Virus record (IMG/VR): IMGVR_UViG_3300044815_000221
Coordinates: 1-55,968 of that record
Reading direction: 5' to 3' (one strand)
DNA length: 55,968 nucleotides
From: a virus
The notes beneath the pieces are model-generated. The model did no database searches, had not been told where the DNA came from, and worked only from the letters and a program-made list of their open reading frames with translations. Each line of letters opens with the position of its first letter. Position 1 is the stretch's first letter. A program made the translations under genes and the position numbers. Positions 1 through 55,968 of the stretch are shown piece by piece.

Positions 1-207
1 TTAACTATCGGAGCCAAGATCATCACGCCTTTCCTGATCCAAAAATGCAGCCCTTCTGTAATCGGACATCTTTGATTTATAGAGACTCAGGATATAGCCG
101 ATGTCTTTGTTATCACTCCGCGTCAAATGCTCAATGACATGTACTAGCACCGAGCCGCACTGTTCGGGTGTCTTTGCTTCGTGCATCTCAGCTAAAAACT
201 TATCCAT
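1..207 (-). CDS. Hypothetical 68-aa protein at the left edge
   Basis: Complete small ORF whose TAA stop is formed by the first three bases of the window. The product is charged and helix-prone, with no cysteines, signal peptide or membrane segment, and I do not recognise the family. It follows the presumed tail protein by 35 bp on the same strand, so it is probably the next late gene; in Mu this place holds tail-fibre or baseplate genes. No strong Shine-Dalgarno precedes the ATG, so the start is uncertain. Confidence 0.5.
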   Translation of the reverse strand: MDKFLAEMHEAKTPEQCGSVLVHVIEHLTRSDNKDIGYILSLYKSKMSDYRRAAFLDQERRDDLGSDS

Positions 208-242
208 TTGACGATCAACTAAACGGATACTCGCGCCCTGCG

Positions 243-2141
243 TTATACAGCGATTACTTTGATGAAGCGTTCAGCAGTTTGAACGACTGCCGCACTCCCA
301 CCCACCGCGATAGATTCCAACTTCATAGACTGCACGCCTTTCAGCTTTGCACCATCTATATGAATAGCTCTGTTCACGGCAACAGTTGCTTTAATGCGGA
401 CGCCCGCATCGTCATAGAGCGGCACATAAGCTGCTCCGTCAAAAGAAACTTGAAACGCAATGTCGGCGGCTGTCCACGCCGCTGGCATAAAAATTTGCTG
501 TGGAGTCCGACCATCAAGATTGATAACGTCTGACAAACTTGTATTGATTAGAAAGAATGCACCGAAGTTTTGCAGATCGGGAGGAGCGAGTAAGACAGGC
601 CCACTGACAATAGTGTTAAGGTTTCCATCATCATCAGTTGTTAGCGGTGTATCCGCACCGTCCGATGCTGCTCGTCCTACCAGCTTCGCATTGCGCGAGG
701 TTTCAGTGATGCGAATTGCAACACGCGGAGCAAGGGTAGGGTTTGCATCATTCGGCTCACTTGACAAGCCGAAATGAATCGTCAAATGGTTAGCATCTGA
801 CGATTCATTTTTCGATGGGTCGTTATCAAAACCGAACTCACCTAAGTATTGAGTAGTTTGTCCTTTTGTAATGCCTTCAAAAATTCTACTGAAATTTACA
901 TCAACGTCATAAACGCTTCCTGTGTCGTTTACCACCAACATCTCAAGTTTTAGGTTCTTCCCTAGCCCATCGAAATCAAAAGTAAAAGACTCATTAAGAG
1001 CGCGAGGCGTTAAACTTAACACCTCCTCAAGCAAGACTCCGCTCTCAACAATCGGCGTGCGCGCTTCGCCAGCGACGAGTTTCGTCACGGAAAGTCCGTT
1101 AGGACCAATCGGGGTTACTTCGAGCGCATACTCCGGTAAGACTTCACTAAAGTCTGTGCCCCCTTGAAATGGCTGAACAATCGTTGCGCCGCTCGGCTCA
1201 ACTTGAAGCGTGATGTTATTGCCCGCGCTGCCGACCATCTTGGCGTAGAGATAAAAAATGTAGCCTGTATCGTCCGACTCGTAATCAACCGAGCAACGAT
1301 TGTAGGCCATCGTATCTTGATTGATTTTATTGGTCAGATTGACCATCGTATCTTGGAGCGTTGCGCCAATCTGGACGTGATATTGCTGTGAAGGAGTGCC
1401 AGTGACAAAAGCGAACTCCATGCCACCAATCCGAAGATGATTGCCGTTGGCTGGTTGAATCGTGAAGTGAAGAGTCGCAGAGGCCGTATTCCAATCAACA
1501 GATGAATACGCCACAACTTCTTTAATGCGAAGTTTAGAGCCAGTATTGGGGTCAACTAAGTGTGCGCCGACTCCCTCAGTCTTTTCTAATTGCTCAAACG
1601 CTTGTGCGCCGCCATTGAAGTCACTGACAGCAAGATTTTCGATGTTGCTATGAACAGGGCGTTGATTGTATGCCGCGCCCGCGACGCCGTAGGTTAAAGT
1701 CACCGCCGCGCCATCCACTACGGCTGTGGGAAACCACTCAATGAGATTATTAGCTTTAATGTAAGCAAGAACTCTTGCAAACTCGACAGCGTTATCATGC
1801 GGAGTTGATTTAATCTGACATTGATAAGGCTGCGTCGGAGTAACGAACCAGGCGATTAGAATCTGGTCAACTCCAATCACTGTCGGATTGCTGGCAGGTC
1901 TTTCCGTGATAGTCACCACATCAACGAAGTCAACCAATGCCTGTGCTGCTACGGCTTCCGTTGAAGCTGCGGCTATGCGTACATTGCTGGTCGGAAGTGT
2001 AGGCAGCATGTAATTGGTGCCGTTCAAATTCTTGGCTGTCGCCAACGTAACGATGGCTGCAAAAATCTTATGCACCACATCCCAAACTGAACCGAACATC
2101 GTCGTGTAATTCTGATAATCTTCGCGTGAATCTCTCGCCAT
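243..2141 (-). CDS. Large virion protein with a duplicated domain, probably tail/fibre-associated
   Basis: A 632-aa protein lying directly downstream of the spike and coiled-coil genes of the main tail module. Two stretches (about residues 85-170 and 235-330) look like diverged copies of one beta-rich domain. Each has a hydrophobic beta strand, a Q-Y-x-C/V-Q-I motif, a helix and a glycine-rich end (the second ends AKMVGSAGNNITL), a pattern seen in phage decoration and tail-surface proteins. The C-terminal half is rich in beta-type sequence. No enzyme motif is visible. Position and composition favour a structural tail protein; fibre versus sheath-associated cannot be decided. Confidence 0.55.
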   Translation of the reverse strand: MARDSREDYQNYTTMFGSVWDVVHKIFAAIVTLATAKNLNGTNYMLPTLPTSNVRIAAASTEAVAAQALVDFVDVVTITERPASNPTVIGVDQILIAWFVTPTQPYQCQIKSTPHDNAVEFARVLAYIKANNLIEWFPTAVVDGAAVTLTYGVAGAAYNQRPVHSNIENLAVSDFNGGAQAFEQLEKTEGVGAHLVDPNTGSKLRIKEVVAYSSVDWNTASATLHFTIQPANGNHLRIGGMEFAFVTGTPSQQYHVQIGATLQDTMVNLTNKINQDTMAYNRCSVDYESDDTGYIFYLYAKMVGSAGNNITLQVEPSGATIVQPFQGGTDFSEVLPEYALEVTPIGPNGLSVTKLVAGEARTPIVESGVLLEEVLSLTPRALNESFTFDFDGLGKNLKLEMLVVNDTGSVYDVDVNFSRIFEGITKGQTTQYLGEFGFDNDPSKNESSDANHLTIHFGLSSEPNDANPTLAPRVAIRITETSRNAKLVGRAASDGADTPLTTDDDGNLNTIVSGPVLLAPPDLQNFGAFFLINTSLSDVINLDGRTPQQIFMPAAWTAADIAFQVSFDGAAYVPLYDDAGVRIKATVAVNRAIHIDGAKLKGVQSMKLESIAVGGSAAVVQTAERFIKVIAV

Positions 2142-2162
2142 TGTTTTTCTCCAGTCAGCCCT

Positions 2163-2687
2163 TTAAGAAGCCACACAATCAATCGTTGAATTGAGCCGTG
2201 CGATCTGCCCGTTCAACTCACTTGCATATTCGTTGTAGCGCGTCAGCATCAAACGCTGAACATTCGTGCGCGCCGATTCAGGAATGTTCTGCAACGCGCT
2301 CTTCGCCTGATTCATCTCCGCGATCTTTGCGTTGCAAAACGAAATTGACGCCTGCGCTTCAGCCGTAACAGAAGTCGTCAGCGTGTTCAGCAGACTCACA
2401 AGCGAAGCGACCTGGCTAACCAACTGCGCCGCCCTCGCCGCATAGACAGCAGGCCGTGCCGCATCCGGCAACTCTCCCTTAATGAGTGCATAGATTTGTT
2501 CGTCCATGCTCTTCTTCAACGCCTTGATATGAGATATGGCATTGAGGTCAGGCAGATCACCAAACTGCTCGCCGATGTACGTCGCTCCATTGCCGCCAGC
2601 ACAACCTACGCTCGGAATCGTTGGCAGCGCGTGAATGTTTGGCAACGGCAAATGCGGCAGCCTGGCCGGAGGTAACGTGATGCTCAT
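2163..2687 (-). CDS. Coiled-coil tail/baseplate-associated protein of unknown function
   Basis: A 174-aa protein with a proline-rich N-terminus (about residues 1-30) followed by a long alpha-helical, heptad-like region (about 60-170) rich in Ala, Gln and Leu. It overlaps the end of the spike gene by 4 bp (ATGA), so the two are translationally coupled and it is probably a baseplate or tail component. The two cassette tail modules lack this gene, so it belongs to the resident module only. Family not recognised. Confidence 0.5.
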   Translation of the reverse strand: MSITLPPARLPHLPLPNIHALPTIPSVGCAGGNGATYIGEQFGDLPDLNAISHIKALKKSMDEQIYALIKGELPDAARPAVYAARAAQLVSQVASLVSLLNTLTTSVTAEAQASISFCNAKIAEMNQAKSALQNIPESARTNVQRLMLTRYNEYASELNGQIARLNSTIDCVAS

Positions 2688-3178
2688 CCAATCCTCCGAT
2701 CACCAATGAAGACGCCGCCGCCCGCAATGATTCTGAGAGAGGCATCAGTCTCGATATGCACGCGACCGGCGCGAAGCTGATAATCGCCCTCCGCGATGTG
2801 CTTCATGTCAGCAGGCGCGCGCACGCCGACGATGGCCGAGTCTCTGAAATCGGCAGGGACGATGAAGTCTTCGTTATACACAGACAGGAAATAAAGATTG
2901 TGCTTCTGTCCTAACCGTCCAAATAAAATAACCTCGCTTCCAACTGGTGGAACATAAAAGCTGCCGTAGCCTTCACCGAGCACAGAGCAACCGAGTTGAC
3001 GACACCATTTGTCATAGATTGAATTTTCATCAATGGCCGGAATCACAACCTTGATTCGGTGCTGATGTTCAGGGTCTTCATTGATGGCAACGATTCCTTC
3101 AATACACATCATCCAGCGGTCATTAACCTCTCTGCGACCATGCCCGCGATTCAAGCTACTTAGAATGTTCTTTCCCAT
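2684..3178 (-). CDS. Baseplate assembly/spike protein, gpV-type OB fold (module 1)
   Basis: A 164-aa homologue of phage baseplate assembly protein V, which sits at the tail tip and pierces the outer membrane. Residues about 25-110 carry the OB-fold pattern: EGIVAINEDPE...RIKVVIPAID, then GxGSFYVPPVGSEVILF. The C-terminal segment ends in short beta repeats (HIETDASLRII) typical of the start of a spike needle. It follows the gpD hub gene directly. A closely similar copy lies at 17609-18073; module 3 lacks one. Confidence 0.85.
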   Translation of the reverse strand: MGKNILSSLNRGHGRREVNDRWMMCIEGIVAINEDPEHQHRIKVVIPAIDENSIYDKWCRQLGCSVLGEGYGSFYVPPVGSEVILFGRLGQKHNLYFLSVYNEDFIVPADFRDSAIVGVRAPADMKHIAEGDYQLRAGRVHIETDASLRIIAGGGVFIGDRRIG

Positions 3179-4216
3179 TTAATTCTTCCGATCATCTATA
3201 TCGCCAAACAATTCAAAAGAAGTGAACAACCCTCTCGATGAAAAGTCGTGTGCAACTTTGTCGCAGATATACTTTCCACCGAACAGCTTTCCAACAGCCT
3301 GTAATTCAAGCGTGTCGCGGACATCTATCCGAACCTTATCAAGCGGCGAAAGCATCTTCACCGAACCGGAGAATGAGTGCTCGCGTTCCAGTTCCTTCTG
3401 CGCTTGTGCGCGAGCATTGGCAGAGGATTTGGTGTGCTTTGGTAAATCTTTTTTGAGCGAGACATGTTCATTTCCACGCGGATTGATCTCTGACGCGCCG
3501 CTCAATCTCTTTCCACCTCTCCCGCGCCCTCTCACCTCAACTTTTTTGGAACGGCCTTCCTGGTTCTCCGGCACGTTGTAGGTCAAGTGAAAATCGCGGA
3601 GAACGTTGGAGTCTCTCTTACAATCAAGGTTCAATTTAGGAACTCCGGTTTTCGCCGGATACTTGGCATACAAAGTCTCGCTCCTGACAAACAGCACCAG
3701 CCCTGCATCCTGTGCGCGCTCGGCCACATGTTCCCAATCCGTTTGCTCGTCTTGAATCATGGCATCGTGATTTCCAAGTTTGAGCGGCTTCTCCGGCCCT
3801 TCAAATTTCAACCCGTTACGCTCGGCCAGCTTTTTGATAATCGCGAGATCATCAAGCTTGTTGTGATAGCCAGGACGTTTCACTAAACGCATCTTGAAAC
3901 CCATGTCATAGGCCAACAGCGTGGTATCAGGTCCCGTGCGCTCAACCCTTCCTAACAAGCCTTCAAAAACAGGCGCTCCCAAATTCGAGATTTCGCCATA
4001 GCCGAGCCAAAATTTCATCACGGCCAGCGGCACGCCATCGGCCTTCGTATACCTATCGAGCAACTTAAATTCAGGATCAAAAAACTCCCAGACCGCTTGC
4101 GATGCTTCGCCCGTTGCAAGCTCGATGCTGACAGATTTGAAAAGACGCGGGTGCTTCCACGAATCCCAAATCGTGCCATCAATTTCTACCAGAGCATGGG
4201 CGTTGCTTGGGGTCAT
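3179..4216 (-). CDS. Late control D-type tail hub protein (module 1)
   Basis: A 345-aa member of the gpD/gp27 hub family that forms the central ring joining tail tube to spike. Family features include the N-terminal PDNAH-like start, a WDSWKHPRLFKSVSIEL beta sandwich, the central DWEHVAERAQDAGLVLFVR segment, and a C-terminal ARAQKELEREHSFSG helix followed by an OB-like region. It overlaps the LysM gene by 4 bp upstream and abuts the spike gene. Paralogues lie at 18092-19141 and 27249-28343. Confidence 0.88.
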   Translation of the reverse strand: MTPSNAHALVEIDGTIWDSWKHPRLFKSVSIELATGEASQAVWEFFDPEFKLLDRYTKADGVPLAVMKFWLGYGEISNLGAPVFEGLLGRVERTGPDTTLLAYDMGFKMRLVKRPGYHNKLDDLAIIKKLAERNGLKFEGPEKPLKLGNHDAMIQDEQTDWEHVAERAQDAGLVLFVRSETLYAKYPAKTGVPKLNLDCKRDSNVLRDFHLTYNVPENQEGRSKKVEVRGRGRGGKRLSGASEINPRGNEHVSLKKDLPKHTKSSANARAQAQKELEREHSFSGSVKMLSPLDKVRIDVRDTLELQAVGKLFGGKYICDKVAHDFSSRGLFTSFELFGDIDDRKN

Positions 4217-4464
4217 ACGCGGTTCAAACTCGCACCTTCAGGAGACTGTTGAGGGATCAGCAAAATAGTGCCAGGCTCAATTTGCCGCACATCAATGATG
4301 TTGTTTCTATCTGCAATAAGACGCCAGAGCCTCCAGTCACCATAGAACCGGCTCGCCAATCCAGAGAGCGTATCAGTGGCCTTAAAAACATATTCCTCAA
4401 GATAAGCATCAGTGTCCGGTGACAACTCTCCGTAACGTTCATAGGGGCTAATACTGCGAATCAA
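4213..4464 (-). CDS. LysM-domain tail adaptor, tail protein X/gp53-like (module 1)
   Basis: An 83-aa protein that is essentially one LysM domain: YVFKATDTLSGLASRFYGDW, then RLIADRNNIIDVRQIEPG and TILLIPQ. Small LysM proteins of contractile tails connect the hub to the tube or wedge. It overlaps the tube-initiator gene by 4 bp (a TTG start inside CCTTGA) and the hub gene by 4 bp, indicating coupled translation. Copies occur at 19138-19389 and 26959-27252. Confidence 0.85.
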   Translation of the reverse strand: MIRSISPYERYGELSPDTDAYLEEYVFKATDTLSGLASRFYGDWRLWRLIADRNNIIDVRQIEPGTILLIPQQSPEGASLNRV

Positions 4465-4964
4465 GGTTGCGGCCCCTTTCCTCTAAAAATTACTTCATCA
4501 CTAAAATCAACATCGTCTCTATCAACCGTACCGAGTTGCTCGCCGTAGCTTTGAATTTCAATCAACTGCAAACGGACGCGAGCGCGTAAAGGCTCGCCGT
4601 CAGAGGAAAAGAATTGCTCCTCGACTGAAATTTCTTCGAGCACGACCTGTTCTTGTCTGTCGCCCCAGATCGCGACCAATGCCGGAGGCGTGCCCTTCTT
4701 CGTTTCATTCTGCAAAGCAAACAAGAGCTTGATGTCAGATGTAATCGAATTGCCTGAATCAGACTTATCAAGCCAGATTTCATCAACCGTGATACGGCGC
4801 GGATCGCGGTTGCCGTAGAACAACGGCTTTGTCCCAATCGTCACATCCTGCGCTTCCCAATTCGCGCGTCGAGTCGTGTTGATCTTCGCTGGAAAGAAAT
4901 CGAAGACGAATGAGCCTGGCCCTTCCTGATTAACCAACACAAATTGCCCAAGCTGGACGCTCAT
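4461..4964 (-). CDS. Contractile injection system tube-initiator (CIS_tube-type) protein (module 1)
   Basis: A 167-aa protein with the pattern of the N-terminal domain of CIS tube/LysM adaptor proteins (Pvc7/gp53 type): an FVFDFFP motif near residue 20, RRANWE, then DPRRITVDEIWLDKSDSG and a C-terminal SSDGEPLRARVRLQLIE strand. In other systems this domain is fused to a LysM; here the LysM is the next gene. Start and stop overlap both neighbours by 4 bp. The module 2 copy (17077-17607) has moved to the end of its gene set, and module 3 has none. Confidence 0.75.
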   Translation of the reverse strand: MSVQLGQFVLVNQEGPGSFVFDFFPAKINTTRRANWEAQDVTIGTKPLFYGNRDPRRITVDEIWLDKSDSGNSITSDIKLLFALQNETKKGTPPALVAIWGDRQEQVVLEEISVEEQFFSSDGEPLRARVRLQLIEIQSYGEQLGTVDRDDVDFSDEVIFRGKGPQP

Positions 4965-7336
4965 CCCTGTGTACCTCGCGCATTACGCCGATCTATGCGC
5001 CGCGAAATGATGTTTTCCAATTCCTCCCCATGCTTATACAAAAGCGCTGCAAATTCATTCGGGTCGCCACCCGTAATCTCGATCTTCGGTGAATAATTGA
5101 CGTTGATATGGTGCGTATCGCCGCCTGTGGTATTGCGCCCTTGCAAACGGAAAGGCGGAAGCGCTGGCGGTGTAAACAATGGCCTGTTTACACCTGGCGT
5201 TGGAAAGCGAGGCTGAGGGGAGTTACCTCCTGGCTCGAATGGAAAGTTAGGAGAGCCTAAAGGTATGGATGGCATAATCGGCTGAAGATTACTCAAGCGA
5301 TCTGCAAAAGAAGTGGCTGATTGTTCTGCACGCGAGAATGCGAAAGGTAGCTTTTCGGTTGGGATCAACAATTCAGTAAAATTCTTCGTCGCGTCTCCTG
5401 TTGATTTGCCTAGTTCGCTCATCTCCTGCCGAAGTTCATCCGAAGCATTTTGAGAGGCGACCTTTGACTTCTCTGGAAGGGCTAACGATAAAATTTCTTT
5501 GAAGCGTTGAGACTGTTCGATGTTGAGACCTGTTTTGCCGGTATCTACCTGACGCAATAATCTTGTCAAAACATTCGGATCGCTCAAGACGGTTCCGACG
5601 CTTGATTGTTTGATCTCAGAAGCAGCTTCGTAGATTGAGAATTTGCCGCCCTGTGTGTTTTCAGGTTGGATGCCACGCTGAAAAGAAGGCATCATCTGAA
5701 TAACGCCGAACGCCTGCGTTGCTAAAACATCAAGATTCTCTCTGTTCTTCTGCGCTTCGTTACGCCTTGTCCATAATGCTCCGCCCTTAAAGTTTTCCTC
5801 ATAGCCTGTGCCGAGAGCTTCCTCGCGTTTTGCTTCCTCTGCGTTTCGCTTTTTATTTTCCTCGATGAGCCATGAAATAATTTCGACACCGGCCCCGACT
5901 GCGGCGATTCCGATGGTCAACTTCAAGGCGGAGATGCGGGATAGGAAGCCGACAGTTTTACCTAACTCTTCACCTTTCTCATTCGCGGCGGCAGCAGCGA
6001 TCCGCCACAGACTCCAAGCGGCAGCCCCTGCCTTCACCGTACCGGCCAGTGTTGCTGCAATGCTGCCGAGAGCAAAAAGCTCAGTTCCAACTTTCGCTAC
6101 ACCCTGATGTTCTTTGGCAATCCCCTGAAGTGTCCCAAGCCAACTATTGGTAGTGTCGAGTACAGGCTTGACGGTATCAAGCATTGGAGTAAAAGTGCTC
6201 GACTTCAAATTATCAAGCGTGCCCTGTACAGCTTCCAACTTCGAGTTGTATAGCTCCATCTGTTGGTTGATTTTCTCATTAACACGAACAGCCTTTGCTC
6301 CTTCAGTGGTGATTGACCGCCAACCTTCAGCCCCGCTCTGAACCATCACGCCCGCAACTTTTCCGCCTTGCTCGCCAAAGAGCTTGTTTAATAATTCGAG
6401 CCGCTTCTCACTTGAGAACTTGCGGAACTTCTCCATTTCTTTGAAAGCATTATCTAAGCCTAGAAACTCTCCCTTCTTATCGAATAGCTGAAGGTCAAGC
6501 CCCGTTTCTTTCTTGATCTTGGCGCGCTTGTCAGCTTGAGCAATGAACTGTTGGAAATATGATGTCGCGCTCGTACCGGCCTGGCTTCCCTCCATCGCCC
6601 CTTCACGCTTCAGGAGAGCGAAAAACTTTGAGGTCTCTGATGCTCCGCCAAAGCCAGTCAGCTTGAGGGAGTTGGCTGTGTTCTGGAAGTATTTGGCGCT
6701 CTCAATTAACTCGTTGGAATCAATATCGAATCTATCTTTCAGAGCAGAAAACAGATCAACTGATTTTCCAAACTCTTCAGGTTGGAGTTTGAACAATTTA
6801 CCGAATTGGCCTAGTCCTTTGGCCTGCTCATTCGCCATGCCGCTAGTCAGTGCGCCACTAACGTTGGCGAGGTTAGCCGCCGCTTCACCCGCGCCGTTCA
6901 ACACCGTCTCTGCATCAACACCGGCTTTTTTTAATGAGGCCAGAATGCCTATGTAGTCGGCGGTGCTGCCCTGCAAATTATTACCAAGTCGAGTGGCAAG
7001 GTGTTCGAGTTGATTAAGTTGATTGGCTTGTTCGGCGAGGCTCTTACTGCCCGCTCCTGACGCCTCCTGATATGCGCTTTTCAGGTCTAATAAACCTGCC
7101 TCAAAATTGCCGGCAGCTTGAACGCCATTTCTGAGCATCGCCATCATGCCGACGCCGACACCCGCAAAGGTCAATCCTTGTTTGAGGTCTTTGCGAAGGT
7201 CTTGAACAGTAAGCAGCATCGCGCGACCTTCCTTGCCCGTCGCGCGCAGACGATCCTCAAAGCGATCAAGACCGCCACTAGCAGCGTCTTTTAAGCTTAA
7301 TAGGATTGCTAATTCGTATGCTGAACCTGATGGCAT
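4961..7336 (-). CDS. Tail tape measure protein (module 1, 791 aa)
   Basis: A long helical protein that sets tail length and is ejected with DNA. The N-terminus (SAYELAILLSLKDAASGGLDRFE) matches the N-termini of the other two tape measure proteins. A hydrophobic region (about residues 420-500) is the membrane-active part, and the C-terminus has Pro-rich linkers and a final HHINVNYSPKIEI block shared with the 873-aa copy. The ATG lies right after the terminator-like stem of RNA copy A, without a clear Shine-Dalgarno. Unlike module 2, it does not overlap its chaperone gene: a zinc-ribbon gene, a terminator and the RNA element separate them. Confidence 0.9.
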   Translation of the reverse strand: MPSGSAYELAILLSLKDAASGGLDRFEDRLRATGKEGRAMLLTVQDLRKDLKQGLTFAGVGVGMMAMLRNGVQAAGNFEAGLLDLKSAYQEASGAGSKSLAEQANQLNQLEHLATRLGNNLQGSTADYIGILASLKKAGVDAETVLNGAGEAAANLANVSGALTSGMANEQAKGLGQFGKLFKLQPEEFGKSVDLFSALKDRFDIDSNELIESAKYFQNTANSLKLTGFGGASETSKFFALLKREGAMEGSQAGTSATSYFQQFIAQADKRAKIKKETGLDLQLFDKKGEFLGLDNAFKEMEKFRKFSSEKRLELLNKLFGEQGGKVAGVMVQSGAEGWRSITTEGAKAVRVNEKINQQMELYNSKLEAVQGTLDNLKSSTFTPMLDTVKPVLDTTNSWLGTLQGIAKEHQGVAKVGTELFALGSIAATLAGTVKAGAAAWSLWRIAAAAANEKGEELGKTVGFLSRISALKLTIGIAAVGAGVEIISWLIEENKKRNAEEAKREEALGTGYEENFKGGALWTRRNEAQKNRENLDVLATQAFGVIQMMPSFQRGIQPENTQGGKFSIYEAASEIKQSSVGTVLSDPNVLTRLLRQVDTGKTGLNIEQSQRFKEILSLALPEKSKVASQNASDELRQEMSELGKSTGDATKNFTELLIPTEKLPFAFSRAEQSATSFADRLSNLQPIMPSIPLGSPNFPFEPGGNSPQPRFPTPGVNRPLFTPPALPPFRLQGRNTTGGDTHHINVNYSPKIEITGGDPNEFAALLYKHGEELENIISRRIDRRNARGTQG

Positions 7337-7339
7337 AAT

Positions 7340-7425
7340 TAAAAAAGCCCGCCGATCATTTCAGATCAACGGGCTGCTGCTGATGAGCCTCTAGGATTAT
7401 TACTGAGAGCCGCTAATGGGCTGCG
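7340..7425 (-). ncRNA. Repeated structured leader RNA element, copy A (upstream of tape measure 1)
   Basis: Minus-strand reading: a small hairpin AGCC-cattagc-GGCT (7408-7422), an 18-nt linker, GGCTCAT, then a 12-bp stem starting AGCCCG and ending CGGGCT (7346-7375) with a TGAAAT loop and a U-rich tail. This copy has TTGATC facing GATCGG in the inner stem, unlike the other four, so pairing is kept by compensatory changes. It ends at the tape measure start codon. It looks like an intrinsic terminator with a conserved upstream domain, hence a possible attenuator. Confidence 0.6.
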
Positions 7426-7431
7426 ATGTCA

Positions 7432-7494
7432 GAAAAAAACTCTACGCAACTTATCTTTGAGACCATGTATAGCTTTCAAAGATAAGTCGTGTAG
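7432..7494 (-). terminator. Intrinsic terminator after the zinc-ribbon gene
   Basis: Near-perfect inverted repeat of about 20 bp: CTACACGACTTATCTTTGA against CTACGCAACTTATCTTTGA. On the minus strand it is followed by GAG and seven T residues. It overlaps the last codons of the small zinc-ribbon gene and lies just ahead of RNA copy A, so transcripts from the chaperone side should stop here. Confidence 0.75.
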
Positions 7495-7637
7495 AGCTTG
7501 ATGGAAAGACCGACCACAATCAGGATAACAAAAAAGCTAATAGCGAAGTGCGCTAAACTTATCCACCCACAATGAGGGCAAAAGAATGCAGTGTTTGAAA
7601 TTTTGCTCTCGCAATCTGGGCAAGACTCAAGGCTCAT
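7476..7637 (-). CDS. Small zinc-ribbon membrane protein (53 aa)
   Basis: Short ORF between chaperone and tape measure of module 1. It starts MSLESCPDCESKIS, continues FFCPHCG, then has one transmembrane helix (FAISFFVILIVVGLSI). The two CxxC pairs form a zinc ribbon. Larger proteins of the same design lie at 22802-23098 and 55705-55968, so this is a repeated accessory gene type. Its insertion here breaks the usual chaperone/tape measure overlap. Confidence 0.6.
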   Translation of the reverse strand: MSLESCPDCESKISNTAFFCPHCGWISLAHFAISFFVILIVVGLSIKLYTTYL

Positions 7638-7694
7638 ATTGCGATATTAACATGTCGGCAAAACTAGCGAAAGAATGCGAAGGGAAGCGGCTTG

Positions 7695-7862
7695 CTACTT
7701 ATTGTTCGCTTCCTCGTAGAAAGAGGTGAGTGTCTCTATATATAGATGCACTCGCTCAAATGGGAGAGACAGGATAGCTTCCTCGCTCCATCCGGTTTCA
7801 CGGGCCAGTACCAGCACGGCTTTCGCCATTTCCTTCTGATACTGTGCTTCGGCCTGCGCGAA
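7695..7862 (-). CDS. T-type extension of the tail assembly chaperone, reached by frameshift (module 1)
   Basis: Open frame with no start of its own, offset +1 (equivalently -2) from the chaperone gene. It encodes FAQAEAQYQ, then MAKAVLVLARETGWSEEAIL and SLPFERVHLYIETL, the pattern of the T half of lambda G-T type tail chaperones that binds tape measure protein. The likely shift site is TCG-TTT-CGC at 7858-7866: slipping UUU to UUC enters this frame. Mu is known to use a -2 shift at this gene, so the exact mode is open. The fused product would span 8469 to 7695. Confidence 0.7.
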   Translation of the reverse strand, partial: FAQAEAQYQKEMAKAVLVLARETGWSEEAILSLPFERVHLYIETLTSFYEEANNK

Positions 7863-8469
7863 ACGACTGCCGCCAGATCAAACTGGCGGCCCTCATATCT
7901 AAAATGTCAACCCCATCGAGTTTCTCAAAAACTTGAAGTTCCAGCGTCCCATCGAGGGAATACTTCCCATCTTCAGAGAGCAGCGTTTTAATCTGCTTGC
8001 CAATCAAAAAACATTCGCGCTTGAGTCCGGTCAGTTTCTCTTTTTCGGCTGCTATCAATTCCATTCCTGTAATTCTATTACCGAACTGGACTCGGTTGTA
8101 AACGATCCCATTATTCTCATAACCGACTGGTAGCTTGACTTCGCTCTCAGAGATGAATTGAGCCGTCCGGCCTTCTACTCCTTCAGCCAGAAAGTCGTTA
8201 TAGCCAGTCATCAAATCATCAATATCAATGACATCCAATTTAAGTAATGTGCTGAGAGGAACAGGAAGGGGCAACGTGCCAAAGGCCGTAATTGCCCCGC
8301 GCAAGACCATGAGTTTATGTTGTGTCGGAATCTCGCTCTGTTGGTCGGCGTCCATCTCAAAGAGTTCACGCCCACGCAGCCGTTTCCCAAATGAGACGTG
8401 CGTATGCCTGACACCCTTGCCGTCAGTGTGGCCGATCACAAGTTCGATTGTTTTTGATGTTGCGTCCAA
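7798..8469 (-). CDS. Tail assembly chaperone, G-type (Mu gp41 position, module 1)
   Basis: A 223-aa protein between tail tube and tape measure genes, where contractile and siphophage tails encode the G chaperone. Two internal half repeats (ELVIGHTDGKGVRHTHVSFG and KLPVGYENNGIVYNRVQFGN) each describe a small beta unit; the same duplicated pattern occurs in the copies at 21971-22663 and 30974-31639. The last about 25 residues follow the presumed frameshift site and have low-complexity character, as expected for a read-past tail. Confidence 0.8.
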   Translation of the reverse strand: MDATSKTIELVIGHTDGKGVRHTHVSFGKRLRGRELFEMDADQQSEIPTQHKLMVLRGAITAFGTLPLPVPLSTLLKLDVIDIDDLMTGYNDFLAEGVEGRTAQFISESEVKLPVGYENNGIVYNRVQFGNRITGMELIAAEKEKLTGLKRECFLIGKQIKTLLSEDGKYSLDGTLELQVFEKLDGVDILDMRAASLIWRQSFRAGRSTVSEGNGESRAGTGP

Positions 8470-8478
8470 CGCTTCTCC

Positions 8479-8910
8479 TTACAGCATGACCATATTTGCG
8501 GCACGCAGGCCGAAGGTGAACATGCTTGCCTCGTTGCTACTGGCGTTGTGCGTCTCCGGCTTGAACCTCGTCGGCACGCAATCCTGCAACTCGTATTCGT
8601 CCACAGGCGTTAGCCCCGACTCATCCATCACGATGAAGCGAACGGTGCGTCGCGTGACATCAGTACCCTGCACAAAATCTTGAATCCAAGCCATCAACTC
8701 GCGACCACTCTCATTAACAGCAGTCGCGTGCTTAAAGGTCAGTTCACCGATCTTGAAGTTACCGCGTAATAGACGTGGGTTCGCTTCGTTGCCGACGTGG
8801 AGTTCCGTGACTGTGTGCTCCATGTCAGGCATCGTTACCTCTGAAGCGATGAGCGACGTGACGCCATCAATCTCCAGAATGTATCTGCTTGCATTCGTGC
8901 CCTGCCCCAT
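8479..8910 (-). CDS. Tail tube protein (gp19/Hcp fold, Mu gpM position)
   Basis: A 143-aa protein of the expected length for an inner tube subunit, directly downstream of the sheath gene. Features include the N-terminal RYILEIDG strand, a central GNFKIGELTFKH motif and the pattern ELMAWIQDFVQGTDVTRRTV seen in T4 gp19-like tube proteins. Only one tube gene is present; the two cassettes do not duplicate it, so any alternative tape measure would have to work with this tube. Confidence 0.85.
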   Translation of the reverse strand: MGQGTNASRYILEIDGVTSLIASEVTMPDMEHTVTELHVGNEANPRLLRGNFKIGELTFKHATAVNESGRELMAWIQDFVQGTDVTRRTVRFIVMDESGLTPVDEYELQDCVPTRFKPETHNASSNEASMFTFGLRAANMVML

Positions 8911-8944
8911 AACTCAAATTCTCCTTAACGGTTGAAGAAACTTT

Positions 8945-10498
8945 TTACTGTTGAAGAACGCCCAAATCCTGAAACAAGGGCACGTTGTCAATGTTGACGA
9001 TGATCTGCTCCGCAGTCGGGCTGAGTTTCACACCCCATCCAACATGCACACGTCCGACCGCCAGTTCTTCAGGCGGATTGTTGTCAGCATCGGCTTTGAC
9101 GACGAACGCATCCTGCTCGCGCTTGCCGAACAGTGCGCCGTCGCGGTAGAAGCCACGCAGGAAGGCCGCGCCCGTCGAGCGGAGATCGCGGAAGAGTCTG
9201 CCGCCGCCATCAACCACTTGAAAGACAGCCCACGCATACGCGAGCTTCGCCGAGTAATAGAAAAGATTGAGCAGACGAATTTCGTGAATCATCTGCACCC
9301 GACGATCACTCGTCATCACCCGCGCGCCGTAAATCTTCACGCCTTCATTTGTGAAGGGCGCGATCACGTTCACATCCTTGCCGTTCAGGTACTCACGCGC
9401 GCCATCATCAACCTGCGTTGTGCCGTTGGGCGCGCGTTCGACATCGAGCGCGGACGGGATCACGACGTTCGCCGGAGCTTTGTGAGTCCCGATGGTGCTA
9501 TCCACCTCGGCGCACGCGCTCGCCGCAAATATGCTCGGCGGGTAATAAAGGGGAATGCCTGAGCCAGCCAGGTCGGACAGTTTCACCCAGGGCCAGTGAA
9601 CCGCACCGTGCCAAGTCCCATACAGCGCGCGGATCGCAACGACGGTAGCCTTGTCTGAGCCGAGCGGCGGATCAATAAATGCTGTGCGATGATAGGCTTC
9701 GGCGTGAGCGATCAGAGCGGCGTGCGTCGCCGAGTTGGTGATTCCAGGAATGAGGACTTGCCCTGTGCCCAAAGATTCATCTTTGAAGACTTGCAATCCC
9801 GTCCGCGCGCTTCCATTGTCAGTGCCAACGAAAGTCGCGGCAGTCATTCCGGCAAAATCGTCACTGCCAGCAGTGCCATTTATCATCGCCGCACCGATGA
9901 TTTGCTCCGGCATCAATCTGATAGTTTGACCAGCACCCCAAGCGACGACGAGAGTGACAAGGCGCGAACGACTGTTGACTAATTCAACATCCTCAGCGTT
10001 TGGATGACGGAAATTATCAAAGACCTCTTTGTAATTGTTGAGCGCCACTGAACGAAACGTCAGCTTGTACGTTCCGTTATTTGTTCCGGCCTCAACCGTC
10101 ACGCGCACATCAACGCTGCTGCTCGGATAGCGCGCTGTGAGATAGAGCGATGTTTGCCCGGCCGCTCCACCTGAACCCTGCCCAACGGAGAGCAACTGGC
10201 CGGTCGCAGCCGCAGCCGAGGAGCCGACTACACGACAAACAACCAACTGCTTTCCGCGAAACAGATTGAAGAAGACGTAAGCGAATTTGTCGAGATAGCT
10301 GTTGACATGGAAGTTGCCGAAGAGCCGGACATATTCAAGCCAACTCGTCACGACTGTTGGCGTGTTGACCGGCCCCCAGGGTGCATAGCCAACCGCAAAC
10401 GCGGTTGATGAAGGCTGGCGCTCGATGGGGCGCGCAACTTGCGATGTATTGACCAGAGCAGTCACGCCTGGCAGTGTTGTTTCAACTACAAGATTCAT
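8945..10498 (-). CDS. Contractile tail sheath protein (Mu gpL-like)
   Basis: A 517-aa sheath subunit. The N-terminus (TTLPGVTALVNTSQVARP, then FAVGYAPWGPVNTPTVVTSW and FGNF) is the standard sheath start. The C-terminal domain includes NVIAPFTNEGVKIYGARVM, YYSAKLAYAWAVFQVVDGGG and a final VGWGVKLSPTAEQIIVNID. It shows that the phage is a myovirus. It is the only sheath gene in the window and lies first in the main tail module. Confidence 0.93.
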   Translation of the reverse strand: MNLVVETTLPGVTALVNTSQVARPIERQPSSTAFAVGYAPWGPVNTPTVVTSWLEYVRLFGNFHVNSYLDKFAYVFFNLFRGKQLVVCRVVGSSAAAATGQLLSVGQGSGGAAGQTSLYLTARYPSSSVDVRVTVEAGTNNGTYKLTFRSVALNNYKEVFDNFRHPNAEDVELVNSRSRLVTLVVAWGAGQTIRLMPEQIIGAAMINGTAGSDDFAGMTAATFVGTDNGSARTGLQVFKDESLGTGQVLIPGITNSATHAALIAHAEAYHRTAFIDPPLGSDKATVVAIRALYGTWHGAVHWPWVKLSDLAGSGIPLYYPPSIFAASACAEVDSTIGTHKAPANVVIPSALDVERAPNGTTQVDDGAREYLNGKDVNVIAPFTNEGVKIYGARVMTSDRRVQMIHEIRLLNLFYYSAKLAYAWAVFQVVDGGGRLFRDLRSTGAAFLRGFYRDGALFGKREQDAFVVKADADNNPPEELAVGRVHVGWGVKLSPTAEQIIVNIDNVPLFQDLGVLQQ

Positions 10499-10508
10499 CA
10501 GTATCTCC

Positions 10509-10691
10509 TTATGCGGGCGGGTCGCTCAGTTGAACCATTTGGGCATCAACGTACCGCTCCTGATCGTCGTCGCTGATCTGCGATTCCTGGACATCGCGCA
10601 TTGAACCGCTCGTCCCTGCGGCTGCCAGAATCACTCCGTTATCGAGCACGACCGGCTGCCGAAGTTGGTTGTAAAGTCTTTTGAGTGCCAT
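10509..10691 (-). CDS. Small hypothetical protein ahead of the sheath gene
   Basis: A 60-aa acidic protein ending 10 bp before the sheath gene, in the slot where Mu encodes its small gp38. Beginning with ALKRLYNQLRQPVVLDNGVI, it shows no zinc site or membrane segment and no clear likeness to the usual gp38 family. Tight spacing and strand make it a credible late gene. Confidence 0.55.
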   Translation of the reverse strand: MALKRLYNQLRQPVVLDNGVILAAAGTSGSMRDVQESQISDDDQERYVDAQMVQLSDPPA

Positions 10692-10737
10692 TGATTTTTA
10701 CCTCTCAAAAAATTGTGCCTGTCATCTTCAGCGCACG

Positions 10738-10953
10738 TTAATTAACTTTGGGTTTCTCCGTCTTCACGGGCGTCGCAATAACCGGCTGCGGCTGCGCTGA
10801 AGTTTCGTTTGCTTCGGCTGCGGCGGTTTGCGCCGGTGTGTCTTTGACGCGCAGTGCGTTAGCAAGCTCTGGCGTCACTTCATGCTCGCCAGGCGAGTAG
10901 ATCGTGCCGTTATGTTTCACTTCACCTGCGAGCGTAATCTTTTCCATCTTCAT
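10738..10953 (-). CDS. Small hypothetical late protein (71 aa)
   Basis: Starts at the ATG preceded by AGGAGA; an upstream TTG is in frame but lies before that ribosome site. Residues 1-40 form a compact beta unit (KITLAGEVKHNGTIYSPGEH) resembling small phage proteins with a GxxYxPG turn; the rest is a low-complexity Ala/Pro/Thr tail. It overlaps nothing and lies between the gp37-like gene and the sheath region. Function unknown. Confidence 0.55.
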   Translation of the reverse strand: MKMEKITLAGEVKHNGTIYSPGEHEVTPELANALRVKDTPAQTAAAEANETSAQPQPVIATPVKTEKPKVN

Positions 10954-10969
10954 CACAATTCTCCTGCTT

Positions 10970-11611
10970 TCATTCAAACGTAACGCCTGGAAGATTCATT
11001 GCCGCCTTCGGTGCTTCACCGAGCGGCTCAACATCAACAATCAAACTCTGGACCGGCGTGCCTGGCAGTCGTCTGTCCGGCTCGACATACTTGAAATAAG
11101 TATTGAAGTGCTGCGCGTAAGCTGTTAGCTGCGGCATCCTGTCAATACTTCTGACACCCGCGAGCGTGAGCGGATCAAGTGTGAGCATGATCTGCTCTTC
11201 GCCGTCTGCCTTACGAAAGCGTCTGCCTGCGAGAAGCTCTCGCACGTCCGACAGCATCTCGTATGCGCCGACTGCGCCTGTGACCCCGCGACGCTGCGCC
11301 TGCTCGCCTCTCGCATCATTCGTGCAGACGATCACAGCAAATGTGCAATCGTGTTTGAAGATGCGTGGCTCTCCGAGTACTGGAGAGAACGCAGGCTGCA
11401 ATTCATCCTTACCGCCGACATAGCACACGAGCATTAACGGCATCTCCGGCGCGTTCTGGCTGATGAACTCATAGAGCAACTCGCTATCGAGTTCGCCACC
11501 GTAAGTTTCCAGAGTTTTCAAATAACCGTTCGTTCCATTTAGGAGCGGCGTCAGCAACGCGATCATGCCGTCTTCAATTCCACCGACGTAAAAAGAAAAG
11601 GGACGATTCAT
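10970..11611 (-). CDS. Mu gp37-like protein (DUF1834 type)
   Basis: A 213-aa protein in the position of Mu gp37. The family pattern is visible in VCYVGGKDELQP, a strand with FAVIVCTNDARGE and the GAYEMLSDVRELLAGRRF block. These proteins act in tail completion or head-tail joining of Mu-like phages. It follows the gpG-like gene by 6 bp. Confidence 0.7.
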   Translation of the reverse strand: MNRPFSFYVGGIEDGMIALLTPLLNGTNGYLKTLETYGGELDSELLYEFISQNAPEMPLMLVCYVGGKDELQPAFSPVLGEPRIFKHDCTFAVIVCTNDARGEQAQRRGVTGAVGAYEMLSDVRELLAGRRFRKADGEEQIMLTLDPLTLAGVRSIDRMPQLTAYAQHFNTYFKYVEPDRRLPGTPVQSLIVDVEPLGEAPKAAMNLPGVTFE

Positions 11612-11617
11612 CGTTGA

Positions 11618-12112
11618 TTACACAGCCGGATTAAAATGGAGATGTCTGCGAAACATATTCACGATCTCCTTAACGTCTTTATCCTGGAACAGCAGGAAAG
11701 GTCTCGCTGGAGTCCGCGCATGGCCGCGACCGACGCCGCCTGGATAACCGAATTGATGCCGCCGCGCATATTTCACGTTCGTTCCGATCTCAACACCGAC
11801 GCCGCCCCCGATGACTCTGAACTGAATCGAATTCTTGAGCCGCGCCGTGTCTATCAGAATCTGCGCGCTACCGCTTCCCCTGTTTGCCTTGCGCCGCCTT
11901 GAACCGCGCTTCGCTCGATTAGCAAGCGTGCTGACCTTAAGACCTTCCCACTTGTCAGGGCGTCCCTGTGCGCGGAAATTCTTTTCAACGCTGCCGAGCA
12001 TGTACGCGCCGACATTCGCCATCGCACGCTCCGTGCGTCGCATGTCCGTCTTGATTTCGTGGACACGCTTGAGAATGTTTTCCAGACCTTGAATGCCTTC
12101 GGCCATCTTCAA
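11618..12112 (-). CDS. Virion morphogenesis protein, Mu gpG/tail-completion family
   Basis: A 164-aa basic protein with the family layout: an N-terminal helix (LENILKRVHEIKTDMRRTERAM), AQGRPDKWEGL, a Lys/Arg-rich linker, ILIDTARLKNSI, then GTNVKYARRHQFG and RPFLLF. Proteins of this type join tail and head in P2 and Mu-like phages. It lies between gp36- and gp37-type genes, matching Mu order. Confidence 0.85.
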   Translation of the reverse strand: MKMAEGIQGLENILKRVHEIKTDMRRTERAMANVGAYMLGSVEKNFRAQGRPDKWEGLKVSTLANRAKRGSRRRKANRGSGSAQILIDTARLKNSIQFRVIGGGVGVEIGTNVKYARRHQFGYPGGVGRGHARTPARPFLLFQDKDVKEIVNMFRRHLHFNPAV

Positions 12113-12120
12113 ATATCAAT

Positions 12121-12564
12121 TCAATAAGTGTTCAATCTATCGTCTGTGAAGATCGGCTTGCTCGCGCCCTTCAACACTCGATCAGGAGTGCCAGGATTGA
12201 TGGCCGTCTCTTCCGTTGCCGGAATGTCGAGCGCAGCCTTGCCGCTCTGTAACGCTTCAAGAAACTTTATCGCCGCGTTATGCGTGTCGCGTCTCACCTC
12301 ATAAACACCGTCGTTCGTTGTGGCGCGACTTTTGTAGAGGTGATAAATCGCCAGGTCGAGACACGTTGCCCTAACCTTTTCAGTTACCGGAACGGGCAGC
12401 GTGTAGCGCGTGCGTGCGTATGAATCGAATGTGCCGATGGCATACGAGATGGCTTTGCCGACGCGCCCATGATCTATCTGTCCGCTCCGGTTGTTATCCG
12501 TTAGTTGAATGAGCTTGGCCTCGCCCAACTCTTCAACTAAATCTGTTTCAGTGATGTAGCTCAA
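12121..12564 (-). CDS. Mu gp36-like head-tail connector protein (DUF1320 type)
   Basis: Begins at a TTG (SYITETDLVEELG) five bases after the upstream stop; the longer open frame runs into the neighbouring gene and is unlikely. Family signs are an N-terminal helix followed by LTDNNRSGQIDHGRVGKAI and a Y-A-R-x-R-Y-T-L-P-V-P motif, then a helical core. Such proteins form a ring between portal and tail. Length 147 aa fits the family. Confidence 0.8.
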   Translation of the reverse strand: MSYITETDLVEELGEAKLIQLTDNNRSGQIDHGRVGKAISYAIGTFDSYARTRYTLPVPVTEKVRATCLDLAIYHLYKSRATTNDGVYEVRRDTHNAAIKFLEALQSGKAALDIPATEETAINPGTPDRVLKGASKPIFTDDRLNTY

Positions 12565-12568
12565 AAAT

Positions 12569-13093
12569 TTACTTTGCGCGACGCACGAGATTCCGTCGCT
12601 TACCAAGCAAGGCTAAGATTTCAGGGTCATCCGTAATCGTGCCTTTGCGAAGAAGATTGGGGCCGAGATTGTCCACCATCACTTCAACGTGAGTGGCCGG
12701 TTGCGCCAGTTCGCGCTGTTCACGCAAATGAGCCTCTTCCTCGACGCGCAGGCGTTCGGCTTCTTCCGCCTTGCGTTGTGCTTCCGCTCTCGCGTCGTCC
12801 TCTTCCAACTCGCGCTGCCGTCTTTCAATTTCTTCTGAAGCGAGCCGTTGGGACTCTGCATAACGCCGGTCGTCCTCTTCTTCCTCGACGCGCTTTCGTT
12901 CGGCTTCGTCTGCGTCTGCGAGCAACTGACGTTCTGCTTCTGTTGGGGCGAGTCCGGCCATCGCTTCACTCGCGGCATTTGCAGATTCCGCCGCAGCTTG
13001 AGCAGCAGGGATCGGTGTAGTTACCGCCGCCTGTGCCGCAGTCGGCTTTGGTTCTTTCTCAGTAGTCTTTCCCACAACTATTCTCCCAAACAT
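12569..13093 (-). CDS. Coiled-coil protein with Mu gp35-like C-terminus
   Basis: A 174-aa protein. Residues about 10-60 are Ala-rich, and 65-130 are a highly charged Glu/Arg coiled coil (EEAERLRVEEEAHLREQREL). The last 40 residues (VMVDNLGPNLLRKGTITDDP) resemble the short Mu gp35/FluMu-type domain. It sits between capsid and gp36-like genes, the gp35 position. The added coiled coil is unusual for the family. Confidence 0.6.
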   Translation of the reverse strand: MFGRIVVGKTTEKEPKPTAAQAAVTTPIPAAQAAAESANAASEAMAGLAPTEAERQLLADADEAERKRVEEEEDDRRYAESQRLASEEIERRQRELEEDDARAEAQRKAEEAERLRVEEEAHLREQRELAQPATHVEVMVDNLGPNLLRKGTITDDPEILALLGKRRNLVRRAK

Positions 13094-13141
13094 GATGAGT
13101 GATAGGTGAACTCGTCACCCATCACTCATCACCCATTACCT

Positions 13142-14206
13142 TTAATCGAGGACATTCATCTTCACAACGGAACGCGGATAGAGCAGGCGCGGGCCACCGT
13201 AGAAGCCGCCTGTCACCTCGATGCGTGGATTCTTTCCTGCACCCAAATCACTTGTTGAGACTTCAACCGCGCTGCGATTCGGCTGCCCGTTGACCTCGAC
13301 AATCGTGAACATGCCAGGCGCGGGCATTCCGCGTTCCTCGCGGTGCAGCGAAGCCGTCATCACGAGATCGCCGACAACCTGACCCGCAGGGCGTTTGCCG
13401 ATAACGATCACCTCGCCATCTTCAAGGAACGTCTGGAACTCGTCGTCGTCATCAATGTAGCCTTCGTCGTAAGCCTCGAAGGTCGGCAGCCCGCGTGCGC
13501 TCTGAATGCGATTCAGTTCATCAATGCTGAACGCCGTCGAGAGGAAGTTCTGAGAGCGGAAGCCCTGGATGTCGTTCTGGTTGGCATTTTCCAGCAGCAA
13601 GTTGAGCGTGAATTGATTGCAATACGCGATTGCGCCTTTGGCCGACGCGCCCGTCCCGCGAAAGAGCAGCTTCACTGCGTTCATATCGCGAAGCGGCTTT
13701 GCGTTCGCGCGATCATCCCAACCAGTGGTGACGTTGTAGATTTGGATCGGGAACGTCTCATCAACATTGACGCCGTTTTCGTGGACGTGGATTTCGCCAC
13801 GCAGAGCCTGCCAGCGCAAAAACTCGGCGCGGATGAAGTTCTTGTCTTCACGCACTCTGATTGTGCGTCCCATCAACTCGCTCAAATCAACGACGCCGCC
13901 GAGCGTCCCCAACTGGCGCGCCCGCAGCAATTCGTCTTCGCGAATGACATCCGTTTCTTTGAAATAAATCGGATCGTATTCACGAAGTTTCGAGCCGCGA
14001 CGACCGACGATCCTCGGCTCCGTGCCGAGTTGATGTGCGCCTGTCATGCCGCGTTCGTTATCGCGTTCATCCCACTGCACGCGCTGCGCGAACGAAGGCG
14101 TGAACGGCAAAATCTTTTCGCCGATGAACTTTTCATGCTCAACGAAATACTCCTGCGTGACTTGATCGAGCGAAACGTTGCTCGGAATTCTGTAAACGAT
14201 TGCCAT
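13142..14206 (-). CDS. Major capsid protein (HK97 fold, gpE-like family)
   Basis: A 354-aa protein with ATG preceded by AGGAG. It carries signs of the gpE-type capsid family: N-terminal VSLDQVTQEYFV and FIGEKILPF, ELMGRTIRVREDKNFIRAEF, and the C-terminal GGFYGGPRLLYPRSVVKM. In Mu the capsid is gpT; position after protease and decoration genes is the same. The long plus-strand frame opposite (13343-14254) is an antisense shadow. Confidence 0.85.
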   Translation of the reverse strand: MAIVYRIPSNVSLDQVTQEYFVEHEKFIGEKILPFTPSFAQRVQWDERDNERGMTGAHQLGTEPRIVGRRGSKLREYDPIYFKETDVIREDELLRARQLGTLGGVVDLSELMGRTIRVREDKNFIRAEFLRWQALRGEIHVHENGVNVDETFPIQIYNVTTGWDDRANAKPLRDMNAVKLLFRGTGASAKGAIAYCNQFTLNLLLENANQNDIQGFRSQNFLSTAFSIDELNRIQSARGLPTFEAYDEGYIDDDDEFQTFLEDGEVIVIGKRPAGQVVGDLVMTASLHREERGMPAPGMFTIVEVNGQPNRSAVEVSTSDLGAGKNPRIEVTGGFYGGPRLLYPRSVVKMNVLD

Positions 14207-14243
14207 CAATTTTCTCCTTTAGAACTTCAAGGCCGCCGAGGGC

Positions 14244-14795
14244 TTAGAACTTGAAGATGCCTCCGAGTGTGCTGACACCACCGAGTTCGGTTTTCGCCGA
14301 CGCATCGAGGCGGAGCAGTTTCGCTTCTTTCATCATGCCGCCGACGTACACCGCGACTCCGGTGTCGCCCACGCCGTCAGTCTCCTCATTCGAGATGCAC
14401 TGCGCGACCTGCGAACCGTCAGAGCCGAGCACCGCCGCGCCCGCCGCGCCCGCGACGGCAGCATTGCCCGTCAAGGTCACTGTGTTCGTGCCTGTGTTGA
14501 CAGATTGCACCGTGCCGATGGTTGTACCGGCTGCGTTCTTCAACACGTCGCCTGCCGCAAACACGGAAGCATCATCAACCGTGCCGGACGGGGAACCAGT
14601 GCCGAAGCCGCCACCAGTAGCGAGAGCGCGAGTGCGACGACGAATCTTGTCTGAAGCAGAGATCACGCCGCACACGCTGCCGCGCTTGACGATAAAACCT
14701 GCGGCGACTGTCGCGGCAACCAGCGTCGCCAGATCAGCGCGCACCGCTTCGAGCGCATCACGCTCTGCGTATGTTTCAACTATTCTGCTCGGCAT
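14244..14795 (-). CDS. Head decoration-type protein
   Basis: A 183-aa Ala/Gly/Thr-rich beta protein between protease and capsid genes, where Mu-like and lambdoid phages encode capsid decoration proteins. A repeated small-residue pattern (GTVQSVNTGTNTVTLTGN) suggests a beta-tulip or trimeric surface fold. It overlaps the protease stop by 1 bp. No enzymatic motif. Confidence 0.6.
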   Translation of the reverse strand: MPSRIVETYAERDALEAVRADLATLVAATVAAGFIVKRGSVCGVISASDKIRRRTRALATGGGFGTGSPSGTVDDASVFAAGDVLKNAAGTTIGTVQSVNTGTNTVTLTGNAAVAGAAGAAVLGSDGSQVAQCISNEETDGVGDTGVAVYVGGMMKEAKLLRLDASAKTELGGVSTLGGIFKF

Positions 14796-15859
14796 TACTT
14801 CGCACCTCCTTCGGTCTTCTTCACACCCGCACCGGCGCGCAAGCGTTCCATCTCGGTCGGGTCAGCCAACTCTTTGCCATCGCCTTCTGAATGAAGATTT
14901 GAGAACTGCTCGCCGAACTGAATCACGGGGCCGATGCCCGACAGGAAATCTTTGAACCATTTGTATTGCGTTGATTCGGTTTTGATTTCCTTCTTTTGGC
15001 CGCCCTCTTCAGAGAAGGTGACGACGGTGACTTTGCGATCCGGCGTCGCGGCCAACGACTCCATGAACTCAACGACGCCCATCTTGTAAAAGGCCGGTGG
15101 AAACTTTGACTTGCCGAGGCTCTCGCAGAACGACACGATCTCGCCGCGAGTGGTCAGACCGGTCTGCTGCTCAACCTTGCGCTGCAATTCTTCGTTGGCA
15201 GTTTCGAGCGTCTTGAACTGTTCAGAGAATTTTGCTTCGACTGCGGCCACTGCATCCTTCACATGCTTGTTAATGTCCGCCTCGCTGAAAGCTGCTTGCG
15301 TCCCACCATCTTTCTTGCCGAACATCTCGCTAAAGAACTCCTTGACCGATTCGGCGATGGTCTTCTTCATCTCTTTCTCATCCATACTTTCTCCTTCACT
15401 AAAAGTGATTGACTCGAAGGTGAGTGTTTCGCCTTCGTTGAAATGAATCTCGCGCAAGCCCTTGACGGCTGGCGGCTGTGCCCCCAGAAACCCGACGTGA
15501 CGTAAAGAAGGCGCGCGACCTCCAGGGGCGGTCTGCGCGTCCAGATAAAATGAAGCCGATCTTTTCTTGAATTTCCCCTCACTCACCATTTGCTCGAAGG
15601 CCGGATCAACCTGGCCGAATTGCACCTGAAGAACATCGCCCTCAACGCGCTGTGCATCCACCCAACCGAACGCGGGCGCGTCCGTCTGCGGGTGTCCGAT
15701 CACTGCCGGAGGTTCATGCTCCTGTGTGTTGAAGTTCGCGACGACCTGCGCGAGAAAATCGTGAGTGATCGTATGCTTCCGGCCTTTGTCATCCGTATGA
15801 ACGCCGGTGCGGAAGATGTCCACCCACTGACCGCCAAAAGCTTTTTTAGATTGCGTCAT
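14795..15859 (-). CDS. Prohead protease with C-terminal scaffold (Mu gpI-like)
   Basis: A 354-aa protein if started at MTQSKKAFGGQWVDIFRTG; a longer frame would run into RNA copy B. N-terminal protease features are EPPAVIGHPQTDAPAFGW, a separate KRSASFYL block and GFLGAQPPAVKGL. The C-terminal half is a charged helical scaffold (about residues 170-330). In Mu the same gene makes protease and scaffold from an internal start; the ATG in GESMDEKEMKK (with AAGGAGA upstream) could be such a start. Confidence 0.82.
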   Translation of the reverse strand: MTQSKKAFGGQWVDIFRTGVHTDDKGRKHTITHDFLAQVVANFNTQEHEPPAVIGHPQTDAPAFGWVDAQRVEGDVLQVQFGQVDPAFEQMVSEGKFKKRSASFYLDAQTAPGGRAPSLRHVGFLGAQPPAVKGLREIHFNEGETLTFESITFSEGESMDEKEMKKTIAESVKEFFSEMFGKKDGGTQAAFSEADINKHVKDAVAAVEAKFSEQFKTLETANEELQRKVEQQTGLTTRGEIVSFCESLGKSKFPPAFYKMGVVEFMESLAATPDRKVTVVTFSEEGGQKKEIKTESTQYKWFKDFLSGIGPVIQFGEQFSNLHSEGDGKELADPTEMERLRAGAGVKKTEGGAK

Positions 15860-15867
15860 ACAAAATG

Positions 15868-15945
15868 AAAGCAGCCCGCCAGTCCTTTTCAGACTGACGG
15901 GCTGCACATGAGCCTTATCTAATAATGTGACCCTGCGAAGGGCGC
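15868..15945 (-). ncRNA. Repeated structured leader RNA element, copy B (upstream of protease gene)
   Basis: Minus-strand reading: hairpin CCCT-tcgc-AGGG (15931-15942), 16-nt linker, GGCTCATGTGCAGCCCG, then a 12-bp stem with inner TCAGTC/GACTGG pairing and loop TGAAAAG (15871-15905). The tail GCTTTCATTTTG is less U-rich than in other copies. A six-codon frame M-C-S-P-S-V ends with its stop in the terminator loop. It ends only 12 nt before the protease ATG, which has no other obvious ribosome site. Confidence 0.6.
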
Positions 15946-15970
15946 TTAACTTAAAACTTACGAGAGCGAA

Positions 15971-16138
15971 TCAACGACCCGCGCTGCCAACCCACTTTAC
16001 TTTGAGGTTGCCGTCAAAACGAATAATCTCAACTGCGTTCCAGTTCCGGCAAGATTTGCATTTCCATCTAATGAGGCGAATCGGATCGCTCACTTCCATC
16101 TGTGGCCGGTTGCAATACTTGCAGCGTACCAACGACAT
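15971..16138 (-). CDS. Com-like zinc-finger RNA-binding protein
   Basis: About 55 aa from an ATG with AGGA six bases upstream. The sequence MSLVRCKYCNRPQ...IRWKCKSCRNWNAVEI has two CxxC knuckles, as in Mu Com, which binds a hairpin in mom mRNA and opens it for translation. No mom-like modification gene is recognisable nearby. It lies immediately upstream of RNA copy B, so that element, or its four relatives, is a plausible target; this is inference. Confidence 0.65.
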   Translation of the reverse strand: MSLVRCKYCNRPQMEVSDPIRLIRWKCKSCRNWNAVEIIRFDGNLKVKWVGSAGR

Positions 16139-16467
16139 TTCAATTCCTGAGACGTTCTGATCTGCGACTACATTAGACTTAATGGCTGCTTCTGGAAATG
16201 CCATATCTTGATTCCTAAAAACCGGCTCTCAAATACCTTCCAATGCCGCAAATATCATCCAATACAGCCCGACAGCAAAACCGTGTAGGGTAAGACGTAT
16301 TTTTCAATCGAAGGCTTACAGGCCATTTGTGGGCGACTTTGGTTCAAACGCCGGAGGTGACAGACGCAGGATCAGCTTGACTGATCTACATTGCAAGAGG
16401 CCGCTCTATCCTGCATCCGTTTTCAAGGAGACTCGACCATCGAAAATCAACATAAACTGAAAACAAT

Positions 16468-16653
16468 TTAAGGGCAACCGAAAAGATTTACCTGGGTATT
16501 GAGTAACAGTTTGATAAACGCGTGTACCCTGTGGCCCGCGCGGATCAGGAACGGGCGTGTCGGATCGCAGCAGTTGGCGCAGAGCCAACTGGTCTTGATA
16601 TGTCGCCAGGTGTAAATCTCAGTGCCCGGCAATTTAGCTTTCCGGTTTTTCAT
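16468..16653 (-). CDS. Small hypothetical protein overlapping the MuF C-half stop
   Basis: A 61-aa frame whose ATG overlaps the stop of the MuF C-terminal half (AAATGA), suggesting coupling. It contains a Cys cluster (SWLCANCCDP). Another frame over the same bases (16406-16588) looks equally gene-like, so a frameshifted gene is possible. From here to 16204 I see no gene, only a short perfect hairpin (GATCAG-tcaag-CTGATC on the minus strand). Confidence 0.35.
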   Translation of the reverse strand: MKNRKAKLPGTEIYTWRHIKTSWLCANCCDPTRPFLIRAGHRVHAFIKLLLNTQVNLFGCP

Positions 16654-17168
16654 TTCCGACTCTCTTTCGCTCTCTTCGCTCCAGCTTCGATGACCTCTCC
16701 AAGTCCACCCTGCGCTGGAATCCCTTTGAACTTTCCGACATTCAAATCATAAACCGCAGTTCCTACTTCAGCTTTGGCAGGGATGCCGCTCTTATCGTAA
16801 ACAAGCTCGGCCTCACCGCTCGGATTCTGATGATTATATCCAGTCGGCATCTTCGCCATCGCCGTCACCGTGCAGCGACAGTTAAATCCCCAGGGCGGAT
16901 AATGTTCATTCCAGAATTCGTGATCCGCAGGAAGGGTTAAACCATCGAGAGCGCGATGACGTGGCCGTGTCCGGTCATCGAGTACCGCGTGATACTGCCA
17001 CAAAGGTAAGTCAGCCGCGACTTCTTCAAACGCCTGTCGTCGCCCAACCCCATACGCAACTTGGCAGTTAGTTCTGTTAAAACTGTGGCCCAAACGGACG
17101 CCGCCCCGAACCATTCCCCTCATCACTAAAGTCAACGTCATCGCGGGCGTTGCTGCTGTTGCGCTCAT
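16650..17168 (-). CDS. MuF head morphogenesis protein, C-terminal half (gene split by cassette)
   Basis: Homology to MuF/SPP1 gp7 minor head proteins begins only at about 17081 (RTNCQVAYGVGRRQAFEE) and continues through YHAVLDDRTRPRHRALDG to HYPPWGFNCRC, the signature of the MuF C-terminal domain. Residues before that are translated from the end of the tube-initiator gene in another frame and are not MuF. The missing N-terminal half lies 9.3 kb away at 26273-26962. Whether this half is translated alone is unknown. Confidence 0.85.
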   Translation of the reverse strand: MSATAATPAMTLTLVMRGMVRGGVRLGHSFNRTNCQVAYGVGRRQAFEEVAADLPLWQYHAVLDDRTRPRHRALDGLTLPADHEFWNEHYPPWGFNCRCTVTAMAKMPTGYNHQNPSGEAELVYDKSGIPAKAEVGTAVYDLNVGKFKGIPAQGGLGEVIEAGAKRAKESRK

Positions 17169-17607
17169 TCAATTCTTGATGCTCAAGTAATTGCAGGCTA
17201 ACGCGGGCGCGCAACGGTTCACCAAACGAATTGAAAAAGGTTTCCTCAATGCGAATTTCTTCAACTACCACAGGACGCACTTCTCCATCTTCGCCATAGA
17301 TAGCTAGCAACAATGGCGGCGTGCCGTTCTTCGTCTCATGGTGTAATTCCAGAAGGGCGTTGATGTCGTCTCTAATGGATTCGCCCGAATCTGTCTTATC
17401 AAGCCATAGCTCATCAATGCTAAGGCGTTGCGGGTCGCGGTTGGTGTAGGCAATAGGCTTCACGCCAATCGTCGTATTCTGTTGCTCCCAGTTTGCCCTT
17501 GCCAGCGTGCTGATGGAACGGGGAAAGAAATCAAAAACGAAAGCATTGACCTTGCCGCCTCGTGGCTCGGCAAATGCCAAGAGAAATTTTCCAAGTTGCG
17601 TTGACAA
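17077..17607 (-). CDS. Tube-initiator (CIS_tube-type) protein (module 2)
   Basis: A 176-aa paralogue of 4461-4964, with the same FVFDFFP, RANWE, DPQRLSIDELWLDKTDSG and FGEPLRARVSLQLLE blocks. The start is a TTG (STQLGKFLL) with AGGAGG ten bases upstream; the longer frame overlaps the spike gene. Here the gene is last in its module instead of second, and its TAA stop is part of the junction with MuF. Confidence 0.72.
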   Translation of the reverse strand: MSTQLGKFLLAFAEPRGGKVNAFVFDFFPRSISTLARANWEQQNTTIGVKPIAYTNRDPQRLSIDELWLDKTDSGESIRDDINALLELHHETKNGTPPLLLAIYGEDGEVRPVVVEEIRIEETFFNSFGEPLRARVSLQLLEHQELNERNSSNARDDVDFSDEGNGSGRRPFGPQF

Positions 17608-17608
17608 T

Positions 17609-18073
17609 TTAACCAGACCTCCTGCCATTAAGAAATATGCCGCCAGGTGCGATGATTCGCAGAGAGGCATCTGTCTCAATGTGTGCGCGTCCGGCGCGCA
17701 GTTGATAATCACCTTCACAAATATGCTTTAAGTCAGCAGGCGCACGCACACCGCATACAGCCGTATCCCTGAAATCTGCCGGAACAACGAAGTCTTCGCC
17801 GTAAACGCTCATATAATAAAGATTGTACCGTTGGCCTAAGCGTCCGAATAAAACAACCTCGCTTCTAACAGGTGGAACGTAGAAGCTGCCGAAGCCATTG
17901 CCGCCGACAAAAACGCCAACCTGTTTTACCCACTTGTCATAAATAGTGCTTTCATCAATCGCGGGAATATACACCTTGATGCGATGTTGATTCTCAGGGT
18001 CTTCATTGATGGCAACGATGCCTTCAAGACCAAAGAAGTATTTATCGTCTAAATCGCGTCTGCCGTTTCTCAT
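17609..18073 (-). CDS. Baseplate spike protein, gpV type (module 2)
   Basis: A 154-aa protein closely similar to 2684-3178: EGIVAINEDPENQHRIKVYI, FGSFYVPPVRSEVVLFGRLG and DFRDTAVCGVRAPADLKHI. The conservation of the OB fold and spike base argues that the cassette copy is functional. It is followed two bases later by the tube-initiator TTG. Confidence 0.82.
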   Translation of the reverse strand: MRNGRRDLDDKYFFGLEGIVAINEDPENQHRIKVYIPAIDESTIYDKWVKQVGVFVGGNGFGSFYVPPVRSEVVLFGRLGQRYNLYYMSVYGEDFVVPADFRDTAVCGVRAPADLKHICEGDYQLRAGRAHIETDASLRIIAPGGIFLNGRRSG

Positions 18074-18091
18074 CTACTTAACCCTTTTAAG

Positions 18092-19141
18092 CTACTCATC
18101 AATATCTCGGTATAGAATATAGTCAGTTGAAAATCCGCTGCCTGTTAAGTCATGCCTGATAGTGTCAATCAGATAAAGACCGCTCAGAAGATCACCAAAG
18201 CCAACGAGCTTTACAGTGTCACGAACATCAGAGCGCACAAGCGGCAAAGGTGGAATCGTGCGAACATTTGCGGAGAAGGCATGTTCACGATGCAGTTGCT
18301 TCCTCGCGTGAGCTTTCGTATCCGCGTATGTCTTGGTGTGAATCTCAAGGTCTTTCTGAACATCCAAATGCGTTACCCCGCGACGATGAACCTCAGACCT
18401 GCCAGTAAGCCGCCTGCCACCGCGCCCGCGTCCGCGCATCTCCACCTCAGATGGCCGCCCCTTCACGTTTTCAGGAATCTTATGAGTGAAATCAAACTGT
18501 TGTAAGATTCCAAATTCTTTTCGGTTGAGTGAGTAAGCGTCACTATGATTGGCTAGAGTAAGCGAAGGCGTTTTTGCCGTGTGTGCAGGCTCTTTCGCAT
18601 ACAACGTATCGCCGCGTACATAAAGAACCAGCCCCGCCGATTCAGCCCGCTCCATTGCAAGTTCCCAATCGGAATGCCCCGCCTGCATCATTGCCGAGTG
18701 TCGCTCATGTCGAAATGGTTTATCAGGCGCTTCAAACTTTAAGCCGTTTCGCTCTGCCAGCTTCTTAATGATTTCAACGTCGCTCAGTTTGTTGTGATAG
18801 CCAGTCTTCTTATGCTTGTGCATCTGGCTTCCCATGTCATAAGCGACGAGGGTTGTATCAAAGTCGTTGCGCTCCGTTCGATTGAGCAAGCCCTTAAAAA
18901 TAAACTCGCCCAAATCCATACCGAAGCCGAGCCAGAATCGCATCGGTAAATTGGTAAGCGCATTCTTAGTTGTGAAGCGATTGAGCAGCTTAAAGTCAGG
19001 GTCAAAGATTCTGAAATGTGCCTCAGAAATTTTATTAGTGGTTAGCTCGACGGTGACTTGCTGGATGAGACTCGGATGCTTCCATGAATCGAAAATTTCA
19101 CCGTTTACATCAATAATGGCGTGGGCGTTATCAGGAATCAT
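18092..19141 (-). CDS. Late control D-type tail hub protein (module 2)
   Basis: A 349-aa paralogue of the module 1 hub, sharing IFDSWKHPSLIQQVTVEL, DWELAMERAESAGLVLYVRG, the R-G-R-G-R-G-G motif and HARKQLHREHAFSANVRTI. It differs throughout, so it is not a recent duplicate. It overlaps the LysM gene upstream by 4 bp. Confidence 0.85.
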   Translation of the reverse strand: MIPDNAHAIIDVNGEIFDSWKHPSLIQQVTVELTTNKISEAHFRIFDPDFKLLNRFTTKNALTNLPMRFWLGFGMDLGEFIFKGLLNRTERNDFDTTLVAYDMGSQMHKHKKTGYHNKLSDVEIIKKLAERNGLKFEAPDKPFRHERHSAMMQAGHSDWELAMERAESAGLVLYVRGDTLYAKEPAHTAKTPSLTLANHSDAYSLNRKEFGILQQFDFTHKIPENVKGRPSEVEMRGRGRGGRRLTGRSEVHRRGVTHLDVQKDLEIHTKTYADTKAHARKQLHREHAFSANVRTIPPLPLVRSDVRDTVKLVGFGDLLSGLYLIDTIRHDLTGSGFSTDYILYRDIDE

Positions 19142-19389
19142 ACAGAACCAAACCGCCCTTCATCGCGTGGCCTATTTGGAATAAGCAGAATTGTTCCAGC
19201 AGGTATCTGTCTTACGTCTATGATGTTGTTCCTGTCTGCAATAAGCCTCCAAAGTCGCCAGTCATCATAGAAGCGATGTGCCAGTCCCGTAAGCGTGTCA
19301 GCAGCCTTAAAAACATATTCCTCAAGATAAGCGTCGGATTCCGGCGATAGCCCGCCGTAGCGTTCGTATGGTGATATTGAACGGCTCAT
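19138..19389 (-). CDS. LysM-domain tail adaptor (module 2)
   Basis: An 83-aa single LysM domain, strongly similar to 4213-4464 (SISPYERYGGLSPESDAYL, then ADTLTGLAHRFYDDWRLW). It lies directly after the tape measure gene, with the tube-initiator gene absent from the position it has in module 1. Confidence 0.85.
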   Translation of the reverse strand: MSRSISPYERYGGLSPESDAYLEEYVFKAADTLTGLAHRFYDDWRLWRLIADRNNIIDVRQIPAGTILLIPNRPRDEGRFGSV

Positions 19390-19391
19390 TG

Positions 19392-21899
19392 CTACGCGCC
19401 TCTCTCTTCGTCTCTATCTTTCTCTTCCGCAATCATGCGCGCCAATTGTCGCGGGTTAAGATTTGAGGCATTGTTAATCTTGATGTCGTACCGATGATGA
19501 TGCGTGTGATGATGCACTCCCCCGCGCGATTCTCTTGCAGAGAGCGATGAATCTGCATATTGACCAGACTCGCGCTGTGGCCTGCCGCCATACATTGCAT
19601 GTATAAGCTCAACTCCACGATCAGGCCGAACATAGCCATGAAGCGAGCCTTGAATTACCGTTGCCCCTTCCTTCTGGTCGCCAGTTGGCGGCGGGTTTGT
19701 TGGTGAAGCATTATTCAGCCGCGAAGCTGAATTGATAATGCTTTCAGTTAGGGTTTTTGACGCCTCTCCTACACTTAAAAAGGCATCGGGAACGGGCAAC
19801 ATCTTTAATTGAAGCTGCTCGAATAGCTGATTGGTTGGTGCTAATTGCTGGCTGAGATTCTGAATCTCTTGAGTTGTTTGCTGCGTCGCTTGGCGGTAGC
19901 TCTCAGGGAAAGCCATCTCAAGAGTTTTTGCCATCATGCCAAACTCATCGGGTTTAAGCTTACTTTTGGTAAGATTAAGAAACTCCCGCATCACATCCGG
20001 CACGGAAAGTTCTTGATGATGTTGCTGAAAATCTGCGGCGGCAACAGGGGCGCTCCAACGCCCTCCGAAGGTGTAAGGGTTCTGCGGTTGAAGCGAAGCG
20101 GCACGCACGACACTCTCAAGCATGTTCACAGTGCGACTACCCTTGAAGGCATCTCCCATGTAATCAATCGTATCGGTTTCGCCAAAATTCCCTACAAGCT
20201 TATCGCGCTTTGAGATGTCAGCCCACGCTGTTTGTGCGTTAGACTTATAAAAATCTTGAGGAACGGGCTGGCCTAACTCAGCATAATGCTTCCGCAGCTT
20301 AAGCAGTGATTTTAGATTGCCGCTGTTCGCGCTATCGGCACCTCTCTGCGCTTCATCAGCAGCGTTTTCGGCCTCGACGTGCTCAATAATTTTGCTGACT
20401 GTATAGACGGTAGCTATTGTGAGACCAATCGGACCAAGCGCACTCAGCGTCCCAAGCTTAGTCAACAGCCCACCTACCGACGCACCTGCACCGCCCGCCT
20501 CCCCACTCAAGCCAGCGAAATATCCGACCAACCCTGAGCCTTTCAAAATAGCGGCAGTTTCAGCGAGAGCAGACAACCCTTTGCCGCCCACAAGAACCGC
20601 AACAGCCCACTTCGCCGCCGTCGGATGCTCTCCAAAAATCTTAACGACAGGCGTTAATGAATCAACAAGTTTGGTTCCAGTTTCTACCAGAGGCTCGCCA
20701 ACTTTCGTCCTGAAATTTTCTAATGCTGCCGTGAACTTCTCAATTTTACCCATTGGCGAATCTAACGCCTGATCGTATGCTTGTCCGATGTCCTTAGATT
20801 TCTCAGTCATTCCTGATTCTTTTAGGACTTGATTCCTTTGCGTGGTAAGCAGGCTCATCATGCGAAAGGCGGTATTCTTCTGGAAAAGCCTGCCTAGCTC
20901 CGCACGCACAGCGTTATCATCGGCGGTATTGATGCCGTGAGTTTTCATCGCCCCCATGAGCATATCGGCGGCTTCTAAGGGGTCGCGCATGAACGGCTCT
21001 GCCAGCTTGTTACCACCTGGAAGAATCCGTTTTATCTTCTGCGCCTTGCCAAACTGAACTTTATTTTTATCAACCAACCCAAGCCGCGAAAATTCCTCTG
21101 CCGCGTATTGAGGCATCACACCTGTTACCAAAGCGCGATAGGATGCCTGCAAAGCCGTTCCCGCTCCTGCTCCTTTCAGTTCCATCAAAACGCTTTGCAT
21201 GTGGCGCAAGCCTTCAACGGATAAACCCTGAGCAGCAGGCGAACCCATGCGAGCGAAATCAAACAACTCCGTAGGAGAAACTTTTCCAGCGCGTGCAGTC
21301 TGCATCTGCACCATCACGTTGAAAAACTTCTCCATCTCATCGCGCCCCTTCGAAACCTTCCCTGTCACTTCAAGAAAGCGGAAAGCTGCGTCGGTTTGCT
21401 TTTCGACTTCTTCGGGGCTGTATTGATCTCCGAGCAGGGTCTTAAGAGAGAATTGATATTTTGAAGCAAGTGGTAATGCTTCTATGGCGTGATCTAAGCT
21501 GCCGAGTGCGGTATGGAGCGTTGCTATCTCAGTGGTCGCATCCGCTAGAGAGATGCCCTGAATGTTCTTGACGGTTTCTTCAACGGCCTTAAATGCGCGT
21601 GCATTCTCAGCAGGGGAAAGATTGATAGCCTGAAACTTGCCCTGTGCTCTGGCAAGTTTCATGTAGGCGTCGGTATAGACGCTCAATGAATCGGCTTGAC
21701 GACGCCACACATCGCCCACGCGGGACAACGGAGCAATGACCCTATCGTGGAGCGAAGCGAGATTGCCGAGAACTCCGGCGTGCTTCGTAGCCGCTCCACC
21801 TAACCTCCCAAGCCGAGCCTCGAATTTATCAAGGCCCTGTGAAGCGCGGTCTTGCAGGCTCAGGAGTATCTTTAGTTCGTATGTTTCACTTCCCGCCAC
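19392..21899 (-). CDS. Tail tape measure protein (module 2, 835 aa)
   Basis: Starts at GTG (AGSETYELKILLSLQDRAS) overlapping the chaperone extension by 14 bp, the usual layout. Residues about 185-375 are almost identical to the module 3 tape measure, while the flanks diverge. A membrane-prone stretch lies around residues 430-500. The C-terminus has a His-rich HHHTHHHRYDIKIN segment, similar in place to the HHINVNYSPKIEI end of module 1. Its length would set a slightly longer tail than module 1. Confidence 0.88.
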   Translation of the reverse strand: MAGSETYELKILLSLQDRASQGLDKFEARLGRLGGAATKHAGVLGNLASLHDRVIAPLSRVGDVWRRQADSLSVYTDAYMKLARAQGKFQAINLSPAENARAFKAVEETVKNIQGISLADATTEIATLHTALGSLDHAIEALPLASKYQFSLKTLLGDQYSPEEVEKQTDAAFRFLEVTGKVSKGRDEMEKFFNVMVQMQTARAGKVSPTELFDFARMGSPAAQGLSVEGLRHMQSVLMELKGAGAGTALQASYRALVTGVMPQYAAEEFSRLGLVDKNKVQFGKAQKIKRILPGGNKLAEPFMRDPLEAADMLMGAMKTHGINTADDNAVRAELGRLFQKNTAFRMMSLLTTQRNQVLKESGMTEKSKDIGQAYDQALDSPMGKIEKFTAALENFRTKVGEPLVETGTKLVDSLTPVVKIFGEHPTAAKWAVAVLVGGKGLSALAETAAILKGSGLVGYFAGLSGEAGGAGASVGGLLTKLGTLSALGPIGLTIATVYTVSKIIEHVEAENAADEAQRGADSANSGNLKSLLKLRKHYAELGQPVPQDFYKSNAQTAWADISKRDKLVGNFGETDTIDYMGDAFKGSRTVNMLESVVRAASLQPQNPYTFGGRWSAPVAAADFQQHHQELSVPDVMREFLNLTKSKLKPDEFGMMAKTLEMAFPESYRQATQQTTQEIQNLSQQLAPTNQLFEQLQLKMLPVPDAFLSVGEASKTLTESIINSASRLNNASPTNPPPTGDQKEGATVIQGSLHGYVRPDRGVELIHAMYGGRPQRESGQYADSSLSARESRGGVHHHTHHHRYDIKINNASNLNPRQLARMIAEEKDRDEERGA

Positions 21900-22056
21900 G
21901 CCTGACCTCGCTTATCTCTTCGACGATCTCTAAATATCCATTGCGCCGTTCAATAGACATCTCAAGGATGTCAGATTCTTTCCAATGAAATTCTCTGGAT
22001 AGAATCGCCACCGTGTAGGCTGTCGTCTTCCTGAATCTTTTTTCTGCTTTTGCGAA
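21886..22056 (-). CDS. T-type extension of the tail assembly chaperone, reached by frameshift (module 2)
   Basis: Frame without its own start, offset +1 (or -2) from the chaperone gene. It encodes FAKAEKRFRKTTAYTVAI, LSREFHWKESDILEMSIE and RRNGYLEIVEEISE; the FHWxxxDILEMS motif is typical of T domains. The likely site TCT-TTT-CGC (22052-22060) matches TCG-TTT-CGC in module 1. An A-AAA-AAG run ten bases later is an alternative site for a -2 shift. The extension ends inside the tape measure start. Confidence 0.72.
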   Translation of the reverse strand, partial: FAKAEKRFRKTTAYTVAILSREFHWKESDILEMSIERRNGYLEIVEEISEVRRGGK

Positions 22057-22663
22057 AAGATTCCCGCCACCTACGGGCGGCGGCTTCTAAAGCGAAAATA
22101 TCAACCATGTCAAACTGCTTGAAAACTTCTAAATCAAGAGCGCCCTCAATGCGGCCTGCCCCCTCTGATTGTGAAAGCCTGACGACCTGCTGCCCAGCCA
22201 GATAACAAAGCCGCTTGACACCTTCCAGTTCGAGTTTGTCGGCTTCAAGTTCGTGCAGGCCGGTGAGACGCACGCCGAACGTCACCACGTCATAAACAGC
22301 GCCGTTGACTTCATGCCCGAAGGCAAGTTTGACCGTATCATCCGACAGGGACTCGGCAACACGTCCGCCAAGACCGCTCGCAGAAAAGAGATTGTAAGCC
22401 GCCGACAAATCATCTCTATCAATGGCATCCAAATGGAGTAGCCATAATTGAGTAACGGGCATTTTGGCTTCCCCGAATTTAGTAATAGCTTTGGCAAGAA
22501 TCATGTCGCTATAAGTCGTCGCAAGCTTTGCTCGCGGGTCGTCGCCAATGTAAAAAAGGTCAAGCCCTGTTAAGCGATGGCCGAAAGTAACGTCCTTATG
22601 CACCTTGCCTTGCCTGTCCGTGTATCCAATCTCTAGCGTGATGTCGAGCGGTTCAACTTCCAT
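21971..22663 (-). CDS. Tail assembly chaperone, G-type (module 2)
   Basis: A 230-aa paralogue of 7798-8469, starting at MEVEPLDITLEIGYTD with AGGAGAG upstream. The duplicated beta pattern is clear (VHKDVTFGHRLTGLDLF and VYDVVTFGVRLTGLHEL). A longer frame extends through RNA copy C and in this copy is in phase with it. After the shift site the zero frame runs on only for a charged tail. Confidence 0.8.
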   Translation of the reverse strand: MEVEPLDITLEIGYTDRQGKVHKDVTFGHRLTGLDLFYIGDDPRAKLATTYSDMILAKAITKFGEAKMPVTQLWLLHLDAIDRDDLSAAYNLFSASGLGGRVAESLSDDTVKLAFGHEVNGAVYDVVTFGVRLTGLHELEADKLELEGVKRLCYLAGQQVVRLSQSEGAGRIEGALDLEVFKQFDMVDIFALEAAARRWRESFRKSRKKIQEDDSLHGGDSIQRISLERI

Positions 22664-22684
22664 CTGTTTCTCTCCTAATTTGTA

Positions 22685-22768
22685 AAAGTAAAAGCCCGCC
22701 AACCTTTTCAGGTCAACGGGCTGCATGAGCCGGTAGATACCGCAATTCAGGGACTGTGAAAGTCCGCG
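22685..22768 (-). ncRNA. Repeated structured leader RNA element, copy C (upstream of chaperone 2)
   Basis: Minus-strand reading: hairpin GGACT-ttcac-AGTCC (22751-22765), 19-nt linker, GGCTCATGCAGCCCG (two bases shorter than copies B, D and E), then a 12-bp stem with inner TTGACC/GGTTGG pairing and a U-rich tail (22693-22722). Because of the 2-base deletion the short upstream frame is altered and an ATG here reads through in frame with the chaperone gene. Confidence 0.62.
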
Positions 22769-22801
22769 AGATATTTGAATTGTTTATAGCACGCAGGCTA
22801 T

Positions 22802-23098
22802 CTAAGCGCCATTCCTTTGCTTCCCAAAGATTGCAAAAATAACAAGCAAAACAATCCCACCAAAGACGCCCCACACAACAAGAGCGGACATATGAGCGGA
22901 TTCAATTAAAAAGAGAGCCAAGAGATATAAAACCAAGAAAGCGAACCCCATCTTTACAAGTGCGGCCAGCGCGACGAGAACCGATAAAGCATTTGGCTTT
23001 TTAGGCACAGGCTTCCCACATTGCGGACACATCGCCGCCTGTGTTGAGACTTGCTTGCCGCAATCTGGACAGGTAACTAAAGGCATAACATTACTCAC
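22802..23098 (-). CDS. Zinc-ribbon membrane protein (cassette 2)
   Basis: A 98-aa protein: zinc ribbon CPDCGKQVSTQAAMCPQCG at the N-terminus, then two transmembrane helices (ALVKMGFAFLVLYLLALFLI and VVWGVFGGIVLLVIFAIFG). An ATG four codons in (MPLVTCPDCG) is an alternative start. The same design recurs at 7476-7637 and 55705-55968. It stands next to the repressor gene, where prophages often carry superinfection-type genes; function unknown. Confidence 0.7.
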   Translation of the reverse strand: MSNVMPLVTCPDCGKQVSTQAAMCPQCGKPVPKKPNALSVLVALAALVKMGFAFLVLYLLALFLIESAHMSALVVWGVFGGIVLLVIFAIFGKQRNGA

Positions 23099-23118
23099 TT
23101 CAAATTAGCGGACATTAA

Positions 23119-23334
23119 CTAATCGCTAGAGTCAGGCGAAAAAACAAGAAGATCATTAGGCTTACAGCGTAGCGTCTTACACAAAAGATCAAGCGTACCT
23201 ATTCCTATTTTCTCAAGATCGTTTCGCCACCATTTCGCAGCCATTGAGGGCTGAACGCTTGCAGCTTTTTGTAATTGATACGCAGTTGTAATACCGCGCT
23301 TCTCTGCCATCTCTCGAATAGCAATAGTAATCAT
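23119..23334 (-). CDS. XRE-type HTH repressor of cassette 2
   Basis: A 71-aa single-domain Cro/CI-like HTH protein: IREMAEKRGITTAYQLQ as helix 1, a recognition region VQPSMAAKWWRNDLE, and TLDLLCKTLRCKPNDLLVF as the last helix. It is divergent from the plus-strand operon, and the inverted repeat around the operon promoter is its likely operator. The cassette 3 repressor is a different XRE protein, so immunity specificity probably differs. Confidence 0.82.
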   Translation of the reverse strand: MITIAIREMAEKRGITTAYQLQKAASVQPSMAAKWWRNDLEKIGIGTLDLLCKTLRCKPNDLLVFSPDSSD

Positions 23335-23390
23335 AGAAAGAATCCTAACATTCGCTCCACATTACGTAAAGAAAAAATATCCTTCTAGCG

Positions 23391-23443
23391 ATTACTTGCA
23401 GACGCATTATCTCTTGACATAATAATACGTCTAGGAGTAATAT
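23391..23443 (+). promoter_or_regulatory. Cassette 2 operon promoter with operator arms
   Basis: TTGACA (23414-23419), 18-bp spacer and TAATAT (23438-23443) form a strong sigma70-type promoter. It is bracketed by an inverted repeat ATTACT-nnn-AGACG (23391-23404) and CGTCT-nnn-AGTAAT (23428-23441), which fits repressor control by the adjacent HTH protein. The transcript would start about 55 bp before the 48-aa peptide gene. Confidence 0.7.
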
Positions 23444-23503
23444 AAGCATGTCAGTTGGACGTAACAACAAACCACTTTTGCAGAACTCAAGGAGACAAAG
23501 AAA

Positions 23504-23650
23504 ATGAATCGCACGATGAACCAAACCTCAATCAACATCAGCACCACGAACGCCAAGCCGCAGACAGTCAACGCCATCAAGAAAGTCATGGTCTATGACC
23601 TGAGAGGGCAGGGGCGCGCGATTGAGAAGGTGCGTGGGATTCAAGTATAG
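23504..23650 (+). CDS. Conserved 48-aa peptide, first gene of cassette 2 operon
   Basis: ATG with AAGGAG nine bases upstream; 48 codons. Core sequence NAKPQTVNAIKKVMVYDLRG is identical in the cassette 3 copy (32623-32769), and the shared sequence extends about 50 bp into the leader. Polar, Asn/Thr-rich N-terminus and basic C-terminus, no cysteine or membrane segment. Conservation across otherwise different cassettes implies an important role, perhaps in regulation or element transfer; unknown family. Confidence 0.75.
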   Translation: MNRTMNQTSINISTTNAKPQTVNAIKKVMVYDLRGQGRAIEKVRGIQV

Positions 23651-23676
23651 CGGGAGGGGATTCCGCTAAAGAGGGG

Positions 23677-23706
23677 GGCTGGCTGGATATGGGCATCCAG
23701 CCAGCC
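23677..23706 (+). other. Perfect 12-bp mRNA hairpin after the peptide gene
   Basis: GGCTGGCTGGAT and ATCCAGCCAGCC flank a 6-nt loop. No U-run follows, so it is not a standard terminator; it may stabilise the peptide mRNA end or reduce read-through. Cassette 3 lacks it: there the next gene follows the peptide stop by 17 bases. Confidence 0.55.
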
Positions 23707-23744
23707 TCTACACCATTAACCACAACTGTTCGGAGGGGATAACG

Positions 23745-24293
23745 ATGCCAAAAGATTCTACAACACAAGAACATAAACCGCCTGAGATTTGGGTATTCCA
23801 CCCCATTGACAGCAGCGAGGCGAGAGGATTAGCCGAAGTCATCTCAAACAGAATCAACCTGTGGGAGCGTGGAGGTATAGCAGGGTTGCTTATCAAGCTC
23901 CTTGCTGGCTTGGCTGCGAATTGTGACGGTTCAGGAAATGAAAGTTGTGGGTGCGCTGTTGAAGATGTCACATGGCACGCGCTCTTTGAGTTCTTCAAGA
24001 CAACCCAAAAGTTTAATGACACGTTCCATGATTACGTCGTCAACGATTTAAAGATCGCGCACGATTTCAGGAAAGAGGAAGAATCCGAGCCAGTAGCGCA
24101 GCCGGAACGCAAGATGCACTTTGAAGGAACGCTTGAGCGCATCGCCTACATCATCGGCAAGACGCGCTTTCTACTCACAGACCAATGCGAACTAACCGAC
24201 GATGAAGCATTAGGGAAAATCCGCGACTTAATCTCGGAGATGGACTGGCGAAAGGAGGGCGCGGGCGATGAAGAAGAGGCGACCAATAACTGA
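23745..24293 (+). CDS. Hypothetical protein of cassette 2 operon (182 aa)
   Basis: ATG preceded by GGAGGGG. Acidic, soluble, mostly helical protein with a Cys-rich patch (ANCDGSGNESCGCAVED, about residues 64-80). Family not recognised. The C-terminal third (LERIAYIIGKTRFLLTDQCELTDDEALGKI) resembles in character the helical DDEALMRIRDELLDVD end of 51158-51691. It overlaps the next gene by 26 bp. Cassette 3 has different genes at this place. Confidence 0.6.
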   Translation: MPKDSTTQEHKPPEIWVFHPIDSSEARGLAEVISNRINLWERGGIAGLLIKLLAGLAANCDGSGNESCGCAVEDVTWHALFEFFKTTQKFNDTFHDYVVNDLKIAHDFRKEEESEPVAQPERKMHFEGTLERIAYIIGKTRFLLTDQCELTDDEALGKIRDLISEMDWRKEGAGDEEEATNN

Positions 24294-24630
24294 CCGCGAA
24301 ATAAGAGCCGCAGTCTTAGAAGCTCAGTTTATCGCATTGGTCATTGAGCACCCGCAAACGCCCGCGCACATTTTAGAGACGGTTAAATACATGGTGCTCG
24401 GCGCTTGTGAGGGGATAGCTAAATACTTGAAAGACCACAACCCCGACGCACAGATGGCGCATGACATTTACCCTTACGGTAGGGCGGCATTAGGCGTCCC
24501 CATGAAGAAGTGCTTCAAAATCTTCATGGAACAGGTTAAGAGTGATGCGCCCAACGTCTTACTCTCAATCATGGAGTCATTACCAAAAAGCGAGGCAAAG
24601 AACGATGAACCTAGCAATCAAACTAAATAG
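24268..24630 (+). CDS. Hypothetical protein of cassette 2 operon (120 aa)
   Basis: ATG with GGAGG upstream inside the preceding gene's end. Helical protein, no membrane segment, with a segment AAVLEAQFIALVIEHPQTPA. Not recognised. Overlaps the downstream zinc-ribbon gene, so the operon is tightly packed in phage style. Confidence 0.55.
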   Translation: MKKRRPITDREIRAAVLEAQFIALVIEHPQTPAHILETVKYMVLGACEGIAKYLKDHNPDAQMAHDIYPYGRAALGVPMKKCFKIFMEQVKSDAPNVLLSIMESLPKSEAKNDEPSNQTK

Positions 24631-24904
24631 CAACCCCAATCCTGAGCCTTGTCCACTTTGCGGTCAAGAGACTAACCCTAACATCGGCGCAGAGCTAACA
24701 CTGGCTGAGAATGAGCTAGTCGTTTGTCGTGACTGCGGCCTGACTCACGCGCCCCTGCTCGTCTCACTTCTCACGCTTGGTTTTCTCGCCACCGATTACA
24801 GCCTGTGTGAACGCGACTACGGCGACCTCTGGCAAGCCTCGCGTGAAGCTAGTCCGCGTGAAAGCCTGAACTGGAATCAACACTTGGAAGCTGATGCGGC
24901 ATGA
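24605..24904 (+). CDS. Zinc-ribbon protein of cassette operon (99 aa, cassette 2)
   Basis: Starts at MNLAIKLNSN, matched by the start in cassette 3 where a GGAGG is well placed. CPLCGQETNPN and VVCRDCGLTHAP form a zinc ribbon. Almost identical to 34183-34482. Probably a nucleic-acid or protein-binding accessory factor. Stop overlaps the next start (ATGA). Confidence 0.7.
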   Translation: MNLAIKLNSNPNPEPCPLCGQETNPNIGAELTLAENELVVCRDCGLTHAPLLVSLLTLGFLATDYSLCERDYGDLWQASREASPRESLNWNQHLEADAA

Positions 24905-25137
24905 GCGCGGCGATTCTCAACATCAATCTCATCAAGCATCCGTTGGATACTTATTTCGTGAGGTTTGGCGGCTCGATTCTAGTGGTAGATAGAGCCGCCA
25001 TTACAGATGATGGAGATACGGTGATAGTCAGACTTCACGATCAACTCATGGTTACAACACTCAACATTAAAGATGGTAGCGAGCGCGTTGATTATGAAGT
25101 TTGGGGCAAGGTTGCTTATTTCATCTTTGAAGCGTGA
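24901..25137 (+). CDS. Small S24/UmuD-like fold protein lacking the catalytic serine (cassette 2)
   Basis: A 78-aa protein with the pattern GGSILVVDRAAITDDGDTVI then VRLHDQLMVTTL, like the core of LexA/UmuD (GDLLIVDR...DGDIVVA). The usual Ser-Met motif is absent, so it is not a working peptidase. Nearly identical to 34479-34715. May act as a dimerising or decoy subunit; weak assignment. It directly precedes the endonuclease gene. Confidence 0.5.
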   Translation: MSAAILNINLIKHPLDTYFVRFGGSILVVDRAAITDDGDTVIVRLHDQLMVTTLNIKDGSERVDYEVWGKVAYFIFEA

Positions 25138-25142
25138 AGGGA

Positions 25143-25169
25143 AGGGGCGCACCGTAAAAATGCGCCCCT
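25143..25169 (+). promoter_or_regulatory. Hairpin just upstream of the cassette 2 endonuclease start
   Basis: AGGGGCGCA and TGCGCCCCT form a perfect 9-bp stem with a 9-nt loop. The purine-rich 5' arm is the only Shine-Dalgarno-like sequence before the endonuclease ATG at 25179, so the stem would mask it. The cassette 3 endonuclease has an open GAGGGG site and no such stem. Confidence 0.55.
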
Positions 25170-25178
25170 ATTAACACA

Positions 25179-26318
25179 ATGAGAAATCAATTATTAGATT
25201 GTCAAATATCGGAAATTTGTCGGCGGTATCAGGCTGGCGAATCCGCCTCATCCCTTGCAAGAGCATTCAGCGTGAACCATGAAACAATTTGCAATCGCCT
25301 TACTTGGTCGGGCATCAAGCTTCGCAGCCATAAAGAGTCGGCAGCATTAACCGGAAACTTATCCCAACATCAAATCGCTGAAATGGCATCGCTCTACCGC
25401 TCAGGCTCAACAACGCCTCAACTGGCGTCACGATATAAAATCAAGCCTCAATCAATTTCGTATCATCTCAAAAAGCAGGGCGTAGAGTTACGGGAAAGAC
25501 CCGAAGCGCGGCGCAAACATACATTAAACGAAGCGGCGTTTGATTCCCTGAATGAAGAAGGCGCGTACTGGATTGGCTTCTTGATGGCAGATGGTTGTGT
25601 CCATAAGAGAAATGGTGCTTCTCCGCGCATCTCAATAGCTTTAGCGCGTTGTGATATTGAACATCTTGAAGCATTCAAGATGTTCTTAGGAGCATCTAAC
25701 CCAATACACATAGACGGAAATTGCGCTTGCTTTTCGGTTTCCTCAAACAAGCTTTCAAACTCTATTGCAAGATATGGAATCACGCCAAGAAAATCTTTGA
25801 CGGCTAAAGTTATTGACCTTGAACAGAGCAAAGATTTCTGGCGCGGAGTAATTGATGGCGACGGCTCACTGTCAGACATTCAGAGATATTCAGACCTTAA
25901 AACCAAACATAGAACTCAATTATCCCTGCTAGGCTCTCAAGCTTTGATGGAGCAATTTTCGTTATTCGTTCAAAGCATCGCCAACTTCAAGCCTAAAACT
26001 TTTCAGCTTGGAAACATCTTCACGGTGGTTATCAGAGGGGCGACAGCCGCACAAGTTGTAACTGCGCTTTACGCGGATTGTTCGATTGCCCTTCCTAGAA
26101 AACTAAAAAGAGCAAAGAGGATAATTGAAGATTCAAAGAATATCGCACAACGTAAATGCCTAAGATGCGGGCATGTGTGGTTTCCAAATGCAAACAACCA
26201 AGCACCTAAAACATGCTCAAAATGTCGCAGCCAATGCTGGAACATCTCAAAACCTCAAAAGCATTTGCCAATTCATAATGAAGCCAAAAGCTTCTTTAAC
26301 CCAACCTTGCCGCAATGA
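25179..26318 (+). CDS. LAGLIDADG homing endonuclease with N-terminal HTH repeats and C-terminal zinc ribbon
   Basis: A 379-aa protein. Residues 1-105 hold two Hin-like HTH repeats (QISEICRRYQAGESASSLAR and QIAEMASLYRSGSTTPQLAS). Two LAGLIDADG motifs follow: YWIGFLMADG (130-139) and WRGVIDGDG (221-229), each with its acidic residue, so a monomeric double-motif nuclease. A zinc ribbon (CLRCGHVW...CSKC) ends the protein. It is on the strand opposite MuF, with its 3' end overlapping the MuF N-half. The neighbouring MuF segment is the natural candidate target. Confidence 0.85.
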   Translation: MRNQLLDCQISEICRRYQAGESASSLARAFSVNHETICNRLTWSGIKLRSHKESAALTGNLSQHQIAEMASLYRSGSTTPQLASRYKIKPQSISYHLKKQGVELRERPEARRKHTLNEAAFDSLNEEGAYWIGFLMADGCVHKRNGASPRISIALARCDIEHLEAFKMFLGASNPIHIDGNCACFSVSSNKLSNSIARYGITPRKSLTAKVIDLEQSKDFWRGVIDGDGSLSDIQRYSDLKTKHRTQLSLLGSQALMEQFSLFVQSIANFKPKTFQLGNIFTVVIRGATAAQVVTALYADCSIALPRKLKRAKRIIEDSKNIAQRKCLRCGHVWFPNANNQAPKTCSKCRSQCWNISKPQKHLPIHNEAKSFFNPTLPQ

Positions 26319-26962
26319 TACGCCGCTCGCATATTCTTTCTAAATAGCACTTCCAAGTGAAGCGGGCTTATCGGATGGCACTCAAAAGTTTTGTCAAAAA
26401 TTGTCTCAAGGTGAAACGCTCCAAGCTGCGCCTGACTCGCGCCGTCGAGAATTTCACGAAAGCGTTTAATGGTCTCGCGCTGCGGCGTGCCCTCTTCGAG
26501 TGCGCGTGCAATCTCCGTCTTAAATCCTTCGAGAACGTCATCGCGATAGATGCCGCCAACTGTAAAGGCCGACGCACGCGCTTCATCGCGCAAGTCATCA
26601 AACTCTTTGCGCGTGACAACTTTCTTCCTGCGGAAATACTCAATCGCCTTTGTCGGGGCAACGTCGAACTTGAAGAAATCCTCTTCAGCGAACTCAACCT
26701 GATCGTTGACCTCCGACACCTGATCGCGCCCCAACAGATAAGACGCCAACAATCCATCGCCGAGCACTTCAAAAAGAAGATCGAATGAACCAATAAACTT
26801 TTCAAAGAACAGGGCTGGCAACTTCGCCAGGTTCTCTTGCTTTTCAAGATGGACGATGATTTCGCCTAACGCTTCATCGTAGAAGGGCGCAGCTTCTCGA
26901 AGCGTTCCATCTTCAAAGGCTCGCCGTCGCCCAACCCCATAAGCGACCTGCATGTTCGTCAA
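26273..26962 (-). CDS. MuF head morphogenesis protein, N-terminal half (gene split by cassette)
   Basis: Residues about 90-195 match the MuF/SPP1 gp7 N-domain: FKFDVAPTKAIEYFRRKKVV, ARASAFTVGG, RFREILDG and GAFHLETIFDKT. There the family sequence breaks; the last 32 residues read into the cassette, opposite the endonuclease gene, and include a second MuF-like piece (HLEVLFRKNMRAAY). The first 18 residues (TNMQVAYGVGRRRAFED) are a copy of the sequence that starts the C-half, so MuF target sequence flanks both ends. The start codon is only a TTG. Confidence 0.8.
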   Translation of the reverse strand: MTNMQVAYGVGRRRAFEDGTLREAAPFYDEALGEIIVHLEKQENLAKLPALFFEKFIGSFDLLFEVLGDGLLASYLLGRDQVSEVNDQVEFAEEDFFKFDVAPTKAIEYFRRKKVVTRKEFDDLRDEARASAFTVGGIYRDDVLEGFKTEIARALEEGTPQRETIKRFREILDGASQAQLGAFHLETIFDKTFECHPISPLHLEVLFRKNMRAAYHCGKVGLKKLLASL

Positions 26963-27252
26963 ACACGCTCGAAAGTTCCGCTCTCAAGCGGCCTTTGCGG
27001 AATCAACAGGAGCGTTCCCGCTTCGATTTGCCGCACGTCCGCGATCCTGTTGCGCTCGGCGATCAAGCGCCACAATCGCCAGTCTGAATAAAAGCGATGC
27101 GCTAAACCTGTCAGCGTGTCGCTTCCTCTGAAAATATATTCAGTACCTGTCAGCGTGTCGCTTCCTCTGAAAATATATTCAGTCAGATAAGCATCCGTCT
27201 CCGGCGACAACTCACCGTAGCGTTCGTATGGGCTAATGCTGCGCTTGCTCAT
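26959..27252 (-). CDS. LysM-domain tail adaptor with internal duplication (module 3)
   Basis: A 97-aa paralogue of the other LysM proteins (SISPYERYGELSPETDAYL, then GLAHRFYSDWRLW). A 13-residue unit TEYIFRGSDTLTG occurs twice in tandem, encoded by a 39-bp exact repeat, which lengthens the first strand of the LysM domain. The gene follows the hub gene here, the reverse of modules 1 and 2, and its TGA stop forms the MuF junction. Confidence 0.82.
   Translation of the reverse strand: MSKRSISPYERYGELSPETDAYLTEYIFRGSDTLTGTEYIFRGSDTLTGLAHRFYSDWRLWRLIAERNRIADVRQIEAGTLLLIPQRPLESGTFERV
27106..27183. repeat. 39-bp exact tandem duplication inside the LysM gene
   Basis: Two identical 39-bp units (27106-27144 and 27145-27183) keep the frame. 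Exact identity points to a recent slippage event, or to an assembly duplication. Confidence 0.85.
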
Positions 27253-28343
27253 TCCTCTCCCTCAATATCGGCATAAAGGTCATATTCAGTTGTGAAGCCT
27301 GCGGCAACGAGGTCGTGCGTAACCTTGTCGCAAAGGTACAATCCAGAAAACAGACTGCCAAATTCACGAAGTTCAACAGTATCACCAACATCAGCCCTCA
27401 CGCTTGGAAGCTGCGGAATTGTGCGAACGGTGCAGGAGAAAGAGTGTTCACGTTGAAGCTGTTTTTTTGCATGTGCAACGCGGTCAGCATAGCTTTGAGT
27501 GTGGTTCGCAATATCTTTCTGTAAAAAGACGTTGCCTGTGCCGCGCTTGTGCTTCCGAGATTTGCCGACGAGTGATTTACCGCCATGCCCGCGCCCGCGC
27601 ACTTCAACCACAGACGGACGCCCCCGCTTATTTTCAGGAAGCTTATAACTGAGGTCAAAGGGGCGGAGCAGCAACGCATCTTTTCTATAAGTCAAAACTA
27701 TTAATGGCTTTCTTTTGACTATGGCTGGCTCTTTTGCAAAGAGCGTATCACCTCTTACATAAAGAACGAGGCCGATTTCTCGCGCCCGCTCACTAGCCAA
27801 GTCCCAATCGGTTTGACCAGCCTGCATGTAAGAACGGTGGTGTCCTATCCTAAACTCTCTGTCAGGTCCTTCAAACTTTAGCTCACTACGTTCAGCGAGC
27901 TTCTTGAGAATTTTAAGGTCATCTCCCTTGTGGTATCCGGCATGTTCCATCTGCCGCATTTTGTAGCCCATATCATAGGCTCTTAAAGTTATGTCCGTTT
28001 CACTCTTTTCTATCCGCGCCAGCATCCCCTTGAAAACAGGCTCTCCCAATCCTTGACCAAAACCCATCCAGCAGCGCATCTCAAAAGGCAGAACTTCTTT
28101 TATTCCTAAAAGGCTGTCAACGAATTTGCCCGTTGAATCAAAGACCCTGAAAGCCGCCTCTGATGCCATGCCCGTTGTTAGCTGAACGGTAACTTGCTTG
28201 AACAGTCGAGGATGCCGCCAAGAATCCCAAACCTGCTGCCGAAGGATGATTTTGTCACCATGCTTGTCACGCGCATACTTGCCATGCTCATCATGTTTAT
28301 AAACCGTCAATTCTATTGCGGCGTGTGGGTTGTCGGGCGTCAT
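27249..28343 (-). CDS. Late control D-type tail hub protein (module 3)
   Basis: A 364-aa hub paralogue: QVWDSWRHPRLFKQVTVQLT, DWDLASERAREIGLVLYVRG, the R-G-R-G-H-G-G motif and HAKKQLQREHSFSCTVRTI. It has an extra charged stretch near the N-terminus (YKHDEHGKYARDKHGD) that modules 1 and 2 lack. It overlaps both neighbours by 4 bp. Confidence 0.85.
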   Translation of the reverse strand: MTPDNPHAAIELTVYKHDEHGKYARDKHGDKIILRQQVWDSWRHPRLFKQVTVQLTTGMASEAAFRVFDSTGKFVDSLLGIKEVLPFEMRCWMGFGQGLGEPVFKGMLARIEKSETDITLRAYDMGYKMRQMEHAGYHKGDDLKILKKLAERSELKFEGPDREFRIGHHRSYMQAGQTDWDLASERAREIGLVLYVRGDTLFAKEPAIVKRKPLIVLTYRKDALLLRPFDLSYKLPENKRGRPSVVEVRGRGHGGKSLVGKSRKHKRGTGNVFLQKDIANHTQSYADRVAHAKKQLQREHSFSCTVRTIPQLPSVRADVGDTVELREFGSLFSGLYLCDKVTHDLVAAGFTTEYDLYADIEGEE

Positions 28344-30961
28344 CCTTCACCCCTTTCTCTATACCTATCTATCCGGTTTGAAAGTCGCGCCTCAACTATG
28401 TTTGTAAGTTGGTGTGCGTGTTCTTCAAGCAACGCCGCGAACTGTTGAGGGCTGCTGCCATCGCCTTTGATTTCAAGTTTCGGAGAGTAGGTAATATGAA
28501 CGTGCGTATCTCCGCCTTTCATAAGACCCCTTGCAAGACCTGCATTGAGCGCGGATGTGTTTAATTTAGACGGAGGATATTCAAATGTATTTTTGCCAAG
28601 CAGATTCAATGACGGAATCGGCGCAGGCGTGGGAGTAGGGCTTGGCTGAACCCCGCCGCTCGGTAAAGGAACATTATTCAATCGTGAGGCTGAGTTATTG
28701 AAGCTATCGGTTAAAGAGGTGGCCGCGCCTCCCAAATTGGAGAAGCTGGAAGGAAGAGGAAATAGCTGCGATTGAAGTTGACCGAAATACTGATTAGTAG
28801 GTATCAGTTGTTGGCTTAAATTCTGAAAACCTTCGGTTGCTTGTTGGGTTGGCTGTCTCAACCCCTCTATCTCTTTTTGATACTCCTGCCATGCCTTAGA
28901 GAATCCAACCGGAAATTCCTTTTGCAGTGACTTGTAAAGGTCGGGCGTAGCCTGTGGTGTCAAGCCAAGCTTGCCTAACTGGGCAAAGGCTTGGCGCATC
29001 ACTTTAGGGTCGTCGAGCATTGGCGCAACATGCCTAAAAATTCCGCCTGCTTTATCAGGGTCAAACGTATTAAATACATTCCAACGTGAGCCATAGGGGC
29101 GGTCAGCAGTCCAAGCATGGCCCCAGAAGCCTCCGAACTTTTCAGGCATGAGTGCAGATTCTAGTTCCTGCTTTCGATTTATTGCTTCAACTGCTTTTTG
29201 AGCAAGACCCCTTGAATCATCTCCCGATGTGTCTATCCCAAGAAGGCGGTTTGACCGTTGCCGCGATTTATAATCTGCAAACGACTCGCCCGATGATTTC
29301 GCAAAGTCACGCCTATCAGCCTCTCGCTTATCGTATTCGTCTTTTAATTCGAGCAGCTTTTCTAACGCCATCCCTGCAACCGTAAGCTTCAATGCCACAG
29401 TGAACGGCGATGATGTCAAAGATGTGAGCTTGCCTTTTAGACCCGATAATTTGCTTTCGGTTGACTTGATGGCATCACTAACAACGGGTGTTGATTTCTG
29501 CCATGCGCTTGTAAAGCCGATTGTTCTTTTCTCAGCCACTACTAATGAATCGCCTAGCCCTCTAGCTCCTTTGTCGCTATTGGAGAAGAAGCTGAATAAC
29601 TTAGAAGTGCCGAGAATGGTTGCCGTTTCTGCTATTCCACCTAATGCCTTACCACCGACAATCAGCCCTAAAGACCAGTTCGGATGATCGGACATCCATT
29701 GAAAGAAAGGCAAAGCTTTGGTTGCTAATTGCGTTCCAACTTCAACAAGCGGCTTCCCAACGCCAGCGCGAAAATTCTCAACCGACGCCTTATACTGTTC
29801 AAGCTTGCCCTGTGCCGAATCTAGCGCTTGCTTATTAAGCTCATCAACGCCTGTTGATTTTTCGGCAAGCCCAGATTCTTTTAAGACTTGATTCCTTTGC
29901 GTGGTAAGCAGGCTCATCATCCGAAAAGCAGTACTCTTCTGGAAAAGCAACCCTAGCTCCGCGCGAACAGCGTTATCATCGGCGGTATTGATGCCGTGAG
30001 TTTTCATCGCCCCCATGAGCATATCGGCAGCTTCTAAGGGGTCGCGCATGAACGGCTCTGCCAGCTTGTTACCGCCAGGTAGAATCCGTTTTATCTTCTG
30101 AGCCTTACCAAACTGAACTTTGTTTTTATCAACTAACCCAAGCCGCGAAAATTCCTCTGCCGCGTATTGCGGCGTCACGCCAGTAACCATAGCGCGATAA
30201 CCTGACAGCAAAGCCGTTCCCGCTCCCGCTCCTTTCAGTTCCATCAAAACGCTTTGCATGTGGCGCAAGCCTTCAACAGATAAGCCCTGAGCGGCAGGCG
30301 AACCCATGCGAGCGAAATCAAACAACTCAGTAGGAGAAACCTTTCCAGCGCGTGCAGTTTGCATCTGCACCATCACGTTGAAATACTTCTCCATCTCAGC
30401 GCGCCCCTTCGCAACCTTCCCCGTCACTTCAAGAAAGCGGAAAGCTGCGTCGGTCTGCTTTTCAATCTCTTCTGTGCTGTATTGATCTCCAAATTTAGCC
30501 TTAAAGCCAAACTCGTACTTAGTAGCAAGAGGCAAGGCTTCAATGGCCTCATCTAAACTACCGAGTGCGGTATGTAGGGTTGTTATCGCGGTTGTCGTGT
30601 CCGTGAGGGAGAGGCCGCCCAAACTTTGTACGTTTTTTCGGACGGCATCAAACGCCTTCGCGTTGTCAGATGGTGATAGATTTATAGCCTCGAACTTACC
30701 TTGCGCTCTCAAAAGCCTCATGTAAGCATCGGTGTAATCCTCAAGAGAATCAATTCGATTCTTCCAAACAGAACTAACACGCGCAATAGGGTCAAAGACT
30801 TCGTTGTGAAGCTTTGAGAGATGGCCGAGCGTTCCGGCATACTTCGCCGTCGTCCCGCCTAGCCCGTGAAGCTTCTTCTCGAATTTATCAAGCCCCACCG
30901 ATGCCCTATCTTGGAGGGATAGCAGAATTGATAATTCATATACTGAACCTGAATTTCCCAT
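28340..30961 (-). CDS. Tail tape measure protein (module 3, 873 aa)
   Basis: Longest of the three tape measures. The N-terminus YELSILLSLQDRASVGLDKF matches modules 1 and 2. Residues about 185-375 are nearly identical to module 2, with divergent ends. The C-terminus HVHITYSPKLEIKGDG resembles module 1 instead (NVNYSPKIEITGGDP), so the gene is a mosaic. It starts 12 bp after the chaperone stop. Confidence 0.88.
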   Translation of the reverse strand: MGNSGSVYELSILLSLQDRASVGLDKFEKKLHGLGGTTAKYAGTLGHLSKLHNEVFDPIARVSSVWKNRIDSLEDYTDAYMRLLRAQGKFEAINLSPSDNAKAFDAVRKNVQSLGGLSLTDTTTAITTLHTALGSLDEAIEALPLATKYEFGFKAKFGDQYSTEEIEKQTDAAFRFLEVTGKVAKGRAEMEKYFNVMVQMQTARAGKVSPTELFDFARMGSPAAQGLSVEGLRHMQSVLMELKGAGAGTALLSGYRAMVTGVTPQYAAEEFSRLGLVDKNKVQFGKAQKIKRILPGGNKLAEPFMRDPLEAADMLMGAMKTHGINTADDNAVRAELGLLFQKSTAFRMMSLLTTQRNQVLKESGLAEKSTGVDELNKQALDSAQGKLEQYKASVENFRAGVGKPLVEVGTQLATKALPFFQWMSDHPNWSLGLIVGGKALGGIAETATILGTSKLFSFFSNSDKGARGLGDSLVVAEKRTIGFTSAWQKSTPVVSDAIKSTESKLSGLKGKLTSLTSSPFTVALKLTVAGMALEKLLELKDEYDKREADRRDFAKSSGESFADYKSRQRSNRLLGIDTSGDDSRGLAQKAVEAINRKQELESALMPEKFGGFWGHAWTADRPYGSRWNVFNTFDPDKAGGIFRHVAPMLDDPKVMRQAFAQLGKLGLTPQATPDLYKSLQKEFPVGFSKAWQEYQKEIEGLRQPTQQATEGFQNLSQQLIPTNQYFGQLQSQLFPLPSSFSNLGGAATSLTDSFNNSASRLNNVPLPSGGVQPSPTPTPAPIPSLNLLGKNTFEYPPSKLNTSALNAGLARGLMKGGDTHVHITYSPKLEIKGDGSSPQQFAALLEEHAHQLTNIVEARLSNRIDRYRERGEG

Positions 30962-30973
30962 TGCTCTTTATCT

Positions 30974-31639
30974 CTACTGTGCTGCGGTTGGATTGTTGGC
31001 TTGCCTTTGGGCTAAACGCTCTGCCCGAACTGACAGCATCCACAGTTCGCTGTGAGACAAAATCGCTAAAACGTCTATGCCAGCCAAATCATCAAAAGCC
31101 CTTACATCAAGCAAGCCTTCCACAACTTTTTCACCGTTGCTTTGACGCAGGCGCACAATCTCACGACCCGCCAGAAAACATCTCATCCTTGACGCAGACT
31201 CGCGCTCGCTCTTTTCAGCATCAACGACATCACGCCCCGTCAAGACTCGCCCGAACTCCACGACATCAAAAACATCGCCGTTGACTTCATACCCGTAAAC
31301 AAGTTTGAGAGAGTTACTGCTGAGAGGCTGCGGTTCGCCGTGTTGCCCGACGAAGTTATTGTAGGCTTCAACTAAATCTTCAAGGTCAATCGAATCAAGG
31401 TCTAAAAGAACTCCTCGACTAACAGGAATAGGAAGGTCGCCAAATTTAGTAATAGCTCTTTCCAGTGCTAAGACGTTGAAAAGCGTCTCGCCCTTTTCAT
31501 TTCGATACCTCATATTCATTTCAATTAAAAAGAGGTCGCCGCCTTTAAGCAGGCTACCGATGGTGACATCTTTGTGATTCACCTCGCCTTTATCAGTATG
31601 ACCAACTTCCAGCGTTACTTTGACAGGAGATGCTTCCAT
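30974..31639 (-). CDS. Tail assembly chaperone, G-type, without T extension (module 3)
   Basis: A 221-aa paralogue with the duplicated beta pattern (EVGHTDKGEVNHKDVTIG and VYGYEVNGDVFDVVEFG). Where modules 1 and 2 have TCN-TTT-CGC, this copy has TCA-GTT-CGG, and the +1 frame stops at once, so the frameshift and T domain are lost. The zero frame ends in a short Gln/Asn tail before the tape measure gene. Confidence 0.8.
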   Translation of the reverse strand: MEASPVKVTLEVGHTDKGEVNHKDVTIGSLLKGGDLFLIEMNMRYRNEKGETLFNVLALERAITKFGDLPIPVSRGVLLDLDSIDLEDLVEAYNNFVGQHGEPQPLSSNSLKLVYGYEVNGDVFDVVEFGRVLTGRDVVDAEKSERESASRMRCFLAGREIVRLRQSNGEKVVEGLLDVRAFDDLAGIDVLAILSHSELWMLSVRAERLAQRQANNPTAAQ

Positions 31640-31664
31640 GATTCGTTCCTTTCGATGTGATAAA

Positions 31665-31750
31665 TAAGAAAAAGCCCGCCAACCTTTTCAGGCCAACGGG
31701 CTGCACATGAGCCGCTAATGATCGCTATTTAGGGACTGTGAAAGTCCGCA
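31665..31750 (-). ncRNA. Repeated structured leader RNA element, copy D (upstream of chaperone 3)
   Basis: Minus-strand reading: hairpin GGACT-ttcac-AGTCC (31733-31747), 19-nt linker, GGCTCATGTGCAGCCCG and a 12-bp stem with inner TTGGCC/GGTTGG pairing and U-rich tail (31673-31702). A six-codon frame M-C-S-P-L-A ends in the loop. Upstream hairpin and stem are nearly the same as copy C, consistent with common cassette ancestry. Confidence 0.62.
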
Positions 31751-31793
31751 AGATTTCGGGATGAATATAGAGCGTGAGAGATATTAGAGCAAA

Positions 31794-32003
31794 TTAAATT
31801 CCCCTTGTATTGCGTTCGACAGGCCACCGGACAAAAGCAAACACAAAAAGAGCAATGAGGTTGATTATAGGAATTAACACAATCAAACTATACCAACCTG
31901 AAAAACCAGCCTTTGTGCAAATTCGCCAAAGCGGAACGATGAAAACAACACAGACGAAGGCAAGCAAAAACAGTTCAGTAGTTCCTATATTCTCAAATCT
32001 CAT
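31794..32003 (-). CDS. Small two-helix membrane protein (cassette 3)
   Basis: A 69-aa protein with two hydrophobic helices (ELFLLAFVCVVFIVPLWRI and WYSLIVLIPIINLIALFVFA), resembling short DUF805-type membrane proteins. It takes the place held by the zinc-ribbon membrane protein in cassette 2. Start overlaps the preceding stop by 4 bp. Confidence 0.65.
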   Translation of the reverse strand: MRFENIGTTELFLLAFVCVVFIVPLWRICTKAGFSGWYSLIVLIPIINLIALFVFAFVRWPVERNTRGI

Positions 32004-32230
32004 CTCTGCCCTTCCTCATCGGTTTCAGCTTGAGCCTCAACAATCTTCTCAAGCTTTTTAGCATCGAACGTGCCTGCAATCGTGCCGTCAGGAAGCATGA
32101 TGACAGCCGTGTAAGTTGCGCCTCTCGCGTCGCTGTGAGTGTTCGTTCTAAGCACCATGCCAATCTTCCCCGCATAGCGTCCAGAGGGAACGCGCACATT
32201 ATCTTCAACATCAACCATAGCACCGCTCAC
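32000..32230 (-). CDS. Small KOW-like beta-barrel protein (cassette 3)
   Basis: A 76-aa protein; GTG start overlaps the repressor stop (GTGA). DNVRVPSGRYAGKIGMVLR fits a KOW motif (V-x-S/G-G-x-x-x-G-x-x-G-x-V), found in RNA- and polymerase-binding proteins such as NusG. The C-terminus is acidic. A role in transcription or RNA binding is possible but unproven. An internal ATG (MVDVEDNV) is an alternative start. Confidence 0.6.
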   Translation of the reverse strand: MSGAMVDVEDNVRVPSGRYAGKIGMVLRTNTHSDARGATYTAVIMLPDGTIAGTFDAKKLEKIVEAQAETDEEGQR

Positions 32231-32433
32231 TTCTTGCTAGGCTTCTTCTTGCTTTTATTTTTAGCATGATTGCGCTCAATAGTTTCCAGCGCAAGCGATA
32301 GATATTCCGGTATAGAGCGTGCGCCGCGCTCCCAACGTGAAACAGTCATAATGTCCACGCCCAAAGCCTCTGCCAGTTGCCCCTGAGTAAAACCAAGCGA
32401 CTCACGCCTCTGTTTTAATTCATCACCGCTCAT
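32227..32433 (-). CDS. XRE-type HTH repressor of cassette 3
   Basis: A 68-aa protein started at MSGDELKQRRESLG; the longer frame would run across an operator. Classic HTH: RESLGFTQGQLAEALGVDIM then TVSRWERGARSIP. Lys-rich C-terminus. It is divergent from the plus-strand operon, whose promoter has two palindromes; a third lies just upstream of this start, fitting autoregulation. Confidence 0.85.
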   Translation of the reverse strand: MSGDELKQRRESLGFTQGQLAEALGVDIMTVSRWERGARSIPEYLSLALETIERNHAKNKSKKKPSKK

Positions 32434-32443
32434 ATGTCGAAGT

Positions 32444-32460
32444 CTATGCCAATGGCCTAC
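32444..32460. promoter_or_regulatory. Third operator-like site at the cassette 3 repressor start
   Basis: CTATGCCAATGGCCTAC matches the core of the two palindromes at the operon promoter with one mismatch and lies 11 bp before the repressor ATG. Likely autoregulatory operator. Confidence 0.6.
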
Positions 32461-32507
32461 TAGCGTCAAGAATCTTTTACGCAGAGGCGAACGAAGGACA
32501 AATGTTA

Positions 32508-32562
32508 ATTAGGCCAATGGCCTAATTATATTGTTGACATCATTAGGCCATTGGCCTATACT
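32508..32562 (+). promoter_or_regulatory. Cassette 3 operon promoter with two palindromic operators
   Basis: TTGACA (32534-32539), 17-bp spacer, TATACT (32557-32562). Operator 1, ATTAGGCCAATGGCCTAAT (32508-32526), lies just upstream of the -35. Operator 2, ATTAGGCCATTGGCCTATA (32542-32560), fills the spacer and enters the -10, so repressor binding would block polymerase. These sites have no likeness to the cassette 2 operator. Confidence 0.85.
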
Positions 32563-32622
32563 ATATTCATCAGTTGGACGTAACAACAAATCACTTTTGC
32601 AGAACTCAAGGAGACAAAGAAG

Positions 32623-32769
32623 ATGAATCACACGACGAACCAAACCTCAATCAACATCAACACCACGAACGCCAAGCCGCAGACAGTCAACGCCATCAAG
32701 AAAGTCATGGTCTATGACTTGAGAGGGCAGGGGCGCGCGATTGAGAAGATGCGTGGGATTCAGATTTAA
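32623..32769 (+). CDS. Conserved 48-aa peptide, first gene of cassette 3 operon
   Basis: Copy of 23504-23650 with five residue changes (for example H for R at 3, T for M at 5 and I for V at the end). Leader and Shine-Dalgarno are almost the same. The changes are conservative and the frame is kept, supporting a translated product. Confidence 0.78.
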   Translation: MNHTTNQTSININTTNAKPQTVNAIKKVMVYDLRGQGRAIEKMRGIQI

Positions 32770-32786
32770 GTAGCGGGAGGGGAACA

Positions 32787-33218
32787 ATGCCGAGAAAGAA
32801 TATCACAACGAAGAAACAACGGCGCAGATACAAAGACGTAAACAGGGATTATGAAGAAGAGTCCAACCTTGAAAACGTCAACCTCACAGATTTTGTAACT
32901 CAACACCCGACGCTGACCTTCTTGATGATGGTTGAAGATAGCTATAACGGGGGATTTGGAATACTGGCTGGCGATATTCTTATCGTCAATCGAGCCATCA
33001 AGCCACAAGTCGGCGACCTTGTAGTTGTTGAGCATTTGGGAGAGTCCATCATCGGAAAAATTGAGATTGAGAACGGAGAGTATTGGTTAAGCGATAACAA
33101 TATCTTAAGACTCTTTAGGGGTGACACCGTAACGCTTGGCCTCTCCGACCTTGATGAAGATGTCTTTGGAAGGATTACTCATTTAATCCGTGATTTCCGA
33201 GATGGAGGCAAGCAATGA
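32787..33218 (+). CDS. S24/UmuD-like protein (cassette 3)
   Basis: A 143-aa protein with GGGAGGGG upstream. The central region VEDSYNGGFGILAGDILIVN then RAIKPQVGDLVVVEHLGES follows the LexA/UmuD S24 pattern, with Ser in EDSY at the place of the catalytic Ser and Lys in SIIGKIEI near the expected Lys. The N-terminus is basic, without an HTH. It could be an autocleaving UmuD-like protein that links the cassette to DNA damage; catalytic competence is uncertain. Confidence 0.65.
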   Translation: MPRKNITTKKQRRRYKDVNRDYEEESNLENVNLTDFVTQHPTLTFLMMVEDSYNGGFGILAGDILIVNRAIKPQVGDLVVVEHLGESIIGKIEIENGEYWLSDNNILRLFRGDTVTLGLSDLDEDVFGRITHLIRDFRDGGKQ

Positions 33219-33613
33219 ATCGCAAAGTCTCCATCACATACAACGTTGAAGAACTTTTCAGCTTGGCTGGCGACCAACCGACCCCAACAACGCACCACTT
33301 TCTCGCAACACGTACCGCCGTCGAACATCTACACGGCCTCATGGTGTTGCTTTCATTCATCGGCCACACCGAAACCTTTCAGACTATCGAAGATCGCAAC
33401 TTAGACGCCTTGACGGGCGCTCTGCGCTTGGTTGGAGAACTCGGCGCGGCTATCGGAGAACAATGCGGCGTGCGGTTCAACGACTTCGCGCAAGCGATGA
33501 AGAATCGGGTTCACGAAGTTGCCACAGAGTCAATGTTTGCGGAGCGCGAGCAGGCAAAGAGGCGAGCCGAATTTAAGAAGGAGGGCGCGAGCGATGAAAC
33601 CAGCAGAGGATAA
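33215..33613 (+). CDS. Hypothetical helical protein (cassette 3 operon)
   Basis: A 132-aa protein overlapping the S24-like gene by 4 bp. The central part (ALRLVGELGAAIGEQCGVRF) is helical and the C-terminus is charged. Family not recognised. Overlaps the next gene by 20 bp. Confidence 0.58.
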   Translation: MNRKVSITYNVEELFSLAGDQPTPTTHHFLATRTAVEHLHGLMVLLSFIGHTETFQTIEDRNLDALTGALRLVGELGAAIGEQCGVRFNDFAQAMKNRVHEVATESMFAEREQAKRRAEFKKEGASDETSRG

Positions 33614-33878
33614 CAAACACGGCTTCAAAGCCATCGAGAGCGATGATGAAGTGAGCTATCTGGTTACTCAAATCTTGCAATCCGACAACGATCTCGGCGC
33701 GGTTTGCCTCATCTCGCTGTTGGGCAAAGTTGCGTATGCCAGCGAACCAAGCAAGACCGACGCGATTAGAAATGCCGCCAACCAAGCCCACTACTACACG
33801 AGCGAATTTGATAATGCCATTGAACGGCTAATTATGCAGGCGGTTAACCACAAATGGAATGGAGGCGATGAAGAGTGA
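33594..33878 (+). CDS. Hypothetical protein, tandem paralogue 1 (cassette 3 operon)
   Basis: A 94-aa protein started at MKPAEDNKHGFK, with GGAGG upstream. It is clearly related to the next gene: shared pattern FKxI...LVxQIL...GAV...ISLLGKVAY...IRNAANQAHYY. Both are small helical proteins with no known family; a recent duplication gives a tandem pair. Confidence 0.6.
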   Translation: MKPAEDNKHGFKAIESDDEVSYLVTQILQSDNDLGAVCLISLLGKVAYASEPSKTDAIRNAANQAHYYTSEFDNAIERLIMQAVNHKWNGGDEE

Positions 33879-34186
33879 TGAAAAGCAACCTTGAGCTTGA
33901 ACGCCAGAAAAGGCTAGAGAAGCTAAGTAACCCTTACAACTTCAAATCCATCACGGATGAAGAAGCCGCGCATCTAGTCGCACAAATTCTGTGGGCAAGT
34001 CAAAGCATCGGCGCAGTCGCATTGATCGCTCTCATCGGCAGCATTGCCTATGAAGAGAATCTTGTCCACAAGTGTGACCTCATCAGACACGCCGCGAACG
34101 AAGCCTATACAGCAACTATGGACTTTGATGAATCGGCGGAGAGCTTCATCAGAAAAACAGCTAAGAATTGGAGGAACGCGAAATGA
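33878..34186 (+). CDS. Hypothetical protein, tandem paralogue 2 (cassette 3 operon)
   Basis: A 102-aa protein; ATG overlaps the previous stop by one base (TGATG). Core LVAQILWASQSIGAVALIAL then IGSIAYEE and DLIRHAANEAYTATM matches the preceding gene. Unknown function; translationally coupled within the operon. Confidence 0.6.
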   Translation: MKSNLELERQKRLEKLSNPYNFKSITDEEAAHLVAQILWASQSIGAVALIALIGSIAYEENLVHKCDLIRHAANEAYTATMDFDESAESFIRKTAKNWRNAK

Positions 34187-34482
34187 ATCTAGCAATCAAA
34201 CTAAACAGCAACCCAATCCCTGAACCCTGCCCGCTCTGCGGTCAGGAAACCAATCCCAACATCGGCGCGGAATTGACGTTAGCCGAAAATGAGCTAGTTG
34301 TCTGTCGTGACTGTGGATTGACTCACGCGCCCGTACTCGTCTCACTTCTCACGCTTGGGTTTCTCGCCAACGATTACACCTTATGCGAGCGTGACTTTGG
34401 CGACCTCTGGCAAGCCTCGCGTGAAACGCGCCCGCGTGAAAGCCTGAACTGGAATCAACACTTGAAAGCTGATGCGGCATGA
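34183..34482 (+). CDS. Zinc-ribbon protein of cassette operon (99 aa, cassette 3)
   Basis: Near-identical to 24605-24904, with ATG nine bases after GGAGG. CPLCGQETNPN and VVCRDCGLTH are kept. Differences are scattered and mainly synonymous or conservative, which suggests selection on the protein. Confidence 0.72.
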   Translation: MNLAIKLNSNPIPEPCPLCGQETNPNIGAELTLAENELVVCRDCGLTHAPVLVSLLTLGFLANDYTLCERDFGDLWQASRETRPRESLNWNQHLKADAA

Positions 34483-34715
34483 GTGCGGCGATTCTCAACA
34501 TCAATCTCATCAAGCATCCGTTGGATACTTATTTCGTGAGATACGGCGGCTCGATTCTAGTGATAGATAGAGCCGCCATTACAGACGATGGCGACACAGT
34601 GATAGTCAGACTTCACGATCAACTGATGGTTACAACACTCAATATTAAAGATGGTAGCGAGCGCGTCGATTTTGAAGTGTGGGGCAAGGTTTCTTATTTC
34701 ATCTTTGAAGCGTGA
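34479..34715 (+). CDS. Small S24/UmuD-like fold protein lacking the catalytic serine (cassette 3)
   Basis: Near-identical to 24901-25137, with GGSILVIDRAAITDDGDTVI. It co-occurs with a longer S24-like protein in this cassette, so a heterodimer of active and inactive subunits, like UmuD forms, is conceivable. It stops 10 bp before the endonuclease start. Confidence 0.5.
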   Translation: MSAAILNINLIKHPLDTYFVRYGGSILVIDRAAITDDGDTVIVRLHDQLMVTTLNIKDGSERVDFEVWGKVSYFIFEA

Positions 34716-34725
34716 GGGGCAAGTT

Positions 34726-35892
34726 ATGAAAGGTGGATTATTAACAGGCCGTCAAATATCAGAGATTTGCTTGCGGTATCAGGCTGGCGAATCCGCTAAT
34801 GCTTTGTCAAAAGTGTTCGGTCTGGCTAGTGCCGCCCCGATCATCTATCATGTCAAGCGGCACGGCATCTCTGTTCGCGGGCTGATGGATGCAACCCGAC
34901 TCGTTAGAAAGCTGAACGATAATCAAGTTGACGAAATCTGCAAACGGTATCAGGCGGGCGAATCGTCCCTTACTATCGCCAAAGATTTTCAAGTTTCAAA
35001 ACACACTGTACGTGCTGAGTTAAAGCGTCGAGGTCTTCAAAGAACGGCGGTTGAAGCGGCGAGATTATTTAACAAGTCCCACCTGCGTAGTTCCCAAAAA
35101 ATAATCCACAGATATTTAGAAGGTGAATCATCCACAGCTATTGCCAGAGATTTCAACTGTGGAGCAAATCTTATACGCAACATCCTTAAAGGAGCAGGAA
35201 TAGACCGACGCCCGCCTTCTGTCGCTAATAGGAAATGCACGCTTAATGAATCGGCTTTTGATTCTATCACCGAAGAGAGCGCGTACTGGCTTGGCTTTCT
35301 AATGGCAGATGGCGCAGTCTGTGAACGCAAAGATGGCTCGCCTGTAATAACGCTTAAACTAAAAGAGAGCGACTTAGAACATGTAGAATCTTTTAGAAAA
35401 TTCTTAGGCTCATCAAGCAAAATCTCTCGCGTCTTTGATAAAAAAGGGCACAGTGTTGCGCTCACAGTCACATCAAGACATCTCGTTAATGCTGTCGCTA
35501 GGTATGGCGTCACTCCAAGAAAGAGTTTTACAGCCAAAGTCGTTGGACTAGAGCTTAATAAAGATTTCTGGCGTGGGTGTGTTGATGGCGATGGCTGCCT
35601 TCCAGCAAATCCGAAAAAAAGACGTTATTTGATAGCACTGTATGGCTCAAGTTTCATCACAACTCAATTCGCAGCATTCATCTCTGAGCTTACAGAAACC
35701 ATGCCGCCAGTGCCTTATAAGGACGGCAATATCTACGCCTTACGCCTCTATGGTGTGCGGGCTATGCGGGTGATTGACGCACTCTATTCAAACTGCACAA
35801 TTGCCCTTCCTCGAAAGCTTGAAAGAGCCGAAAGAATCTTAGAATCTCGAATGCCCGCACAACGGAGACCCTATCAACATTCTTTGAAATGA
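34726..35892 (+). CDS. LAGLIDADG homing endonuclease with three N-terminal HTH repeats
   Basis: A 388-aa protein from ATG with GAGGGG upstream. Three HTH repeats in residues 8-160 (QISEICLRYQAGESANALSK, QVDEICKRYQAGESSLTIAK and IIHRYLEGESSTAIARDF) against two in cassette 2. LAGLIDADG motifs are YWLGFLMADG (187-196) and WRGCVDGDG (282-290). It has no C-terminal zinc ribbon. Its stop is two bases from the portal stop (convergent). HTH arrays presumably add DNA contacts and set site specificity. Confidence 0.85.
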   Translation: MKGGLLTGRQISEICLRYQAGESANALSKVFGLASAAPIIYHVKRHGISVRGLMDATRLVRKLNDNQVDEICKRYQAGESSLTIAKDFQVSKHTVRAELKRRGLQRTAVEAARLFNKSHLRSSQKIIHRYLEGESSTAIARDFNCGANLIRNILKGAGIDRRPPSVANRKCTLNESAFDSITEESAYWLGFLMADGAVCERKDGSPVITLKLKESDLEHVESFRKFLGSSSKISRVFDKKGHSVALTVTSRHLVNAVARYGVTPRKSFTAKVVGLELNKDFWRGCVDGDGCLPANPKKRRYLIALYGSSFITTQFAAFISELTETMPPVPYKDGNIYALRLYGVRAMRVIDALYSNCTIALPRKLERAERILESRMPAQRRPYQHSLK

Positions 35893-35894
35893 AG

Positions 35895-37319
35895 TCATGC
35901 TACATCATCGAGCGGCTTCTTCAATCTGTCGCTCGATGGTCTGGGCTTTTTTTTTTGCTGCTCGGCGAACTCGCCGCCTCCACCCGTCGCTTCGCTTGGG
36001 CTGGTGTCTTCCTGATTGCTCGCGGGCGGCGGCAACACTTCTTCATCTTCGCCTGGCTCCGGCAACTGGAACGTGTTGTAAACGAAGTCGCGCTTGATCG
36101 GGACGTGCATCTGCCACAGACGTTGCAGCCAGTTTGAGATTTCAGTCAGGTCTTTGCCTGTCTCGTAATTGATGCCCCACACCGGAGGCCGCGCAACCGG
36201 CCCAAAATTCATTAACGTAAGCGGCCAAACCAAACGGGTGTTGACGGCCATCATCAAACTCTTGGAATCAACTTCCGTCTTTCGCGCTTCGCCCCGCTCG
36301 TGAACTTCACCAAGCGAACGGCTGCCGCCGCCTTCGCTGCCACGACTCGTCAACGTCTGGCCGCGAATCACCCTCGCGATTCCGTTGTTGCAGAAGTCGT
36401 CAACAAACTCGCTGTACGTGCTGCCCATTGATTGCCGCACATGTTCCATATTATCAACCAGAAACTTCTTCGGCAGCGCGACGGCGCTCTCTTCAAAGAT
36501 CGCGCGTGCGGCATCGAGCGCGAGTGCCTGTTCAGCTTCACCCGCGCCGTCGTTGTATCTCGCGATAACAGAGCCTGCGCCCTTCTCGCCATAGCGTAGC
36601 CAGTTCTTCACCTGTGCGCGCTTGAACCAACTGAGCCAGAAAACTTTTCTGAGCAGCGGCGATCCCCAACGGTTTCCATGTCGCGGGCGAAAGCTATGCA
36701 CGAAGAATTTCTTTTCCGGCAACGGCGTTTCACTACTGAGTCCTTCACCAAAAATGCCTGGCCTCAATCTGAGCGGGCCGGTTTGTGGATACGGGTAGGT
36801 TGAGGTCGAGTACGCGGCCATCCGGCCTTCGCCGAAAGAGAACAGATGCTGCGGCTTGAATCGAACATCTTTGATGAAGATGCGGTCAGCCGCTTCGCCG
36901 TAAATCGTTTCCCCAATCGCGACGCCCTTGCCAATCGCATCCAACGCTTCATACAGCACGTTCTCGAAACCGATATGCGCGCCGTCCTGAACATCGAAAT
37001 AACTCTCCAACGTCTCTTCAATAAACTCTGCCAGCTTGTGATCCTGTCGCTTGTCACCCGCAGGCAACACGCGCCGCGACTTCGCCAGGACGTTCTCCTT
37101 GCGAGCATCAAGACACATCGCGACCTGATCGTCTTTCTCTTCGAGGTCTTCATAGACGACCATCGAGAGCCAGGGATTCCAGCGCAACTGCTCCCAAACC
37201 CAACTTGGATTGTCGGGCAGTCCCTGCCCTTGCAGCCCGTAAGCGAGATTCATAAAACTTCCGATGCGCTCGCTCGAAAGTATCTCGTCTGTCAGATTGT
37301 TATCGTTTTTTGGTTCCAT
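35895..37319 (-). CDS. Portal protein (Mu gp29-like, DUF935 family)
   Basis: A 474-aa portal subunit started at MEPKNDNNLTDEIL, whose ATG overlaps the preceding stop (TGATG). Family features: NPWLSMVVYEDLEEKDDQVA, a long helical body with RPRHGNRWGSPLLRKVFWLS, KNWLRYGEKGAG and VIRGQTLTSRGSEGGGSRSL. In Mu the next gene is MuF; here the convergent endonuclease of cassette 3 comes first. The C-terminus is Pro/Lys-rich and may be slightly altered by the insertion. Confidence 0.88.
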   Translation of the reverse strand: MEPKNDNNLTDEILSSERIGSFMNLAYGLQGQGLPDNPSWVWEQLRWNPWLSMVVYEDLEEKDDQVAMCLDARKENVLAKSRRVLPAGDKRQDHKLAEFIEETLESYFDVQDGAHIGFENVLYEALDAIGKGVAIGETIYGEAADRIFIKDVRFKPQHLFSFGEGRMAAYSTSTYPYPQTGPLRLRPGIFGEGLSSETPLPEKKFFVHSFRPRHGNRWGSPLLRKVFWLSWFKRAQVKNWLRYGEKGAGSVIARYNDGAGEAEQALALDAARAIFEESAVALPKKFLVDNMEHVRQSMGSTYSEFVDDFCNNGIARVIRGQTLTSRGSEGGGSRSLGEVHERGEARKTEVDSKSLMMAVNTRLVWPLTLMNFGPVARPPVWGINYETGKDLTEISNWLQRLWQMHVPIKRDFVYNTFQLPEPGEDEEVLPPPASNQEDTSPSEATGGGGEFAEQQKKKPRPSSDRLKKPLDDVA

Positions 37320-37519
37320 CAAGCTATAACCGCAGCACCAAAGAGTTCGCAAATATGTCGAGTCGCAGCAATCCAGGCATTGATAATTGCTTCCGGCAAA
37401 TCATTGAATGCAGGCATTTCCTCACCGCGAAAATTCTTATTGCCAGTGTTGGCTGCATAGGCTTCGTAACCAGCCTGCGCTAAATTTCGCCAGTGAATTT
37501 CCATCGTTCTTACAGCCAT
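37319..37519 (-). CDS. Small protein between terminase and portal
   Basis: A 66-aa helical protein (WRNLAQAGYEAYAANTGNKN, then PAFNDLPEAIINAWIAATRH) coupled to the portal gene by TGATG overlap and starting 1 bp after the terminase stop. Not recognised; the helical pair could be a small binding adaptor. Confidence 0.55.
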   Translation of the reverse strand: MAVRTMEIHWRNLAQAGYEAYAANTGNKNFRGEEMPAFNDLPEAIINAWIAATRHICELFGAAVIA

Positions 37520-37520
37520 A

Positions 37521-39350
37521 TCAGTAACCGCGCGCCTGCGCGCTCGCCTGCTTCACACCGGACGACTTAAACCCGACCACTCCAACTTGTGATGTCACGA
37601 CGACAAACCAACCTATGCAGTTACACATAATTTCGTCGTCATGATAGCCACTCTTCGCGCCCATCTTGTCGCCCGTTTGAACGAACACTTTTGCCTCTTC
37701 ACACAAGCCTTCGGAAGAAGCCTTGAACTCACCCTCTCGCCATGCTTTTTCAAACAACCCAATAGCCAATCGCTTCAACCGCTCTGTCATCGGCAGTCCA
37801 GGCCGCGCCCGCTCGTAGGCGTCGCGCATTGAAATCTTTCCATCGTCAATGTCACGCTGCGTTTGCGTATCGAGATATTTATACAAACGATGGCCGTAAC
37901 CAAGCCGCTCAATTTCCAGAATCGCAGCCTCGCCCATGTTCGACTCGATCACGATCTCGGCGTCGTTGTAGCGGTCTGACAATTCGCAGCAATCCGCGCC
38001 CTGTGCATCCTGCTTTTTATAGCCTGCCCAGAAATAAACTTGCTCGCCGGTCGTGCGATCAATCACAGATTCAGCCGCAGGGTCAGCGCCTTCGATGCCC
38101 ATCGAAGGGTCGAGAGCGACAACGTACTGGTGTCCGACTTCAGGAGCGCGCGGCTCGCATTTGACGATAGTGTAAGTTTGATCGAAGACCGTGCCGCCCG
38201 TTTGCGTGAACGGGTCAGCATCATTTTCGGGATACTCGACTCGAAACTTCTTTGCACCCTTCTTCGCGATCTCCTGCCGACGCCATGCAATCCGCCTCGC
38301 CACTTCATCACACGTCCACAACGCCTCGGCTGCGACGTGTCCCTTCTGTTTAAGGAAATCAAGAATCTGTGCAGCGCATTCAATTTCAGATTGAAGCGGC
38401 AGATTCTCTTTAATGCGTTGCTCTTTGGTGAATGTCGTAACTCGTGCTGCGGCGAGTTCATCTTCATCGAGAGCATCAAGAGATTGATGACCAACGAGCA
38501 GGAACCATTCGTCGCCCTCTAGCTCGAAGCGCGCATCTGCAAGTTGATAATTCTGATTCCACCACCAGGCGAAGAAATGGAAACGCACGCCGCCTAGCTT
38601 TTTCTTACCCTGCACACACTTTCGATGGAACCAGTCACCAACGCCTTTGGCAGTTGATTCGCCGCTTATCTTTCCACCTTTGGCTGCGTCGCAGAGTGCG
38701 ACGGCAGCGATTTCGGCATCGCCTTGCCAGAATGGAATCTCCGTTAAATGCAGGCGCGTGATCGTATCGCCGCGCCCTGTCTCTTCTTTGCCTGCAACAA
38801 CAGTCGAGATGCTCACCCGCGAGCCGGTTACATCTTTTTCGGGATCATCAAACTCTAATTCCGTCTTCGCGTCATACTTACTCAGCGGCCTGATTTCATC
38901 GCGCAGACTGACGTACATTTCCTTGAGCGATTTCATCAAGGACTTTAATGTTTTGGGGTCTTGCGCGACGATGCGGACGTGATGGCCGCTCTCCATAATC
39001 GCATCACTGAGATAGTCCGCTAGGTAATAAGTTGAGATACCTAGACGACGACACTTGAGCGTGTAATCTTCCAGCGCGGAATCTTCACTTGCTTCAAGGC
39101 TCGCTTCGAGCAGTTCAAGCTGTGCGTCATTGAGGATGAGAGGCTTGAGTTTGTTACGATCAAAAGCATCGCGAACTTTGAATTCACGCTCGATAAAAAC
39201 TTGCTTGAGCGCAGGCCATTCCTGACGATACCAATCGAGCGTGTATTCATCCGGCTCAATCTCGACGCCCTCTTCACGCGCACGGCTCTCGGCCTGCGCG
39301 ATGAGTTTGTCAACTGCGGATGTCCCTTTGTTATTGCTGCGCCGCGCCAT
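37521..39350 (-). CDS. Terminase large subunit (Mu gp28-like)
   Basis: A 609-aa DNA-packaging motor. The ATPase half shows KCRRLGISTYYLADYL in the Walker A region and IVAQDPKTLKSLMKSLKEMY. The nuclease half begins YVVALDPSMGIEGAD and continues VIESNMGEAAILEIERL, with the RNase H-like acidic residues. It overlaps the small subunit by 20 bp. Mu-like phages package headful DNA cut from flanking host sequence. Confidence 0.9.
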   Translation of the reverse strand: MARRSNNKGTSAVDKLIAQAESRAREEGVEIEPDEYTLDWYRQEWPALKQVFIEREFKVRDAFDRNKLKPLILNDAQLELLEASLEASEDSALEDYTLKCRRLGISTYYLADYLSDAIMESGHHVRIVAQDPKTLKSLMKSLKEMYVSLRDEIRPLSKYDAKTELEFDDPEKDVTGSRVSISTVVAGKEETGRGDTITRLHLTEIPFWQGDAEIAAVALCDAAKGGKISGESTAKGVGDWFHRKCVQGKKKLGGVRFHFFAWWWNQNYQLADARFELEGDEWFLLVGHQSLDALDEDELAAARVTTFTKEQRIKENLPLQSEIECAAQILDFLKQKGHVAAEALWTCDEVARRIAWRRQEIAKKGAKKFRVEYPENDADPFTQTGGTVFDQTYTIVKCEPRAPEVGHQYVVALDPSMGIEGADPAAESVIDRTTGEQVYFWAGYKKQDAQGADCCELSDRYNDAEIVIESNMGEAAILEIERLGYGHRLYKYLDTQTQRDIDDGKISMRDAYERARPGLPMTERLKRLAIGLFEKAWREGEFKASSEGLCEEAKVFVQTGDKMGAKSGYHDDEIMCNCIGWFVVVTSQVGVVGFKSSGVKQASAQARGY

Positions 39351-39915
39351 ATTTATTTTTCACAAAACCATCGAAGTCTTTTGCGTTGCGTTTGAACCAG
39401 CGCAACCCCTCGGCGTCGTTCCCGATGTATTCGAGCAGGTCAGCAGTGAAATCCTCGCTCAACTTCACGCGATCAATCTGCACACCGCGCAAGCGTTCGC
39501 GCTCAAGTTCGAGATGCTCTTTGCGAACATCAAGCTCGCGCTCTTTCAACCGACGCTTTTCTTCCTCTTGCCGAATGCGGAGCATCTTGATCGGGTCGGA
39601 AGTAATAACTTCTCGCGTGGCCGTCAGGAGACGGTCTTCAAGATTACGCATGAGAAGCTGATATGCGTCTGCATCTTCGCCTTCAACATTTTCTAAAAGC
39701 TGCTTGGCTTGAAAGCGGGCGAGACGAAAGCGGTCGGCGAGTTCATTGCCAGCCGTCGCACGCCAGCGATTGAGCGAACTCTTCGCGAGCCTTTTGCCGA
39801 ATTCAGTTTTGAAGCGCGCGGAGATTTCACGGTCAGTCAGGTTGTCGAGAATGGCATGAATGACAAACTCAAATTGTTCGGGTGGAAGCTCGGCAACGGC
39901 ACTGCGTCTGGGCAT
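39331..39915 (-). CDS. Terminase small subunit (Mu gp27-like, DUF3486)
   Basis: A 194-aa protein with the family layout: MPRRSAVAELP at the start, an HTH region (NLTDREISARFKTEFGKRLA, KSSLNRWRATAG), then a charged coiled coil ending in the C-terminal oligomerisation part. It recognises phage DNA for packaging. An in-frame TTG two codons earlier is less likely. Confidence 0.82.
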   Translation of the reverse strand: MPRRSAVAELPPEQFEFVIHAILDNLTDREISARFKTEFGKRLAKSSLNRWRATAGNELADRFRLARFQAKQLLENVEGEDADAYQLLMRNLEDRLLTATREVITSDPIKMLRIRQEEEKRRLKERELDVRKEHLELERERLRGVQIDRVKLSEDFTADLLEYIGNDAEGLRWFKRNAKDFDGFVKNKYGAAQQ

Positions 39916-39924
39916 AATCAATTC

Positions 39925-40299
39925 TCAATCAACGCGAGCGATCCCCGTGATATTTTCATCAAACGCTTCCTGAAAGTTGATGCCCGCCGCCGTCAGGCAC
40001 GCGCACACCGGCTCGGCCTCAGCGCGATCAGCGTCCGCGTAGCGTTGCACAACGCGAGTTTGCGTCGCTTCGTCCAACTCTGAGCGCGTGCTTCCCAGGG
40101 AAATTTTGATAAACCGTAACGAGCGCAGATAGTCCAACTCTTCCGCGAGGCGGCGGCGTGTGATTGGCAGGTTGCGCTTATCGAGCAGTCGTTGAAGTGA
40201 ATCAAGTTCCAGGTGCGATGGCCGCGACTTGTAAAGGATGTAGATGATCCAACCTCGCAGGCGCTCGATACGTTCGCGTTCTTGTTCTCGCTGATTCAT
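39925..40299 (-). CDS. Winged-helix protein, Mu gp26-like position
   Basis: A 124-aa protein with helices and a wing (HLELDSLQRLLDKRNLPITR, then LDYLRSLRFIKISLGS), like the small winged-helix protein that precedes terminase in many Mu-like phages (VpaChn25_0724 type). Possibly a late regulator or packaging factor. Confidence 0.65.
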   Translation of the reverse strand: MNQREQERERIERLRGWIIYILYKSRPSHLELDSLQRLLDKRNLPITRRRLAEELDYLRSLRFIKISLGSTRSELDEATQTRVVQRYADADRAEAEPVCACLTAAGINFQEAFDENITGIARVD

Positions 40300-40325
40300 G
40301 TGTGTCGCTTTCCGAGTTCTTTGAT

Positions 40326-40736
40326 TTAATGCGCGGCTGCGCTTTCGCTGAGACGCCCCTCGCCGATCTGCTTTTGAATAACGTCAACTCGTTGCGTCAG
40401 AGCCTTGACGTTACTGCTCAAATTGTCCGATGAGTCAGCGTTCATGCGCTGCATAATTCCGACTTCTTCAGTGGCCTTTCTCTGTTCGACGGCGATTGAC
40501 TGGAGAGCTTCGGCGAGTTGACCGAGCGCGCTCGCCTGTTCGCGCTTGACCCCGTTTTCTTCCGACCTCAACTCCATCTCGCGCAATTTAATTTCTTTCC
40601 ACATCGGAGCCATGCGGATCAGGAACCAGAGGACGAGTGCCAGCAGCACGACGGTTGGGCCAAACTGAATCAACTGCGCCCAAGCCAACCCGTCCGCAGC
40701 CTGAAAAAATAGAAGCATGTGAATGAGAAGCATCAT
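40326..40736 (-). CDS. Membrane-anchored coiled-coil protein (Mu gp25-like, DUF2730 type)
   Basis: A 136-aa protein: an N-terminal hydrophobic segment, a clear transmembrane helix (TVVLLALVLWFLIRMAP), then a long charged coiled coil (residues about 50-130). The same design is encoded just before the terminase block in Mu-like phages. It overlaps the next membrane gene by 4 bp. Confidence 0.68.
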   Translation of the reverse strand: MMLLIHMLLFFQAADGLAWAQLIQFGPTVVLLALVLWFLIRMAPMWKEIKLREMELRSEENGVKREQASALGQLAEALQSIAVEQRKATEEVGIMQRMNADSSDNLSSNVKALTQRVDVIQKQIGEGRLSESAAAH

Positions 40737-40981
40737 CTTGAATTTGATTTACTGTGAAGGGTGTCGGCCACAGCGCGCAGATTGTCCATCGCGCGCCGGT
40801 TATCTTCGATGGCTCTCAAAATCTTCGCTATCGCATCGCGCAGCGTAATCAATGCCAGACCGCCGAGAATGCCCTTCAGTCCGTCGCCCCAATATCCGCG
40901 CGTCAAAGCGGCCATACCGATAATGATGCAGACCGCGCCCACCGCGTAAGATTTCCAGCCGATAATTTGAGAGGTTTGCAT
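40733..40981 (-). CDS. Small membrane protein, holin candidate
   Basis: An 82-aa protein started at MQTSQIIGWKSYAVGAV. One or two hydrophobic segments (YAVGAVCIIIGMAAL and GLKGILGGLALITL) and a charged C-terminal tail fit a holin-like design. It is adjacent to an exported protein gene, supporting a lysis role. The open frame extends upstream over the neighbouring gene, but that part is an overlap artefact. Confidence 0.5.
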   Translation of the reverse strand: MQTSQIIGWKSYAVGAVCIIIGMAALTRGYWGDGLKGILGGLALITLRDAIAKILRAIEDNRRAMDNLRAVADTLHSKSNSR

Positions 40982-41049
40982 ATAAAAAAGAGGAGATGAA
41001 TCGAACCGAGAGAGAGCGCGCAAAGGGCGCTTAAACCTTGCGCCCCGCC

Positions 41050-41580
41050 TTACTCGCGTTTTGCGGTAAGCCACGTTTGCACGATTGGCACGGCCATCTT
41101 CAACCTGACCGGCATGTCTGGGTTATCGAAGAGCTTGCTCACGCGCCAACGCGCCTGAAGATGTTGGGCTTGCACCCATAGCGCGTGTTCGCCGGAGTAG
41201 GCGGCAGAGAATCGCTCGGCGCGTTCACGCTCCAGCGCGGCCTGCGTGCTCACTAATTCGCCATCCTTCTTCGCCAGGCTTAATCCCGTATTGAGTTGAG
41301 AGATTTCCTTTTCGCAAAGAGGCTCGGCGAGCCAGAGACGATAAAGCGCGTCGTTGCGCGTCGCCATGTAGCGTGCGTGCACCGCGCCGTTCGTGCGCTG
41401 CTCGATGCCGTGAACGCGGGCCATATAGTTGCCGTCGGGCAGATTCTCCTTGACGTTAGTGGGTGAATTAGTTTGTGCGTTGATCGCGGGAATGCTGAGG
41501 GCTGCCATGAAGAGCATCATGGTCATAACAACTGTCAATGTTTGTCTGATTTTCACTGAGAACGTTTCTCCTTTCGTCAT
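41050..41580 (-). CDS. Exported protein in the lysis region
   Basis: A 176-aa protein with a signal peptide (basic start, LTVVMTMMLFMAALSIPAINA, cleavage near AQ). The mature part is helical and charged, without a lysozyme, amidase or transglycosylase motif. Location between coiled-coil proteins and holin candidate suggests a spanin-like or lysis accessory role; no endolysin is recognisable in the window. Confidence 0.6.
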   Translation of the reverse strand: MTKGETFSVKIRQTLTVVMTMMLFMAALSIPAINAQTNSPTNVKENLPDGNYMARVHGIEQRTNGAVHARYMATRNDALYRLWLAEPLCEKEISQLNTGLSLAKKDGELVSTQAALERERAERFSAAYSGEHALWVQAQHLQARWRVSKLFDNPDMPVRLKMAVPIVQTWLTAKRE

Positions 41581-41656
41581 CCGTTGCGGCGGCGGCGCGC
41601 TCCACCTCCGCTAAATCGCTTTTTACTTTCGCGCGCTGCGAATTGATCTGCGTCAC
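41468..41656 (-). CDS. Overlapping coiled-coil ORF, possible spanin-like partner
   Basis: A 62-aa frame from a GTG, overlapping the exported protein by 113 bp in another frame. Upstream the frame stays open as coiled coil (EAQLEKAQEEISAPETRV) back to a TAG near 41728 without an ATG. Nested Rz/Rz1-like pairs look like this, but there is no signal peptide, so it may be a decayed gene. Confidence 0.3.
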   Translation of the reverse strand: MTQINSQRAKVKSDLAEVERAAAATDDERRNVLSENQTNIDSCYDHDALHGSPQHSRDQRTN

Positions 41657-41794
41657 TCGCGTCTCCGGCGCGGAGATTTCTTCCTGCGCTTTTTCGAGTT
41701 GCGCCTCCGTCCCCGCACGTTTCCTGTTGTGCTAATCAAGCATTGCTGCAAGTTGGCTCAGGAGCCGGAGCGCGAGTGCGCGCAGTGCTTGTGG

Positions 41795-42238
41795 CTAGAT
41801 GTCAATCGTCGCCTGAGTAGCGCTATCGCTCGAAGCCGTTTCGTCGCCTGCGTCGGTTGTCGTTTGATCTCCCGCGCCTGCATCCGTCTCGGACGCATCA
41901 ATCACAAACGGCGGCGGTGGCGGGTTTTCACCAGGCTGACCGATGGCTTGCAGCCGCGCCACATCGTCGCGCAACTCCTGAATATCGCTCGTCAGGTCAA
42001 CGGGCGTGCCCGCTGCCGAGAGTTTCAATTCGGCGTCGGCAAGCTTCGATTGAAGATCGCTCATCCGACTGTCCATCCGCGTAGCAGTGTCGCTGATTGC
42101 CGCGCGCAATTCCGCTTCGGCGTCACGCATCTGCTGAATCTGATCTCTCATCTCAATTTCCTCGCTTTCAATTTTGGCGATCCGTTTGTGCAACCCTCCG
42201 GTCAGAAGGTCGCGTAGATTTGAAAATGTTTGGCTCAT
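41795..42238 (-). CDS. Coiled-coil hypothetical protein
   Basis: A 147-aa protein. Residues about 15-100 form a heptad-rich coiled coil (IEMRDQIQQMRDAEAELRAA), then a Pro stretch (NPPPPPF) and an acidic Asp/Thr/Ala tail. No membrane segment. Lies between the stress-like protein and lysis genes; unknown role. Confidence 0.6.
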   Translation of the reverse strand: MSQTFSNLRDLLTGGLHKRIAKIESEEIEMRDQIQQMRDAEAELRAAISDTATRMDSRMSDLQSKLADAELKLSAAGTPVDLTSDIQELRDDVARLQAIGQPGENPPPPPFVIDASETDAGAGDQTTTDAGDETASSDSATQATIDI

Positions 42239-42313
42239 TTGTTTGAAAGCCCGATGGCACGTTTTCCGCGTGCCATCGGGCCGTTGACATTTGCGGCTGA
42301 GGATTAACGATTC

Positions 42314-42544
42314 TTACTTTTCGTTGCGCTCGCGGACGGCCTCGCTGATGTTCGCCGCCGCATCGTCAACGCCTTCCTTCAAATCGCCAACCGCTTCCTG
42401 CGCGACGCCTGCGGCGTGATCACGCTCGCCCTCGCGTTCGAGACCCCTGTTGCCGGTCGCCTCGCCAACAGTCTCCTTCACGTCGGCGGCGATCTGCTCC
42501 GCGCGGCCTGCGACTTGATCTGCATTCAAATTCTTCTCACTCAT
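42314..42544 (-). CDS. CsbD-like small stress protein
   Basis: A 76-aa highly charged Ala/Glu/Asp-rich protein started at MSEKNLNADQVAGRAEQI, with AGGAGAA upstream. The repeated AxxVxxxVGEATGN pattern matches CsbD-type stress proteins of bacteria, uncommon in phages. A longer frame through RNA copy E exists but skips the ribosome site. Possibly a host-derived gene kept as cargo. Confidence 0.65.
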   Translation of the reverse strand: MSEKNLNADQVAGRAEQIAADVKETVGEATGNRGLEREGERDHAAGVAQEAVGDLKEGVDDAAANISEAVRERNEK

Positions 42545-42609
42545 AATTTGCTGTTCTCCTGTCATGTGAATTGCGGAAGACCCGCGTCGGTTTAAGAGCG
42601 GCTCGGTGA

Positions 42610-42695
42610 AAACGAAAAGCCCGCCAGTCTGCATTAGACTGACGGGCTGCACATGAGCCGCTCGGTTGTTATTGAAGTCCTGTGGCAGGACGCTC
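42610..42695 (-). ncRNA. Repeated structured leader RNA element, copy E (upstream of CsbD-like gene)
   Basis: Minus-strand reading: hairpin GTCCT-gccac-AGGAC (42677-42691), 17-nt linker, GGCTCATGTGCAGCCCG, then a 13-bp stem with inner TCAGTCT/AGACTGG pairing, loop AATGC, and tail TTTTCGTTTT (42618-42648). The upstream hairpin has another sequence than in copies A-D but the same position and shape. The six-codon frame M-C-S-P-S-V ends at TAA at the loop. Confidence 0.62.
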
Positions 42696-42740
42696 TGTTC
42701 GATTTCGGAGAGTATTACAAGAAAGGTTTAGTGGCAAGAA

Positions 42741-43001
42741 CTAATCATCGTGAGGATCATCTAACCTGCGTTCATACTTATCCAACCCCGCATTCTCACA
42801 TAAATACTCTCTTGCTTCCCGATATGCTTTCGAGTGTGGGAGAACTCCCGCCGCTTCCGCCGCGAGATTAAGGAGTAGCGACTCGACATGATCGCGTTGC
42901 TTCTCAATCAATTCCACCAGTTGCTTTTGGGTGCGAGCTTCCGCGTTGGCATCAATCGCTTCTTGCCTGGTTTTAGTCAATTCTTGTTCAATATATGACA
43001 T
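42741..43001 (-). CDS. Small coiled-coil protein
   Basis: An 86-aa protein, ATG with GAGG six bases upstream. Heptad-rich helix (KTRQEAIDANAEARTQKQLV) followed by a short C-terminal domain. Unknown function in the middle-gene region. Confidence 0.5.
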   Translation of the reverse strand: MSYIEQELTKTRQEAIDANAEARTQKQLVELIEKQRDHVESLLLNLAAEAAGVLPHSKAYREAREYLCENAGLDKYERRLDDPHDD

Positions 43002-43028
43002 GCTCACCTCTCAAATCATTAAGTTGAT

Positions 43029-43262
43029 TTATGGTTCTACAAGGACTTTCACAGGCTTGATTATCCAATTCGCGTTTTCCGCATATTCTTTTGCGTATAG
43101 CTCTGCCTGTTCTTTCATCGCGAAGACGGCGACAGGGTGCGAGGCATAAGCTCCATCAGGCATGTCATTGTAAAAGACACCATGATAAGGCCAAGCCGTA
43201 TCAAACTTTGAGCAATGTTGAAAGTGTTGTCCGAAATCTGCATTGCACTCGCTGCATTTCAT
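43029..43262 (-). CDS. Small zinc-finger protein
   Basis: A 77-aa protein started at MKCSECNADFGQHFQHC, with GGAGG eight bases before. CxxC plus H/C residues suggest one zinc site; the rest is a small alpha/beta domain (VAVFAMKEQAELYAKEYA). Family not known. Confidence 0.5.
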   Translation of the reverse strand: MKCSECNADFGQHFQHCSKFDTAWPYHGVFYNDMPDGAYASHPVAVFAMKEQAELYAKEYAENANWIIKPVKVLVEP

Positions 43263-43291
43263 CGCTGTGCATCCTCCCGTCCAATAGCTCA

Positions 43292-43561
43292 TCAAGCATT
43301 CGCTAATCGTAAAAGTATATCAGCATGGCACGGCGCGCCTTCCCTGCAAAAACAAGCCAGATTCTTTCCCCGTAAGGGCAAAAGAAAATCGGAGCGCGAG
43401 GCGAGAATGATCTTGAGATTGTTCTCGAACATGAAAAGCGCCATGTTGCCGTACTCGCGCACTGTGAAGGGATTTCCGAACCGGCCTGGTCTGGTAACGC
43501 TCACGGTGTTTTCAGGCATCCGCCAGCCTTTAACTCTCTTGCGTTGAATTCTCTGTGGCAT
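43292..43561 (-). CDS. DUF4326 family protein
   Basis: An 89-aa protein with the whole family pattern: IQRKRVKGWRMPENTVSVTR, PGRFGNPF, then a C-terminal LRGKNLACFCREGAPCHADI. This family is widespread in phages and bacteria; its Cys/His cluster suggests nucleotide or metal binding. Function unknown. Overlaps the upstream gene by about 30 bp. Confidence 0.8.
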   Translation of the reverse strand: MPQRIQRKRVKGWRMPENTVSVTRPGRFGNPFTVREYGNMALFMFENNLKIILASRSDFLLPLRGKNLACFCREGAPCHADILLRLANA

Positions 43562-44000
43562 GAATCGCTCCGCCTTTCTCGCTAAAGAATCCTCTCTGCT
43601 CATTCAACTCTTTAATGATGAATTCAAGAACCTCGCTTGCGTCTTTCTTCTCCTGCGAACCTCTTTTTGATTCGATGAACTTCGCCAGGTTCGCGATCCC
43701 GATAGCCGCCATGTCTTGTTTGCAGTCGCCACGATCTTTGTAGTAACCAGTCTTTGCTAACTCCGCGACTTCGCGCTTCCATCCCTGACAGATTCCGACG
43801 CCGAGCACCTTCACATCTGCTCGTTTAGCTTTATGCGCTTCTGGATTCTGCCAGTCCAACTTTTCATGACAGTAAAAAGGGATCGCACCAAGCACACACA
43901 ACTGCGCCTTGATATTGTTCGCCGGTTCGCAGTTCGCCGCCGCGCCTGTCTTGAGCGCGCAGCCTTCACATTGAGATACTTGGTTGTCAGACATCATCAT
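43530..44000 (-). CDS. Cysteine-containing hypothetical protein
   Basis: A 156-aa protein; several ATG codons in a row, overlapping the previous gene's stop. N-terminal cysteines (QCEGCALKTGAAANCEP, then YCHEKLDW) could bind an Fe-S cluster or zinc. The C-terminal half is helical. Not recognised. Confidence 0.5.
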   Translation of the reverse strand: MMMSDNQVSQCEGCALKTGAAANCEPANNIKAQLCVLGAIPFYCHEKLDWQNPEAHKAKRADVKVLGVGICQGWKREVAELAKTGYYKDRGDCKQDMAAIGIANLAKFIESKRGSQEKKDASEVLEFIIKELNEQRGFFSEKGGAIHATENSTQES

Positions 44001-44472
44001 CACCTGTTTCTGGATAGCGCATACCGAGCGGAAGGATGCAGCCGCAGCCGTGAAACTTTGACTCCTGACATCCTTTGCCCTCGCAGACATATTTCGCGAC
44101 GCAGTTAGAACACGTCACCCAATGTGCCCAGTTGCGCGGATCGTCTGGATGAAGCTCCGGCGCGGTTTCATCGGGTCTGTTATCCCAGGCGTGCCCGCAG
44201 GAATTACACACGCCGCGTGCGTCCGTGTCAGACATGACGTTTAGACTAGAGCAAGCGTGGCAACGCACGGAATTCACGAGACAGTTTCGAGGCAATGGGC
44301 GCGGAGGTGCTGCGCGTCCTTCAAGTTTCGCAATTACTTCTTCATGCGCCCACAATAAATAATCTTCGAGTTGATCTTCAGCGTATCCTCGCACGCGCAA
44401 GTCTTCCTTCAACTCGGCAAGCAAATCCCTGATAGGAACCGCGACGGTCTTAAATTGGAGTTTGATTTCCAT
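43987..44472 (-). CDS. Zinc-ribbon hypothetical protein (161 aa)
   Basis: N-terminal helical domain (AELKEDLRVRGYAEDQLEDY), a zinc ribbon (CHACSSLNV...CNSCGHAW) and a second Cys-rich part (TCSNCVAKYVCEGKGCQESK). Two metal sites are likely. Function unknown; possibly nucleic-acid binding. Confidence 0.55.
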   Translation of the reverse strand: MEIKLQFKTVAVPIRDLLAELKEDLRVRGYAEDQLEDYLLWAHEEVIAKLEGRAAPPRPLPRNCLVNSVRCHACSSLNVMSDTDARGVCNSCGHAWDNRPDETAPELHPDDPRNWAHWVTCSNCVAKYVCEGKGCQESKFHGCGCILPLGMRYPETGDDDV

Positions 44473-44476
44473 ATTC

Positions 44477-44677
44477 TCACTTCTCGTAACGCAGACACCT
44501 TGAACATCTTCGTTGCCCGAACGGTGAATACCAACCGCTCTTTACTCGCACCTTGCAAAGTGCCATTCCTTGCAAATTACCGCTCTCGCCTTCACGAATC
44601 ACACATAGATGCGCCACTTTGCCATGAAAGGTTTTCAACCAAACTCTTTGTTCCTGAACCACTCCGAGTATGCTCAT
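44477..44677 (-). CDS. Small basic hypothetical protein
   Basis: A 66-aa basic protein with a CSRC motif near the C-terminus. It fills the space between two zinc-ribbon genes on the same strand; codon pattern is unremarkable and coding status is uncertain. Confidence 0.35.
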   Translation of the reverse strand: MSILGVVQEQRVWLKTFHGKVAHLCVIREGESGNLQGMALCKVRVKSGWYSPFGQRRCSRCLRYEK

Positions 44678-44714
44678 TGAATTCCTCTGTTAAAACTGCT
44701 TTCAAAATTTCGCT

Positions 44715-44894
44715 TCAAGGCACAATGGCATCTGCCGCCTCGTATAAATTCCAACCTTCATCCAGACACACGCGGCATTTTTCGACCTCACCATCGCTGT
44801 GTATGAGTCGCCACTCATTACAATTCCCGCAGTAAAGCCCTCCTTCGGCAATTATTTCAGGAATAGATATTCCACAGGTTGTAGGCTCTGACAT
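44715..44894 (-). CDS. Small zinc-ribbon protein
   Basis: A 59-aa protein started at MSEPTTCGISIPE, with GAGGT upstream. GLYCGNCNEW and EKCRVCLDEGW form a zinc ribbon. Unknown role. Confidence 0.5.
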   Translation of the reverse strand: MSEPTTCGISIPEIIAEGGLYCGNCNEWRLIHSDGEVEKCRVCLDEGWNLYEAADAIVP

Positions 44895-44930
44895 TTTTAC
44901 CTCACAAAAAGAAACCAGCTTTTTCATCTA

Positions 44931-45338
44931 CTATCCGCGCATTCTCCGCGCTGGATGCTTCTCTTGCTGCTCATACCATTCGTGCAGCTTCTCAGCCTTG
45001 ATCGTCGTGTTCACGGCCTGGCTAATGGCGATACACCTTGAAGAGATACGCGACATGAGATGCGGAATTGCTTCCATTAGGATTTGGGCCAGCTTCAAAT
45101 AACGCTCGCGCACATCTTCCGGCACTTGATCCCAATGATGCCTGTCTCCATCTTGTTGATAAATCCAACGCGCCAACCAACGATGGTCGCTCTCTTCCGT
45201 GTTTCCCTCTAAGGCATAACCTTCGTTGTGCATCGTGGCGCGAATCATGTCGAGCATGTAATAGCGCGCCATACGTGAGAGGAATTCAGGACTCTCCTGC
45301 AAGAATGTTTTTTCGTGCTCTTTGTAATCGTGTGCCAT
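44931..45338 (-). CDS. Hypothetical helical protein (135 aa)
   Basis: Charged, helical protein (FLQESPEFLSRMARYYMLDM, RYLKLAQILMEAIPHLMSRI). No membrane segment or metal site. Unknown; neighbours are middle genes. Confidence 0.5.
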   Translation of the reverse strand: MAHDYKEHEKTFLQESPEFLSRMARYYMLDMIRATMHNEGYALEGNTEESDHRWLARWIYQQDGDRHHWDQVPEDVRERYLKLAQILMEAIPHLMSRISSRCIAISQAVNTTIKAEKLHEWYEQQEKHPARRMRG

Positions 45339-45355
45339 GTTGCTTCCTTTCTAAA

Positions 45356-45772
45356 TTAGCGACAGTGCCGCGCAATCAAATCAGTCAGCGTGCGCGGGTT
45401 GACCGGCTTCGTTAAGAGATCGGTGAAGCCCGAATTGCGCGCCCGCGCCCTGTCATCAAACATCGAGAAACCTGTCAGCGCGAACATCGGCGTATGGCGG
45501 TACTGCGACATCTTGCGAAGCTCCTGAGCCAGTTCATAACCATTCATCCCAGGCATCCCAATATCCGAAAGGATGAAGTTGAACGGCTCGGCGCGGGCAG
45601 CCTCAAGCGCAGCTTCCGCAGACATCACCGTCACAACCACGTAGCCCGCCACGCTGATCGAGATGCCAAGCAATTCAAGAATGTCGGGCATGTCATCAAC
45701 GATCAGAACGCGCAACATGGTCTCCGAAGATTTGTTATCAACTTTATTTTCTGTGTTCATTTTCTTTGTCAT
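45356..45772 (-). CDS. Stand-alone CheY-like response regulator receiver
   Basis: A 138-aa protein consisting of one REC domain: VLIVDDMPDILELL (paired acidic residues), phospho-acceptor Asp in FILSDIGMPGMNGYELA, switch Thr in FALTGFS and Lys in LLTKPVNP. All catalytic residues are present. No output domain. Such proteins are rare in phages; it may tap into host histidine-kinase signalling. It overlaps the upstream gene by about 30 bp, so it is embedded in the phage operon and not a flanking host gene. Confidence 0.85.
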   Translation of the reverse strand: MTKKMNTENKVDNKSSETMLRVLIVDDMPDILELLGISISVAGYVVVTVMSAEAALEAARAEPFNFILSDIGMPGMNGYELAQELRKMSQYRHTPMFALTGFSMFDDRARARNSGFTDLLTKPVNPRTLTDLIARHCR

Positions 45773-45959
45773 CCCAACGCACCTGCGCTGGCTCGACCTC
45801 AATCGGCCTCATGTAATTGCTTCCGCTCTCCGGCAGCATAATGACCAGCAAGCCGCCCGCCCATACCGCGAGCAGTCCGCACTCTTCAACGTCCGGCGCA
45901 ACTTCCCAGATCACGCGCCGTCCAACATCACTTTCCTTGAGTTCGCTAATCTCGATCAT
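45744..45959 (-). CDS. Small acidic beta-rich hypothetical protein
   Basis: A 71-aa protein (ELKESDVGRRVIWEVAP, LLAVWAGGLLVIML) resembling small SH3-like phage proteins by its ESDVGRRV start. Overlaps the receiver gene and the upstream zinc-finger gene. Unknown function. Confidence 0.5.
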   Translation of the reverse strand: MIEISELKESDVGRRVIWEVAPDVEECGLLAVWAGGLLVIMLPESGSNYMRPIEVEPAQVRWDDKENEHRK

Positions 45960-46260
45960 CGTTAATTTCTTCCGTTTGACGCAGACGCTTCAAAACCCTT
46001 CGCAAGATAGATTCTGCTTCAGGTTCCAGATTGGAATTTTGTTCGGGATGTGACAATCGCCAAAGCAATCTATCAAGCAATTTGATCGCATCCGTCGCCT
46101 CGGTCACAGGCACATACTTCTTGCACACACAGCGCAAATATCGCGTTGGAGCGTTCAGGAAATTGACGTGCAACTCAGGGAAAAAATGGAGCGCATCGCA
46201 GCCCGAAGGCCCGTGCTCAAAGTCAAAGCAGTTAAGGCAGCGTATGCTTCGTCCGTCCAT
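45946..46260 (-). CDS. Cysteine-rich hypothetical protein
   Basis: A 104-aa protein, ATG with GGAGAA upstream. N-terminal Cys/His motifs (RCLNCFDFEHGPSGC, then LRCVCKKYVPV) suggest a metal site; the C-terminal half is helical. Starts just after the DUF5131 stop, probably coupled. Confidence 0.5.
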   Translation of the reverse strand: MDGRSIRCLNCFDFEHGPSGCDALHFFPELHVNFLNAPTRYLRCVCKKYVPVTEATDAIKLLDRLLWRLSHPEQNSNLEPEAESILRRVLKRLRQTEEINDDRD

Positions 46261-46261
46261 A

Positions 46262-47191
46262 TCAATTCTCCAAAAGAAGCTCGCGATGGGGAAACTCCTC
46301 CCACGTCCGGCCATCAAGCACACGGCCTGCGATTTCCTTGCCGACGCGCTGAACAGCCCATACAGCACCGTTTGAATTCATCACGTCAGACCAAGTTGCA
46401 TCTTTGATTGAGCCATCAATGTGTAAGAGTTTAGAATCACCAATCGTCCACTTCATTCGTGGCGTTGCAACCGGAAGCCATTCGCCCCACTGCTTAAAGA
46501 AAAAGGAAACACCCGCACCCAAACATTGATCTCTCAGTGAGCGCGCCCATTCTGGATGCATCGGACGTGCTTTCTTTCCAGATTCACCACCCACGATGAC
46601 CTGTGCGCGTCTGCCTAACGCTAGAAAGTCCTTGGGCAAGATGATCTGACCAAGCAACGGCTCACACGAGACGAAGATCGTCCAACCCATTGCAGCCAGA
46701 TGCTTCACATGCTGCCACTCTTCATCAAACGTATCCTGCGTTCCGGCACTGAATCCTAGCCAGATATGCGACGGGGGCGCTGTTATGCCGCGTGCGATCA
46801 TCCACAGCTTGACAGAGGTCAACATCACCAGTCCTCGCTTGGTGAGTATCTGAAAAGTTTGCAGAGGCGCAGCGAGCATTCCATCAAGCATCTCGAAGTG
46901 CCATGAACGCTTCACCCATTCACCCATCACGTCCGTCATGCTCGCGACGAAATGCTTGCGAGGCTTCGTCTGTCGCGACCAGCGCGCGATCATCTCACAA
47001 CGCAACACGAGTTTCGGAGGCTTGCCGCTGTAAGGTAGATGGTTGCCTTTGAAGAAACTGTTATCGTTGAGGGCTTCGGCGTAACAGTTCTTGCAGAGTA
47101 GATTTTTCTTGCGACACCACCAGCCGTGACCTTCAACGACGATGATATTGTCAGTACAGTCCGTCCACTCGATGTTTGATCTATCGGCCAT
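46262..47191 (-). CDS. Phage Gp37/Gp68 family protein (DUF5131)
   Basis: A 309-aa member of a phage family with a radical-SAM-like Cys cluster: NIEWTDC near the start, then CRKKNLLCKNCYAEAL. Further family motifs: HFVASMTDVMGEWV, TFQILTKR, WLGFSAGTQ, FVSCEPLLG, VIVGGESGKKARPMHPEWAR and FFFKQWGEW. Often found in phages; proposed to act on nucleic acid or nucleotide substrates, not established here. GGAG precedes the start. Confidence 0.85.
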   Translation of the reverse strand: MADRSNIEWTDCTDNIIVVEGHGWWCRKKNLLCKNCYAEALNDNSFFKGNHLPYSGKPPKLVLRCEMIARWSRQTKPRKHFVASMTDVMGEWVKRSWHFEMLDGMLAAPLQTFQILTKRGLVMLTSVKLWMIARGITAPPSHIWLGFSAGTQDTFDEEWQHVKHLAAMGWTIFVSCEPLLGQIILPKDFLALGRRAQVIVGGESGKKARPMHPEWARSLRDQCLGAGVSFFFKQWGEWLPVATPRMKWTIGDSKLLHIDGSIKDATWSDVMNSNGAVWAVQRVGKEIAGRVLDGRTWEEFPHRELLLEN

Positions 47192-47212
47192 CATCTACTC
47201 CAAGTGCGATTC

Positions 47213-47428
47213 CTATGATTGACTTTGCTGTGAATCACTTTTCTCCAATGCCTTCCACAGCAGGACAGTGACAGGACCGGCGGCATCCAAATTTCCACTA
47301 CTAAAAAACCTCTTGTACCAACCAGTGTCACCACGAAAGAGATAGAAAGGCAGATCAAATTTCTCAGCAAGTTCTTGTGCCTTTTTGTCCTGTGCATCCG
47401 TCCATTCGATTTTTGATTTATCAGCCAT
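47213..47428 (-). CDS. Small protein sharing the DUF5131 N-terminal tag
   Basis: A 71-aa protein starting MADKSKIEWTDAQ, almost the same as the start of the next gene (MADRSNIEWTDCT), then unrelated sequence (YLFRGDTGWYKRFFSSGNLD). AAGGAA precedes the ATG. Either a partial duplication of the DUF5131 5' end fused to another small gene, or a shared short interaction motif. Confidence 0.5.
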   Translation of the reverse strand: MADKSKIEWTDAQDKKAQELAEKFDLPFYLFRGDTGWYKRFFSSGNLDAAGPVTVLLWKALEKSDSQQSQS

Positions 47429-47439
47429 TGGTATTCCTT

Positions 47440-47781
47440 CTAAGCTGCAACAACTTTGCCCCGCGATTGAATAGCCATCACAGATTGATAAACAGCGAAA
47501 TTGATCGGGCGTGCATTAAAGTTCCAATCAACCGAGTGAGGGGAATATGCATGGAGCCAACGCTTGAATAAATGCTCATCAAAGGTCACTCCAAACATAC
47601 TTGAGACGTAACCAAGCTCATCAACTACTTCCTGAATGCTCTGCTCGCCTGCGGCTGCCACGAGCTTCAAGAATTCCTCGCGATGCTCAACGACATAATC
47701 AATTTTCGCTTCATGTGCGCGATGCTGTACTTCGTGAGAAGAGGAAATCTTTTGCGGCTGTGGGGCTTTATGTTTGTTCAC
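47440..47781 (-). CDS. Hypothetical protein (113 aa)
   Basis: Starts at GTG (MNKHKAPQPQK) eight bases after GGAGG; the longer frame overlaps the GemA-like gene. Helical, with a DYVVEHREEFLKLVAAAGEQ segment and a C-terminal WLHAYSPHSVDWNFN. Unknown family. Confidence 0.5.
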   Translation of the reverse strand: MNKHKAPQPQKISSSHEVQHRAHEAKIDYVVEHREEFLKLVAAAGEQSIQEVVDELGYVSSMFGVTFDEHLFKRWLHAYSPHSVDWNFNARPINFAVYQSVMAIQSRGKVVAA

Positions 47782-47782
47782 T

Positions 47783-48406
47783 TCAACGACCTCCTTCATC
47801 ACTCTTCCGGTCAATGCCGAGGCGCGCTTTCAGGGCTGGAATTTCTTCACGAATCATCAGGCGCGAGACGCGCTGGACGCTGCCACGACCTTTGATTGCA
47901 CGCGTCGCCGCGATGGTCAAGAGGATCATCGTCAGAGAGTTGGCTTGTTTGAATGTGAGCATCGCGGGGCTGCTCTTGAACTTCTGTTTGACAAAACTTG
48001 CGCGTAATTCATCATCCCAAGCGAGACAGTTGAACAGCTTTTCAATCGTGTGCTGTTGCTCGCTGCTCGCCAGGTGAATGATCTCCGCACTCGCGTTGCC
48101 CGCATTGGCCGCAACGTTTGCGGCCTGGCTGTTCGGAAGCTGCGGCTGTGTCTCAAGGCGCGAGAGCGCATCGAGCACAAGGCCGAGTTGACGATCCGAG
48201 AGGTCGCGCATCGAAATGATTGCGCGCTTCGATTTCAAGGCATCGTTGATAAATGCGAGACGTTCATCGCGGATTTCTTCATCCGAGCAGAAACGCAAAT
48301 CTGTTCGCAGCTTTTTGAACTTCAAATGAATGGCCGCGATCATCCGGCTTCGCACCGAACGCTCGCTGCTGCCTGTTCCTGGACGTGCTTGACGTGCTGG
48401 CTGCAT
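47783..48406 (-). CDS. GemA/Mu gp16-like regulatory protein (DUF1018)
   Basis: A 207-aa protein. N-terminal AIHLKFKKLRTDLRFCSDEE and RDLSDRQLGLVLDALSRL match the gp16/GemA pattern of small helical units; the second part (QQHTIEKLFNCLAWDDELRA) repeats the theme. In Mu, GemA affects host gene expression and DNA topology. The position, between early genes and late genes, agrees. Confidence 0.7.
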   Translation of the reverse strand: MQPARQARPGTGSSERSVRSRMIAAIHLKFKKLRTDLRFCSDEEIRDERLAFINDALKSKRAIISMRDLSDRQLGLVLDALSRLETQPQLPNSQAANVAANAGNASAEIIHLASSEQQHTIEKLFNCLAWDDELRASFVKQKFKSSPAMLTFKQANSLTMILLTIAATRAIKGRGSVQRVSRLMIREEIPALKARLGIDRKSDEGGR

Positions 48407-48426
48407 TTTGGTTTTTCCTTTCTGAG

Positions 48427-48837
48427 TTATTCATCAAACTTCAACTGACCCTGCAAGGCCGGATAGTTTTGCTTGATGATGGTTGAGAGCGTGTGGAGTT
48501 CATCGAGAGCCTGCGCGCGAAAGCTCTCGATGAATGCCTCCATTTCTTCTACTGAACCGCACCACCAGTAGCCGGTGGGACTTTTCCGGCGCGCGAGGAT
48601 CGGAAAGCCGTGTTCCTTACGCAGCTTGCGAACGGTCTGCTTGACGACCCGCTCGCTGATTTGGAGGTTCAACTCGCTCCTGATTGAGACGATGACTTCC
48701 TTGATCCCAATCGGTCTGTGAGTTGTCGCAGTCAACAAAAGCGTCGCGACGAATTTCTCCAACTCGGTCAGTTCATGGCCGCGCAGGGGATTCAGCAACT
48801 CCGCTTCGTAAACTTCAAATTTCAACTGCGTATTCAT
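48427..48837 (-). CDS. Winged-helix DNA-binding protein
   Basis: A 136-aa protein. A central winged helix (PIGIKEVIVSIRSELNLQIS, ERVVKQTVRKLRKEHGFPIL, then ARRKSPTGYWWC as wing) and a C-terminal helix. The design resembles small phage regulators; it might be the middle-gene activator, but no Mor signature is visible. Confidence 0.6.
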   Translation of the reverse strand: MNTQLKFEVYEAELLNPLRGHELTELEKFVATLLLTATTHRPIGIKEVIVSIRSELNLQISERVVKQTVRKLRKEHGFPILARRKSPTGYWWCGSVEEMEAFIESFRAQALDELHTLSTIIKQNYPALQGQLKFDE

Positions 48838-48876
48838 CAGACAAAATCTCTCCGGCTCCGGTGCGTGCTACTCGCG

Positions 48877-49548
48877 TTAAGCGACCTGCGCGAATTCGTC
48901 GTAATCCGGCATCTGCCTCATGTGGTTGATGAATGACTGCCGCATCTCGGCAGCCATTTCCGTTGAGGATGAAACACCAAACTTGTCCTTCAACAATTTT
49001 CGATATTCAGAGACATCCTTCATGCCGCCAGGCAGATGTTTGATAAGACCCTTTTCGATTGCCAGCGCGTGAATCTGTTTCAGATCAAGATTCAGTTCAC
49101 GCACTGCTTCCACCTTTACCTGTCCGGCATCTTGGCCGAGATTTAAGTCGAGTGTGACGACGCCGCCAGGCCGGAGCGGATTGAATCCGGCTGCCGTCAA
49201 AACCGCGCCCACGGCGCGACCGGCAGCCAGCGCATGATCGTCAACGTCTTCGCGCTCGCGGACGGTCGCGATTCCGCAACGGCTGTATGAACGCCCGTTC
49301 TTGTCAATCACAGTGGCGCGGTGAACGATCTGATCGAGTTGTGGAATGTACTGGTCATAGCCTTCATCAATCGCCTGAAAGTTTTCCGACTGACGAGCGA
49401 TAGTGACCAGCGCTTCAGCCGAGAGCCAGGGTTCTTCCTGTTTCTTTTCGTTGAGGAACAGGACGCGCTCAGGGTCAATGTTGAATTTTTCCGCAAGCTC
49501 TTTTCTGATCTGTTCCTGTCTCAACGTTAGTGGTTGTGGTGATTTCAT
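48877..49548 (-). CDS. Hypothetical protein, possible recombination-type
   Basis: A 223-aa protein, ATG with GGAGAAAAG upstream. N-terminal helix, then EEPWLSAEALVTIARQ, a Y-x-x-Y region, VIDKNGRSYSRCGIATVRE and a helical C-terminus. The middle is faintly like ERF/Rad52-type annealing proteins, but this is weak. Position next to the MuB-like gene agrees with a DNA-metabolism role. Confidence 0.45.
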   Translation of the reverse strand: MKSPQPLTLRQEQIRKELAEKFNIDPERVLFLNEKKQEEPWLSAEALVTIARQSENFQAIDEGYDQYIPQLDQIVHRATVIDKNGRSYSRCGIATVREREDVDDHALAAGRAVGAVLTAAGFNPLRPGGVVTLDLNLGQDAGQVKVEAVRELNLDLKQIHALAIEKGLIKHLPGGMKDVSEYRKLLKDKFGVSSSTEMAAEMRQSFINHMRQMPDYDEFAQVA

Positions 49549-49769
49549 TTCTTTTCTCCTTCGGTCAAATGACGCTTCAATGCGCCACATAAAATTGATG
49601 CCAATTCAAAACTGCGGCCTCTACATCGGGAGCAACGTCCGTCCGCAGTAACGAACGTTTTGATGGGTAAAAGGTCATCGCCCGCGCAGTCGCCGCACAC
49701 GATCAACGTGGGCGTGACGAGCGGCGCGGAAGATGGCCGTGCGATTTGTTGTTGGAGTGCTGTTCTCAT
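49545..49769 (-). CDS. Small zinc-ribbon protein
   Basis: A 74-aa protein started at MRTALQQQ; CGDCAGDDLLP and CSRCRGRSFE supply four cysteines. The stop overlaps the next start by 4 bp. Unknown role. Confidence 0.52.
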   Translation of the reverse strand: MRTALQQQIARPSSAPLVTPTLIVCGDCAGDDLLPIKTFVTADGRCSRCRGRSFELASILCGALKRHLTEGEKK

Positions 49770-49803
49770 ATTCAAAGTGCATCCAAGTTGTGAAGCGTTT
49801 GCT

Positions 49804-50025
49804 TCATCCCTTCATCAGATTGAAAAGGGTTGTTGGCAGTTCAAATTCCTTCCCGCATTTGTCGCAGGTGATTTGGCCGCTATGACCAATTCGCTTGATG
49901 TCTTTCTTGTCCCAACCAAATGAATTTGGATAAGTCGGAGGCCGTTGTGGAGCGCGACAGTAAGGGCACGCGACTGTGACGATGACATCATCAATCTTGA
50001 AATCTGCTTTTCTTGCTCTACTCAT
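49804..50025 (-). CDS. Small zinc-ribbon protein
   Basis: A 73-aa protein with CPYCRAPQRPP and CDKCGKEFELP. It follows the MuB-like stop by four bases and is probably co-transcribed with it. Unknown function. Confidence 0.55.
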   Translation of the reverse strand: MSRARKADFKIDDVIVTVACPYCRAPQRPPTYPNSFGWDKKDIKRIGHSGQITCDKCGKEFELPTTLFNLMKG

Positions 50026-50029
50026 CTCT

Positions 50030-51040
50030 TCACCCTGTCATCAGCCTGCGACCGGCTGCGTTGAGAACTGCCTTGCGTGTGATCTGACCGCTTTCCAGAT
50101 CAGCCTGATTGACCTTCACGAGTTCGTTGTAGCGCGGGATAATCATGTCAACGTGGCGATGAATCCCGCCCGTCACACTGTAAATTTCAGCGATCTCTTC
50201 GGCAGTCGCGTTCGGCCCCAGAGCGCGTTCGACAATGCCTTTGACTTCGCCGAGCGAGAGTTCTTTGAGCGGGTAGTGCATCGCGACACGCGAAGAGAGT
50301 TGAGCGCGCACGTCCTCCGTCATGCGGCTTGTGGTGAACAGGTCATAGAGGTCTTTTGTGCCTAATAGGACGATGGGCACGCGCGCCACTTCCCAGATGT
50401 AGCAGATTGTGCCGAGGCTCTTTTCGTTCAAATAATTTGCTTGATCCACGAAGATTGGGCGCGCATTGCGCTTCAACTTTTCGGCGATGTTGTCTTCAAG
50501 TTTTGCCGTTGGCGGCTTGTCATCGAGGCCGAGCGCGCGTGCGATCTTCTGCACGAAATAGCGCGGCGTCACGTTGGTCGAGCAGAGAATGTTGATGGGC
50601 GATGTCTCCATCTTCCTGACGGAGTATTCGAGCAGGCAGCGTGACTTCCCAACGCCAGGCTTCGCGTACACGACCACGATCACGTTCTCTGAAATCGCTG
50701 TCTTGCAAGCGTGTTGAAATTGATTCCAGGAATGCGTTTCAACAAATTTGTTTGTGTAGCCGTGCCGCGCCGTGCCCTCGACCCGCTCTCGATAAGCCTG
50801 GATAGCTTTTTCGATAGTTGAGCTTTGAGGATTGACGCCCAACCCGCCGAATTCTTTCGATTGAAAATAAGTTCCTTCGAGATAGGCATCGAGCGCGGTC
50901 TTCGATTTGCCGATGTGATTCGACCTGGAGAGAATGTTCGTCGTCAGGTGTGGATGCGCGGCAATGTGACGCTCAAGCCAGAGCCGGAGGTCTTCATCGC
51001 CATGCTGCGGTTTCCCGACGATTGTTAATTTGTCATTCAT
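50030..51040 (-). CDS. MuB-like AAA+ ATPase, transposition target DNA activator
   Basis: A 336-aa protein, ATG after AAGGAGAA. N-terminal HTH (LSRSNHIGKSKTALDAYLEG), Walker A VVVYAKPGVGKSRCLLEY, Walker B-type IFVDQANYLNEKSL, sensor segment VLLGTKDLYDLF, and arginine-rich C-terminal AAA+ lid. MuB binds target DNA as ATP filament and stimulates MuA strand transfer. It follows the transposase region as in Mu, but four small genes lie between. Confidence 0.88.
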   Translation of the reverse strand: MNDKLTIVGKPQHGDEDLRLWLERHIAAHPHLTTNILSRSNHIGKSKTALDAYLEGTYFQSKEFGGLGVNPQSSTIEKAIQAYRERVEGTARHGYTNKFVETHSWNQFQHACKTAISENVIVVVYAKPGVGKSRCLLEYSVRKMETSPINILCSTNVTPRYFVQKIARALGLDDKPPTAKLEDNIAEKLKRNARPIFVDQANYLNEKSLGTICYIWEVARVPIVLLGTKDLYDLFTTSRMTEDVRAQLSSRVAMHYPLKELSLGEVKGIVERALGPNATAEEIAEIYSVTGGIHRHVDMIIPRYNELVKVNQADLESGQITRKAVLNAAGRRLMTG

Positions 51041-51077
51041 TGCAATTCTCCTTGAATTTTTGCAGTTGACCTGGCGG

Positions 51078-51135
51078 GAGGCTCGACGTATAAAGCGGAG
51101 TGGAAATTGTCTCCGGCTCATGTACGTCGAGCCTG
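51078..51135. promoter_or_regulatory. Inverted repeat upstream of the MuB-like gene
   Basis: AGGCTCGACGTA (51078-51089) and TACGTCGAGCCT (51124-51135) are perfect inverted 12-mers, with a nested GGCTC/GAGCC pair. They lie between the MuB-like start and the upstream stop. Could be an operator, or a long-loop mRNA hairpin controlling MuB expression. Confidence 0.5.
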
Positions 51136-51157
51136 CCTTTTGCTAAGGGTTCTCTCG

Positions 51158-51691
51158 TTAGCTGCGAGAGAGCCTTTTCTTTTTATTGCGCTCGATCAGG
51201 GTGCTATCCACGTCGAGCAATTCATCGCGGATTCTCATCAGTGCTTCGTCGTCCGCGATCTGCGACGCATCGCCCATCTCGGCGTATGTCTTGCCGACGA
51301 TAGCTGCAATCCGGTCGAGCACTTTCAGCACTTTGGTTGCGTATTCATCAGGCGTTTTGCCTGTTTCATCTTTCAAACCTTTCACCTCCTTTCCCCTTGA
51401 AATCATTCGTTCAATTCGTCGCCGGAGAGCATCAAACGCGGCACGCAGATTCTCTTCATTGACGACCGGCGCGGGCTGTGGCTTGAGCGCGGCTCTGACA
51501 CCTTCGGGATTTTCTTTGCCGCACTGGTTGCAAAAGATGTTGAGTGCACGCTGTTTCTTTTTCGGTTGAAAGAGCGGCCATGCTTTCCGCTCGCCACACA
51601 CAACGCAGAGCCGCAGCGCGTGTGCGCGCATCGCTCGCATCATTGGCGTGATCGTTCGCTTCTTTCCTAATCGTGTGCTGTTCATCATCAT
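51158..51691 (-). CDS. Zinc-finger hypothetical protein (177 aa)
   Basis: N-terminal basic zinc ribbon (LCVVCGERKAWPLF, then FCNQCGKENPEG) and a helical C-terminal half (FDALRRRIERMISRGKEVKG, DDEALMRIRDELLDVD). Lies between transposase and MuB-like genes. Unknown; perhaps a DNA-binding accessory of transposition. Confidence 0.58.
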   Translation of the reverse strand: MMMNSTRLGKKRTITPMMRAMRAHALRLCVVCGERKAWPLFQPKKKQRALNIFCNQCGKENPEGVRAALKPQPAPVVNEENLRAAFDALRRRIERMISRGKEVKGLKDETGKTPDEYATKVLKVLDRIAAIVGKTYAEMGDASQIADDEALMRIRDELLDVDSTLIERNKKKRLSRS

Positions 51692-51700
51692 TTCGACTTT

Positions 51701-51838
51701 TCACCGTTTGCCCAAACGCCAGACTTTTAGAAAATCTTCAATCACGGACGCGAGAATCGCGAACGGAGCGCAAACCAGAATTAGCGTGCCGAGATAGACC
51801 CAGGCGCTTGAAAAGATGAACTCAAATAGTTGAAGCAA
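51701..51838 (-). CDS. Small single-pass membrane protein (45 aa)
   Basis: TTG start eight bases after GGAGG; product mostly one transmembrane helix (WVYLGTLILVCAPFAILAS), then EDFLKVWRLGKR. Good ribosome site and tight packing support it. Unknown role; Mu encodes small toxic Kil-like proteins in this area. Confidence 0.5.
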   Translation of the reverse strand: MLQLFEFIFSSAWVYLGTLILVCAPFAILASVIEDFLKVWRLGKR

Positions 51839-51853
51839 GTCAGTGTCCTCCTT

Positions 51854-52090
51854 TCACCTGTTGTTAATGACATCGAACCTTTCAAGTGCTTCTTCGCACA
51901 TCCAGCAATTAGCAACGCCGCGACAATAGCTGCGCGTTTCGTAATCGCCCTCTGCTATCGCCGGAACGAAATGCGGACCACACACCGAACCCTTTCCAAC
52001 AAAGAAATGACGCTCGCTGCCGACCAGCAGGAGCACCCAACCGCGTGGTTCTTCAGTCGCTCGCGGTGCGATAGCTAAGGCTCTACTCAT
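51854..52090 (-). CDS. Hypothetical protein coupled to transposase
   Basis: A 78-aa protein started at MSRALAIAPR, whose ATG overlaps the transposase stop. It contains Cys/His residues (VCGPHF, SYCRGVANCWMCEEAL) that may bind a metal. Unknown. Confidence 0.5.
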   Translation of the reverse strand: MSRALAIAPRATEEPRGWVLLLVGSERHFFVGKGSVCGPHFVPAIAEGDYETRSYCRGVANCWMCEEALERFDVINNR

Positions 52091-54242
52091 CGAAATCAAA
52101 CTCCTTCACCTTTCCTGTGTCGGCTATTTCAAAGATCGAGTTATCAACGGCCACACTCGAAACTTGTTGTGCGCTCACCGAACGCGATTGCGGTACTGCG
52201 TGAATCTTCTTTCGGTCCATCCGTGTCATCATGTGAACCGGCGCGCCGCCACCGCCCGCCGCCACCACCGCCTCAATCACCTCAACCTCTTCTGGCTCGA
52301 TCAACGCCGCGACGCGATCCTCAGTCGTCTCTCCGCGCAGATTCGAGTGCGCCAGATAGGTGTACTCGCGCTGGAGCTTCCGTTCGTGCGCGCTCACTTC
52401 GGCGACAGTCTTCAACGTTTGCTTGTTGGGATTGATAAGCGAGGTGCGTGTGACGAGTTCGGCCTCGCAGATTGTGTTGTCAGGAAGAAAGACCCAGATG
52501 CGGCTGTAATCGTTGTCGTCGTATCTGAACTCGACGCGCTGCCCCTTGAACGAAGACATCTTCGGATGCAGGAACGACCAGCCCTTTTGAAAATATGTGA
52601 TCCCGTTCTTCCCGATCTCGCGGCTATCACTCTTCATGCACAGCAACGCCAGCGATTCAGCCGGAATCTCGAAGCGCGTCGGATACAACCGGCGCAACTC
52701 TTCGAGCGGCACGATACGCGCGCCGCCGAGCGTCGTTCGCTCGTGAACAGTTGAGTTGTGTTCGTGAATGAAGCCCGCGAGACCTTCGCGGTAATCGTCA
52801 ATCCTGATAAACGGGGACTCTTTACTTTTGCCTTTCAGGAAGCGTTGATGCTGCGCGTAATTCTCGCGATACTGGTCAGGCCGCTTGCTCGTCTCGCGCC
52901 CGCAAAAGCCATCGTTGATGAAAGTGTTTTGCTCCCAATCGGAGATGTCTCTATGAACACGCTCGACGGGTTTCTCTTTGGCGTTGTAACCGCGCGCCAG
53001 CAGATGCTTGACACCGAGATCATCGAGCAGTCCGACGCGACGCTGAACGCGCAAAACTTCCATCCCGCCATCAATCGCCGCCGCGTGTTCATGCACGTTG
53101 ATGACCTTGCCGTCCAAGTTGTGCGATTTGTAATCCTTACCTTGATCTGTGTAGAGGAAGCTCGCGTAACCATGATCAGGCCGCGACGGAGGCTGCGCGC
53201 CAAAGTTTCTGACGCCATCGGCATACGCCATTCCAATCGTCGTTGACGATGGCACGAGATCGAGATGCCAGCCCCAGATCAAATAGGTGCGAAGGTCCAA
53301 CCAGATTGTCAGCCAGGGACGCGCCACTGTTTTCCCGTCGCGCAAAAGCACCGCAACATCGCGCTCGCTGTGATCGCCGCAGAGAACCTGCAACGCTCCG
53401 AGGTCTGAATAGTCGCGCGGGACATAAGGAGAGAATTTTTGCGTGTAGGCTTTCTGGCCTTGCAACGTCGCGGCCTTCACAAGCTCAGGAATCTTGTCCC
53501 ACAGCCGGTAGAAATATGCTTCGCTCGGAATCGTCCACTTCTCCTGCGCGGCTCGCTTCTTCAACGCCTTGTGCAGATGACGTGCGCTGCGATAGTTGCG
53601 CCAGTATTTATTCACCCACTCGACGGCTCCTTCAGAGATGACTGCCTTGCGCCGATCACGTTTGTTTGTGTCCGTTTTAGGTTGGGATCGGAGGAAGGTC
53701 AGCAGCCCGTCTTTTCTGTATCTCCTCAACCAGCCATCGAGCGTGTAGGGTGAAGGGCATTGCGCCCTATGGGATTCACTCTCAAGAATGATTGCGTCCA
53801 TCGTCGTCGCCTGCGCGCACAGAGCCAGCACAGCCGGAACAAATTCAGAGACGCCCGTCGCCGGATTCGCACGACGCTTCGGCGAGATCGCGTCATAGCT
53901 TTCAACCACGCGCTTCATCTCCAGCGCGTAATCGAGCCATGCCTTTTGTTCTTCCGCCGACATACGTTTCAATGTCTCCGTCAACCTGTCATCATCAAGA
54001 CCATCACCGGCGACAACGGCCTGCGTCGCTGCCTCTGTGGTCTCTTCCTGAACCGTCGAACGCTGCGCCCAACGAAGCTGCAACTCCGGCGACAAACTCG
54101 CGAGCGCGACCTCGCGCAAAGGCTTTCCGTTGCGCCCGCGCTGCCCTGTCTCGCGCGATTGCCAATCGCCGGACGCGATTTTCATTCGCACCCAACGGTC
54201 AGTTATGCCTTGCTCGACAATTTCTTCCGGAGTCAGCCACAT
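52083..54242 (-). CDS. MuA-type DDE transposase
   Basis: A 719-aa transposase. N-terminal winged helix binding phage ends (residues 1-60; LTPEEIVEQGITDRWVRMKI). The catalytic RNase H-like core holds the acidic triad: VLCGDHSERD (about 286), YTDQGKDYK (about 366) and KPVERVHRDISDWE (about 430). A beta-barrel domain follows, and the C-terminal tail would bind MuB. It defines the element as transposable. The start codon is immediately preceded by a cluster of GTTCCGTTGGATT repeats. Confidence 0.93.
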   Translation of the reverse strand: MWLTPEEIVEQGITDRWVRMKIASGDWQSRETGQRGRNGKPLREVALASLSPELQLRWAQRSTVQEETTEAATQAVVAGDGLDDDRLTETLKRMSAEEQKAWLDYALEMKRVVESYDAISPKRRANPATGVSEFVPAVLALCAQATTMDAIILESESHRAQCPSPYTLDGWLRRYRKDGLLTFLRSQPKTDTNKRDRRKAVISEGAVEWVNKYWRNYRSARHLHKALKKRAAQEKWTIPSEAYFYRLWDKIPELVKAATLQGQKAYTQKFSPYVPRDYSDLGALQVLCGDHSERDVAVLLRDGKTVARPWLTIWLDLRTYLIWGWHLDLVPSSTTIGMAYADGVRNFGAQPPSRPDHGYASFLYTDQGKDYKSHNLDGKVINVHEHAAAIDGGMEVLRVQRRVGLLDDLGVKHLLARGYNAKEKPVERVHRDISDWEQNTFINDGFCGRETSKRPDQYRENYAQHQRFLKGKSKESPFIRIDDYREGLAGFIHEHNSTVHERTTLGGARIVPLEELRRLYPTRFEIPAESLALLCMKSDSREIGKNGITYFQKGWSFLHPKMSSFKGQRVEFRYDDNDYSRIWVFLPDNTICEAELVTRTSLINPNKQTLKTVAEVSAHERKLQREYTYLAHSNLRGETTEDRVAALIEPEEVEVIEAVVAAGGGGAPVHMMTRMDRKKIHAVPQSRSVSAQQVSSVAVDNSIFEIADTGKVKEFDFDE

Positions 54243-54243
54243 A

Positions 54244-54404
54244 GTTCCGTTGGATTGGGGAAATTCAGGGTTAAGGAGTTCCGTTGGATTGGCGGCATAA
54301 ATAATGGGCGGCGCGCCTTAAACTGTTGATTTTTTTTCATTTGCGCGACTTCCGTTGGATTTCAGGAGTTCCGTTGGATAGTTCCGTTGGAGTTCCGTTG
54401 GATT
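54244..54404. repeat. Six direct repeats of GTTCCGTTGGATT ahead of the transposase gene
   Basis: Copies start at about 54244, 54278, 54349, 54368, 54381 and 54392; three are spaced 11-13 bp and overlap the 3' end of the upstream regulator gene, where they encode its I-Q-R-N-S-N-G-T tail. Irregular spacing and location between regulators and transposase suggest protein-binding sites: repressor or Ner-like operators, or an internal activation sequence for MuA. Confidence 0.75.
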
Positions 54405-54871
54405 TGCTCCCGTTTGAAGGCCACGCGGCGCTGGTAATCAGCCGTCGCAATCTCTAAAAACATGCGAACGTTCTGCACAACGCGCTCGCCCGAACGATTC
54501 AACTCTTCCAACTCAGCCCACTCGATCACGCCATCTTCAAAGGCGTCCATGAACCGCTCGTAATGCCGCAGGTCATCGCGCACGGTCTGCGAGACCAGCT
54601 TCCCCAACTCGAACCCGTCAGGAATTTCCACCTTCGTTTCCTCACAGCACTCTTCAAGCGTGCGGATCAACGCGAGTGATCGAAACCGTTTGCACAAAAT
54701 TGGGAGTAATTCAGAGGGGAGAGAGCTTTTGCCGGAGCGGAAATTGTAAATCTGCCTGGCTTTCTTTCGAGTGAGGCTAGCGACTTCATTGACCAAATCT
54801 TCAAGCGTTAATCCTTCTTCTTTGGATATGCGCTTGAACTCTTCGTCCAGCGTGCGAGATAGCTGTTGCAT
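54362..54871 (-). CDS. Phage regulator, CII/CP76-like
   Basis: A 169-aa protein started at MQQLSRTLDEEFKRI, with GGAG upstream. HTH-type segment (LTLEDLVNEVASLTRKKARQ, then IYNFRSGKSSLPSELLPILC) and a helical C-terminal domain, similar in layout to CII/CP76 phage regulators. Its final residues are encoded by the direct repeats, so the C-terminus has a repetitive N-G-T-I-Q-R-N-S sequence. Confidence 0.62.
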   Translation of the reverse strand: MQQLSRTLDEEFKRISKEEGLTLEDLVNEVASLTRKKARQIYNFRSGKSSLPSELLPILCKRFRSLALIRTLEECCEETKVEIPDGFELGKLVSQTVRDDLRHYERFMDAFEDGVIEWAELEELNRSGERVVQNVRMFLEIATADYQRRVAFKREQIQRNSNGTIQRNS

Positions 54872-54920
54872 TCGGGAGTCTCCTTTTGCAATGGATGCAA
54901 AGTCAGTTTGAGGATAAAAA

Positions 54921-55148
54921 TTAAGCAGCTTTTTTCCGGCGACTCGGGAAAAGCTGCTCAACGTTAATGCCGAACTCGTCGGCCAATAAGTCTTGAAGCA
55001 CTGGATACTCGCGCACTCCGCGAAGGCACATGGATACCTCTTCGCGCCTGACTTCGCGGCGAAGAATTCCAGAAAACGCCCGCGCCAGATTACTGATCGT
55101 TCTATGGCGGCTACGGAGAACCAGAATTTTTCTCTCTAATGGGGACAT
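54921..55148 (-). CDS. Ner-like early regulator
   Basis: A 75-aa protein, first gene of the early transcript. The sequence HRTISNLARAFSGILRREVR then GVREYPVLQDLLADEFGINV and QLFPSRRKK follows the Ner/Nlp layout (final P-S-R). In Mu, Ner turns down early and repressor promoters. Its start lies beside the repressor operator. Confidence 0.62.
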   Translation of the reverse strand: MSPLERKILVLRSRHRTISNLARAFSGILRREVRREEVSMCLRGVREYPVLQDLLADEFGINVEQLFPSRRKKAA

Positions 55149-55158
55149 AAGTTGTGCT

Positions 55159-55176
55159 ATGTTCCGAACGGAACAT
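55159..55176. promoter_or_regulatory. Palindromic operator between repressor and early genes
   Basis: ATGTTCCG-AA-CGGAACAT, 8-bp arms, in the divergent control region. Its half-site GTTCCG is also the first six bases of the direct repeats upstream of the transposase, suggesting that one protein sees both. Confidence 0.7.
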
Positions 55177-55225
55177 AAATGATAGTAGTGTATTGCTTAA
55201 CTTTTGGCAAGAGGAAAGTTTTGTA

Positions 55226-55708
55226 TTGCTAAACCCGCCGGGCTTCTTCAAAAGAGTGTGTGAGGCTCTCAATGTGCCCCCTGGCAGGGGCGCAAAGGCA
55301 AAAGTAGCGAAAATTTTAGGTATATCGAAGAGTTCAGCAGGTTTTTGGGAAGAAGGTAAGATGCCAGGCATGAGCGGCCTTGAGAACGTGGCGCATGTCT
55401 CAAAGTTAAGCGGAGCTTCACTTCATTGGTTGCTTACTGGGGAAGGGCAGAAATATGTAAGAGATATTTCTGAGTATTCATTAGAAGACCTTTGGAAGCA
55501 GTTATCTACTCTTATTCATGAATTACCTGAAGCAAAAAGAGAATCTCTAATCTTAAGATTGATCGCTGATCTCATAAGTGAGGTTGAGATTCAGAAAAAA
55601 TCTAAAGGACATGGGTTTAGCGATGTAAGTCCAGTATTAATGAAAATTGCTGCTAGTAAAATCAGACGACCTCGAACGATTTCCAAAGAAGAGCCGAAGG
55701 ATGAATGA
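55226..55708 (+). CDS. CI-type phage repressor
   Basis: About 160 aa from a TTG with GAGGAAA upstream; the frame is open further up to a GTG at 55154, but that would place the start over the operator. N-terminal HTH: FFKRVCEALNVPPGRGAKAK, VAKILGISKSSAGFWEEGKM and LSGASLHWLLTGEG, as in Bacteriophage CI repressor domains. The C-terminal part is helical, without an S24 peptidase. It is transcribed away from the early genes, in the position of Mu c. Confidence 0.8.
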   Translation: MLNPPGFFKRVCEALNVPPGRGAKAKVAKILGISKSSAGFWEEGKMPGMSGLENVAHVSKLSGASLHWLLTGEGQKYVRDISEYSLEDLWKQLSTLIHELPEAKRESLILRLIADLISEVEIQKKSKGHGFSDVSPVLMKIAASKIRRPRTISKEEPKDE

Positions 55709-55968
55709 ATATGCCTCTCATTCAATGTCCAGATTGTAAAAAGGAAATTTCAGACCAAGCTCCAGTCTGCCCAAACTGTGGAAGACCTTTTTCCCAACCT
55801 CGTATATCCGCTAAAAAGCGCCACGAAGAAGCTAATCGTTACAATCACATATCTTGGCTACTCTTCGCTGCAGCGATACTCACAGCACTAGCAGGTATAT
55901 GGTCGGTCGCGCCGATAATGTTTGTCGCGGCTTTAGTTGTCTCCATCATTTATCATATAAAGCGATGA
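55705..55968 (+). CDS. Zinc-ribbon membrane protein next to the repressor
   Basis: An 87-aa protein overlapping the repressor stop by 4 bp (ATGA) and ending with the last base of the window. Zinc ribbon (CPDCKKEISDQAPVCPNCG), then transmembrane segments (WLLFAAAILTALAGIW, APIMFVAALVVSIIYHI). Same design as 22802-23098 and 7476-7637. Co-expression with the repressor in the lysogen suggests a superinfection or lysogenic-conversion role. Confidence 0.72.
   Translation: MNMPLIQCPDCKKEISDQAPVCPNCGRPFSQPRISAKKRHEEANRYNHISWLLFAAAILTALAGIWSVAPIMFVAALVVSIIYHIKR

Follow-up and report, generated by a model that had tools for sequence, protein, structure and literature searches.

A repeated promoter-leader-terminator element at the late operons of Mu-like phages, a putative attenuator

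Introduction

At the late promoter PR' of phage lambda, a promoter-proximal terminator (tR') is overcome by Q antitermination, and in phage HK022, the hairpins of the put leader RNA are tied to terminator read-through. Late switches in Mu-like phages have been thought of as activator-driven. In Mu, the activator C is required for the expression of lys, I, P, and mom (PMC4461284). A further arrangement has been described for the ANTAR leaders of the eut operon, in which a first hairpin is followed by a linker and by a second hairpin overlapping the terminator (PMC8934654).

Here, we describe an element that occurs in five copies in the genome of a soil-bacterium phage, Mu-like and with a contractile tail, taken from IMG/VR and analyzed over its whole length of 55,968 nt (hereafter, the window). 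The full unit consists of a sigma-70-type promoter, a hairpin (hairpin 1), a linker of 12 to 19 nt, the word GGCUC, and an intrinsic terminator starting with AGCCCG, followed by a late gene. Our searches yielded a total of 34 copies. The 15 records that carry them are for the most part divergent Mu-like phages and prophages, several of which reside in Acidobacteria.

The element shares features with each of the systems above. As at lambda PR'-tR', a terminator lies immediately behind the late promoter and would keep late genes off by default. Unlike lambda, there are several dispersed leaders with conserved RNA structure per phage, and no Q protein was detected over the Pfam cut-off among the window proteins tested, a search that other types of Q could escape. 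The element is set apart from HK022 put, as the latter is described, by containing the terminator itself. Like the C-activated promoters of Mu, it is located at the lysis operon and at the protease I gene in Mu-like genomes (PMC4461284); unlike them, most copies have recognizable -35 and -10 boxes at 17-bp spacing, no Mor/C protein was found (see below), and control would follow initiation. As in ANTAR/EutV systems, a second hairpin overlaps the 5' arm of the terminator and excludes its formation, and several leaders would be controlled together (PMC8934654). However, neither hairpin has a hexaloop with A1 and G4, and the ANTAR domain (PF03861) was found in 0 of the 15 records including three host genomes, in a search that is weak, as its own control genomes also remained below the cut-off. 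The RAT sites of BglG, SacY, and LicT likewise form a weak terminator-overlapping hairpin that needs a bound protein to win, but the hairpin described here comprises only about 13 to 18 nt, its sequence is not recognizably related, and the CAT_RBD domain (PF03123), which was over the cut-off in four control genomes, was found in 0 of the 15 records. The element belongs neither to the ANTAR nor to the BglG/RAT systems.

Results

The window encodes a MuA-like transposase (52083-54242) and a MuB-like gene (50030-51121) besides GemA-like genes, terminase, portal, protease, major head protein, and sheath. A query of an annotated phage set with bases 1-25000 of the window gave no near relative, and a protein-based search for close relatives yielded almost none. 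Three paralogous tail cassettes with chaperone, tape measure, LysM, D-like, and spike genes are located on the minus strand (2163-8469, 17077-22726, and 26273-31639). The Mu-F-like head gene appears interrupted by cassettes 2 and 3, with pieces at 16650-17168 and 26273-26962. These two cassettes are adjoined by plus-strand blocks (23745-26318 and 32787-35892). In each block, a LAGLIDADG/HTH protein gene is accompanied by small genes of the S24-like and Lar-like types, some of them 90 to 95% identical. The blocks look like mobile tail modules borne by homing endonucleases. Additionally, a lone response-regulator receiver protein is encoded at 45356-45802 (minus strand), which is kept in the G003 and G002 prophages and lies within the lysis operon there.

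All five copies of the element were located on the minus strand at the positions given in a preliminary description, which had also quoted the letters of the stems correctly. The pattern AGCCCG-N-CGGGCT was observed five times in the window versus 0.06 times expected, and no shuffle reached five. Each copy had been described as lying just upstream of a gene, and all five precede late genes. Copy 1 (7340..7425, E 1.8e-17) leads the tape-measure gene (4961-7336). Its hairpin 1 (7422-7408) is followed by the linker, GGCTC (from 7389 down), and the terminator (7375-7346), with the ATG 9 nt past the stem. A candidate -10 box read from the sequence, TAGAGT (7439..7444), is weak and falls largely within the 3' arm of another, strong terminator hairpin that is separate from the element (about 7440-7500, fold -35.5 kcal/mol); the promoter scan favored another site. 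Copy 2 (15867..15946, E 6.4e-11; hairpin 1 15943-15930, GGCTC from 15914 down, terminator 15903-15873) leads the Mu-I-like head protease with a likely ATG at about 15859, and the scan found no convincing promoter for it. Copy 3 (22687..22768, E 3.6e-18; hairpin 1 22765-22751, GGCTC from 22731 down, terminator 22722-22693) leads the second tail cassette, with a chaperone-like gene (within 21971-22726, likely ATG at about 22662). A candidate -10 box, TATAAA (22783..22788), again read from the sequence, lies 17 nt before hairpin 1 and has a poor -35 box. The third tail cassette (gene 30974-31639) is preceded by copy 4 (31667..31750, E 1.9e-19; hairpin 1 31747-31733, GGCTC from 31713 down, terminator 31702-31673) with a promoter at 31764..31792 (-35 TTGCTC at 31792-31787, 17 bp, -10 TATATT at 31769-31764). 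Copy 5 (42612..42694, E 4.3e-19; hairpin 1 42691-42677, GGCTC from 42659 down, terminator 42648-42618) leads the lysis and packaging operon, which starts with a CsbD-like gene within the ORF 42314-42652. Its promoter (42709..42737; -35 TTGCCA at 42737-42732, 17 bp, -10 TACTCT at 42714-42709) directly follows the upstream ORF, whose end is at 42741. Small zinc-ribbon or membrane proteins are encoded directly upstream of several elements (15971-16204, 22802-23098, 7476-7637 on the minus strand, and 55705-55968 on the plus strand), and some of them have one short conserved stretch in common.

Hairpin 1 has four to five pairs, as described previously. The linker had been given as 16 to 19 nt, while it actually measures 15 to 19 nt in the window and 12 to 19 nt in outside copies. 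Of the proposed constant word GGCTCAT, only GGCTC holds, with outside copies carrying GGCTCGA, GGCTCAA, GGCTTAC, and others. A conserved leader peptide (ATGTGCAGCCCG...TGA) was considered for copies 2, 4, and 5 and rejected, as it is missing in copies 1 and 3 and in most outside copies.

Covariation statistics, which the preliminary description had suggested, revealed real covariation in both helices. In an alignment of 17 copies, 95.8% of the cells were paired versus 80.7% in shuffles, and two-sided changes numbered 47 versus 12.9, with 0 of 500 shuffles as high. Sliding the partners by one column lowered pairing to 44 to 54%. The score of the model-aligned copies was 0.54, compared to 0.22 in shuffles and at most 0.12 with slid partners. 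Changes on both sides were observed for all five pairs of hairpin 1 and for six of the 12 terminator pairs. Because this alignment had been fitted to the structure, a hand-made register was tested too, with a similar outcome; an earlier MAFFT alignment of six copies was likewise tested for covariation. The outer stem of the terminator, AGCCCG/CGGGCU, is near-constant, and the inner six pairs drift. One record (L153:4626-4730) shows a 25-nt tandem duplication of GGCTC...AGCCCGTTGGTC within the element, so that two 5' arms compete for a single 3' arm. The leaders of L231 (G172) and L233 (G173) contain an additional hairpin, e.g., GACAGGC...GCCTGTC, between hairpin 1 and GGCTC.

A covariance model, also suggested previously, was built from six copies and used for searches. 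Further copies with compensatory changes were found in other phages, besides several additional copies in the phages already identified and more in IMG/VR contigs. In a class-level set, four of 162 genomes were matched, one of them falsely, and two copies were found in one further genome; among 396 genomes sampled from the phylum, the true copies were only those already known. Matches in G034, G307, G370, G377, G453, and G467 were dismissed as plain terminators without GGCT. An exact pattern scan of IMG/VR resulted in one further real copy (L013). When genome contigs were scanned, the element was recovered, amid many chance matches, from prophages in two MAGs, one of Pyrinomonadaceae (L107) and one of Acidobacteria (L101). 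Copies close to the type seen in the window account for 28 of the 34 and occur in nine records; the other six records (L167, L169, L172, L173, L178, and L015) score lower, with L015 lacking a clear hairpin 1. No Rfam family matched over its gathering score, the nearest being RybB (14.4 versus a threshold of 40 bits). A literature search, with most subscription journals outside its scope, found no description of the element.

AGCC, located at the terminator base, is also complementary to the conserved GGCU. Pairing of the two words can create a small antiterminator hairpin (hairpin 2) that is mutually exclusive with the terminator. GGCU lies 5 to 10 nt before AGCC in every copy, and the loops as read from the sequences are mostly 5 to 10 nt for hairpin 2 and 4 to 7 nt for hairpin 1; copy G172a reads GGCTCGATAGCAGCC. 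GGCU and AGCC are kept in 33 of the 34 copies, a conservation that is inflated among pattern-found copies because the public scans required GGCTC and AGCCCG. The exception (G170 4004) has GACU with AGUC while its 3' arm is still GGGCU, and this compensated double change supports the pairing. In four copies, the 3' arm no longer fully matches AGCC (GGGCA, GGGACU, and twice GGGUUU), with AGCC and GGCU retained, and G170e has lost one C inside the stem and kept AGCC. As both words are nearly invariant, the pairing is tested by just one double change within the family. It thus rests on few changes, and GGCUC may alternatively be a protein site. Three AT-rich phages (L255:631, L268:9370, and L244:1612) carry GACTC...GAAGTCCG...CGGACTTTT between terminase and a protease-like gene. 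These loci resemble the paired variant but belong to other phages, and may represent a related leader in which the three strands have changed in concert. Most other matches of a viral scan for GACTC...AGYCCG were unrelated.

Predicted energies were -1.9 to -4.1 kcal/mol for hairpin 2 alone and -16 to -31 kcal/mol for the terminator. In predicted folds of the full-length RNA, the terminator was always ahead by about 13 to 28 kcal/mol and the probability of hairpin 2 was about 0, whereas hairpin 2 was often populated in the nascent RNA (rarely so in G3por and G2tmp). Default termination is therefore expected, and read-through would need help. An alternative, hairpin 2b, in which GCU would pair with AGC immediately ahead of the terminator, was rejected since it accounts for fewer copies than GGCU/AGCC does. 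A fifth C-G pair in hairpin 2 is compatible with all copies, yet cannot form where the gap is 2 nt.

In most copies, the promoter lies 13 to 17 nt before hairpin 1. Among the 17 copies found first, 12 had their highest-scoring -35/-10 site within this one 5-nt window, compared to 5.3 in shuffles (0 of 500 as high), and the mean promoter score over all 34 copies was 8.3 versus 4.15 +/- 0.43. TTGCTC-17-TATATT and TTGCCA-17-TACTCT are typical, and still better promoters occur in copies that were found later, e.g., TTGTGA-17-TATATT and TTGTCA-17-TATAGT. No clear promoter was found in some leaders, mostly those of proteases (window copy 2, G2pro, and G3x).

The genes following the element encode lysis, portal, protease, and tape-measure functions. 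A copy precedes the CsbD-like gene opening the lysis and packaging operon in the window, G003, and G002, the portal gene in G003 and G001, the protease gene in all five close phages and more, and the tape-measure gene in the window, G003, and G002. In L107, the element is located directly before a Mu-I-like protease, as is window copy 2. The next reading frame in L167, L172, and L173 is endolysin-like by inspection only, with no family match. In about 20 of the 34 copies, an ATG lies 8 to 13 nt after the stem without a Shine-Dalgarno-like word.

Mor/C (PF08765) was found in 0 of the 15 element-bearing records, many of which are fragments, so that its absence is not proof. Conversely, the element was found in none of six control Mu-like phages, of which Mu, Mushu, JBD25, and JY19 have PF08765 over the cut-off and TJ1 a weak match; in RS1, the element and a PF08765 match are both missing. 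With few controls and many fragments, this distribution fits a replacement of activation by attenuation. Pfam scans of the early and middle proteins of the window identified no known antiterminator domain, only a sub-threshold HTH overlap in a LAGLIDADG protein. Conserved proteins of the middle region are encoded at 48427-48837, 47440-47814, 49545-49775, and 54362-54961. One candidate regulator, phrog_2161, is encoded directly upstream of the element in L167, L172, and L173. It was rejected, since no ORF of the window group is homologous to it and since it lies between GemA and Mor in JBD25, a phage without the element.

Discussion

The preliminary description had proposed a cis-acting attenuator or antitermination site rather than a shared coding sequence. 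The outside copies with compensatory changes, the upstream promoters in most copies, the position at the heads of late operons, and the hairpin overlapping the terminator argue for this proposal. The upstream promoter, the alternative GGCU/AGCC pairing, and the closeness of the start codon to the U-tract had been overlooked, and our analysis adds a promoter-leader-terminator unit, its late-operon location, the overlapping hairpin, and an apparent exchange for Mor/C.

We propose that late genes are probably gated by promoter-proximal attenuation, relieved by a putative factor. Each copy would represent the first 85 to 95 nt of a late transcript. RNA synthesis would start about 9 nt before hairpin 1, and the polymerase would then transcribe the A-rich linker, GGCUC, and the terminator with its AGCCCG/CGGGCU base. 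By default, the terminator would form and the operon (lysis, portal, protease, or tape measure) would stay off. Alternatively, GGCU would engage AGCC, the tetranucleotide at the start of the terminator 5' arm, and this small hairpin would open the terminator base beside the U-tract and let the polymerase pass. As the GGCU/AGCC hairpin is too weak alone, a stabilizing factor would be needed, probably made by the phage in the middle phase and docking on one or both of hairpins 1 and 2. The late operons would thereby all be released together without an activator of the Mor/C type.

A family of stand-alone small RNAs, acting in trans via GGCUC and located at late genes by coincidence, would also account for units of promoter, about 90 nt, and terminator, for GGCUC conserved between two hairpins, and for several paralogues per phage; even the closest Rfam score, far under threshold, is that of the sRNA RybB. 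We regard this as unlikely, since the copies lie at late-operon starts, often with the ATG 8 to 13 nt after the stem, GGCUC matches the terminator base of its own copy throughout, and a phage would not obviously require five near-identical sRNAs at the heads of its operons. A Q-like factor loading at promoter DNA, with the polymerase ignoring the leader terminator and the other RNA hairpins being irrelevant, is quite unlikely. It agrees with the PR'-tR'-like layout and the fixed distance from promoter to leader. However, the strong covariation of hairpin 1 and the conservation of GGCUC/AGCC indicate an RNA structure under selection, and no Pfam Q protein exceeded the cut-off in the tested early and middle genes of the window.

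That the copies are ordinary operon-end terminators or insulators, their sequence shared through duplication, seems very improbable to us. Each copy does lie between two gene groups, and the stems are simple, G+C-rich, and followed by U-tracts, but a promoter separates most copies from the upstream gene, copy 1 already has a strong terminator of its own upstream (about 7440-7500), the blocks upstream of copies 3 and 4, past one small gene, are on the other strand, and GGCUC with a covarying hairpin is foreign to generic terminators. Similarly, a stability or RNase III processing hairpin in the 5' UTR that trims or protects late mRNA could be read from a 12- to 15-bp stem that immediately precedes the ATG, in many cases with no Shine-Dalgarno-like word. 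It is very unlikely too, as neither the kept U-tract after the stem nor the alternative GGCU pairing is expected of a processing site.

Under attenuation, the element apparently substitutes for the activator protein by which other Mu-like phages turn on their late genes. It is quite possible, if short of probable, that a widespread Mu-like group has dropped late transcriptional activation and that a phage-encoded RNA-binding antiterminator reads the hairpin-linker-GGCUC leader, releasing all late operons simultaneously. Attenuation by a repeated leader would represent a different solution for the late switch, with the examples to date coming from uncultured phages whose hosts are Acidobacteria and perhaps others. 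The element would also provide a compact RNA switch amenable to in vitro testing. If true, the proposal predicts an RNA-binding antiterminator with several natural targets per genome, a multiplicity that should allow this partner to be found.

Follow-up and report, generated by a model that had tools for sequence, protein, structure and literature searches.

Two related tail-gene cassettes with different repressors and LAGLIDADG nucleases in the MuF region of a Mu-like phage of soil Acidobacteria

The window analysed here is a viral contig of 55,968 nt, and its backbone is that of a Mu-like transposable phage of soil Acidobacteria. Family matches include Mu-transpos_C (3e-8), Portal_Mu and Phage_Mu_F, and a sheath, which also belongs to the definition of this class, is present. 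Relatives were drawn from Acidobacteria genomes and IMG/VR, collections that yielded about five close relatives, and in the backbone comparison the gene order is collinear with that of L076, L077 and L257. In addition to the tail core native to the phage (cassette 1), the window carries two inserts, cassettes 2 and 3, each of which combines tail genes with a repressor, a divergent operon and a nuclease (Table 1). The spacing between gene B and the spike gene is approximately 47.9 kb here vs approximately 29.7 kb in G002; subtraction of the 18.3 kb of inserts leaves 29.6 kb. PADLOC detected no defence genes.

Table 1. Features of the MuF region and its cassettes (positions in the window)
Feature	Position	Strand	Evidence or remark
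Cassette 1, the phage's own tail core	2163..8469	-	native position and order; same order in L258, L260, L262
MuF C-terminal half	16650..17168	-	PF04233 4.7e-16, profile 40-111 of 112; phrog_220 993-1066
Cassette 2, whole insert (9.3 kb)	17077..26396		in MuF at F^RTN
Cassette 2 tail genes: chaperone, tape measure, LysM, gpD, spike, tube initiator	17077..22663	-	
Repressor of cassette 2	23119..23334	-	HTH_26 1.6e-13
48-aa peptide of cassette 2	23504..23650	+	
LAGLIDADG nuclease HE_2, C-terminal zinc ribbon	25179..26318	+	phrog_4645 9.6e-44
Second, divergent MuF motif (SPLHLEVLFRKNMRAAYHCGKV), cassette 2 right end	26273..26396	-	ends the N-terminal MuF piece
MuF N-terminal half	26273..26962	-	phrog_220 7e-23, profile 862-1004; native sequence down to 26397, from relatives
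MuF-derived fragment TNMQVAYGVGRRRAFE, cassette 3 left end	26915..26962	-	joined to N-terminal region of MuF ORF
Cassette 3, whole insert (~9.0 kb)	26915..35910		boundaries against empty sites L076, L077, L156, L157
LysM/gp53-like protein 3	26959..27252	-	exact 39-bp tandem repeat
gpD-like hub protein 3	27249..28343	-	phrog_52 3e-19
Tape measure 3	28340..30961	-	28% to P2-like tape measures of Burkholderia/Acidovorax phages
Tail assembly chaperone 3	30974..31639	-	phrog_508 1.9e-6; homologues in L258, L260
Terminator-type hairpin, preceded by GGCTCATGTGC	31666..31754	-	directly upstream of tail genes
Small membrane protein	31794..32003	-	
XRE repressor of cassette 3, 80 aa	32227..32469	-	HTH_3 1.4e-10
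Operator/promoter region	32442..32562		palindromes at 32445, 32510, 32544
48-aa peptide, first gene of operon, after leader	32623..32769	+	90% identical to 23504-23650
UmuD-like S24 protein, cassette 3 only	32787..33218	+	PF00717 1.2e-6
Three operon genes without family matches	33215..34186	+	33594-33878 and 33875-34186 are paralogues (43% identity, 3e-16)
Zinc-ribbon protein	34183..34482	+	92% aa identity to cassette 2 copy
78-aa S24/UmuD-like protein	34479..34715	+	95% aa identity to cassette 2 copy, which matches phrog_811 (UmuD-like)
LAGLIDADG nuclease HE_3, N-terminal HTH repeats	34651..35892	+	start 34651 or 34726; phrog_4645 1.3e-49, LAGLIDADG_3
Portal (Portal_Mu)	35895..37352	-	PF06074 5e-66; 3' end, just past an A10 run, abuts cassette 3

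Cassette 3 had been predicted to repeat the plan of cassette 2, and the genes common to both are indeed similar well beyond chance. Amino acid identity ranges from 43% (nuclease) and 56% (tape measure) to 90%, 92% and 95% (48-aa peptide, zinc ribbon and S24-like protein), and nucleotide identity is uneven, at about 36-96%. In line with the original prediction of a different operon middle, the two cassettes have unrelated genes in the interval from the 48-aa peptide to the zinc ribbon, and, again as predicted, spike and tube initiator genes are both absent from cassette 3, which carries an extra S24 protein relative to cassette 2. The predicted RNA element is present as a hairpin, but its core is of the terminator type and precedes several late genes throughout the phage family, so it is not specific to the cassettes.

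The claim that the second cassette is not a simple duplication is borne out by the pattern of divergence. Values of dS between the cassettes vary by segment from 0.10 up to saturation. Where well measured, dN/dS lies between 0.04 and 0.29, as expected of purifying selection: 0.04 at a dS of 0.97 for the zinc ribbon, 0.09 for the S24-like protein, and 0.12-0.29 for those tail genes whose dS is unsaturated. Given this uneven identity and the purifying selection on the genes in common, the cassettes are not the product of a recent duplication.

The control regions also differ. The repressors, thought from the outset to be unrelated, match different families (HTH_3 in cassette 3 vs HTH_26 in cassette 2), and the same holds for the operators, as three TAGGCCAWTGGCCTA palindromes are found in cassette 3 only; the expectation from shuffles of the whole window is 0.5. 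One palindrome lies inside the spacer of a TTGACA-17-TATACT promoter (32534-32562), and no promoter matches in the region are stronger than those ahead of the 48-aa genes. Separate regulation of cassettes 2 and 3, as predicted from these sequences, is supported.

Cassette 2 is inserted within MuF at the codons F^RTN. Portal and MuF are contiguous in the empty sites of L076, L077, L156, L157 and L257, with the portal gene of relatives running directly into MuF, overlapping and unbroken, and MuF continues across F^RTN in all 160 of the other loci examined. In a structural model of MuF the site falls midway along the predicted helix 164-188 (local pLDDT approximately 77-84). At the break cassette 2 adds a replacement MuF motif, SPLHLEVLFRKNMRAAYHCGKV, which scores 16.6 bits against the MuF HMM compared with at most 1.9 in shuffles. 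The reading frames of the MuF pieces and of all cassette genes are open; the split MuF may be non-functional. A split intein at the break was considered and rejected, as the MuF halves give no Hint match and their sequence ends were inspected; Rfam gave no match to any RNA at the gathering threshold, and no group I or II intron at a permissive one. In the relative L157, MuF contains an intein-like in-frame insert, which is located at GFNC/CRCSV, farther downstream in the gene.

The original prediction placed cassette 3 between portal and MuF. Its position is at the portal/MuF overlap, and MuF itself is split by cassette 2. The left end of cassette 3 retains the MuF codons TNMQ..RRRAFE, and the fragment TNMQVAYGVGRRRAFE scores 14.6 bits to the MuF HMM, where 500 shuffles (of the companion peptide in cassette 2) score 1.9 at best. 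At the join there is a CTTGAAGA-like stretch common to MuF and the insertion point. As its left end still bears TNMQVAYGVGRRRAFE, cassette 3 traces back to the same MuF site as cassette 2. An insertion within the portal frame through a 4-bp GATG match was dropped, since the sequence following the insert corresponds to the overlapping MuF frame in relatives.

HE_2 (WIGFLMADG and WRGVIDGDG) and HE_3 (WLGFLMADG and WRGCVDGDG) both contain the two motifs and the acidic catalytic residues by which LAGLIDADG homing endonucleases are recognized, and are predicted to belong to this class. We dropped the notion of HE_3 as a truncated protein; it covers the full phrog_4645 profile, and the absent part is the C-terminal zinc ribbon only. 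A PDB sequence search with the nuclease returned nothing useful as a structure. The location of the nucleases at a conserved codon block fits the predicted cutting of uninterrupted MuF.

The nuclease family is widespread, with 69 viral loci, and none of these has another cassette gene within 10 kb. The gene for a 128-aa protein beside the closest nuclease homologue (L003), which adjoins a tape measure gene, was compared with the paralogous pair of cassette 3, and the similarity is not significant (E approximately 0.2). The proposed paired query of 48-aa peptide and endonuclease came back empty, with no co-occurrence at the 69 loci. The 48-aa peptide has no match in IMG/VR, phages, plasmids or 162 genomes of the class, and the zinc ribbon none in 396 genomes of the phylum. 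Pattern scans of IMG/VR with the 48-aa peptide, zinc ribbon, S24-like protein, tape measure and portal were empty, as were tblastn searches with the first three in phages and with the 48-aa peptide in plasmids. Since so few close relatives turned up in the collections, absence elsewhere is weak negative evidence. The suggestion of a family of elements that compete or co-exist thus stands insofar as the cassettes are related and separately regulated; the collections searched gave no support to a wider family, and because the 48-aa peptide and zinc ribbon were found nowhere else, the word 'family' is based on this contig's two copies.

To the explanation we favour we would give an even chance: both cassettes would be diverged versions of one site-specific, LAGLIDADG-linked mobile island that inserts at F^RTN of MuF in Mu-like phages of Acidobacteria. 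Such an island would have two parts, namely a lysogeny-type switch (repressor and divergent early promoter, with the genes from the 48-aa peptide through to the nuclease) and a late block in phage orientation that encodes an alternative tail spindle (chaperone, tape measure and hub). In the prophage the repressor would hold the nuclease off. On induction, or when a related genome is met, the nuclease would cut a MuF gene at its empty site, and repair templated by the genome with the island would copy the entire island (homing). The resident MuF would then be in two pieces, with a substitute end for the N-terminal piece supplied by the island, and the late block would be read with the other late genes to give alternative tail parts. 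Cassette 3 may have entered likewise and then moved by recombination at a short CTTGAAGATG-like match to the 5' end of MuF, which would account for the MuF codons left at its left end. Its right junction is unexplained by homing, because the right-end MuF copy is absent from cassette 3. That these islands represent a distinct class of integrase-free elements, homing by the LAGLIDADG nuclease to a single MuF codon block, each with its own heteroimmune repressor, an alternative tail spindle passed among Mu-like phages and a recoded target motif that terminates the interrupted protein, is a more tentative proposal.

Alternatively, the locus could be a decayed composite prophage, in which leftovers of related Mu-like phages, joined by illegitimate recombination, are immobile and non-functional. 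This is unlikely, although MuF is broken at two places, gene order is shuffled, cassette 3 has a microhomology junction and its LysM gene a 39-bp tandem repeat. Size also counts for this reading and against the homing one: together the inserts enlarge a genome of about 45 kb by about 40%, and as this extra 18 kb probably exceeds the capacity of a Mu-like head, the composite may not be packageable. Decay is, however, at odds with the open frames throughout cassettes and MuF and with purifying selection between cassettes over dS values of up to about 1 or saturation, and random recombination would not deliver two diverged elements to the same MuF codon boundary.

We also consider it unlikely that the cassettes are satellite-like elements, comparable to helper-embedded PICIs, that would excise from a late gene on induction, restore MuF and be packaged by the phage. 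A repressor of its own, captured late genes and a position inside one of the late genes of the host prophage are what one would expect of such an element. Family scans of the cassette proteins found integrase, AlpA and primase in neither cassette, however, and the only end repeat as long as the 7 bp expected of an attL/attR identity block is CCCAACC, which lies within the cassette 2 MuF motif and is expected by chance, with nothing comparable in cassette 3. Moreover, excision between two divergent MuF motifs would not yield native MuF.

Improbable as well is tail switching owned by the phage, whereby one phage would use three alternative spindles to change the length of its tail or the way it enters hosts, with the nuclease as a hitchhiker; the chaperone, tape measure and hub set is present three times under purifying selection and the late 5' hairpin is common to the phage's own late genes, but the separate repressors, the right-end nucleases and the insertion in MuF are left unexplained. 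That pieces of several phage strains were joined during assembly is very improbable even for a metagenome contig whose cassettes share exact repeats of up to 62 bp, as the four junctions have none longer than 17 bp (which also makes the assembly collapse raised earlier unlikely) and frames and gene spacing fit those of relatives once the inserts are removed.

Few parts of phage genomes are exchanged as often as tail modules, but what moves them can rarely be seen. The moving unit proposed here would combine a nuclease and a switch with tail cargo and a defined target, and a single genome contains two differently regulated versions that trace to this target. Cutting of MuF by the nuclease, if it occurs, would link selfish DNA directly to tail exchange and would demonstrate an element with its own immunity inside a prophage. 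The locus also offers a natural test of whether the MuF protein can work as two pieces.

Several known systems resemble parts of this arrangement. Homing endonucleases within critical gene regions can leave two polypeptides that keep their function, as in nrdA/mobE of Aeh1 and gene 60/mobA of T4 (PMC2988022), but those inserts consist of the nuclease alone, whereas the inserts here span about 9 kb and include a repressor and tail genes. The L157 insert is likewise a selfish element in the same gene of a close relative; it is intein-like and in-frame, whereas the F^RTN site here is without intein parts. Helper-embedded PICIs (HE-PICIs) are known to capture late genes and to occur in more than one copy per prophage (Tommasini, Mageeney and Williams 2023; PMC10111431), and share with the cassettes insertion into a prophage late gene (MuF for cassette 2) and an immunity of their own, but rely on a primase and on att repeats with a tyrosine integrase, which is encoded with AlpA near one end; our scans of the cassette proteins found no integrase, AlpA or primase. 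HEG-islands are homing-endonuclease genes with tail or capsid cargo, thought to transfer structural genes between phages (Barth, Dunham and Seed 2023; PMC10448857), and here too structural cargo (chaperone, tape measure, hub and LysM) is linked to a homing endonuclease. HEG-islands, however, have at least two bracketing nucleases, replace resident genes and are without discrete ends, whereas each cassette has one nuclease at its right end only, resident tail genes stay, and the islands have an exact end in MuF and a repressor each. HEG-islands also recur in otherwise dissimilar phages, and in the collections searched no second copy was found outside this contig. The best reading is that these islands are intermediate between HEG-islands and satellites embedded in late genes.

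The window, a virus record of 55,968 bases, is a Mu-like contractile-tailed phage that encodes transposase A (Mu-transpos_C), Portal_Mu, MuF, sheath and tail genes. Its closest relatives are two prophages in Acidobacteria metagenome genomes (L076 and L077, with 65-66% identity in MuF, 66-67% in portal and, for L077, 70% in terminase) and the IMG/VR contigs L156 and L157; locus L257 of G070, a genome of the same class, is likewise collinear with the window. In these relatives portal overlaps MuF, which is a single uninterrupted frame, and a phrog_220 profile search finds the window MuF in two pieces (see table). Alignment with the relatives extends native MuF to HLETIF at 26397 and picks it up again at RTNCQVAYGVGRR from 17076, which places cassette 2 at the codon position F^RTN (^ marks the insertion point). 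AlphaFold2 modelling of MuF from L077 (mean pLDDT 62.7; 77-84 around F^RTN) puts this position within a predicted helix, 164-188. None of 160 MuF loci from genomes and IMG/VR, a few of which stop at a contig edge, is interrupted there, and the spacing from transposition gene B to spike, minus both inserts (18.3 kb), is 29.6 kb versus 29.7 kb in relative G002.

At the right end of cassette 2, the N-terminal MuF piece continues into DKTFECHPISPLHLEVLFRKNMRAAYHCGKVGLKKLLASL, which lies just past where the nuclease gene ends and overlaps the final codons of that gene. This stretch includes a divergent MuF motif, scoring 16.6 bits against the MuF HMM (best of 500 shuffles, 1.9). Read simply, the sequence suggests that the cassette 2 island supplies a substitute helix, unlike the natural target, that ends the broken MuF; the substitute motif would escape the nuclease.

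The original prediction listed the genes of cassette 3 correctly, gene by gene, and put the cassette between portal and MuF. It does lie at the portal/MuF overlap, where native sequence ends near 35911 and resumes at 26914, but its left end holds sixteen MuF-type codons (TNMQVAYGVGRRRAFE with the start codon) that are neither portal nor tail sequence. These meet the MuF N-terminal region exactly at a CTTGAAGA-like stretch common to both in relatives. The simplest history would be that cassette 3 once occupied the same F^RTN site and was moved upstream by recombination at this match.

The overlapping portal and MuF genes are in different frames, and in all four relatives aligned (L076, L077, L156 and L157) an A9-A10 run is conserved close to the 3′ end of portal, which suggests programmed frameshifting to a portal-MuF fusion. 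The L157 MuF carries an in-frame intein-like insert at GFNC/CRCSV, so this gene is a target for selfish elements of more than one kind; several fibre-like genes lie between MuF and protease in L156, so accessory genes are gained downstream of MuF too.

Coordinates of features in the window and in comparison loci
Feature	Record	Coordinates	phrog_220 positions
MuF N-terminal piece	window	26273-26962	862-1004
MuF C-terminal piece	window	16650-17168	993-1066
Phage's own tail genes	window	2163-8469	
Tandem repeat, cassette 3 LysM gene	window	27106-27183	
Cassette 2 operon gene	window	23745-24293	
Early phage gene	window	51158-51691	
Region with A9-A10 run	window	35944-35960	
Terminator-type hairpins	window	7343, 15873, 22690, 31670, 42615 (- strand)	
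MuF-protease interval with fibre-like genes	L156	11020-14840	
Intein-like insert	L157	about 10190-11066	
Nuclease homologue region	L003	3856-10870	

Identity between cassettes 2 and 3 is patchy: 85-96% of DNA positions in the 48-aa leader gene, the zinc ribbon and S24-like pair and 200 mid-tape-measure codons, and about 36% to 75% in the remainder. Values of dS vary by segment (0.10, 0.25, 0.97 or saturated), with low dN/dS in the zinc ribbon (0.04), S24-like (0.09) and tape measure (0.29) genes; the 0.44 of the 48-aa gene comes from eight changes only. The cassettes are therefore old, mosaic and selected and do not represent a recent duplicate, which bears out the view that this is not a simple duplication. 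Repressor and operator are also unrelated, as predicted: each repressor is of a different HTH family, and palindrome TAGGCCAWTGGCCTA, present in three copies in cassette 3, is absent from the cassette 2 promoter. One copy occupies the spacer of the near-perfect promoter (TTGACA-17-TATACT) ahead of the cassette 3 48-aa gene; cassette 2 has TTGACA-18-TAATAT in the equivalent position, and these are the top two promoter matches of the whole region.

The cassette 3 LysM gene contains an exact in-frame 39-bp tandem repeat, reflecting either recent slippage or an assembly error. A 39-residue segment (46%, 2e-6) is common to a cassette 2 operon gene and an early phage gene adjoining B.

Tail genes in relatives run sheath, tube, chaperone, tape measure, tube initiator, LysM, gpD, spike, with PAAR after spike in the window and in locus L260, and the phage's own set keeps this order. 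Cassette 2 carries chaperone, tape measure, LysM, gpD, spike and tube initiator; cassette 3 carries only chaperone, tape measure, gpD and LysM, and the expected absence of spike and tube initiator is confirmed. LysM, spike and tube initiator resemble the phage's own copies more closely than they do the relatives' genes, and the cassette tape measures have a middle part in common with P2-like tape measures (28%) and with a tail locus in G158. No sheath, tube or capsid gene occurs in the cassette cargo, which could thus only replace a tail spindle, not build a tail. Throughout the phage family, a terminator-type hairpin following GGCTC(A/G)T..AGCCCG immediately precedes late genes (protease, tape measure, portal); since pairing between GGCT and AGCC is possible, the terminator may be regulated.

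A homing island equipped with its own switch gives the best fit to these features. The nuclease lies at one insert end, next to the target; the target is a conserved codon block, the usual kind of homing site; and the cargo consists of late genes that run in the phage direction and follow the late hairpin of the family. The evidence establishes the plan and location of the cassettes, the empty sites, the common target, selection, the intactness of the nuclease motifs and the difference between the repressors; cleavage, homing, immunity, use of the spare tail parts and function of the split MuF are inferred. Satellite-like excision of the island is possible, but the cassettes lack an integrase and any convincing repeat at their ends.

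Nuclease family phrog_4645 is widespread, and none of 69 viral loci has other cassette genes within 10 kb of it. Pattern scans of IMG/VR and searches of phages, plasmids and 162 class genomes give no match to the 48-aa peptide; the zinc ribbon is likewise missing from IMG/VR (pattern scans), phages and 396 phylum genomes. The check that had been proposed for the peptide and nuclease pair recovered no second example. Since collections include so few close relatives of the phage, these searches neither favour nor exclude a wider family; the case for an island family is built on the two copies within a single contig. The closest nuclease homologue (43-45%), in the unrelated phage contig L003, adjoins a tape measure gene and is accompanied by a small HTH gene and another small gene that is divergent.

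Counting against viability, a Mu-like head is unlikely to accommodate about 40% extra DNA; the limit quoted for lambda is about 10% (PMC10111431). For the island, recombination among co-resident genomes might therefore be the only route of spread; alternatively, the composite phage may be dead. Phage genes split by nuclease insertion without losing function are known (PMC2988022). SPP1 gp7, MuF-type like the split protein of the window, is dispensable for assembly, virions lacking it being less infectious (about 25%; PMC6316719), so a split MuF could be tolerated.
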